Part shown: positions 1-32,330 of the stretch, one piece after another
Layout: every line of letters starts with the position of its first letter
Numbering within the stretch: position 1 is the stretch's first letter
Assembly (NCBI GenBank): GCA_905182635.1
Contig: CAJJCM010000016.1
Location: 1 to 32,330 of the forward strand
Direction: 5' to 3'
From: an uncultured Candidatus Poseidoniales archaeon
Lineage (GTDB): Archaea > Thermoplasmatota > Poseidoniia > Poseidoniales > Poseidoniaceae
DNA length: 32,330 nt
Made by a program: the position numbers and the translations under genes
The notes under the pieces: model-generated
The model's input: only the letters and a program-made list of their open reading frames with translations
Told to the model about the DNA's origin: nothing
The model's database searches: none

Positions 1-507
1 GATTCGCTCATCATCTGAGAAGTTTTGAACTGAACGCAAGACGCTACTTAGACGCTCATTGAGCCCTGAATCAAAAGGTTCAGTGACCGAGGTAAAGACT
101 GCGGAGTCATCATGAAATGTTGAAGCAACACCTGTAAAATCAATGTATTGTTCCGCCAATGCAACTTTTCCAGGGGGGAAATCTTCCGGGATGGCACCCA
201 CTGAACACACCGCCATGACCGCTTCACAACCCGCATCAAATAATGCACGAATGTTGGCACGATGCTCAATGTTATGAGGCGGTTTACTGGCTTGGCCGTC
301 ATTGTGATGGCGTTGTAAAAAGAACAATTCTTTCTCCTCACCACCGGCATTGAGCCTCATACAGGTCAAAGGAACATCACCCCATGGCGTTTCAACAGTA
401 ACATCATCTCGACGGGCTAAAGTAAGCCCTGATTGCTTCATTTCTTCACCAACGGTCATGTTGATGAGGCCGGTTCCTCCAATCACTCCGAGTCGTTTCA
501 TATCCAT
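1..507 (-). CDS. mtnP: S-methyl-5'-thioadenosine phosphorylase family protein (partial, C-terminus off the left edge)
   Basis: An open frame of 169 codons runs from ATG at 507 to the window edge without a stop. The N-terminus has the family-2 purine nucleoside phosphorylase signature GVIGGTGL. It is followed by PPHNIEHRANIRAL, matching the PPH.INYRANI block of MTA phosphorylases, then VGAIPEDFPPG and a QYIDFT segment, matching the VGSLREE..PGD..DQFID.T block. Family members cleave 5'-methylthioadenosine (or inosine/guanosine relatives) with phosphate in methionine salvage. The substrate-selecting C-terminus is missing, so MTA versus another purine nucleoside cannot be decided. The gene lies 93 bp downstream of the eS1 gene on the same strand and may be cotranscribed. 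The start ATG follows GAGGA closely, which works as a ribosome binding site. Confidence 0.85.
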   Translation of the reverse strand, partial: MDMKRLGVIGGTGLINMTVGEEMKQSGLTLARRDDVTVETPWGDVPLTCMRLNAGGEEKELFFLQRHHNDGQASKPPHNIEHRANIRALFDAGCEAVMAVCSVGAIPEDFPPGKVALAEQYIDFTGVASTFHDDSAVFTSVTEPFDSGLNERLSSVLRSVQNFSDDERI

Positions 508-600
508 TCCTCGCGTTCACTGCTTGTCAAACCTACGGCTGAAGCGTAGCCAAGACCTTGCTTTCGCAGGTATTCAAAGAGAACGTTGTTCTCGTGGGCT

Positions 601-1602
601 TCACTCGTTAAGACGAGCGATCAAGTCTGCCTTCTTTCCAGAGACAGGCTTTCCTGCAGCCTTCAAGAGTTCCTTGAGTTCTGCAACCTTCATTGAATCG
701 TAATCTGCACTTGGTGCAGCTTCTTTCTTTGCAGGTGCCTTCTTTGCAGGTGCCTTTTCAGCAGGTGCCTTTTCAGCAGGTGCCTTTTCAGATGGTGCCT
801 TTTCAGCAGGTGCCTTTTCAGATGCAGGTTCCATTGCCTCGGCAGCATCGATGATTGAAGGAGTGGAATCATCATCCTCTTCTTCTTCATCCATTGCTGA
901 AGCAAGTATTGCTGCTTTCTTTGCTTTGATTTCTGCTTCACTTCGAGCTTCTTCTGCGTGAATCTCATCAAGTGTCTTTCCGTTTCCAGCGACCACACCT
1001 GATTGGAGCAGTTGGCTCTTGTGAATAACGACTGACTTTACCGGATAGATTGGCTTAACTGCCTTGCGGATTTCTTCTTCCAAAGTCCCATCAAGGATTT
1101 GTGTCTGAATCTTGGCGTAGGTCGCCTTGGACGCAGAAGCAATAATCAAGTCACGGGCTTTTGAACGCATAGCTTGCTTAACTGAAGTCTGAACACGCTT
1201 TTGGGTAATGATAAGTGGTTTGATACGGATAAGATATCCATCGGTTGAGACCACATCAACGACGTCGTCAACCTTACCACGGTAGCGGCGGATTTGTCGG
1301 CGGATGTGATCGGTTTGGTGGTGGTGGCCGATAAAAGTTGTAAGTGCATCTTGACCGACGCACTCGTGGACACGGAAACGAAGAATAACATGCATCTTCG
1401 AAAAATCGCCATTGAATTCTTGTTGTGTCATTTCATAGATACGGCCGAGGATATGCTCATCAGACTCTCCAAGAGTTTCTCCAATTTTCTTAAAATCCCA
1501 GGGTGTTCGAGGGGCACGAATAGTGTACCAAATCTTGTTCTTCCACTTGTCTCGTTGCTTACGTGCTGCTGAACGTGCCTTCACACTGATTTTCTTTGCC
1601 AT
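601..1602 (-). CDS. rps3ae: 30S ribosomal protein eS1 (S3Ae) with Lys/Ala/Pro repeat tail and C-terminal SAP domain
   Basis: The first ~200 residues are archaeal/eukaryotic small-subunit protein eS1: MAKKISVKARSAARK start, KIWYTIRAP, the RGKVDDVVDVVSTDGYLIRIKP region and KATYAKIQTQ. The ATG at 1602 is preferred over an in-frame upstream start at 1710 because the family begins here and GAGATGAT precedes it. After the core (about residue 225) comes an acidic stretch (EEEEDDD), then KAPAE-type pentads, then about 35 C-terminal residues matching a SAP helix-hairpin-helix (MKVAELKELLKAAG, SGKKADLIARL). SAP domains bind nucleic acid. Typical archaeal eS1 is about 200-230 residues, so this 333-residue protein carries an extension of roughly 100 residues. 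It is divergent from the COG1325 gene. Confidence 0.93.
   Translation of the reverse strand: MAKKISVKARSAARKQRDKWKNKIWYTIRAPRTPWDFKKIGETLGESDEHILGRIYEMTQQEFNGDFSKMHVILRFRVHECVGQDALTTFIGHHHQTDHIRRQIRRYRGKVDDVVDVVSTDGYLIRIKPLIITQKRVQTSVKQAMRSKARDLIIASASKATYAKIQTQILDGTLEEEIRKAVKPIYPVKSVVIHKSQLLQSGVVAGNGKTLDEIHAEEARSEAEIKAKKAAILASAMDEEEEDDDSTPSIIDAAEAMEPASEKAPAEKAPSEKAPAEKAPAEKAPAKKAPAKKEAAPSADYDSMKVAELKELLKAAGKPVSGKKADLIARLNE
731..820 (-). repeat. Tandem 15-bp coding repeat in the eS1 tail (6 units)
   Basis: Six consecutive 15-base units, on the plus strand close to gcaggtgccttttca, encode KAPAE/KAPSE/KAPAK pentads on the minus strand. Units differ by one to three bases, so they remain nearly identical at DNA level and could change copy number by slippage. 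The product is a flexible basic/acidic linker between the ribosomal core and the SAP domain. Confidence 0.9.
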
Positions 1603-1756
1603 TGTATCATCTCGGGATGTTGTGTTGCGGGGGCTACCCCACTTGCAAGTCGGCCACTGACCACCCCTATTTGAAGAAGCCTCTTTGTACAATTCAACAT
1701 CATCCGACATTTGTATTCAAATCAACGGTTCGATTCGGTAAACTCATGAGCATGAT
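1603..1756. promoter_or_regulatory. Divergent intergenic region between eS1 and the COG1325 gene
   Basis: This 154-bp gap must hold the promoters of both divergent genes. I see no unambiguous TATA box. An AT-rich stretch near 1710-1730 is the best candidate for the minus-strand (eS1) promoter. No RNA gene or clear hairpin was found. Confidence 0.35.
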
Positions 1757-2218
1757 GTGAATCCGATAAGCGTGGGCCTCCATCACATCACCTGGCGAGC
1801 GACGGCGAGCGGCGTTGCTGACGAAACGGTTGTGGCCGATGCCATAGCGTGGCTTGTTGGAGACCCCGAATTGGTTGAAATCGAACGTACAACCTCCTAT
1901 CACGGTTCAGGATTGCATATGGTCTCCGGCGTGTGTAAAAAGAAAGCAGCCTCACTCGCATCCTTAGCACGAATTGGTACCGTGAACCTCCAGTCTTTAC
2001 TCAATGAATTGGAAGTTCGTTTTGATGAGAACTCTACATTGCATTTCCGCCTCGACTTTAATGCCTTCATCGATGGCGAGGTTGTTCTAGCAACCCCTGG
2101 TCAAGTTTCAACCATCAAATGCCACACGAAAGTCGAAGTCTATCCCGGCCAAGTTGCGATTGAAGAGTGCAAAAATATCCTCGAAGCCGCCTGTGAAAAG
2201 GCAAACATTGAACAATGA
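1757..2218 (+). CDS. COG1325-family archaeal RNA-binding protein (exosome-associated type)
   Basis: The 153-residue protein matches the archaeal COG1325/PF01877 RNA-binding family by pattern: N-terminal HHITWRATA strand, ERTTSYHGSGLHMVSG, and a FRLDFNAFIDGEVVLA segment equivalent to the LRLDKQAAY.GE..L block. Family members are small RNA-binding proteins often encoded near ribosomal or exosome genes; their biochemical role is poorly defined. The start is a GTG at 1757; a second in-frame GTG at 1772 is also possible because the conserved region starts right after it. ATGs just upstream hit stops at once. The divergent position next to eS1 fits a translation or RNA-metabolism role. Confidence 0.75.
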   Translation: MNPISVGLHHITWRATASGVADETVVADAIAWLVGDPELVEIERTTSYHGSGLHMVSGVCKKKAASLASLARIGTVNLQSLLNELEVRFDENSTLHFRLDFNAFIDGEVVLATPGQVSTIKCHTKVEVYPGQVAIEECKNILEAACEKANIEQ

Positions 2219-2285
2219 TTTTTTGAAAACGGTTGCACTGACTGCACTGCACTATGTTGAAAGCCTATTGCACTGAGCAGACGGT

Positions 2286-4790
2286 ATGGATGTCAAGTTC
2301 AGCGCCGTCATACTCGCTCTGATGATGCTGACATGTTTGGCCGTCCTTCCTTCTGGCTCATCTTCTGTGAGCAAAGGTATCAACGAGCCTGCGAGTTGTC
2401 ATGCTGACCGAAATGATTCATGGACGATGGGCTTGCTCTCTTGTACCAATTCCACCAGCGCCGGTTTCACGCTCTTTTCACCTCTCCCTTCGAACACCAG
2501 TTACCTGATTGACAATCAGGGAAGAGAAGTCCATTCTTGGGCTTCACCAGGTGAACATCGACCGGGACTCTCTGCCTATTTACTCGAAGACGGTGATTTA
2601 CTACGAACCGCCAATATTGGTCAACAATCGGTTGGTGATTTCAGTGGCGGAGGCATTGCTGGAAAAATTGAACGCATCGCGTGGGACGGAACGGCTGAAT
2701 GGTCGTGGGAATACTCTTCGATGAATTCCATCACTCATCACGATATTGAACCAATGCCAAATGGAAATATTCTGGCGATTGCATGGGAGGATAAATCCGA
2801 GGCAGAAGCAACACAGGCTGGCCGGAATCCAGCCATTGCAAGCGATGCACCAGGCGGTAGCAGCAACGTCTGGCCCGACCAAATTATCGAAATCGAACCA
2901 CTCGCCAATAATCAAGCAAACATTGTGTGGCAATGGAATGCGTGGGATCATTTGATTCAAGACTATGATGCATCGGTCGACAACTTTGGAGTTGTCGGCG
3001 ACCATCCAGAATTACTCGATATCAACTTTGTCGATGCAACTGGAAACCAAGCAGGTCGAGCAGATTGGATGCATTGCAACGGTATCGATTACAATGCTGT
3101 TCTCGACCAGATTGTTCTGTCGTGTAAAAACATGAATGAAATCTACATTATCGACCACAGTACAACAACTGCTGAAGCATCTGGACATACCGGTGGCACC
3201 TCCGGCAAAGGTGGAGACTTCCTCTACCGATGGGGTAATCCACAAGCCTATGATGCTGGTCTATCCAGTGACCAACAATTGTTTGGCCAACATGATATCC
3301 AATGGATTGAACAGGGACGGGTTGGAGCAGGTGACCTCTTGGTGTTCAATAACGGTGGAGGGCGCTCTCCAAGTTATTCATCCGTCGATGTGATTCAGTC
3401 ACCCCTAAGCAATGGTGATTATCCACTTCAAGCAAATGGAACATGGGGCCCAAATGCACCGAATTGGTCTTGGAACATTGGTCAAGACATGTACGCTCAA
3501 TCTATTTCGGGAGCAGAGCGCTTGCCCAATGGAAACACATTGGTGACCTATGGAACGCAAGGTACACTCTACGAAGTCGATTTGAACGGTGGAATCGTGT
3601 GGAAATACATCAACCCGGTCTCGAACCAAGGCACACTTACTCAAGGAGATGAAATACCTGCAGGGAACAATGCAGGTTCAACGGCGAATCCAATTTTCAA
3701 GTCACGTCGATATGCCGAGGACCATTCTGCCTTCACCAACAAAGATATGACGCCAGGGGATTATCTCGAAACATGGACTGACTTTTGTCCAAATGAAGAA
3801 TCACTTCCATGGGATATCGATGGTGATGGGTGTATTGATGATTCCGATGGAGACAGCGTTAATGACCCTGATGATGTGTGCCAGGGATACGATGATTCTC
3901 TTGACAACGATAATGACGGGATACCGGATGGTTGTGACTCCTTTATCGACTCCGATAGCGATGGAGTCAGTGATACTATAGACTTGTGTCCCGGTTTTAA
4001 TGACCTGCTTGATTCGGATAATGATTCGATTCCAGATGATTGTGATTCACTCATTGATAGCGATTTTGACATGGTCTCTGATGTTCTTGACCAGTGCCCA
4101 GGATTCGATGACAGCCTCGATGCTGATAACGATTCGATACCCGACAATTGTGATGACTTAATCGACAATGACATGGATGGAATTGCCAACGACCTTGACC
4201 TTTGTGAAGGCTTTGATGATTCTTCGGACCGTGACGATGACGGAACCCCTGACGGGTGTGATGAAACACCGGATGGTGATGACCCCCCATCGAATACGAC
4301 CGACGAAAGTTCTGGAAATTTAACGAATGACGGTTTAGAGAATACTTCACAAGACACGAGCAATGTCTCGAATACTGATTCCGGTGATACGAGTGACGAT
4401 GGGGCTGAATCGCAGAGAGAAGTACAGTCAAATTTGGATGGTTCAAGTATTACTGCGCAATTGATTCTCTCGTTCATCTTGATATTTTCAGGGGCGTGGT
4501 TGTTGTTTTATCTGCTTGCGCATCGAGCCTTTTCCACCGAGAAACAAGATGAACAAATGAAATCTGATGTATTCTTCTATGAATCAGGAATCCAAGATTC
4601 AACTGCTCAGTTTGCACATGTCAGCACAATGATCGATTTGCCCTCTTTGGAACCAGTGTATGACTCAGTACCGTTTGCTCAACCAAATGTTGCCACGTCA
4701 CCGCCGTTACCTGCTGAAGGATTGCCGGAAGGATGGACGATGGAACAGTGGATATTTTACGGCCAACAGTGGCTCGATGCACAAAAATAA
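2286..4790 (+). CDS. Secreted arylsulfotransferase-like beta-propeller protein with TSP3 calcium repeats and C-terminal membrane anchor
   Basis: This 834-residue surface protein has a signal peptide (residues 1-30). A region of about residues 55-490 resembles the arylsulfotransferase (ASST, PF05935/PF14269) propeller fold: IDNQGREVHSW, a THHDIEPMPNGNILAI blade, a WMHCNGIDYN motif and repeated LPNGN turns. Four Asp-rich thrombospondin-type-3 units follow at about residues 510-666. Then come an acidic Ser/Thr linker, one TM helix (about 722-747) and a cytosolic tail ending in a GWTMEQW...YGQQWL motif (816-830). ASST enzymes move sulfate between phenols, but many propeller relatives have unknown activity, so catalysis is unproven. 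The protein is predicted to be exported and held by its C-terminus with a short cytosolic tail. Confidence 0.75.
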   Translation: MDVKFSAVILALMMLTCLAVLPSGSSSVSKGINEPASCHADRNDSWTMGLLSCTNSTSAGFTLFSPLPSNTSYLIDNQGREVHSWASPGEHRPGLSAYLLEDGDLLRTANIGQQSVGDFSGGGIAGKIERIAWDGTAEWSWEYSSMNSITHHDIEPMPNGNILAIAWEDKSEAEATQAGRNPAIASDAPGGSSNVWPDQIIEIEPLANNQANIVWQWNAWDHLIQDYDASVDNFGVVGDHPELLDINFVDATGNQAGRADWMHCNGIDYNAVLDQIVLSCKNMNEIYIIDHSTTTAEASGHTGGTSGKGGDFLYRWGNPQAYDAGLSSDQQLFGQHDIQWIEQGRVGAGDLLVFNNGGGRSPSYSSVDVIQSPLSNGDYPLQANGTWGPNAPNWSWNIGQDMYAQSISGAERLPNGNTLVTYGTQGTLYEVDLNGGIVWKYINPVSNQGTLTQGDEIPAGNNAGSTANPIFKSRRYAEDHSAFTNKDMTPGDYLETWTDFCPNEESLPWDIDGDGCIDDSDGDSVNDPDDVCQGYDDSLDNDNDGIPDGCDSFIDSDSDGVSDTIDLCPGFNDLLDSDNDSIPDDCDSLIDSDFDMVSDVLDQCPGFDDSLDADNDSIPDNCDDLIDNDMDGIANDLDLCEGFDDSSDRDDDGTPDGCDETPDGDDPPSNTTDESSGNLTNDGLENTSQDTSNVSNTDSGDTSDDGAESQREVQSNLDGSSITAQLILSFILIFSGAWLLFYLLAHRAFSTEKQDEQMKSDVFFYESGIQDSTAQFAHVSTMIDLPSLEPVYDSVPFAQPNVATSPPLPAEGLPEGWTMEQWIFYGQQWLDAQK
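3880..4262 (+). repeat. Four TSP3-like Asp-rich repeats, period about 108 bp (36 aa)
   Basis: Within the secreted protein, the unit G[YF][DN]D.LD.DND.IPD.CD..IDSD.DG.SD..D.CP recurs four times with a 36-residue period. The Cys spacing and DxDxDG loops are those of thrombospondin type 3 / calcium-binding repeats. The DNA copies have diverged but are recognisable. They probably form a calcium-stiffened stalk between the propeller and the membrane. Confidence 0.85.
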
Positions 4791-4852
4791 TCATTGAGTT
4801 TTTTCAAAGACTTCATGTAGAGCGACTGTTTGGGTTGTTTTGAGGAATTACT

Positions 4853-5131
4853 ATGACCCACGTCGTTACCACTGCCTGCGTAGATCACAAATACCAAGAA
4901 TGCGTTGCAGTTTGTCCTGTCGATGCATTCCGAGAAGCAGACACCTATCTTGTCATCGACCCTGATGAATGCATCGATTGTGGCGCATGTATTCCAGAAT
5001 GTCCCGTTGATGCTATTTTTGCAGACACTGATGTTCCTGCTGGCGAAGAAGCTTGGATTGACCGCAACGCCGATGAATCGGTTGATGCTGAAATATCAGA
5101 GGGCGATTCACCCGTTCTTGCAGACGACTAA
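4853..5131 (+). CDS. fdxA: 7Fe-8S-type bacterial ferredoxin with acidic tail
   Basis: The 92-residue protein has two cluster motifs: C9-x7-C17-x3-C21-P, then C40-x2-C43-x2-C46-x3-C50-P. The first, lacking the usual CxxCxxC, is the arrangement of 7Fe ferredoxins (one 3Fe-4S and one 4Fe-4S cluster), as in Azotobacter FdI/FdxA. The C-terminal 30 residues are strongly acidic. It carries low-potential electrons in the cytosol; the partner is not indicated by neighbours. The ATG is preceded by TGAGGAATTACT, a good ribosome binding site, and a T6 run at about 4799-4804 lies between it and the preceding stop. Confidence 0.92.
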   Translation: MTHVVTTACVDHKYQECVAVCPVDAFREADTYLVIDPDECIDCGACIPECPVDAIFADTDVPAGEEAWIDRNADESVDAEISEGDSPVLADD

Positions 5132-5218
5132 TCATATCACCCTCTGAATTGATTTATTCTGTCGTATTGATACGAACCAATGTTCTTGAAGGGCGCTTAC
5201 TTGGAATGGTTGATTGAC

Positions 5219-6211
5219 ATGGTTCGAACTGACTTTACTCAACTCCGAAACGGTAGTGATTTGCTTAAGCGTGGCTTTGCTCGTATGCAGCAAGGTGGCG
5301 TCATCATGGATGTTGTCAACCCTGACCAAGCAGCCATTGCAGAAGATGCTGGTGCAGTTGCTGTTATGGCGCTTGAACGAGTTCCTGCCGACATCCGCCG
5401 TGATGGTGGAGTGGCAAGAATGAGTCATCCAGATATGATTCAAGGCATTTTAGATTGCACTTCGATACCAGTCATGGCAAAAGCACGTATTGGCCATGAA
5501 GGCGAAGCACGTGTTCTTGAATCGATGGGCGTGGACATGGTTGATGAATCAGAAGTTCTCACCCCTGCTGACCCCTTTTTCCACATCAATAAGAACGACT
5601 ACTCTATCCCATTTGTCTGTGGAGCTACTGGATTGGGCGAAGCGGTTCGTCGTATTTACGAAGGTGCATCGATGATTCGTACAAAAGGTGAGGCTGGTAC
5701 TGGAAATCTTGTCGCAGCTGTGACCCATGCACGACTTATCGACCAAGAAATCCGTCAAATTCAATCGCTTGATGAAATTGGAATCCAAAAAGTTACCCAG
5801 ATGATCTTGCAAAGATACCATGTTCTTGCTGACGCTTCTGACTTGCTTGGAGTTCACCCAATGACTCCTTTCGGACCAATTGATGATACAATGCGTAATG
5901 GGATACAATCTATTCTTCTTGAAGTCAAAGAAATGGGTCGCCTACCTGTGGTCACGTTCTCTGCTGGTGGAATTGCAACACCTGCTGATGCATCCCACAT
6001 GATGCGAATGGGCATGGATGGTATTTTTGTCGGGTCAGGAATTTTCAAGTCAACCGATCCTAAAACAATGGCTGATGCTATTGTCTTGGCGACTGCACAC
6101 TTTGATAATGCGGCAAAAGTGACTGAAGCCATGGCTATGATGTTAGGGAAACCAATGAAAGGCGATGAATTGGAAACGCTCGAAATCCGGTATGACCAAC
6201 GTGGTCAATAA
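5219..6211 (+). CDS. pdxS: Pyridoxal 5'-phosphate synthase lyase subunit PdxS
   Basis: PdxS makes PLP from ribose-5-phosphate, glyceraldehyde-3-phosphate and ammonia supplied by PdxT. Family landmarks: [13 protein letters not shown] (D31), [26 protein letters not shown] (K88), TKGEAGTGN (K156) and [12 protein letters not shown]...[10 protein letters not shown]. From ATG 5219 the protein has 330 residues, longer than bacterial PdxS (about 295) because of an insertion near residues 190-235. That insertion and the length of 330 match archaeal PdxS such as that of Methanocaldococcus, as I recall it. An in-frame ATG at 5180 would add 13 unconserved residues. No pdxT is in the window. The stop codon abuts the stop of the convergent gene with zero bases between. 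Confidence 0.96.
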
Positions 6212-6451
6212 TCAATCTAAAGGATTGCCAACGCCTTCTTCTCCGAGTGTCCACTTGAGAGTTTTAACAACACCATCAAGCGCTTTGTGATTGCGAGCAG
6301 CCTCTTTCATGCCGTCTCTGTCTTCATTCTTTCGACATTCTTCAAACCAAGATTTCCATTCCTTACGCTTAAGCTCTGCACGGTTAAGCATGAGTTCAAT
6401 TTCTTCCCAAGAACGGTCGTAACTTCGGCGAGGAGCGGCATCAGATGACAT
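6212..6451 (-). CDS. Small charged hypothetical protein (79 aa)
   Basis: A 79-residue, mostly helical, highly charged protein (SWEEIELMLNRAELKRKEWKSWFEECRKN..). No domain recognised. It is judged real because its stop abuts the pdxS stop exactly, as in the other three convergent pairs here, and because the sequence has a coherent amphipathic helix pattern with Trp/Phe positions. It lies downstream of the sugar-nucleotide transferase gene (53-bp gap), so it could be the last gene of that minus-strand cluster. Confidence 0.65.
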   Translation of the reverse strand: MSSDAAPRRSYDRSWEEIELMLNRAELKRKEWKSWFEECRKNEDRDGMKEAARNHKALDGVVKTLKWTLGEEGVGNPLD

Positions 6452-6504
6452 GGTTTTCAGTGTGGGGCGAAATGCCGAGGTATTTTATTCAAACGGCGGC
6501 ATGA

Positions 6505-7566
6505 TTACTCAACAGCCGGAATTCGGCAATTTTCAAAAACGCTATTTTCTTCCACTCTCATACCATCACCAAGAATTACATTCTTCAAGACCGAACCTGA
6601 ACCGATTGAAACCCCTTGGCCAACGACCGTATTTTCCAGCATACAATGTTCTCCAATCGTACAGTTTGACATCACCAATACATCGTGTAGATGGCTCCCT
6701 AAGCCAACCACACTCAGTGATGAAACCACAGAACCTTCCAATGTCCCTTTCAATTGCGCATTTTCTGCAACGAAACTGTTGCCATCGAACGTTCCTTTTG
6801 GTAGTGGGAACGGTAGAGTGTGACGCTGGGCGATGAGCGTATGTTGGGCCCGAATTAATTCCGAAGGGTGGCCAACATCGAACCAAACTCCATCGATTGT
6901 TTTTGCATACATCGGCCAGCCTTTTTCGAGAACCATCGGGAAGAGTTGCTTACTAAAATCAAATTTCTCACCCTCTGGAATGAGTGCTAATACCTCTGGT
7001 TCAATGATATAGAGGCCAGCATTAATGACATTACTAAAGGCTTCAGCCGCAGTTGGTTTTTCTTTGAAACGGCAGATATATCCTTCACGTAATTGGCCAT
7101 CCAAAGTTCCATGATGAGAAGATGAAAGCCCAACGATGCCAAATTCAGTAGGGTCCTCGACTTCCCAGAGAGCCATGGTTACTTTCGCACCACTTTCTCG
7201 ATGTGCTGCCAGTAATGCACGTATGTCAAAAGAGGCAACTGAATCGCCAGAACCAACGACAAATGTTTCGGTCAAATGTTCCGCCAAAAGTCGTACACTG
7301 CCCGCAGTACCCATCGGTGATGATTCTTGATTGACCCAGGCTTCTACCGGATTAGGAAGCGTGTTCCATGATTCAACATGTTGTTCTAATTGTTCACCAC
7401 GGTAACCCGTCGTAACAACAATCGTAGCAATTGAGGCATCCTGCATGGCATCTTTAACAAAATCAATGACTGGGCGGCCAAGAACTTCGACCATAGGTTT
7501 TGGGCGAGTGAGAGTCAATGGCCGGAGTCGGGAGCCTTGGCCCCCTGCCATGATGACACCAAACAC
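6505..7566 (-). CDS. Sugar-1-phosphate nucleotidylyltransferase (mannose-1-phosphate guanylyltransferase-like)
   Basis: The N-terminal Rossmann-like NTP_transferase domain has the signature VIMAGGQGSRLRPLTLTRPKPMVEVLGRP, an SGDSVASFD metal site, and FKEKPTAAEAFSNVINAGLYI. The C-terminal ~85 residues contain hexapeptide-type turns (CTIGEHCMLENTVVGQGVSIGSGSVLKNVILGDG) of a left-handed beta helix. Such enzymes couple NTP and sugar-1-phosphate to NDP-sugar plus pyrophosphate; GDP-mannose, dTDP-glucose or UDP-GlcNAc types cannot be separated here. Its product would feed glycan or glycoprotein synthesis. The start is GTG at 7566 with GAGGTG five bases before it, lying at the end of the upstream coiled-coil gene, so the two are probably cotranscribed. 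Confidence 0.9.
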   Translation of the reverse strand: MFGVIMAGGQGSRLRPLTLTRPKPMVEVLGRPVIDFVKDAMQDASIATIVVTTGYRGEQLEQHVESWNTLPNPVEAWVNQESSPMGTAGSVRLLAEHLTETFVVGSGDSVASFDIRALLAAHRESGAKVTMALWEVEDPTEFGIVGLSSSHHGTLDGQLREGYICRFKEKPTAAEAFSNVINAGLYIIEPEVLALIPEGEKFDFSKQLFPMVLEKGWPMYAKTIDGVWFDVGHPSELIRAQHTLIAQRHTLPFPLPKGTFDGNSFVAENAQLKGTLEGSVVSSLSVVGLGSHLHDVLVMSNCTIGEHCMLENTVVGQGVSIGSGSVLKNVILGDGMRVEENSVFENCRIPAVE

Positions 7567-7575
7567 GACAACACC

Positions 7576-8583
7576 TCAGCGTCGACGAGTCGCATTCATG
7601 TCGACTTTCCGCATCGACTTTTTCTTGTCGGACTTGGCTTTTCTATTACTCGAAGAACTGTCGTCACCTTTACCAATTCCACCAAAGGTGATACCACCGG
7701 AAGTCAAGAGCGTTGAAATCAATTCATCCGCCACTTCTGCAGATTCAGCACCGGTTTTCATTTCGGCTTTGACTGAGGCATTGTGATCGGTCATCCATGA
7801 TTTCCTTTCATCACGGGCCATGTTCAACTTGTCACGAACTTTGTTGACATCGACCATCAATTCTTCGATTTTATTGTGCATATCGTCAGACTTTTGGCGC
7901 AGTTCGAGGAATTCAGTATGGAGGCGGTCACCTTCTGCCTTCAAGAAATCACGGTGTGAAAATGCTTCATCAACATCAGGTGACAGTACATCTGCTCGAG
8001 CGACTGCCAAAAGCATCTCTTGATGAGCAGCATCTGCTTCGGAGCGCAAGATTTTGATTGCTGCATCCATGTCAGAGAGGTCAACCTTAATCAATTCAAA
8101 GTGGGTGACTTCGGGGGCGAGTTCCTTAATCCGAAGGCTCATTTCCTTGATTTGCTTAATCATTTCTTTTTCCTTCTTTTGACTGACTGAAGAGGTTTCA
8201 AAAGTAGTCTCAAGTGATTGGACTTCATGTCGAAGTGTGGCGTATTCTGCAGTTGCAGATTTCTTTTCGCCTTTTTCATTACGTCGCCCTTTTGCCTGAT
8301 TGATAATTTCACGGAGTTGTTGTTGGAGGGCGTTGCGTTTTTCTTTGAACGTTTTGATTTCCAAACGTATTGCTTTCATTTCAGTCAAAACAAGGTCGAT
8401 TTTGTCTCGGTGTTCCTTGTATTGCCCTTGAACCGCATTGCGTTTATCGGCTATTGTCCGGGCCTGATCACTGAACGAATTCCGAGTATTTCTCATTTTT
8501 CGAACACGTGCTTCCATACCCTGTAGTTCTTCTTGAAGTTCCGAATCTTGACTCGGGGTTGCTTCATCAGGTCTTCCGCGCAT
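7576..8583 (-). CDS. COG1340-like archaeal coiled-coil protein (335 aa) with basic tail
   Basis: The sequence is almost entirely heptad-rich helix (ELQEELQGMEARVRKMRNTR.., KEKRNALQQQLREII, DAAHQEMLLAVARAD). This resembles the uncharacterised archaeal coiled-coil family COG1340. Residues 117-155 (LRHEVQSLETTFET...) align without gaps to blocks in two other proteins encoded here, at 13483-14331 and 17526-18416. A C-terminal segment (LISTLLTSGGITFGG, about 288-302) is followed by a Ser/Lys/Arg-rich tail (SDKKKSMRK...TRRR). The function is unknown; the basic tail suggests nucleic-acid or ribosome contact. It lies directly upstream of the nucleotidyltransferase (10-bp gap). Confidence 0.8.
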   Translation of the reverse strand: MRGRPDEATPSQDSELQEELQGMEARVRKMRNTRNSFSDQARTIADKRNAVQGQYKEHRDKIDLVLTEMKAIRLEIKTFKEKRNALQQQLREIINQAKGRRNEKGEKKSATAEYATLRHEVQSLETTFETSSVSQKKEKEMIKQIKEMSLRIKELAPEVTHFELIKVDLSDMDAAIKILRSEADAAHQEMLLAVARADVLSPDVDEAFSHRDFLKAEGDRLHTEFLELRQKSDDMHNKIEELMVDVNKVRDKLNMARDERKSWMTDHNASVKAEMKTGAESAEVADELISTLLTSGGITFGGIGKGDDSSSSNRKAKSDKKKSMRKVDMNATRRR

Positions 8584-8635
8584 ACATCGTGCAGAGAGTT
8601 GTCCATTTCAAATCTACCCATCAGGGAAAAGTGAA

Positions 8636-10159
8636 TTAAGCGCCAAGATTTCCGAAGATATCATTGATTTTAATGAAAAATCCAAGTGAGATTCCGAGGA
8701 TACCAATGAGATTCGTTGTGACTGAAGTGAAGTTTCGTATTCGCTCGAGATACTTCGTGCGAACTCGAACATTGATTTGCCGACCAAGAATCAAATCTCC
8801 ACTTTGTTCTTCGAGACGAACGGAGACCGTCGCTTCTCCAAAGCGTTCTGGAAGCAGCGATTGCCACGCGACGGTTCCATCTCGTAGCAACCCCGACATC
8901 AAACCAAGGATGTCATCGTCACCTTCAGCCGCAAGTGGCAGAGCCTTTGTCGACCACCAGTGGCGTTCTCCGGGATTCAAACGGTAGGTCATTGCTAAAT
9001 CGTGTGGACGGAAATCAGGAGATTGAACACGGAGGACAATGTTCCGAGGCGTATCAGAAAGGTTGTGAATCAGTGTGAACAGGTTCGCACGTCCGTGAAC
9101 AACGTTTTCCATATCAACTTCAAACACAATTCCTGGCGAGGTGCTTGAACGTCCAGCACCAAGATCTTCTTCGATTCGTCCAATCATTCGGAAGAAGGCG
9201 GGGCAAGAGCGTTCTATATGGTCGAGGATGGAAAGCCATTCTTCCATCGTGAAAATAGGGTGGTTTTGTACGAGTGCCATTCCTTGTTCGGTGAGAACTT
9301 CAGACAATTCAGATTCCATCGTTTTGAAGTCAAGACCTTTGGAGTGGCGATAGAGGGTCATCAAGATCTTTTCCCGAGCAAATTGAGGGTCGATTTCTTC
9401 CGTGTAACATTCTTCAATTTCCTTTGAGTACACTTCGTATTCAGAACGAAGTAAGGGGTCCATGTGCGTCTTAACTAAATCATTGAACACCATTTCCAAT
9501 GTCGATGGGTGAATCGGAGGCGTATACGCATCCAAGAGCCCTGTGCGCTCATCCATATTGAATGGTCGAGAGCGTGTTGGAATGTGTTGGCCAAGTGAAA
9601 GCAAGAGTGTTGAAAAAGACAGAAGGAGAAGAATCCGACCATTGAGTGAGGCGATGTCGAAGACAAAAATACAACCCAGTAACAAACTCGACATAATGGC
9701 AAACAAAAGTGACCATGAGTGTTTGGACCTCGCACTGATTAACAAGTCTGCAAGACTTTCATATCCATGCAAAGATTGTATTGAGAGGTGTTCTTGGTTC
9801 AATCGTTCAACTTCCGCTTCGAAGTTTCCAATTGACAATTCCACTCGGTGCCGGTGAAAGATTTGCACCAGAATATAACCGAGTAAGATAATGAACGTAA
9901 GGGTGATCAAAGCCATGGCAAAACTCATGTTGAGGGTCGGTTCGATTTTGGCCCACCACTGCGGGGAATTCGATGAAAAAGCGAGAGCTCCAAACGAAGT
10001 CAGAATGGAAAATGCCGGCAAAATAAGAATTAAGCGAAGGCCAAAACCGAGTAATTGCCGGTCTATAGCATACCAAAACCGTTCAGAGCGAAAGAGACTT
10101 TCATTCGAACTCTGCTCACTTTCGTGATTCGGCGGAGTGACGGATTCTGCCTCGACCAT
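8636..10159 (-). CDS. Membrane protein of unknown function with five predicted TM helices
   Basis: A ~507-residue protein. Four hydrophobic helices lie in the first ~200 residues (LGLRLILILPAFSILTSFGALAF, AMALITLTFIILLGYILVQIF, LLFAIMSSLLLGCIFVFDI, ILLLLSFSTLLLSLG). A soluble domain of about 280 residues follows, then one C-terminal helix (NLIGILGISLGFFIKI). Part of the soluble region (IVFEVDMENVVHGRANLFTLIHNLSDTPRNIVLRVQSP) reads like a beta-sandwich. No family recognised. An alternative GTG start at 10177 would add six residues; neither start has a clear ribosome binding site, so the ATG is preferred. It lies 36 bp downstream of the DtxR-type regulator, in line with it, and may share its operon and metal regulation. 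Confidence 0.75.
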   Translation of the reverse strand: MVEAESVTPPNHESEQSSNESLFRSERFWYAIDRQLLGFGLRLILILPAFSILTSFGALAFSSNSPQWWAKIEPTLNMSFAMALITLTFIILLGYILVQIFHRHRVELSIGNFEAEVERLNQEHLSIQSLHGYESLADLLISARSKHSWSLLFAIMSSLLLGCIFVFDIASLNGRILLLLSFSTLLLSLGQHIPTRSRPFNMDERTGLLDAYTPPIHPSTLEMVFNDLVKTHMDPLLRSEYEVYSKEIEECYTEEIDPQFAREKILMTLYRHSKGLDFKTMESELSEVLTEQGMALVQNHPIFTMEEWLSILDHIERSCPAFFRMIGRIEEDLGAGRSSTSPGIVFEVDMENVVHGRANLFTLIHNLSDTPRNIVLRVQSPDFRPHDLAMTYRLNPGERHWWSTKALPLAAEGDDDILGLMSGLLRDGTVAWQSLLPERFGEATVSVRLEEQSGDLILGRQINVRVRTKYLERIRNFTSVTTNLIGILGISLGFFIKINDIFGNLGA

Positions 10160-10195
10160 GGAATGTCCAAGAATCACTCACACTAAAGCATTACA

Positions 10196-10867
10196 TCAAT
10201 CCGTAGCACGAGAGATACGAACAAGAAGTTTTGATGCTAAGTCGGAGGAGAAATTCGCTTCTGACATTCCCGCAATCGAATAGCCACTGGAAGTTCGAGT
10301 CATCTGCGCACCGATGAGAACCCCGTGTTGAGACATGAAATGAGCCTCCTCGTCATCGAGAAACATCGCTTCAAGCGTACCAGTCGTACCCTTCTCTAAG
10401 CGCTCGAGCGAAATCAGTTGAGTCTGAGAGGAACGAATACGTGATGATATTTCACTTGATGCTTGAGGTATATCACGACCACTTGGGTCCAACTGGGGTT
10501 GGCCAAGGAGCAGCGATAAAGCAACTTCCAAATCATCATCAATGGCGTGTTCCAAACGGCATGCTGTAGCATGTGTGTTGCCTTGAAACGAGAGACTTTC
10601 AAGAAAGACTTCGGCCAAACGATGGCGTCGTTTCATTTTCTGACCATGTATCATACCTTCATCGGTCAATAATGCGCCTTTGTAGGGGACATAATCTATC
10701 AGGCCTTTTGCCGCCAATCGCTGAACCATTTCAGTTGCAGACGCGGGAGAGACTCTCAAAGCACTGGCTAAATCCCCATTGCGTACCCGTTGAGAGGGCT
10801 GTTTCTCAAAAAACTCATACATCATCTCAAGGTACTCATCTTCAAATTCTCGGAAATGACCGTTCAT
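10196..10867 (-). CDS. DtxR/MntR-family metal-dependent transcriptional repressor
   Basis: N-terminal winged helix (residues 7-65: YLEMMYEFF..., RNGDLASALRVSPASATEMVQRLAAKGLIDYVPYKGALLTDEG), then the metal-binding/dimerisation domain RRHRLAEVFLESL...ACRLEHAIDDDL, and a ~75-residue C-terminal domain that fits the FeoA/SH3-like third domain of DtxR. Candidate ligands by alignment to remembered family members are E11, H82, E86, C103, E106 and H107. C103 is as in iron-sensing DtxR, while the acidic residue before Tyr12 is as in MntR, so Fe versus Mn is open. GGAGGGG precedes the start by about eight bases. It starts 16 bp after the stop of the large secreted protein gene, so the two are very probably one operon. 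Confidence 0.9.
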   Translation of the reverse strand: MNGHFREFEDEYLEMMYEFFEKQPSQRVRNGDLASALRVSPASATEMVQRLAAKGLIDYVPYKGALLTDEGMIHGQKMKRRHRLAEVFLESLSFQGNTHATACRLEHAIDDDLEVALSLLLGQPQLDPSGRDIPQASSEISSRIRSSQTQLISLERLEKGTTGTLEAMFLDDEEAHFMSQHGVLIGAQMTRTSSGYSIAGMSEANFSSDLASKLLVRISRATD

Positions 10868-10883
10868 GAATTACCCCTCCGAA

Positions 10884-13391
10884 TCAGTCCGTACTCTTCT
10901 GTTCAGCAGAAAAAACTTCCTCACAGGCAGGACATCGTACAGAACCTGTATACGTTTCAGGAATCCGGAGAGATTGATCACATTCAGGGCAATGGAGTTC
11001 AACCTTTCCATCACTTTCGACTTCTTGACTTTCCTCTTCAACCTCACTTTCTTCACGCAAAGGCTCGGTGCGAGGGGTGACGTCAAATCGGTTCGAGCAA
11101 TCTGGGCAACGTACTTGGCCGCCATAATCCGAAGGTACTCGTAATTGTCGAGCGCATTCTGGACAACCGACCTGAATCTTTTCAACATTCTCGGAACGAG
11201 CCTTTCCGTTCGACTTTAAATGTGATGTATCCTTTACCGGCTTGGACTTTGAAGAGTCAATTTGGCGGTTTTGATAAATTCGAATGAAAGCACCGATACC
11301 TACCGCAGCCATCAACCCACCGAAGATTCCGACCCAAGGAATGGAAAAGGATGCTTCTTCAACGATGACTTCACCAGATTGGAACGTGTTTATTGCATCA
11401 AAACTCTCATCGCTAACAACCCATGTTGCTTTGAGCGAAACCGATTGATAATTCGGCCATACAAATGTAAATTGATACTCCTCTTGGGAAAGCGAGGGTA
11501 TTGCTAGCGTCGATTGTTGACCCAAAAAGGCTCCATCAAGTGTTGAGACCACGATGTATCCTGCTCTTCCATCAGCGTCACCTGAATTGCTAACGCGTAC
11601 TGTTATGGAACCTGATTCACCGGGTATCGGGCGATTCGGAACCGAAATTGGTTCGAATTCCAAGGTATAGGATGGCCGCTCATCAGGCACGCTAAGGCTA
11701 TAACTCGAAAAGCCAAAGCCGGTTGTCCAGTTCACTGGAGTCGCCCGTATTGAAACTCGCTCAGCATCAACAAAACCAATGATGAGGGTACCTGTAGAGA
11801 CACCAGGGGCGAGTTCTACCACATAATCGAGTGGATAGGTGTCCAATCCTGAATCCGTATATCCAAGTCGGAATCGGACTGGTCGGTCAATACCTTCACT
11901 CATTTCAAGTGACCATGAAAATTGGATGCCAATTTCAGCATCCCAAGTGACTGAAGTCACCTTTGGAGTAAGCGTTTGTTGAATCGCCACAGGAACAAGA
12001 ATTGTCCCGTTAAGACCTGCATCGATTGAACCATCAGAAGAACTGAGAGACCAGTTCACCTCTTGTTGACCTTCAATGGCCAACGGTACTTCGACGGTCA
12101 TTTCACCTGCAGCATCAATGTCGAGCATCAGTTCATTACTGGTGTAGGCCATGCCGTTTGTTTCACACACAAGTTGCACAGTACCCGGTAATTCGCCATG
12201 GTTCCGAATCAACATCGAAAAGACGGCTATGTCTCCTTTGTGCCAAGGTCCATTGAGAAGAGCTGGAATACTTGAACCCGCAGATTCAAAAGCGGCGGAT
12301 TCAACATCATGTGCGAGAGAAATATCGGTGATGGACGCATCATTCACCCGCATGCCACTCACCGAACATGCGAGTAGATCAGGTCGGGAAGTCGAGAAAA
12401 GAGATTCTATAATGGAGGATTGAAGTAGGACTTGGATTTGAGTATCAAATAGAATTTGGCTACCAAAAGAGCATACGAGGAGTCCACTGTAGTTGAGTGA
12501 ACCGGTATTTGAAATGTTCAAATCCCAAGCGATCTCATCACCGGCAAGTACGTCGGGGGTGAGAAGTTCGAGCGCAAGTGAGAGTAAAGGCAAAGGCGGC
12601 GGAGCGACTTCAAACGTGATTTGGCGAGTCTCATCGGTGGTATTGCCATCTCCCGAGTCGTTTAATTGCAACACAAGAGTAGAGGTTCCTTCGTAAACAG
12701 CAATGGTGCTGTTCACTTGAACGACCGTGCTTGAAAGAGGCGCAACAGTGACAAGCGATGAAGTTTGATTATCATATACTCCATTTGAAAAGAGTGATGA
12801 AGTAAGGTGACCTGACCATGAAAAATCACCATTGTTAATGACTGCAGTTTCAGTTTGTAAATAATCCCCGTCATGAATCGAGACGTTTCCAGTGAGAGCA
12901 CCTTCGGGTGTAAGGCCATTCAAGAGAACTTGACCTGGGCTTGCCAAAGAGATTTCAATCGGTTGTAAACGGTGAAGCGTTCTGTTCAAAGTAAGTGCCT
13001 GGGTTGAATTTGGCGAACCGAGTTCACCGACCAATTCGACACCGATCTGAGTGTATCCAAATGGAATCGATGTCAAATTAAACTGAAGCACTTGGCTTGA
13101 ATCCGCAGCAAGTGTAAAGTTTTGACTCATCGAATCAAATACTGTACCTTCAAGGGTTGAGAGTTCAATTCTTGCTTCGACATCTGCGTCACTCGAAAGT
13201 AATTCGATGACTGTGAATTCGAGGTCATAGGATGATTGTTCAGTGGTGGCGAAATCTTGAAGTGAGAACGTGCTTACATCGATTACTGCGCCACCACCGC
13301 TGGCACTTACCAGTGGCAAAAGGAAGGTTGCAAATAAGGCCGATAAGCAGAAAGCAACGACCTTCGAATTGCCTGACTGCCCCCTGCCCAT
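10884..13391 (-). CDS. Large secreted Ig-like surface protein with one TM helix and two cytosolic zinc ribbons
   Basis: 835 residues. The N-terminus is a signal peptide (KVVAFCLSALFATFLLPLVSASG). About 640 residues of beta-rich sequence follow, with many N-x-S/T sites and CARDB/Ig-like patterns (GSITVRVSNSGDADGRAGYIVV, WDLNISNTGSLNYSG). One TM helix is at about 686-706. The predicted cytosolic tail carries two near-identical zinc ribbons, Cys743/746/762/765 and Cys801/804/820/823, both CxxC-x15-CxxC with CPEC...VRCP.C, joined by an acidic linker. Zinc ribbons on the cytosolic side of a cell-surface protein suggest metal sensing or protein/nucleic-acid contact. The gene is first in an apparent operon with the DtxR-type repressor. 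Confidence 0.8.
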   Translation of the reverse strand: MGRGQSGNSKVVAFCLSALFATFLLPLVSASGGGAVIDVSTFSLQDFATTEQSSYDLEFTVIELLSSDADVEARIELSTLEGTVFDSMSQNFTLAADSSQVLQFNLTSIPFGYTQIGVELVGELGSPNSTQALTLNRTLHRLQPIEISLASPGQVLLNGLTPEGALTGNVSIHDGDYLQTETAVINNGDFSWSGHLTSSLFSNGVYDNQTSSLVTVAPLSSTVVQVNSTIAVYEGTSTLVLQLNDSGDGNTTDETRQITFEVAPPPLPLLSLALELLTPDVLAGDEIAWDLNISNTGSLNYSGLLVCSFGSQILFDTQIQVLLQSSIIESLFSTSRPDLLACSVSGMRVNDASITDISLAHDVESAAFESAGSSIPALLNGPWHKGDIAVFSMLIRNHGELPGTVQLVCETNGMAYTSNELMLDIDAAGEMTVEVPLAIEGQQEVNWSLSSSDGSIDAGLNGTILVPVAIQQTLTPKVTSVTWDAEIGIQFSWSLEMSEGIDRPVRFRLGYTDSGLDTYPLDYVVELAPGVSTGTLIIGFVDAERVSIRATPVNWTTGFGFSSYSLSVPDERPSYTLEFEPISVPNRPIPGESGSITVRVSNSGDADGRAGYIVVSTLDGAFLGQQSTLAIPSLSQEEYQFTFVWPNYQSVSLKATWVVSDESFDAINTFQSGEVIVEEASFSIPWVGIFGGLMAAVGIGAFIRIYQNRQIDSSKSKPVKDTSHLKSNGKARSENVEKIQVGCPECARQLRVPSDYGGQVRCPDCSNRFDVTPRTEPLREESEVEEESQEVESDGKVELHCPECDQSLRIPETYTGSVRCPACEEVFSAEQKSTD

Positions 13392-13482
13392 ACGATTCCC
13401 TCTACACGGGGGTTCTTCACTTTCACGCCAAAAGAAGTCGCTACACCATGTTTATTGAAGGTTGGAGGCTGGCGCACCTTGT

Positions 13483-14331
13483 ATGCGTCCGGAAGAGTTG
13501 CTTGAAATGACTCCAGCCCTACTGGCGAAGTCAATTTTGCACCGGCGCGAACGTCTTGCTGAAACCATTCCTGAACAACTCGATGCTCGCCAAGAAGAAC
13601 TACGAGCAGCCGAACCACTTGCTCGCAGTGCAAAGGAACAACGTGATGGTATAAACGCTAAAGTGGCGAACTTGAAAAAAGAACGAAACGCTTCACGAAT
13701 GACCGCTCAAAAACTGTATCAAGAAGGTGGAGAACTCCGTGATAAAATCTCTTCATCGGGTGGTGTTCAAAAGTCGAACCCTGAATGGGCCCAAAACAAG
13801 CTCAATGATAAATTGAAAGCTCTGGAACATGAACTCGAAACAAATTGGGGAGATCACAAAACTGAACAAAAGTTCCTCACTGAAATGAAATCTCAAATCC
13901 GTCAGCATGAAGAATGGGTCGGAAACCGAACCGATAACCAAGAAGAACATGCACTCATGACAACAAAATTCGCCGAAGCAAGAAAACATCTTGAGGTCGC
14001 TGAAAAGGCACACAAAGCGCTTCTCGACCACGCATCAGAAAATGAGTATTTTCACAACACCTACCTCGAACAAGAATCACATCGCCGCAGAGCCGATGCA
14101 AGAACCAAGCGCCTTGCTCAGGCCCTCGATAGCAGTCAAAGAGGCATCGAACACTGGCAAAAGCACATTGATGAAGGGTTTGACCAACTGTTGACGAACT
14201 CAAAGCGTGTTGAAAATGGAGAACCTTCAAGCCACGCCCGAAGAAGACAACAAAAATCGCCCGAAAAGAAGAAACAATCGCCCTCGAGTCGAAATAAGAA
14301 AAAGCAACAACCACGAGGTGAGGAAGAATGA
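13483..14331 (+). CDS. COG1340-like coiled-coil protein with basic tail, coupled to the TUTase gene
   Basis: 282 residues from ATG 13483 (a TTG at 13462 would add seven residues; GGAGG at 13464 lies upstream of the ATG). Residues 20-230 are charged helix with heptads (RQEELRAAEPLARSAKEQRD, KVANLKKERNASRMTAQKL). Residues 107-145 (LNDKLKALEHELET...) align without gaps to blocks in the 335-aa and 296-aa coiled-coil proteins. The tail is extremely basic (HARRRQQKSPEKKKQSPSSRNKKKQQ) and suits RNA binding. The stop overlaps the next start as ATGA, so this gene and the nucleotidyltransferase are translationally coupled and their products probably act together. Function unknown. Confidence 0.8.
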   Translation: MRPEELLEMTPALLAKSILHRRERLAETIPEQLDARQEELRAAEPLARSAKEQRDGINAKVANLKKERNASRMTAQKLYQEGGELRDKISSSGGVQKSNPEWAQNKLNDKLKALEHELETNWGDHKTEQKFLTEMKSQIRQHEEWVGNRTDNQEEHALMTTKFAEARKHLEVAEKAHKALLDHASENEYFHNTYLEQESHRRRADARTKRLAQALDSSQRGIEHWQKHIDEGFDQLLTNSKRVENGEPSSHARRRQQKSPEKKKQSPSSRNKKKQQPRGEEE

Positions 14332-16508
14332 GCGATGAATGTGAAATCACAGGATTCACCCCTCAACAACAAGGCCGTTGGCCCTTGGTCCACCAACATC
14401 TATGTGACCAACTTGAATTACCCAACGGTGAAGCAATTTCTGCTGAAGCAATAGAAAAATTATCCCACGATTTGGAAAATACCCTCAAAGTCCAAAGTGC
14501 AAACCAATCAGCCCTCAAAAAGAGAAATGGACTTTTTGAACACCTAAAGCGTAGCATCGAATCAAAATTCAAAGGCAGTTCACTGCGAAGATTCGGTTCA
14601 TCGGAATCTGGACTTTCACTTGCCCATGGCGATTTGGATTTATGTCTCTTATTCGAGGGGCAAAAGCCGAAGAAAATACTTCGTTCGATTTCAAGTATGC
14701 TTCGATTCCAAGAAATGGAGGATATCCTGGTGATTACTTCTGCCAAAGTTCCGATCATCAAATTTGTCGATGAACGAACAAAAATCCCTGTGGACATTTC
14801 AATTAACAATACCTTAGCCCTCCACAATACTACGTTGTTGAAACGCTATGCTGAAACTGATGAGCGTATCCGTCAGTGTATTCTCGGCATCAAATATTGG
14901 GCATCTCAACGAGATGTCTGTGATGCAGCAAAGGGTACCTTCTCTTCGTATGCATGGACTCTTATCATGCTCCAAGCATTACAAACGACAACACCGAGTG
15001 TTGCACCAAATATTCAATCAGGTAAGACACGAACTCATCTCAAAGTTGAAGGAATCGAATATGACCTTACCATGGCGGATGAACCTCAACAACTCCTTAC
15101 AGAAACCAACACTCAATCACTTGGAGAATTGATGACTCATTGCTTCCGTCAATTGGTCCTTGAACGACCATGGGAGCAGCATGTTCTTTCGATTCGAAAT
15201 GGGAAGCCGCTGACTCGTAAAGAAAAGAAATGGAACTACGCAAAGCCGCATGCAGCAAAGGCTGTGGTGATGGATGGAAAGAACCGTTTGGGTTTGCATT
15301 CGTTTCCTGTTGAAGACCCTTTCAATCATGACCATGACCTCAGTCGAGTCTTGCGCCCAGATGGAGCTTTAGATATCCAAGAGGAATTGTTCCGGTTTTG
15401 GATCGGGCTCAATGAAGGAAAAACGCTCAACCAGTTATGTGAACTGAAAAATCCTGAACGGATTCAAGTGATTGTCGAAAAAGACTTGTTTGAAGATTTA
15501 AGAAAACTTCCGAAGTCTGAGGTTGACACAATGCTCAAGGAAAATGCGGTTAAACACTCTGATTTAGAAGAACGTATAGAGGCACTTAACGGTGAAAGAC
15601 AAAACAACATTAAGATCTCACAAGCACTTCGAGGACTGTTTGAAGAGACAAGCGGACTTCGTAATGAACATCGGACTCTGGTCAGAAGTCTACGCCCCCG
15701 AAGCCAAAAGATGGACCTCTTGCAAAAGGAACGTGATGAATTGAATCAGAAAATTGGCATTCCATTGTATCGGATTCGTGAATTACTGGTTGAAGTCTAT
15801 ACCAACCTTACGGGGGATATTGATTTCTTCCATGTCCCATCGTTGCAAAGAGAAGATGAACAATTCGCATGGTTCTTTGAATTGCAAGCCATGCATGCTG
15901 TTGCTCTAAAAGCAGATACAGCACACAAAGAATTCATCGTGTTGGTCCGTGAACAAAAGAAGGCTGTCAAGGAATTGAAAATCACGGAGACCAAACAAAC
16001 TAAAATTCGTACTGAACTGATTGAATCAGAACCAATACTTGCAAACATTACGACTGAATTCAGTGAAGCACGGCAATTTGACCAAAATGCACACTCATTA
16101 AACAAAGTGATTCAAGGACGACGAAAAGAACTTCGACATCTGCGCAGAGAAAAAGGCAGGCTTGAGGCTTGGCTTCGTGTTTCGACCCGTAGTACTCCAA
16201 CCCGTGATTCAAAACCAAGAGGTAAAAAGAAAGACAGAGGCTCAAAATCTGGTCAAGCAGATTGGGCACCTCGCAACAACGGCCCAAGAGCAGAAGAAGT
16301 TCAACAGCGCGCGGCGACTGGAGGCACATTATCGCTTTCTGATCTCGATGTATTGTTGAACAGTGGAGGTTTGGCATCGGTTAACAAATCCAAACCAACT
16401 CCAAAAACAGCTCGACGTGCAGACCGAAAAAAGAAACAGAACTCCGTTCGTCAACTTACCGCCCAACGCGGTGAGCGGTCCCAATCGAAAAAGGGTCACA
16501 AAGAATGA
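14328..16508 (+). CDS. Cid1/TUTase-like terminal nucleotidyltransferase (non-canonical poly(A)/poly(U) polymerase) with coiled-coil C-terminus
   Basis: 726 residues. The catalytic nucleotidyltransferase domain (about 65-210) has the polymerase-beta helix-turn signature FGSSESGLSLAHGDLDLCL (G90-S91, D102, D104) and the third aspartate in PVDISINN (D156). IRQCILGIKYWASQRDV and GTFSSYAWTLIMLQAL follow, as in Cid1/Trf4 enzymes. A PAP-associated region (about 264-345) has SLGELMTHCFRQL..., VLSIRNGKPLTRKEKKW and VEDPFNHDHDLSR. H336 aligns with the Cid1 histidine that selects UTP. Residues 380-640 form a long coiled-coil region, and the end is a basic tail with a short GGTLSLSDLDVLL element (665-678). 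It should add non-templated U (or A) to RNA 3' ends. GAGGTGA six bases upstream is the ribosome binding site. Archaeal class I CCA-adding enzymes are a different family. Confidence 0.88.
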   Translation: MSDECEITGFTPQQQGRWPLVHQHLCDQLELPNGEAISAEAIEKLSHDLENTLKVQSANQSALKKRNGLFEHLKRSIESKFKGSSLRRFGSSESGLSLAHGDLDLCLLFEGQKPKKILRSISSMLRFQEMEDILVITSAKVPIIKFVDERTKIPVDISINNTLALHNTTLLKRYAETDERIRQCILGIKYWASQRDVCDAAKGTFSSYAWTLIMLQALQTTTPSVAPNIQSGKTRTHLKVEGIEYDLTMADEPQQLLTETNTQSLGELMTHCFRQLVLERPWEQHVLSIRNGKPLTRKEKKWNYAKPHAAKAVVMDGKNRLGLHSFPVEDPFNHDHDLSRVLRPDGALDIQEELFRFWIGLNEGKTLNQLCELKNPERIQVIVEKDLFEDLRKLPKSEVDTMLKENAVKHSDLEERIEALNGERQNNIKISQALRGLFEETSGLRNEHRTLVRSLRPRSQKMDLLQKERDELNQKIGIPLYRIRELLVEVYTNLTGDIDFFHVPSLQREDEQFAWFFELQAMHAVALKADTAHKEFIVLVREQKKAVKELKITETKQTKIRTELIESEPILANITTEFSEARQFDQNAHSLNKVIQGRRKELRHLRREKGRLEAWLRVSTRSTPTRDSKPRGKKKDRGSKSGQADWAPRNNGPRAEEVQQRAATGGTLSLSDLDVLLNSGGLASVNKSKPTPKTARRADRKKKQNSVRQLTAQRGERSQSKKGHKE

Positions 16509-16517
16509 GGCGATTAC

Positions 16518-16994
16518 ATGGGCAACATCCAGTGGATGTATGGTGATGAGCCGAAAAACCTCTCTGATAACTTGAAAGAGCGAATTAGGTCGATATTTTT
16601 CAATGAGACCGGAGAAGAATATACCCTCGATTCAATATCGAATTTACCAATTCCAAAGTGGGGTGGAAACATGTTGCTCATCGACCAAGAAGAATATCCA
16701 GCACCCGAATCAATCTTGGGTGTTCTTTGGGCCTTACCCCATGAAGAGAGTGGTGTCCGGATTGCAGCCTTTGTCCTCGATGCAAACCATCAGTCATGTG
16801 GGTGGGGTGGCAAAGCTTGGGAGCATTTGATTGAAATTTCTCTTTCGGAGGGGAAAACCACCATCCAATTAGAAGTGAAAGCGGAAAATACTCGTGCTCA
16901 AGAATTCTATAAATCAAGAGGCTTAGCCGTTATTCGCCATCTTCCACGCTATTATAGTTCAGGAATTGGTTATGAAATGAAAGGGCCATTGTGA
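16518..16994 (+). CDS. GNAT-family N-acetyltransferase
   Basis: 158 residues. Acetyl-CoA-binding motif A is seen as AAFVLDANHQSCGWGGKAWEHL (Q92..G95-W-G97-G98). The C-terminal GNAT half is IQLEVKAENTRAQEFYKSRG, resembling RimI/ribosomal-protein-type acetyltransferases, ending in a GIGYEM strand. Substrate unknown; a protein N-terminus or lysine is possible. GAGGCGAT precedes the ATG by six bases, and the gene starts 9 bp after the TUTase stop. Its own stop overlaps the next start as GTGA. The gene order suggests cotranscription with the TUTase. Confidence 0.85.
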   Translation: MGNIQWMYGDEPKNLSDNLKERIRSIFFNETGEEYTLDSISNLPIPKWGGNMLLIDQEEYPAPESILGVLWALPHEESGVRIAAFVLDANHQSCGWGGKAWEHLIEISLSEGKTTIQLEVKAENTRAQEFYKSRGLAVIRHLPRYYSSGIGYEMKGPL

Positions 16995-17386
16995 AGGTTC
17001 GAATCATTCAGATTTCGGCACTGGCAAAGGTCAAAGGTTATGCTCCCCCATCTCTAGCAGAGCGTGTGGAACAGCGTTTGCTTGGAGAAATAGCAGCACA
17101 GCGCGGTGTTACCGGTGTTGCCTTACTCGATGGTGATGGGTTTGTTTTGTTCACAGAACCTCAACATGATGATTCAGTTCAAAACCTCGCTAAAGCGATT
17201 GCTTTACTCGACCCAAAATTTTCGACAGGACGTGTAACCTTAAACGGTGAAAACGGCACTGTTTTGGTCCAAGAATTACTTGGCGGGAAGGTGTTGGTAC
17301 TACGATGCGAAGTTTCATCAAATCTTGGCCGCATCCGTCAAGTTCTCGATACAGCAACATCTCAATTGAATGCTCTCCAGCCTTAA
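16991..17386 (+). CDS. Roadblock/LC7-like domain protein
   Basis: 131 residues starting at GTG inside the GNAT stop (GTGA overlap). The pattern GVTGVALLDGDGFVLFTE, VLVQELLGGKVLVLRCEVSSNLGRIRQVLDTATSQL fits the Roadblock/LC7 fold: helix, five-strand sheet, long C-terminal helix after a SNLG turn. In archaea and bacteria such proteins dimerise and act as partners or GAP-like regulators of small GTPases (the MglB type) or as scaffolds. No GTPase gene is next to it. The N-terminal 25 residues (MKVRIIQISALAKVKGYAPP) lie outside the core. Confidence 0.72.
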   Translation: MKVRIIQISALAKVKGYAPPSLAERVEQRLLGEIAAQRGVTGVALLDGDGFVLFTEPQHDDSVQNLAKAIALLDPKFSTGRVTLNGENGTVLVQELLGGKVLVLRCEVSSNLGRIRQVLDTATSQLNALQP

Positions 17387-17525
17387 CAGGGCTCATCTCA
17401 GTTGCCGGCGACCGATTCCTCTTCAGTCTAGAATCTAAACCGTCCTGTGAAGGGATTAAATGGGAAGGGTCGGTCGCAAGTCCAGTGAGAAGATGGGAAT
17501 CTTCCACTGACCAGGCGAGATACGA
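17387..17525 (+). ncRNA. Structured leader or candidate small RNA upstream of the 296-aa coiled-coil gene
   Basis: This 139-bp gap has strong potential RNA structure. One outer inverted repeat pairs GCGACCGA (17408-17415) with TCGGTCGC (17470-17477), and CTTCA (17421-17425) can pair with TGAAG (17448-17452) inside it. A second stem-loop follows at 17483-17509. No ORF fills the gap. It may be a 5' leader with regulatory structure or a processed RNA. No box C/D or H/ACA signature could be assigned with confidence. Confidence 0.45.
17483..17509 (+). promoter_or_regulatory. Stem-loop with GNRA-type tetraloop just upstream of the coiled-coil gene
   Basis: CAGTG (17483-17487), a bulged A (17488), GAAGAT (17489-17494), loop GGGA (17495-17498), ATCTTC (17499-17504) and CACTG (17505-17509) give 11 perfect pairs with one bulge. 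The hairpin ends 16 bases before the ATG at 17526 and could block or organise ribosome entry or bind a protein. Confidence 0.6.
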
Positions 17526-18416
17526 ATGGATGAACTCAAGATTCAACTCGAAGAACGACGAAAGATGGTTGATGAAAAAGCCACAAAATACCGAATTCTT
17601 CGTGATGAGTGCAACGACAACTCCAAGAAGTTCACAATCACTCGAAACGAAATGAACGGCGATGTCCGTGAATTGATTGTTCAAGTTCGAGAACAGCGTG
17701 AAATCCGTGAACAGATGAATGAAATTGTTCGAGATAAGAAGGCTGTTCGGCAAGAAGCGAACAAACTCGTTCGTGAATCAAAAGACGCTCTGAATTTGGC
17801 CAAAGGCCCTGAAGCCGTACAAGAACAACGGAATGATGGCCGTAGAGGTCGTCAAGACCGACCGGATACAATTCATTCACTCCGCCGTGAGTTAATGCGC
17901 TTGGAAAATGAATTCGAGATGGGTCGCCACACTGGGAAAAACGAAACGAAAGTGATGAAGTTGATGAAGGAAAAAAGTGCCCTCATTAAGAAGATGAAGA
18001 ATTCTGAAGATTCCAATACCGGTCTTAAAGATTCACGTGAAACTTTGCGAATGGCCATGGAGGCTCAAGAAACTGCACATGGTGCAGTTGAACAAGCTGC
18101 TGAAGCCGCACAAGAGGCTCACGATTTGATGCTCCAATGGAATAAAGAAGTCGACAACCAACGAGAGAAGGCTGAGTCTGCTCACCGAAAACTCCGTGGA
18201 TCGAAGAAAGATGCTGATAAGAATCACCGAGCCTACATTGTATCACTCCGTTGTTTGCACTCAATCCAAGACATTCTCCGTGCAATGCGTGGAGCAAACG
18301 CTGGCGCAGGTCAACGACCTTCGGCTCGTGTTGAAGTTCAAGATTTGATGAGCAAGTTGATGTCGGGTGAAACACTCTCTACTGACGAATTGCTACAACT
18401 TCAGCGTTACGACTGA
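17526..18416 (+). CDS. COG1340-like coiled-coil protein (296 aa)
   Basis: Nearly all helix and highly charged. Segments such as REQREIREQMNEIVRDKKAV and a run ETAHGAVEQAAEAAQEAHDLM followed by AESAHRKLRGSKKDADKNH resemble the archaeal COG1340 coiled-coil family. Residues 119-157 (LRRELMRLENEFEM...) align without gaps to the 335-aa and 282-aa coiled-coil proteins. The C-terminus, LMSKLMSGETLSTDELLQLQ, matches the short C-terminal module of COG1340 proteins and resembles the one in the TUTase. The gene follows the Roadblock gene after a structured 139-bp gap. Function unknown; it may be a scaffold or ribosome/RNA-associated factor. Confidence 0.82.
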   Translation: MDELKIQLEERRKMVDEKATKYRILRDECNDNSKKFTITRNEMNGDVRELIVQVREQREIREQMNEIVRDKKAVRQEANKLVRESKDALNLAKGPEAVQEQRNDGRRGRQDRPDTIHSLRRELMRLENEFEMGRHTGKNETKVMKLMKEKSALIKKMKNSEDSNTGLKDSRETLRMAMEAQETAHGAVEQAAEAAQEAHDLMLQWNKEVDNQREKAESAHRKLRGSKKDADKNHRAYIVSLRCLHSIQDILRAMRGANAGAGQRPSARVEVQDLMSKLMSGETLSTDELLQLQRYD

Positions 18417-18479
18417 AATCCGTAACTCCGATGAGATGAAAGACCCCCCCATCTACACAAGCATTACTGAGGGATTGAA

Positions 18480-19637
18480 ATGTTGGCGAAAGAAGAAATA
18501 GCGACCATCATTGAAGATTACGACCGAATGAAACTTCGTATCGGTATGACTGCTTCACATTCGGCACTCGATATTTGTGATGGAGCGATTGAAGAAGGAT
18601 TTCCGACCGTCGCCTATTGCAAAGAAGGCCGCCATAAGACCTATGCAAATTACTTCAAAGCACACCGTTCCCAATCAGGACGTGTTGTTCGAGGAATGGT
18701 TGACAAGGCCATTGTCATGCCATCGTTTAACGATGTCATGAACCCTGAAATGCAAGAAGAAATGCGTAAGCGTAATGTCATCTACATCCCGAACCGTTCC
18801 TTCACTTCGTATTCATCGATTGAAGATGTCGAAAATAAATTCAAAGTGCCACTGTTCGGGTCCCGAAACATGCTTCGTATGGAAGAGAGAACTGAAGAGC
18901 AGGATTATTATTGGATTCTAGACAAAGCGGGACTCCCATATCCTGAAGCGATTGCCGATCCGCAAGATATTGACTGTTTGGTCATTGTCAAACTCCATCA
19001 CGCTCAGAAGACATTAGAACGTGGGTTCTTCACCTGTGCATCCTATGCAGAATACCAAGAGAAATCAAAAATACTTCTCGCAGAGGGTGTTATTGATGCC
19101 GAATCATTGGCCGGCGCCCGTATCGAACGCTATGTCATTGGACCAGTTTTCAATCTCAACTTTTTCTATAGTCCACTTGCTGAAGAGGGTGAAAAACTCG
19201 AATTGCTTGGAGTTGACTGGCGTTTCGAATCTTCGCTTGACGGCCATGTTCGATTACCAGCTCCGCAACAAATGACCATGCCTGCTCACCAACAAATCCC
19301 AGAAATGACCGTCGTTGGTCACAACACAGCGACCATTCGTGAGTCTTTACTCGAGAAGGCCTTTGAATTGGGAGAACGATTCATTACCGCAAGTAAGGAA
19401 CATTATGACCCAGGTATCATTGGACCGTTCTGCTTACAAACGTGTATTGACAAGGATATGAATTACTACATCTATGACGTTGCCCCTCGTTTAGGTGGAG
19501 GAACAAACGTTCACATGAGCGTTGGACACCCATACGGAAACGCGACCTGGAGAAAACCAATGTCCAGTGGTCGTCGTATCGCCATGGAATTACGAATGGC
19601 TGCTGAGCAAGATCGTTTGCTCGAAGTCCTCACGTGA
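18480..19637 (+). CDS. purP: FAICAR synthetase PurP (ATP-grasp, formate-dependent)
   Basis: 385 residues. PurP converts AICAR, formate and ATP to FAICAR, the ninth step of archaeal IMP synthesis. Landmarks: MTASHSALDICDGAIEEGFPTVAYCKEGR at the N-terminus, RNMLRMEERTEEQDYYWILDKAGLPYPE and VIVKLHHAQ of the ATP-grasp domain, GARIERYVIGPVFNLNFFYSP, and the C-terminal GPFCLQTCIDKDMNYYIYDVAPRLGGGTNVHM with the metal/ATP residues. Length fits the family (about 360-390). GAGGGATTGA directly precedes the ATG. Bacteria use PurH for this step, so the gene marks the genome as archaeal. Confidence 0.95.
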   Translation: MLAKEEIATIIEDYDRMKLRIGMTASHSALDICDGAIEEGFPTVAYCKEGRHKTYANYFKAHRSQSGRVVRGMVDKAIVMPSFNDVMNPEMQEEMRKRNVIYIPNRSFTSYSSIEDVENKFKVPLFGSRNMLRMEERTEEQDYYWILDKAGLPYPEAIADPQDIDCLVIVKLHHAQKTLERGFFTCASYAEYQEKSKILLAEGVIDAESLAGARIERYVIGPVFNLNFFYSPLAEEGEKLELLGVDWRFESSLDGHVRLPAPQQMTMPAHQQIPEMTVVGHNTATIRESLLEKAFELGERFITASKEHYDPGIIGPFCLQTCIDKDMNYYIYDVAPRLGGGTNVHMSVGHPYGNATWRKPMSSGRRIAMELRMAAEQDRLLEVLT

Positions 19638-19659
19638 TTCTGATACCACGCAACTCTTT

Positions 19660-19679
19660 GTGAACTGCACGTAGTTCAC
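19660..19679 (+). terminator. Perfect hairpin downstream of purP
   Basis: GTGAACT (19660-19666), a 6-nt loop, and AGTTCAC (19673-19679) form a perfect 7-bp stem 22 bp after the purP stop, followed by CTTT. It could be a terminator or RNA-stabilising 3' hairpin, or a palindromic operator for the downstream methyltransferase gene. An ATTTATC stretch shortly after (about 19690-19696) is a possible TATA box for that gene. The rest of 19638-19805 holds nothing I recognise. Confidence 0.4.
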
Positions 19680-19805
19680 TTTCGTACATTCATTTATCAA
19701 AGGCCCCCCTCAAGTTGAATGGGTTAACAAAGGGTAGGCAGTGTACACGGGGACTGAACACCCATTGATACGAAACTTCATCTATGACTGGACGAATCGA
19801 AAAGT

Positions 19806-20423
19806 ATGGCGAGCAGTAAGCGTAAACATCGTCATGGTATTTATCGATTCTATGCACCGTTTTACGACCGGGTATTTGCTCCTAGTCTTTCGGATGGTCA
19901 TTCGAAATTGTATTCTTCACTTGTTCTTGAAAAGAACGACCACATTCTCGAAGTAGGGATTGGAACAGGGATCTCATTGACCCACTGCCCTAATTTTGTC
20001 CGTGTCGATGCCATAGATTTCAGTGAGGCAATGCTTGTAAAAGCCCGAGAACGTTTTCAAAAGGGAGAAATTTCGGCTCAAGTCGAGTTCACAAAAATGG
20101 ATGCTCACTCACTCGAGTTTGAAGATAATGCATTTGAACATTCGATCGTTGCTCATACACTGGCCGTTGTAGCAGAACCAAAAGTGGTATTGGATGAGAT
20201 GATTCGAGTCACCAAAAGAGGTGGTAAAATAGTCATTGTAAATCATTACAAGAAAAATGGAGGACCCATCATCTCGATGTTCAATCCATTCCGAAAACGT
20301 CTCGGTCTTGGAATGCATGTTGAGTTTATCAAACTCATTGAAGAATGCGGTCTCGATGTACTCGAAGAAATACGGGTCAATCGTGGTTCTACAAGCCTTC
20401 TCGTTTGTGAAATACCTCAGTAA
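19806..20423 (+). CDS. SAM-dependent methyltransferase, PmtA/phospholipid-methyltransferase-like
   Basis: 205 residues. Class I Rossmann methyltransferase: motif I ILEVGIGTGISL, acidic residue in VDAIDFSEAML, motif post-II DAHSLEFEDNAFEHSIVAHTLAVV, then KRGGKIVIVNHY. The N-terminal segment YRFYAPFYDRVFAPSLSDGHSK resembles bacterial phosphatidylethanolamine N-methyltransferases (PmtA type), which add methyl groups to lipid head groups. A generic small-molecule substrate is equally possible. The window also encodes a PlsC-like acyltransferase. No ribosome binding site is visible before the ATG. Confidence 0.82.
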   Translation: MASSKRKHRHGIYRFYAPFYDRVFAPSLSDGHSKLYSSLVLEKNDHILEVGIGTGISLTHCPNFVRVDAIDFSEAMLVKARERFQKGEISAQVEFTKMDAHSLEFEDNAFEHSIVAHTLAVVAEPKVVLDEMIRVTKRGGKIVIVNHYKKNGGPIISMFNPFRKRLGLGMHVEFIKLIEECGLDVLEEIRVNRGSTSLLVCEIPQ

Positions 20424-20426
20424 TGA

Positions 20427-20573
20427 ATCACTCAAGCAACGCTAACCAATGCCGACCTCTGCTTCGCTGACTTTACCGGTGCAACTGGAACTTCTTATGC
20501 TACATTGACCAATTCAAATTGGAATCATACCGTTTGGACCGATGGTGAGACTTCCAATAGTAATCCGGCCTAA
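20427..20573 (+). pseudogene. Pentapeptide-repeat gene remnant (no start codon)
   Basis: An open stretch of 48 codons just after the methyltransferase stop reads ITQATLTNADLCFADFTG and continues with ATGTSYATLTNSNWN..., ending in VWTDGETSNSNPA and a TAA at 20571. The A[DTN]LxN/ADFxG five-residue periodicity is that of pentapeptide repeats, and the WTDG..S.SN ending resembles C-termini of secreted pentapeptide-repeat proteins. There is no start codon and only about five repeats remain, so this is probably the 3' end of a deleted or decayed gene. Confidence 0.55.
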
Positions 20574-20626
20574 GTACACACTTGGTAGAACACAAGGGCT
20601 AAAATCCGTCTCGACAAACCAATTTC

Positions 20627-20998
20627 ATGGAAGGAATGTCGGTTGACCAATGGATGGCTCATGAGGCTCAGAATGAATGGGAAACTATGATGAAGAAAAT
20701 CGCAGTCTTTCATGATAAACACAAGTTCGAAGAAAACAACGGTCATGACATGGGCTATCGTATTGCGCTCACGGTTGAAGAATTGGGAGAGTTCGCAGCA
20801 GCGGTGACCAAAGGTAAACCCCTTGCCGATTGTGCTGAAGAAATGGCCGATATCCTCCTGCTGCTTATGGGCCACTCATTGGCAATGGAGATTGATTTGA
20901 AAGCTGCATTTGAAGCCAAGTATGCCACTATTATGCAACGCCCATCGCGTCAAGGTCGTTTAGGATTGCGAGTGACTGAATACAAACCGGATGAATGA
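20627..20998 (+). CDS. MazG-like nucleotide pyrophosphohydrolase
   Basis: 123 residues, all-alpha. The metal-binding pattern of MazG/dUTPase-superfamily enzymes is present: VEELGEFAAAV (EExxE) followed by CAEEMADILLLLMG (ExxD). Such enzymes hydrolyse (d)NTPs to (d)NMP and pyrophosphate; a dUTP/dCTP house-cleaning role would fit the adjacent convergent DHFR and thymidylate synthase genes, but substrate is inferred. A second ATG at 20636 could also be the start. Its stop abuts the DHFR stop with zero bases between. Confidence 0.82.
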   Translation: MEGMSVDQWMAHEAQNEWETMMKKIAVFHDKHKFEENNGHDMGYRIALTVEELGEFAAAVTKGKPLADCAEEMADILLLLMGHSLAMEIDLKAAFEAKYATIMQRPSRQGRLGLRVTEYKPDE

Positions 20999-21466
20999 TT
21001 ATCGAATCCAGTGTTGGAAAATCATATTGTGCTCGTCACGTGGTCCAGCATCGACAAACCGTTCACCAATCAGGTGGAATCCTTCACCCTCAAGTGATGG
21101 AGCAAAGGCATCAGCACCTTCAACTTCAGTTGCGATAATAGTTTTATGAATCTCTTTGGTATGCTCTAAGAACAATTTGTAAATCTCTCCTCCACCAATA
21201 ATGAGCACTTCTTCAGAGTCTCCAAGTTCCAAAATGTCCTCAAAAGAAAGCACTTCAACATCTTCTCGTGGTGTTCTTGACAGCACAATATTCCTTCTTC
21301 CAGGTAATTTACCCGGTAGGCTGTCCCATGTTTTTCGCCCCATAGCGATGGTTTTTGACATGGTGATGCGCTTGAAATGTTGTAAGTCAGATGATTGACG
21401 CCACGGTAAATCACCATCTTTTCCGATGGCTCCGTTCAAATCACATGCAAAAATCATCGTGAACAT
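20999..21466 (-). CDS. folA: Dihydrofolate reductase
   Basis: 155 residues from ATG 21466, preferred because GAGGTCGAT precedes it and upstream in-frame codons overlap thyA. Landmarks: MIFACDLNGAIGKDGDLPW, the substrate aspartate in SSDLQHFKRIT, the NADPH-binding MGRKTWDSLPGKLPGRRNIVLSR and IIGGGEIY. It reduces dihydrofolate to tetrahydrofolate with NADPH, replenishing the folate oxidised by ThyA. It is encoded 10 bp downstream of thyA, an arrangement typical of bacteria. Most archaea lack this pair, so acquisition from bacteria is likely. Confidence 0.95.
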   Translation of the reverse strand: MFTMIFACDLNGAIGKDGDLPWRQSSDLQHFKRITMSKTIAMGRKTWDSLPGKLPGRRNIVLSRTPREDVEVLSFEDILELGDSEEVLIIGGGEIYKLFLEHTKEIHKTIIATEVEGADAFAPSLEGEGFHLIGERFVDAGPRDEHNMIFQHWIR

Positions 21467-21476
21467 CGTATCGACC

Positions 21477-22271
21477 TCACACAGCAATCGGTGCTGAAAT
21501 ATGTGGATGATGTTCATAGCCAACCACTTCTATATCTTCAAAAGTAAACGAGTCAATAGTCGTGCATTCAGGGTTTAATTTGAGTTGAGGTAGTGGCATC
21601 GGTTGACGTGAAATGAGTAAGTGGGATTGCTCAATATGATTGGTATACAGGTGCGCATCACCCAATGTGTGAACGAATGTTCCGGCTTTGAGACCACAAA
21701 TCTGAGCCATCATATGTGTGAGGAGCGCATAGGATGCGATGTTGAATGGCACACCAAGAAAGACATCGGCACTGCGTTGGTACAATTGACAATTGAGTTT
21801 TCCATTGGCAACATGAAACTGGAAGAAAGCGTGGCAAGGCATCAAAGCCATCTGGTCAAGTTCACCGACGTTCCAAGCAGAGACAATGATTCGTCGGCTG
21901 TTTGGATTGGTTCGAATCATATCAATCGCCTGTTCAACTTGATCGATAATACGGCCATCCTTGGCTTCCCATCTACGCCATTGTTTGCCATAAACAGGTC
22001 CTAAGTCGCCGTTTTCATCGGCCCACTCATTCCAGATGCGAACGCCATTGTCTTGTAAATATTGGACGTTGGTATCGCCTTTGAGGAACCAGAGCAGTTC
22101 ATGAACAATAGAGCGTAAATGGAGTTTTTTAGTGGTCACCATTGGAAAGCCTTCGGAGAGGTCGAATCGCATTTGGTGGCCAAACACAGAAAGGGTTCCT
22201 GTACCAGTGCGGTCACCCTTCTCTTCACCTTCATCAAGAATATGTTGAATGAGGTCGTGATAGACTTTCAT
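21477..22271 (-). CDS. thyA: Thymidylate synthase ThyA
   Basis: 264 residues from ATG 22271 (GGTGAG five bases upstream; an in-frame GTG at 22286 is disfavoured). It has the same length as the E. coli enzyme and aligns with it essentially without gaps by eye: [55 protein letters not shown], the nucleophile in [11 protein letters not shown] (Cys146 by E. coli numbering), and [17 protein letters not shown]. It methylates dUMP using methylenetetrahydrofolate, producing dTMP and dihydrofolate for the adjacent DHFR. The close match to bacterial enzymes suggests lateral transfer. Confidence 0.97.
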
Positions 22272-22330
22272 TGACTCACCAACCACTTGTCACAACCGAC
22301 AGCACTTGAGCATTCTTGAGCGGCTCTATC

Positions 22331-23005
22331 TCACACAGAAAGGAAAAGTGCATCACTTGACTCATCTGGGTGTTCAAGGTAGGTGATGAGATCCGTACCA
22401 GTGACTCGTTCAAGTATCGGCTCGAGAACCTCTCGTACCTTTCCGACCTCCCAGCACCGGCACACATACCACCTTCTCGCCATTTGAGCAAGAATCGAGA
22501 TGCAGGCATGAATAAATCCCTCTTCATACAGGTGCAGGGCAGATTGAATTTGCCTCCAATCGGAAGGAAGGAGTTTCGAGGAGTCTTGAATTGCATGCGT
22601 TCCACTTCTGATTGCTTTTTCACCGAGACTTGAGGGTGTAGATTCGATTGGCCATCCCGCAATTCCGAGTAAGACAAGCGAAACGATGGAGTCGGTCGAG
22701 GGTGTGTCCATTCTGTTTTCGCCTTTCAAGATGCAAACAGGAACTTGTGACATATAGACCGCAAGATGGGCATCGTCTTCCAATAATCTTCGTTGCATGC
22801 ATTGGAATATATCGACCAAAATAGTTGGCCCATCATCATTTGAACTGAGAAAAGGTTTCTCAGAATCGAGATTAAAGCTCCATACAGGTGAAGAATTTAC
22901 AATCGAACACAGCAGTTCCAAACCTCGAAGTTCAGCCTTCAACCTGTTCTTGCAATACTCGTCATCAAGATGTAAGGTGCCGAGGCTTGTATCTATACGT
23001 TCCAC
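22331..23005 (-). CDS. Hypothetical protein (224 aa)
   Basis: Starts with GTG 29 bp after the plsC stop and ends 59 bp before thyA on the same strand, so it sits inside a likely operon. No domain recognised. It is predicted helical, with several cysteines (CKNRLKAELRGLELLC, YVCRCWEVGKVREVLEPILERV) and a moderately hydrophobic centre (SIVSLVLLGIAGWPIE). The position and lack of a better frame support it as a gene, but base composition alone is not decisive. Confidence 0.5.
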   Translation of the reverse strand: MERIDTSLGTLHLDDEYCKNRLKAELRGLELLCSIVNSSPVWSFNLDSEKPFLSSNDDGPTILVDIFQCMQRRLLEDDAHLAVYMSQVPVCILKGENRMDTPSTDSIVSLVLLGIAGWPIESTPSSLGEKAIRSGTHAIQDSSKLLPSDWRQIQSALHLYEEGFIHACISILAQMARRWYVCRCWEVGKVREVLEPILERVTGTDLITYLEHPDESSDALFLSV

Positions 23006-23034
23006 GTAGGGCTGAGCGTTTGACTCTACTTGAA

Positions 23035-23859
23035 CTATGGAGCGCCAAGGGCAGAAATACTCCCCATCAACTGGTCGGTAAACATTCTATAGAGCGAAGC
23101 GAGTGAAGCCCGAATCTCGTGTTCTCCCTTGGCTGAAAGGGCAACCAACTGTTGTGCATCGGTGTTGCCCCCATTGGGGTCTTGAAGCCATTCCATCCAT
23201 GTCACACCTTGACCTGCGGAGAGTGCTATTGGTCGCCAAAGGCGGGGCAATTTGTGATCTTGAGGTTTCATCATATTCCGTGTTCCCATCAGGGCAATGG
23301 GTACGACAACAGCATCGGGATATGAGGCAGCAAGGCGAGCAACTCCAGTTTTCCCTGGGAGTAGGTAAGGTGATTCTGAACGCTTGGAGCGAGTTCCTTC
23401 GGGGAATATCCCAAGTGCTTGGCCAGAATCCAATACATCCGCTGCACTTGAAAGCGCCCCTTCACCACCTTTGTCTCGCTTCGTCTCAATTTGGCCGGTA
23501 GCACGCATTGCAAAGCGCATAACGCTGTTTTTGAAGTGGCCATCTTTTGCTAAATAGTGCGTCGTTCGTCGAGCCGAAGCAATCACAAAGATAGGGTCGA
23601 CATGGGATAAGTGGTTGGCTGCAAGAATGACCGCACCTTTGCGTGGAATGTGGTGCAATCCGTTCAGTTTTGCATTGAGCAGTGGTCGTAAAAAAGGTGA
23701 TACAAACATACGCAGAAATCCGTAACTCGGCGTACGAGGTAACGTCTGGCCAGTTGTTGGAATCAACCAATGTTCTTCGAGGGATTGCCATGCTTCAGCA
23801 AGTGACGCCGCCTCTGTCATAGAAATATGGAATTTAGACACCGTTTTGATTGTTGCCAT
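23035..23859 (-). CDS. plsC: PlsC-like 1-acylglycerol-3-phosphate acyltransferase
   Basis: 275 residues from ATG 23859 (GAGGA about seven bases upstream; in-frame upstream codons lack support). LPLAT signature motifs: ANHLSHVDPIFV (block I, NH-x4-D), the block III motif FPEGTRSKRSE, and VVVPIALMGTRNM (block IV-like). These enzymes transfer acyl chains to glycerophosphates, a step of bacterial ester-lipid synthesis that is unexpected in an archaeon with isoprenoid ether lipids; other hydroxyl acceptors are possible. It probably heads an operon with the 224-aa protein, thyA and folA. Confidence 0.9.
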   Translation of the reverse strand: MATIKTVSKFHISMTEAASLAEAWQSLEEHWLIPTTGQTLPRTPSYGFLRMFVSPFLRPLLNAKLNGLHHIPRKGAVILAANHLSHVDPIFVIASARRTTHYLAKDGHFKNSVMRFAMRATGQIETKRDKGGEGALSSAADVLDSGQALGIFPEGTRSKRSESPYLLPGKTGVARLAASYPDAVVVPIALMGTRNMMKPQDHKLPRLWRPIALSAGQGVTWMEWLQDPNGGNTDAQQLVALSAKGEHEIRASLASLYRMFTDQLMGSISALGAP

Positions 23860-23911
23860 AGAATTCCTCGGCAAAGGGTGAATTTCCCACCTCATTTAAT
23901 CGACCAAATGG

Positions 23912-25237
23912 ATGAGTACAAAGTATCAAAACACTTGGAACATACCCAGCACCATGGCTCCACAACGACACATTGGTTTCGTTCGGAGTATTACGTTGTC
24001 AATACTTGTTTGTCTCCTGTCTTCGACATTCAGTCCCGTTGCTGTTGCAGAAATAAGTTGGAAGGAAGATGGTTGGTTACGTACAGCATTAGTCCAAGAG
24101 CGTCTTGATTCCGGTGATGAATTTGGATGCTATGGTATGCCGAACCTCGACTGGGCTGCTGACCCTGGTGCTGTTGCCCTTGAGTGCCAACAGTATATCT
24201 CCCAACGTGTTGTTGCAAGTCAATGGGGCGAAAAACCGATTTCTACTTTTACGCCTCCTGGACTCACGATGAGCCAGCACAGTAGGATTGCTTCACAAGG
24301 TTTTGCTGTTCATGGTGATGAAACTGGGTTGTCAACTACTTCATGGCACAATGCTACAGACGCACCCGAGGATGACTGGGATTGGTACAACCTTGGCCGG
24401 CGAGGTGGAAGTCTTGAACAATTGATTGGTTCCAAAGAACAGGTTCAAACGGCGGTAGAAGAAGGAGGGCTTGTCAACTTGTATTGGGTTGGAAGAGTCA
24501 ATGATGCAACGATTCGCCATGATGCAGATATAGCAGCTTACCTCAACGACGAAGCCCAGGCTTGGATGACGACATGGGGGGAAGCATGGTCCTATTGGAC
24601 AGTTCACGATTGCTATGAGATTTCCCATTCGAGTACAACGATTGCAAATCAAACCATCATTGAATTTGAATCACTTGTTACTGAACAATGTACTGCGGTG
24701 TCACCGCTTGCTTGGAATGTTCCAATGACTTGGATTCTTGATGTTCAAGGGAATCAGGTTGTTGAGATTCGAGATTCCAATTCGACTTTGACTGATTTAA
24801 CTGGTGTCAAAAAGACTGCAGAAGGATACACGCAAAGCACAAATGAATCTCTTCACCTCTCACTCATACGTGGCCATAACGTCTCAATTGTAGTGGATGG
24901 AACTGTGAATTATGATGTTGTTGGCCGTTCACAGTTTTGGAACAATTACTCAGCAGCAGTCACCATTGCAGCCCATGATACGAGTGATTTATTCAAATGG
25001 TCGAAGCGATTCACTGATGAACCTCAACTTGTGTTCACTTGGTTGGTTCAACCTCGTGATGGTATTGCAGAATCAGGTTGGTTGCCATTTTTAGTGTTGA
25101 CTGTAGCACTATCGACCATTACGGGAATGATGTTGATCTTGAAAAAAGAGGGGTTGGGCCCGTTTGCTGAAAAAGTTCGGCGACTACCTACCGGGACTGA
25201 AGAAGTCACTTCTGAATCGAAGTTTGAAGCCGAATAA
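23912..25237 (+). CDS. Secreted protein with C-terminal TM anchor, unknown function
   Basis: 441 residues (or 427 from ATG 23954). A signal peptide is visible (RSITLSILVCLLSSTFSPVAVA), followed by an extracellular domain of about 340 residues with many Trp residues, several N-x-S/T sites and a few cysteines (FGCYGMPNLDW, VHDCYEISHS). One TM helix (LPFLVLTVALSTITGMMLIL) and a short charged cytosolic tail end the protein. No family recognised. Topology matches the other two large surface proteins in the window (type I, C-terminal anchor). It is 53 bp upstream of trpS, same strand. Confidence 0.78.
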   Translation: MSTKYQNTWNIPSTMAPQRHIGFVRSITLSILVCLLSSTFSPVAVAEISWKEDGWLRTALVQERLDSGDEFGCYGMPNLDWAADPGAVALECQQYISQRVVASQWGEKPISTFTPPGLTMSQHSRIASQGFAVHGDETGLSTTSWHNATDAPEDDWDWYNLGRRGGSLEQLIGSKEQVQTAVEEGGLVNLYWVGRVNDATIRHDADIAAYLNDEAQAWMTTWGEAWSYWTVHDCYEISHSSTTIANQTIIEFESLVTEQCTAVSPLAWNVPMTWILDVQGNQVVEIRDSNSTLTDLTGVKKTAEGYTQSTNESLHLSLIRGHNVSIVVDGTVNYDVVGRSQFWNNYSAAVTIAAHDTSDLFKWSKRFTDEPQLVFTWLVQPRDGIAESGWLPFLVLTVALSTITGMMLILKKEGLGPFAEKVRRLPTGTEEVTSESKFEAE

Positions 25238-25290
25238 GGGCGAAGACTTGATGCCATAAGGTTGTCACCGACCGATTGGTGGATACGCAT

Positions 25291-26676
25291 ATGGGTAGCG
25301 AAGATGTTGTCATAGACCCTTGGGGGAGTGCACAATCAACCGATTATTCCCGTATTGTCGATCAGTTTGGTCTTTCGTCGATGGACCATATGAACCTCCC
25401 TTCACCTTCCCGCCTCCACCGCCGTGGCATCGTCTTTGCTCACCGTGATTTAGAACGTGTTCTCGATGCACAAAAGCAAGGAGATTCTTTTGGAGTTCTC
25501 ACTGGTCTCATGCCAAGTGGGCAAATGCATATGGGACATTCAATGGTCATCGACCAGGTCAAATGGTTCCAAGAACTCGGTGGCGATGTCACCATTGCAG
25601 TTGCTGATTTGGAAAGTCAAGCGACACGTGGAGTTTCTTTAGAGAAGGGTCGAAAGATTGCTTTGGAAGAATACATCTCTCATTATGCTGCTCTCGGAAT
25701 TGACCCTGAAAAGACAAATGTATATTTTCAATCATCTCGTCCTATTGTTCAACGCTTGGGATTCCAACTTGGTAAGCGAACAAATCTGAATGAATTTGAA
25801 TCGATTTATGGGTTTAGTGGAGAGACAAATCTCGCCCATGTTCAGGCTCCACTGGTGCAAGTAGGTGATATCTTACATCCGCAGACCGAAGAATACGGTG
25901 GTCTGCGACCGATTGTCGTTCCTGTCGGCGTTGACCAAGACCCACACCTTCGACTTACACGTGGTCTTGCTGCTAAAACGAATTGGTTTAATGTCAATGA
26001 TGGAAAATCTTCAGGTGTTGTGATCGGTCTTTCGGTTCAAGATGATAATGCTGAAGTATTGGGTCAAATGCCGAATGGTCGTTTAGATAAAGACCGTTTG
26101 AATACAGTCTTCGCAGGAATGGTTGCCTCACTTGAGCATCTCGGATTTTCGGATCTCCTTTCCAGCCCGAAGCAAGGGACTCTTACGGTCCCAAGTGCAA
26201 CGTCAAAGGACAAATCAAGGATCCAAATGAAATTACTCGAATATGAACGCTCACTCGGAGGAATGGGTTTGCTTGCACCTTCTTCGACGTATCATCACTT
26301 TGCTGTTGGCCTCACTGGTGAAAAGATGAGTAGCAGTAAACCGAAAACAACATTGTTCCTACGCGATGATTTAGCAACGGTTGAAAAGAAAATCAAACGG
26401 GCCTTTTCCGGTGGCCAAGCCACCGTTGAGGAGCATCGTCGAATTGGAGGAAACCCCGATATTGATGTGGCGTATCGCTACATGATGTATTTCTTTGAGG
26501 ATGATGACTCGTATTTGGCAGAAATAAATGCCGATTACCGGGCGGGTAAGATTCTGGCAGGTGAAATGAAGCAATTGTGTATTGACCGAGCCACGACTTG
26601 GTTAGGTGACTTGCATGAAATGCGAGACCAAACGGCTCATCTTGTCAAAGATTTCTTGGCCAATGATGCTCTGTAA
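25291..26676 (+). CDS. trpS: Tryptophanyl-tRNA synthetase
   Basis: 461 residues from ATG 25291 (a TTG at 25276 is also in frame). Class I signatures: HIGH as MHMGH in VLTGLMPSGQMHMGHSMV, and KMSKS as GEKMSSSKPKT. VADLESQATRGVSLEKGRKIALEEYI and VVPVGVDQDPHLRLTRGLA are as in archaeal TrpRS (haloarchaea, Thermoplasmata), which separates it from TyrRS. It charges tRNA-Trp in the cytosol. The stop abuts the stop of the convergent ZPR1 gene with no base between. Confidence 0.93.
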   Translation: MGSEDVVIDPWGSAQSTDYSRIVDQFGLSSMDHMNLPSPSRLHRRGIVFAHRDLERVLDAQKQGDSFGVLTGLMPSGQMHMGHSMVIDQVKWFQELGGDVTIAVADLESQATRGVSLEKGRKIALEEYISHYAALGIDPEKTNVYFQSSRPIVQRLGFQLGKRTNLNEFESIYGFSGETNLAHVQAPLVQVGDILHPQTEEYGGLRPIVVPVGVDQDPHLRLTRGLAAKTNWFNVNDGKSSGVVIGLSVQDDNAEVLGQMPNGRLDKDRLNTVFAGMVASLEHLGFSDLLSSPKQGTLTVPSATSKDKSRIQMKLLEYERSLGGMGLLAPSSTYHHFAVGLTGEKMSSSKPKTTLFLRDDLATVEKKIKRAFSGGQATVEEHRRIGGNPDIDVAYRYMMYFFEDDDSYLAEINADYRAGKILAGEMKQLCIDRATTWLGDLHEMRDQTAHLVKDFLANDAL

Positions 26677-27306
26677 TCATTGAGTATCATCAGGTGAAAA
26701 GACTGCAGGGTCCGGTCCGATTGGAAGTTCTTCAAGTTCGAGCGCAGTTAATTCCCGTTCGGATGCATCTCCATCGATAATCATTGAATGGCCATGTGGG
26801 TCTAAAAGTTCGATTGTGAACACGCTTTCTTCACCTGCTTGTTCGATTGATTTGAGTAAGGAGTTGAGGGTCGCAAGAGATTCCTTACTCTCAAGGTCGT
26901 CCTGTTCTGAATCGAGGGCAATATCTCTTTCAACATCTCGGCGAACCATATTGATGATGTCAACAAAGCGATTCAATACACCTTCTATGTTGCTTACATA
27001 ACCTGTTGAATTGGTGCCTGGCATCACTTCAAGGTCCAATTCAGGGATTTTGACGGTGCATGAAGATGAGCGAACCACCCGTGAGCGTAGTTTCTTGCTG
27101 TCATCCAAAACCAACGACCATGCACCTGCCTTCTTTCCTTCTGCGGGAATAAAATCAGTTTGGCGCCAGCCGCAGGCATGGCACAGTACCGTCACTTGAG
27201 TATGTTCACCAAAATAGGGTATTTCATCGACATTGGTAACCATTCCAAGTTGCCCTTCAACGGCGCAAATCGGGCAAGGGATCTCAATTGGTTGTTCATT
27301 CAACAC
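26677..27306 (-). CDS. ZPR1-family zinc-finger protein
   Basis: 209 residues starting at GTG 27306, two bases after the sepF stop. A C4 zinc ribbon, CPIC...CHACGW, is followed by the ZPR1 beta domain: TNVDEIPYFGEHTQVTVLCHACGWRQTDF, RSRVVRSSSCTVKIPELDLEVMPGTNSTGYVSNIEGVL. Archaeal members have one zinc-finger/beta-domain module where eukaryotic ZPR1 has two; eukaryotic ZPR1 is a chaperone for eEF1A. An extended acidic C-terminus is present. Role in archaea not established; a link to aEF1A folding is an inference. Confidence 0.88.
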   Translation of the reverse strand: MLNEQPIEIPCPICAVEGQLGMVTNVDEIPYFGEHTQVTVLCHACGWRQTDFIPAEGKKAGAWSLVLDDSKKLRSRVVRSSSCTVKIPELDLEVMPGTNSTGYVSNIEGVLNRFVDIINMVRRDVERDIALDSEQDDLESKESLATLNSLLKSIEQAGEESVFTIELLDPHGHSMIIDGDASERELTALELEELPIGPDPAVFSPDDTQ

Positions 27307-27308
27307 AT

Positions 27309-27977
27309 CTACCGCCTTCCAAGTTCGTGAGTATCAACAGCAAAGGCTTCCATTTCTACACCTCGAACTCCCCGACAGCCAGGTGGTAGCAGCATCAAGC
27401 GAGTTCCCGTCATTTGGATAATTTGCCCACCTAAATCGCTGTCAATGAATGCATTCAATTGTGCGAGAGCCGCATTAAATTCCACTGTCTTTTTCATCAA
27501 TCGATTCATTTCAACAATCACCGCATGGTCATCAGCCACCCAATCCATCAATTGTCCACAACCTGTGATGTCGTTGAGTACAGCGCGATGCAAGACCATC
27601 CCATTTCCGGTGTCAAGAATTGGCGGGTTGGGATACAGTTCCCCAAGGTCGTGGTAGATGACTTCGGCATCGGGGGTGGTTTGAGGCTGAGTCTGTTCCA
27701 TGCTGGGCATGTTGAAGGTTCGTAGAGGCTTCATTTCTTTCTTGGATTCTTGTGCCAAAACGATGCTTTCTTCCGCTGCGCGAATTTTCTCATCCGCACG
27801 TGCTAATGCATCGAGGTCAGGCATCGATGGAATGATCTGTTCCGGGGCAGGAAGTTCGTCCGGTTCGGATGGACGATTGGCAAAGGCATCGAGCGAAGAC
27901 TGAGCTTCGTCTCGTTTTCCTTTTTTCCCTCGGCGCATACCAGTGCCTGATGCCGGCCACCTCAAGAACGCTCGCAT
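27309..27977 (-). CDS. sepF: SepF-like cell-division protein
   Basis: The C-terminal ~95 residues match the SepF/DUF552 fold: MVLHRAVLNDITGCGQLMDWVADDHAVIVEMNRLM, then DSDLGGQIIQMTGTRLMLLPPGC. From ATG 27977 the protein (222 residues) begins MRAFLRWPASGTGMRRGKKG, which could be a short amphipathic membrane-targeting helix, as SepF needs to tether FtsZ to the membrane. A longer TTG start at 28076 (255 residues) is possible, but TTG is rare and there is no ribosome binding site. A disordered linker of about 100 residues separates tether and SepF core. No ftsZ is in the window. Confidence 0.82.
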   Translation of the reverse strand: MRAFLRWPASGTGMRRGKKGKRDEAQSSLDAFANRPSEPDELPAPEQIIPSMPDLDALARADEKIRAAEESIVLAQESKKEMKPLRTFNMPSMEQTQPQTTPDAEVIYHDLGELYPNPPILDTGNGMVLHRAVLNDITGCGQLMDWVADDHAVIVEMNRLMKKTVEFNAALAQLNAFIDSDLGGQIIQMTGTRLMLLPPGCRGVRGVEMEAFAVDTHELGRR

Positions 27978-28109
27978 CGAAGTTGAGTCTGAGGTGGCTT
28001 TTGCAAGGTCGTTCAGTCTGGCCGTGGGTTCGTCGGGTTGATAAGGGTCCGTAGGTACCGAGAATTTGCGCCTCAAGGTTCAAGAGGTGTCGACTGAAAC
28101 AAGGGATTG

Positions 28110-28736
28110 ATGACAATGGATGCGCAGCAGAATGTATTGAAAACCGGAACAAGCACAATTGGAATCACTTTTGATGGTGGAGTCGTAGTTGGAGCCGACC
28201 ATCGTGCTACAATGGGTCATTTTATTGCGAACAAAAATGTTCAGAAATTGTTCAAGATTGGCGACAATCTCGCTCTTACGACTGCTGGTTTAGTCGGGCA
28301 TGCTCAATCCCTTTCCCGAACTCTTTCCGCCGAAGTTGCTTTATTCCAACTTCGTCGACAGCAACCAATGACCGTTCGTGGTGCTGCAACATTGACTGCA
28401 AACATTCTTTCCGGCCGTGCACATTGGGTTCAACTGTTGATTGTCGGTGTTGACGCCGAAGGTGGACATGTGTATTCTATTGACTCAGCTGGTGGTTCAA
28501 TTCCCGACGTCTACTGTGCGACAGGTTCAGGCTCTCCATACATGTATGGTGTGCTCGAAGATGGATTCAGTGAAGGAATGTCCCGGACCGATGCATTGAA
28601 ACTCGCGGCCCGTGCCCTTTATGCATCGGGGCAGCGCGATGCCGCCTCCGGAAACGGCATGGATTTGTCAGTAATCACAGCCAAAGACGGCTTTGTATCC
28701 CTTACACAAGCAGAAATTGCAAAACTTCTTTCTTGA
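28110..28736 (+). CDS. psmB: Proteasome beta subunit
   Basis: 208 residues. A 13-residue propeptide is cut at KTG|TSTIGI, exposing Thr14 as the catalytic N-terminal threonine. Counted in the mature chain, D17 (GADHR) and K33 (NVQKLF) of the active site are present, with GLVGHAQSLSR and SGSGSPYMYGVLE as in Thermoplasma beta subunits. It forms the proteolytic rings of the archaeal 20S proteasome. Start at ATG 28110 after AAGGG; ATG 28116 is an alternative. The alpha subunit is not in the window. Confidence 0.95.
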   Translation: MTMDAQQNVLKTGTSTIGITFDGGVVVGADHRATMGHFIANKNVQKLFKIGDNLALTTAGLVGHAQSLSRTLSAEVALFQLRRQQPMTVRGAATLTANILSGRAHWVQLLIVGVDAEGGHVYSIDSAGGSIPDVYCATGSGSPYMYGVLEDGFSEGMSRTDALKLAARALYASGQRDAASGNGMDLSVITAKDGFVSLTQAEIAKLLS

Positions 28737-28823
28737 GTATTTTATTCCCGCAGCTCAACACTGCACTCCCCTCAGGGTGAGTTTGTGTACAGTTAATGTG
28801 CGAGCGCGGAATATGGTGAAATT

Positions 28824-30728
28824 ATGCGTCTAACGTTTAAAGAATTGAAAGAGCAAGTGGAAAAGATTGTCCCTAAGGACATCCCTTATACGATAGAATT
28901 GGAAGCAGGCAATATTGCTTTGGTAACTCCAGAACCAAACCGAATCCTCGCAACAGATGGCTTGCTTGCGAAAATATCTCACAAAGTCAAGCGCAAGATT
29001 GTGCTTCGTCCGGATGTTTCTATTATGAAATCCGAAGAAGATGCAACGAAGATTGTCAGAGAAATCATTCCTGAATCAGCAGCGATCAACCAGATCTACT
29101 TCGATGCATGTTATCGAGAAATCACCGTTCAATGTGATAATCCAGGGGAGGCCGTTGGCCGCCGTGGAATTAATTTGCAAGAAATCCGCGACCAATCCGG
29201 TTGGCTTATTTCCGTTGAGCGAACTGCTCCTTTGATTTCAAAAACCGTTCACGACATTCGTGGATACCGACACGCTCACGCAGAAGAACGCAGAAAACTC
29301 TTGAGGGATTTTGGACTCAATATGCACCGTCCTCAACGCCCTGGCGCTGTATGGGCACGGGTAACTGCATTGGGTTCTTACCGTGAAGTCGGTCGTGCTT
29401 GTCACTTTGTCACGACCAATGAATCAAGAGTCATGATTGATGTCGGTGTTAACATTGCATCAGATACTGACCCTATGCCGTATTTCAACGCACCTGAAGC
29501 TTTGCCTTTGGAAAAACTCGATGCTGTGGTTTTGACTCACGCACACTTAGACCATGCAGGAATGCTCCCAGTCTTGTTCAAGTATGGCTACAGAGGACCT
29601 GTGTATTGCACACCTCCAACGCGTGACTTGATGTTGTTGTTACAAACCGATTACCTCAAAGTAGGTGGTTCAGAAGGAAAGCGTGCCCCTTACAGTATGG
29701 AAGATATCCGAACGTGTATGAAGCACGTTGTCGATGTTGATTGGGATGAAACCACCGATATTGCACCCGATATCAAACTTACATTTTCCAATGCAGGCCA
29801 TATCCTCGGTTCTTCTGCTGTCCACCTTCACATTGGTGATGGTAAACACAACATTGTCTTTAGTGGCGACCAAAAATACGAGAAATCATGGCTCTTTGAT
29901 GCAGCCAATACACGTTTCCCTCGTGTGGAAACTCTGGTTATCGAATCGACCTACGGCGCTTCAGGTGATTACCAACCCTCTCGCCAAGAAGCGAATCAAG
30001 AGTTGCAGGATATTATCACCCGTACCATGGCACGAGGCGGTAAAGTCATCTGTCCAGTCTTTGCAGTTGGCCGTAGCCAAGAAGTGATGATTGCGATTGA
30101 TGAGCTGTTCCGTTCAGGAACGGTCAAACCCGTTCCAGTTTGGTTGGATGGTATGATCCAAGAAGCGACTGCAATTCACGCGTCTCATCCCGATTATCTT
30201 ACCAGCAGCCTCCGGAAATCTTTGCTCAAAGACGATGGTGATAATCCATTTACCAGTGAATGGTTCCGACCTGTCAAGGGACGTGAATTGCGTGAAAGTA
30301 TTATCATGGACAACTCTCCATGTATCGTTTTGGCAACATCTGGAATGCTCAATGGCGGACCAGTTATGGAATATTTCAAGAATTGGGCGCATGAAGATCG
30401 TAATTCACTTTGTTTTGTTGGATATCAAGCTGAAGGTACACTTGGACGCCGACTGCAGAAAGGATTCGGTGAAGTGCCAATGATTATCAATGGAAAGACC
30501 GAAATTGTCAAGATTGGTTGTGAAATGGTTACAATCGACGGATTCTCCGGACATTCTGACCGTCGTCAATTACTTGACTTCGTTGACCAAATTTCCCCAA
30601 CACCTCGAAACATTATCTGCCATCACGGTGATTATCACAAATGTAACGAACTTGGAAAGACATTGCGTGAACGCTACAAGTGTCGAACCTATGCACCACA
30701 AAACCTTGAGACCATTCGTCTCCTGTGA
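28824..30728 (+). CDS. fttA: aCPSF1/FttA, archaeal transcription termination ribonuclease (KH + metallo-beta-lactamase + beta-CASP)
   Basis: 634 residues, the usual size. Two N-terminal KH domains (about 1-145, with GEAVGRRGINLQEIRDQSG) precede the metallo-beta-lactamase domain with HAHLDH (H239, H241, D243, H244), SNAGHILGSSAVH and FSGDQKY. The beta-CASP region holds VIESTYGA, VFAVGRSQEVM, LATSGML and the GFSGHSD motif, ending in HHGDYHK. aCPSF1 is an endonuclease/5'-3' exonuclease that cleaves nascent RNA at U-rich sites and terminates RNA polymerase. GGTGA precedes the ATG closely. It follows psmB by 87 bp and abuts the convergent gene with no spacer. Confidence 0.97.
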   Translation: MRLTFKELKEQVEKIVPKDIPYTIELEAGNIALVTPEPNRILATDGLLAKISHKVKRKIVLRPDVSIMKSEEDATKIVREIIPESAAINQIYFDACYREITVQCDNPGEAVGRRGINLQEIRDQSGWLISVERTAPLISKTVHDIRGYRHAHAEERRKLLRDFGLNMHRPQRPGAVWARVTALGSYREVGRACHFVTTNESRVMIDVGVNIASDTDPMPYFNAPEALPLEKLDAVVLTHAHLDHAGMLPVLFKYGYRGPVYCTPPTRDLMLLLQTDYLKVGGSEGKRAPYSMEDIRTCMKHVVDVDWDETTDIAPDIKLTFSNAGHILGSSAVHLHIGDGKHNIVFSGDQKYEKSWLFDAANTRFPRVETLVIESTYGASGDYQPSRQEANQELQDIITRTMARGGKVICPVFAVGRSQEVMIAIDELFRSGTVKPVPVWLDGMIQEATAIHASHPDYLTSSLRKSLLKDDGDNPFTSEWFRPVKGRELRESIIMDNSPCIVLATSGMLNGGPVMEYFKNWAHEDRNSLCFVGYQAEGTLGRRLQKGFGEVPMIINGKTEIVKIGCEMVTIDGFSGHSDRRQLLDFVDQISPTPRNIICHHGDYHKCNELGKTLRERYKCRTYAPQNLETIRLL

Positions 30729-31142
30729 TTACATCAACGGAATTTCAAACCCTGATTCGAGAGGGTCTGGTAAGGTTTGTTCTTGATGTTCAGTTTGGAG
30801 ATTTTTGAGCGTCATCCCCGTTGAATAGTTTGCTTTGATTGGAGTGGAACCCTTGGACCTTGATGACTTCGAAGAAGTATCAAAAAGAGACCAAGCAAGA
30901 ACGACAAAAATCAATCCAAGGCCCGTTCCAACAACCAATAAGGTACTTCCACCGCTTGCAACTTTGAGTCCAACTCCGCCGATGAGAAGAAAGACGGCTG
31001 CCAGTAAGAGCAGTCTTCGGGAAACAGTCGCCATAGTCTTGACACAACCATGTTCTTCATGAACCCGTTGCATCTGTACCCACATCATGTACTCATCAGA
31101 AGGAGAGCGTTCGTCGTCGGTTGCATGCCCAGGTTGGCTCAT
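30729..31142 (-). CDS. Small membrane protein with two TM helices
   Basis: Up to 137 residues. Two hydrophobic helices in the middle (RLLLLAAVFLLIGGVGLKVA and LLVVGTGLGLIFVVLAWSLF) are joined by a short Gly/Ser loop; both ends are polar. No family recognised. The longest start, ATG 31142, overlaps the ATG of the divergent gene within one CATG; shorter starts at 31088 or 31085 (MMWVQMQRVHEEH) would clear it. Its stop abuts the fttA stop exactly. Confidence 0.65.
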   Translation of the reverse strand: MSQPGHATDDERSPSDEYMMWVQMQRVHEEHGCVKTMATVSRRLLLLAAVFLLIGGVGLKVASGGSTLLVVGTGLGLIFVVLAWSLFDTSSKSSRSKGSTPIKANYSTGMTLKNLQTEHQEQTLPDPLESGFEIPLM

Positions 31143-31746
31143 GACTGCAGTCGCACCATGGGGTGAAAATGCTGAGGATGCTTATGACCAAGGCCTCGTT
31201 GAACTTGGCCTCGGCGATTCACGTTTAATTGAAATGAAAGGTGCTATGCTACCACTCGGTTTTGGTGCAACTCCACCGCAACCCCTCCCGATGGGTTCAC
31301 TGGTCGAATGCCACCTTGCAACGGCCTATTCTTGGAATGGTTCATCTGCGTGCGCAGGTGTGGCTTGGGCTGCATGTGTCACTCCAGAAGGTGTGGAATG
31401 TGCAATTGTGGCAACTGTTTCTACCGAACTTGACTATGAAGAAACCACACTTATGCTTCGTCGACATTTGCAACGGAAATTAGCAAGTCGGGACCTTGAA
31501 GTTCTTACATTCGATGTTGCTGTTGATGAAGTAACGGCTGCTGCCGACCATCACGGTGTGGCTATGGCTGCATTGATCTTACCAAATTCACTCTCACTCG
31601 GAGCGCGAACTGGAACGGGTCCTGTCCGTGGTGCATTGACACGACAGGCAACAGAAGCCCCTCCAAAGCGAGTTGATGTGAAAGCACCAGCAGCACCAGC
31701 CCTTCGCCCCGGCTCTCGTAAATCCAACACTGATTTTTCTCTTTGA
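31141..31746 (+). CDS. Pyruvoyl-dependent arginine decarboxylase-like protein lacking the cleavage serine
   Basis: 201 residues from ATG 31141 (an ATG at 31087 would add 18 residues). The fold pattern of pyruvoyl-dependent arginine decarboxylase (PvlArgDC, PF01862) is recognisable: NAEDAYDQGLVELGLGDSRLIEM, LPMGSLVECHLATAYS, a GVAWAACVTPEG strand, and VDEVTAAADHHGVAMAALILP. In the Methanocaldococcus enzyme the chain cuts itself between two serines in an ISSIMPP motif; here the aligned residues are MKGAMLP (K33-G34), so the pyruvoyl group cannot form. Aligned positions for catalytic Asn47 and Glu109 also differ. It is probably a non-enzymatic or repurposed homologue. A Pro/Ala/Arg-rich tail follows the domain. 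Confidence 0.68.
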   Translation: MTAVAPWGENAEDAYDQGLVELGLGDSRLIEMKGAMLPLGFGATPPQPLPMGSLVECHLATAYSWNGSSACAGVAWAACVTPEGVECAIVATVSTELDYEETTLMLRRHLQRKLASRDLEVLTFDVAVDEVTAAADHHGVAMAALILPNSLSLGARTGTGPVRGALTRQATEAPPKRVDVKAPAAPALRPGSRKSNTDFSL

Positions 31747-31781
31747 GAAGTCTTGAAGTACCCTTGGCTTGAAGGCAAACT

Positions 31782-32222
31782 ATGTCTGGTGCCGGATGGA
31801 ATGTCGTCAGGTGTAGTGCTTGTTCAACGTGTCATGGTCATCGTGGAACTGGGCGGATATGTCCACATTGTGGCCAGAAGTTACAGGCCGATGCAGAAAT
31901 TGTCACTTCAGTGGCAACCGCCCCTGAATTACGAATTGAAGTTGCTCTTGCAAATACACCTGAGGAACTCCGCGAGACTCTACGAAAACGCCTCCTGCTG
32001 AATCAAAAATTATTCCATCACGTTGAGCCTCTTTCTTTCAAGGGTCTCGCTCAAGTTCTTCTCAACTCTACCGATGAAAACGGGGTGCTGACTGTGAAAA
32101 GTCTTCAACCTGTTCTCACTGAAAGCGGGAATCTTATTGATGTGGACAACCTCATTGAGATGGCAGAAACACAGGGTCTATTGGTTCGTCTTGATGCTTA
32201 TCGCTGGCAACTCCTTGAGTGA
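31782..32222 (+). CDS. Zinc-ribbon protein with helical domain, unknown function
   Basis: 146 residues. The N-terminus has six cysteines in CSACSTCHGHRGTGRICPHCG (C11, C14, C17, C27, C30 region), resembling half of a DnaJ Cys-rich domain (CxxCxGxGxG). The following ~100 residues are helical (TPEELRETLRKRLLLNQKLFHHV, FKGLAQVLLN, VDNLIEMAETQGLLVRLDAYRWQLLE), and the end could be a winged-helix element. It starts 35 bp after the decarboxylase-like gene on the same strand and is followed at 37 bp by a tRNA. Confidence 0.7.
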   Translation: MSGAGWNVVRCSACSTCHGHRGTGRICPHCGQKLQADAEIVTSVATAPELRIEVALANTPEELRETLRKRLLLNQKLFHHVEPLSFKGLAQVLLNSTDENGVLTVKSLQPVLTESGNLIDVDNLIEMAETQGLLVRLDAYRWQLLE

Positions 32223-32258
32223 ACTTCATAGGTAAGACGCCGTGGCGAGGACTGCAAG

Positions 32259-32330
32259 GGGCGATTGGGTTAGCTTGGCCTATACTCGGGCGTTTGGGAC
32301 GCTTGGACCCAGGTTCAAATCCTGGATCGC
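32259..32330 (+). tRNA. tRNA-Pro (anticodon UGG), 3' end cut by the window edge
   Basis: Acceptor 5' strand GGGCGAT (32259-32265) pairs with ATCGC at the right edge, where the last two acceptor bases and the discriminator are missing. The anticodon stem-loop GGGCG-TTTGGGA-CGCTT places TGG at positions 34-36 with G37, as in tRNA-Pro. The T arm is CCAGG-TTCAAAT-CCTGG. No intron is visible in the anticodon loop. Two G-T pairs close the anticodon stem. Confidence 0.88.

What the first reader, a model, noticed from the sequence alone, without database searches (positions are those of the whole stretch)
14328..16508. Eukaryote-type TUTase / non-canonical poly(A) polymerase in an archaeon
The protein has every hallmark of Cid1/Trf4 enzymes: G90-S91, the D102-x-D104 pair, D156, the KYWA..R..GTFSSYAW helix pair, and a PAP-associated region ending VEDPFNHDHDLSR. 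In fission yeast Cid1 the sequence EDPFxxxH contains H336, which selects UTP over ATP; here a histidine sits at the same spacing after EDPF. The prediction is therefore an RNA 3' uridylyltransferase. Archaea add A-rich tails with the exosome or not at all, and I know of no characterised archaeal TUTase. The gene is fused to ~260 residues of coiled coil and a basic tail.
Basis: partly seen in the sequence, partly recalled or inferred. Interest (0 to 1): 0.92.

Follow-up and report, generated by a model that had tools for sequence, protein, structure and literature searches.

The report
RNA-tailing enzyme in marine archaea
A family of ocean archaea carries a eukaryote-like enzyme predicted to add U letters to the ends of RNA, joined to an older archaeal coiled-coil protein, which suggests that these microbes may mark RNA in a way so far known from eukaryotes.

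The parts
14328..16508 (+). TUTase-family nucleotidyltransferase fused to a coiled coil and basic tail, 726 aa
14427..15455 (+). catalytic module, residues about 34-376 (palm/fingers plus PAP-associated domain)
   Evidence: aligned model ranges of about 31-378 against URT1, TUT7, CutA, Cid1
14631..14639 (+). D102-x-D104 metal-binding pair
   Evidence: present in 87 of 92 distinct orthologs, one X, four lost
14793..14795 (+). third catalytic aspartate D156
   Evidence: 88 of 92 D, four R
15333..15335 (+). base-selecting residue H336 (position of Cid1 H336 and CutA R557)
   Evidence: of 88 orthologs outside the dead clade: 77 H, 7 R, 3 L/V/I, 1 truncated; roles in PMC4357723 and PMC7498324 (passages)
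15489..16187 (+). coil region, residues 388-620, beginning at the DLFxDLR motif; homologous to the stand-alone protein in the same slot of enzyme-less genomes
16188..16505 (+). low-confidence basic tail, residues 621-726, with a conserved 'SGGxLSLxDLDxLL' stretch
13462..14331 (+). coilB: coiled-coil gene directly upstream (longest ORF; true start may be later); its stop overlaps the enzyme's start codon by 4 bases (ATGA)
   Evidence: same strand in 107 of 107 loci holding coilB and a slot gene, 4-bp overlap in 82
16518..16994 (+). GNAT acetyltransferase, syntenic downstream gene
16991..17386 (+). weak Roadblock/LC7-like protein (below the Pfam cut-off), found in 63 of 97 enzyme loci
17526..18416 (+). 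coilC: DUF7121 coiled-coil protein, probably of the same superfamily as the enzyme's coil
   Evidence: PF23435 1e-12; hhalign
7576..8583 (-). coilA: coiled-coil protein, probably of the same superfamily, syntenic

Best explanation
It is a catalytically competent RNA terminal nucleotidyltransferase of the Cid1/URT1/TUT4-7 branch, most likely a uridylyltransferase. An ancestor within one family of Poseidoniales (Poseidoniaceae by the record titles) probably obtained the catalytic module from a eukaryote and fused it in frame to the N-terminus of an existing coiled-coil gene that is translationally coupled to a second coiled-coil gene (coilB). I propose that the coil works together with coilB and, with the basic tail, docks the enzyme on an RNA-protein complex (ribosome-bound or messenger RNA is the first guess), where D102/D104/D156 catalyse untemplated addition of one or a few U to 3' ends and so prepare them for 3'-5' decay by the exosome or an RNase R-type enzyme. 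Shown by computation: family, fold, intact active site, fusion to a protein that stands alone elsewhere, gene order, distribution. Inferred: single origin, eukaryotic source, activity, U preference, partner, target and the decay outcome.
Against: No biochemistry and no RNA 3'-end data. The base-selecting residue varies (7 R, 3 aliphatic, of 88). The catalytic domain is missing from 22 of 28 g2 genomes and its triad is lost in the four g11 sequences read, so tailing is dispensable. The enzyme's own tree is unresolved at depth and separates the dead g11 copies from all active ones in only 4% of bootstrap trees, unlike the neighbour-gene tree; g11's branch is extremely long (4.6), so I give this little weight, but transfer into g11 is not excluded. 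The decay link is weak: the RNase R-type gene is in 0 of 2 g7 and 6 of 23 g4 genomes that have the enzyme, and in g2 genomes without it. Similarity of the enzyme's coil to coilB was not detected (hhalign 6%), so pairing rests on gene coupling alone. The eukaryotic source is inferred from distribution; the tree held only three eukaryotic sequences.
Confidence: 0.7

Rival explanations
1. It is a tailing enzyme of the same family but not U-specific: it adds A (GLD2-like), C (CutA-like) or mixed tails.
For: GLD2 and CutA align almost as well. CutA keeps a nearly identical pocket with Arg at the 336 position and prefers C; Cid1 H336A/N becomes a poly(A) polymerase (PMC7498324 passages). 7 of 88 orthologs have R336 and 3 have L/V/I.
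Against: The window protein and 77 of 88 orthologs have the histidine of UTP-selecting enzymes; TUT4 or URT1 is the top match in three searches with different queries.
Confidence: 0.2
2. The coiled coil is the functional core (a scaffold with coilB) and the nucleotidyltransferase domain is an accessory that need not be catalytic.
For: The coil slot is found in both families of the order, while the enzyme domain is missing from 31 of 145 genomes of its own family that have the coil; the four g11 sequences read lost all three aspartates yet keep the architecture, with dN/dS 0.119 in the domain for the one pair computable.
Against: 87 of 92 distinct orthologs (one more unreadable) keep the triad over identities down to 35%, which selection for catalysis best explains.
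Confidence: 0.1
3. It acts on tRNA 3' ends as a substitute CCA-adding or CCA-repair enzyme.
For: The archaeal class I CCA enzyme (TIGR03671) was found in 0 of 17 genomes.
Against: A PF01743 (class II-type) nucleotidyltransferase is in 19 of 20 genomes with and without the enzyme; the miss is the window's own, 66% complete genome. H336 would favour U, not C then A.
Confidence: 0.04
4. It is a defence or toxin nucleotidyltransferase (mobile or oligonucleotide-signal type).
For: The nucleotidyltransferase fold is common in such systems (recalled). coilB has a weak PADLOC match to LmuB (4.4e-4, 16.6 bits), probably a coiled-coil effect.
Against: No PADLOC or PHROGs match for the protein, no relative in phage records or confirmed in viral contigs, fixed neighbourhood, PAP-associated domain present.
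Confidence: 0.02

Closest known systems
URT1 (UTP:RNA uridylyltransferase 1, Arabidopsis; PDB 7xs4, 6l3f)
   Different: 28% identity; no archaeal coil; eukaryote
TUT7/TUT4 catalytic module (human)
   Same: Best sequence match; catalytic motifs; IEDPFDLNH in TUT4
   Different: TUT4/7 carry a second nucleotidyltransferase-like module that also aligns weakly, and zinc knuckles (recalled); here one module plus coil and basic tail
Cid1 (fission yeast)
   Same: Single-module TUTase; H336, D330 and the Asn hinge match by spacing
   Different: Stand-alone enzyme without the coil (recalled)
CutA (fungal tailing enzyme preferring cytosine)
   Different: The window protein has His, not Arg
COG1340 / DUF7121 coiled-coil proteins of archaea
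   Same: The coil is probably of this superfamily (hhalign 78-82% to coilC, 83-94% to coilA; at most 13% in block-shuffled columns of those pairs)
   Different: No DUF7121 match of its own; function unknown (PMC1322226, passage)

Membership tests
TUTase / non-canonical nucleotidyltransferase (Cid1-like) family | GS motif and three catalytic aspartates | tested here: met
   G90, S91, D102, D104, D156 in the window protein; triad in 87 of 92 distinct orthologs, one X, four lost
TUTase / non-canonical nucleotidyltransferase (Cid1-like) family | PAP-associated domain (PF03828) after the palm | tested here: met
   27.2 bits against cut-off 22.6; 57 bits in ortholog L033
TUTase / non-canonical nucleotidyltransferase (Cid1-like) family | Fold of the two-lobed catalytic module | tested here: met
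Pfam TUTase domain PF19088 | Score above the curated cut-off | tested here: not met
   18.8 bits against 25.8; ortholog L033 22.8
Uridylyltransferase subgroup | Histidine at the Cid1 H336 position | tested here: met
   Present in the window protein and 77 of 88 orthologs outside the dead clade; 7 R, 3 L/V/I, 1 truncated
Uridylyltransferase subgroup | UTP-preferring untemplated addition to RNA 3' ends | not testable with these tools
   Needs purified protein
COG1340/DUF7121 coiled-coil superfamily (C-terminal half) | Profile similarity beyond coiled-coil composition | tested here: inconclusive
   hhalign 78.5% to coilC and 93.8% to coilA (83 columns), 6% to coilB; shuffles of these pairs at most 3.4% for the enzyme's coil, but shuffled copies of its true homolog still score 88-98%, and no unrelated coiled coil was used as control; no DUF7121 match
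Class I CCA-adding enzyme | Match to the archaeal CCA-adding family TIGR03671 | tested here: not met
   No NCBIfam family at E 0.01 for the protein; TIGR03671 found nothing in the genome
Anti-phage defence nucleotidyltransferase | Match to a known defence family | tested here: not met
   No PADLOC match at E 0.01 for the protein

The most novel reading that the evidence does not exclude
Poseidoniaceae evolved their own uridylation-dependent RNA decay: a eukaryote-derived TUTase grafted onto an archaeal RNP-binding coiled-coil pair, feeding an RNB-type 3'-5' exonuclease confined to the same clade, a parallel of the eukaryotic TUTase-DIS3L2 pathway, with natural His-to-Arg switches that change the tail from U to C or A in some lineages and a derived pseudoenzyme in another.
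Probability: 0.25. Interest if true: 0.92.

Novelty: new variant of a known kind. Interest (0 to 1): 0.82.

Why it matters
RNA uridylation is treated as a eukaryotic trait (recalled, in line with the reviews listed), and archaeal tails are described as A-rich products of the exosome (abstract starts of PMC4227792 and PMC7667871). A TUTase fixed in a group of ocean archaea would make untemplated U-tails testable in a prokaryote, in principle in existing metatranscriptomes. The set of natural states (coil alone, coil plus enzyme, coil plus dead enzyme) and the H/R variation at the base-selecting residue give ready-made proteins for testing what the fusion adds and what sets base choice.

Tried and rejected
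Contamination or mis-binning: judged unlikely from gene order in 97 of 97 enzyme loci and a single-contig genome, itself a metagenome assembly. Viral origin: no relative in phage records; in viral contigs 10 pattern hits, none confirmed, in a scan that relies on two peptide patterns; no PHROGs family. Wider distribution: of 292 genomes across the phylum, 32 strong matches, all in the window's family, plus 7 weak ones (E 3.4e-6 to 9.2e-4, within the first 82 profile positions), perhaps CCA enzymes by frame length, not tested. A second PF03828 hit in the window's own genome is below the cut-off and has stops in frame. CCA role. Strict coupling to an RNB exonuclease: rejected; that protein is RNase R-type, not DIS3L2-type, by best match. 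A function for the coil from the literature: COG1340 is described as archaeal proteins of unknown function (PMC1322226, passages); a guessed link to yeast Bfr1 found no support in the listing (12 of 232 papers shown) and is dropped. No paper naming an archaeal TUTase was seen in the listings (open-access library; 76 showed 15 of 17 papers, 85 10 of 15, 86 10 of 76; 35, 75 and 98 returned none) nor in the passages read from PMC11646218 and PMC4442281. The VIA-align table shows no class I CCA enzyme or OAS among its 50 rows, which proves no absence.

Sensitivity notes: the neighbour-gene trees warn of long branches (g9, several of family f2). The place of g9 rests alone (quick search). Without g9 and one f2 row the split of active clade against g6+g10+g11 stands, the latter group at 87/69 to 90/80. 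The single gain is the fewest-changes reading; the enzyme tree does not confirm it. The 'fused' label in the census is by frame length of 560 aa or more, not by reading each sequence.

Full report
Observation. Pfam places MTPAP-like_central (5.3e-30), NTP_transf_2 (7.2e-7) and PAP_assoc (4.7e-6) above their cut-offs; the Pfam TUTase model PF19088 stays below its own. Sequence search of solved structures gives TUT4 1.6e-43, TUT7, URT1 9.2e-36, CutA and Cid1 5.8e-31; a profile of 22 orthologs ranks TUT4, TUT7, URT1, CutA, Cid1, GLD2, and a distant ortholog has URT1 on top. In the profile alignment the histidine of EDPFxxxH lines up with that of URT1 and TUT4.

Host and distribution. The window is contig 16 of a 66.5%-complete 1.33-Mb genome. 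In the order, 103 of 292 genomes match; all 103 rows are of the window's family (f1), none of the second family (f2). Across the phylum, 32 strong matches of 292 genomes lie in f1 and 7 weak partial ones elsewhere. A two-pattern scan of the species-genome collection confirmed 108 relatives; the 80 kept are titled Poseidoniales, Poseidoniaceae or Poseidonia, or only Euryarchaeota archaeon or euryarchaeote; 28 were not shown. One is CM001443.1, a single 2.06-Mb contig; four kept records lacking the MAG tag bear names that look like single-cell genomes (my inference). That f1 is Poseidoniaceae rests on these titles; f2 as Thalassarchaeaceae is recalled.

Gene order. In 97 enzyme loci (88 distinct enzyme sequences) there is no break of order or strand among the genes held: NTPt, coilA, w8636, DtxR, w10884 on one strand and coilB, enzyme, GNAT, Robl, coilC, PurP-like on the other; 65 loci hold at least 10 of these 11 genes, others end at contig ends, and Robl is found in 63. 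With the 13 enzyme-less loci added, coilB and the slot gene lie on the same strand in 107 of 107 loci holding both, with a 4-bp overlap in 82. This points to translational coupling.

The fusion. I fetched the slot from 13 genomes without the enzyme: five of f2, five of genus g2, one each of g6, g9 and g10. In 13 of 13 it holds a shorter protein (252-436 aa) matching only the C-terminal part of the full-length profile (from position 373 on; E 4e-91 to 5e-17), directly after coilB; further downstream the order is not always kept (in L156 coilC and PurP are inverted; in L148-L150 GNAT and Robl are missing). The DLFxDLR-like motif that follows the enzyme's catalytic module was found by pattern in four of the 13 (7, 19, 35 and 91 residues in) and by eye as SLFADLR in two more. 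In f1, 145 of 170 genomes match the coil profile: by frame length, 103 carry the fusion, 5 are contig-end fragments, 6 are the g11 form and 31 are coil-only (22 of 28 in g2, 2 of 2 in g6, 5 of 5 in g9, 2 of 2 in g10). A quick tree of seven neighbour genes puts f2 outside, then g9 (long branch), then splits g6+g10+g11 from a clade with all active fusions, coil-only g2 nested inside. Careful trees of four neighbour genes keep the last split (active clade 100/99; g6+g10+g11 87/69, or 90/80 without two long rows). The simplest reading is one fusion in the family, decay in g11, and domain loss in g6/g10 and once or twice in g2. Against it, the enzyme's own tree leaves deep forks open and separates g11 from all active copies in only 4% of bootstrap trees; g11's branch is 4.6 changes per column long, so its place there is unreliable. 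The archaeal copies as a whole are split from three eukaryotic ones at 100/99.

Active site across orthologs. Among 92 distinct sequences, D102/D104 are present in 87 (one more is X) and D156 in 88; four g11 sequences lost all three (G, E, R) but keep the length. Two further g11 genomes were not read. At position 336, of the other 88, 77 have H, 7 R, one each L, V and I, and one is truncated. From passages read: Cid1 H336 selects uracil and its change to Ala or Asn gives a poly(A) polymerase (PMC7498324; PMC4357723); CutA has Arg557 there and prefers C, and its R557H change raises U inclusion without removing the C preference (PMC7498324); GLD2 lacks the histidine and uridylates without UTP selectivity (PMC7470959). 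So the window enzyme is predicted to use UTP, with the caution that this one residue does not fix base choice alone, while R336 forms may not. dN/dS of the catalytic module is 0.057, 0.063 and 0.090 in three active pairs and 0.119 in one g11 pair; one active and one g11 pair were saturated.

The coil. hhalign links the enzyme's coil to coilA (93.8%, 83 columns) and coilC/DUF7121 (78.5%, 165 columns), against at most 3.4% in four block shuffles each, but not to coilB (6%); coilB is linked to coilA (96%) and coilC (94%). Shuffled copies of the true homolog (coil-only set) still scored 88-98%, and no unrelated coiled coil was tested, so I call this probable, not shown. One paper describes COG1340 as archaeal proteins of unknown function (PMC1322226); that COG1340 and DUF7121 are one family is recalled. 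Pairing with coilB is inferred from coupling alone.

What it may feed. RNase PH-family (exosome-type) proteins are in 16 of 16 genomes. An RNB exonuclease, RNase R-type by best match though below the family cut-off, is in 106 of 170 genomes of f1, in 6 of 11 genera, all inside the active clade, and in 0 of 4 genomes of f2. Among genomes with the coil: g1 42 of 53, g2 21 of 28, g3 12 of 15, g4 6 of 23, g5 7 of 8, g8 1 of 1, and g6, g7, g9, g10, g11 0 of 17 together. This overlap follows the clade and is suggestive only: the enzyme occurs without the RNase (g7, most of g4) and the RNase without the enzyme (g2).

Rivals. A CCA role is unlikely: TIGR03671 is missing from 17 of 17 genomes, but a PF01743 enzyme is in 19 of 20 irrespective of state. 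Defence or viral roles lack support. A scaffold role of the coil is likely true in addition, but does not explain the kept active sites.

Verdict. The finding holds and is richer than stated: a TUTase-family enzyme, predicted uridylyltransferase, fixed in one family of marine archaea and joined to an archaeal coiled coil that stands alone elsewhere. Searches of an open-access library showed no description of an archaeal TUTase (listings). It is a new variant of a known enzyme kind; its biochemical function is open.

Noticed in passing
L039, L040, L041, L050 (genus g11): Full-length orthologs that lost all three catalytic aspartates but keep coil and tail: a likely natural pseudoenzyme; two further g11 genomes were not read.
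   Followed up: partly
[quoted passage not shown] a PF01743 class II-type nucleotidyltransferase in 19 of 20, the miss being the incomplete window genome.
   Followed up: partly
L170 4876-7263 (-): RNase R-type exonuclease, by eye close to NusG-like and ribosomal protein genes, found in six of the family's eleven genera.
   Followed up: partly
601-1710 (-): Ribosomal protein S3Ae with a Lys/Pro/Ala-rich linker and a C-terminal SAP domain (PF02037 1.5e-12).
   Followed up: no
26677-27306 (-): ZPR1 jelly-roll domain protein (PF22794 8.7e-19), a family known to me mainly from eukaryotes (recalled).
   Followed up: no
2286-4790 (+): Arylsulfotransferase-like protein (PF05935 4e-20) with Asp-rich repeats seen by eye.
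   Followed up: no
7576-18416: Four coiled-coil proteins, probably of one superfamily, within 11 kb and conserved in order across the family.
   Followed up: partly
G505:C56:555-1559 (L158): An RNB match much stronger than the others in the family (2.8e-112 against 1.7e-86 for the next), possibly a different copy or a foreign contig.
   Followed up: no
L093: One enzyme copy is split over two frames (564 and 104 aa); decay or sequencing error not told apart.
   Followed up: no
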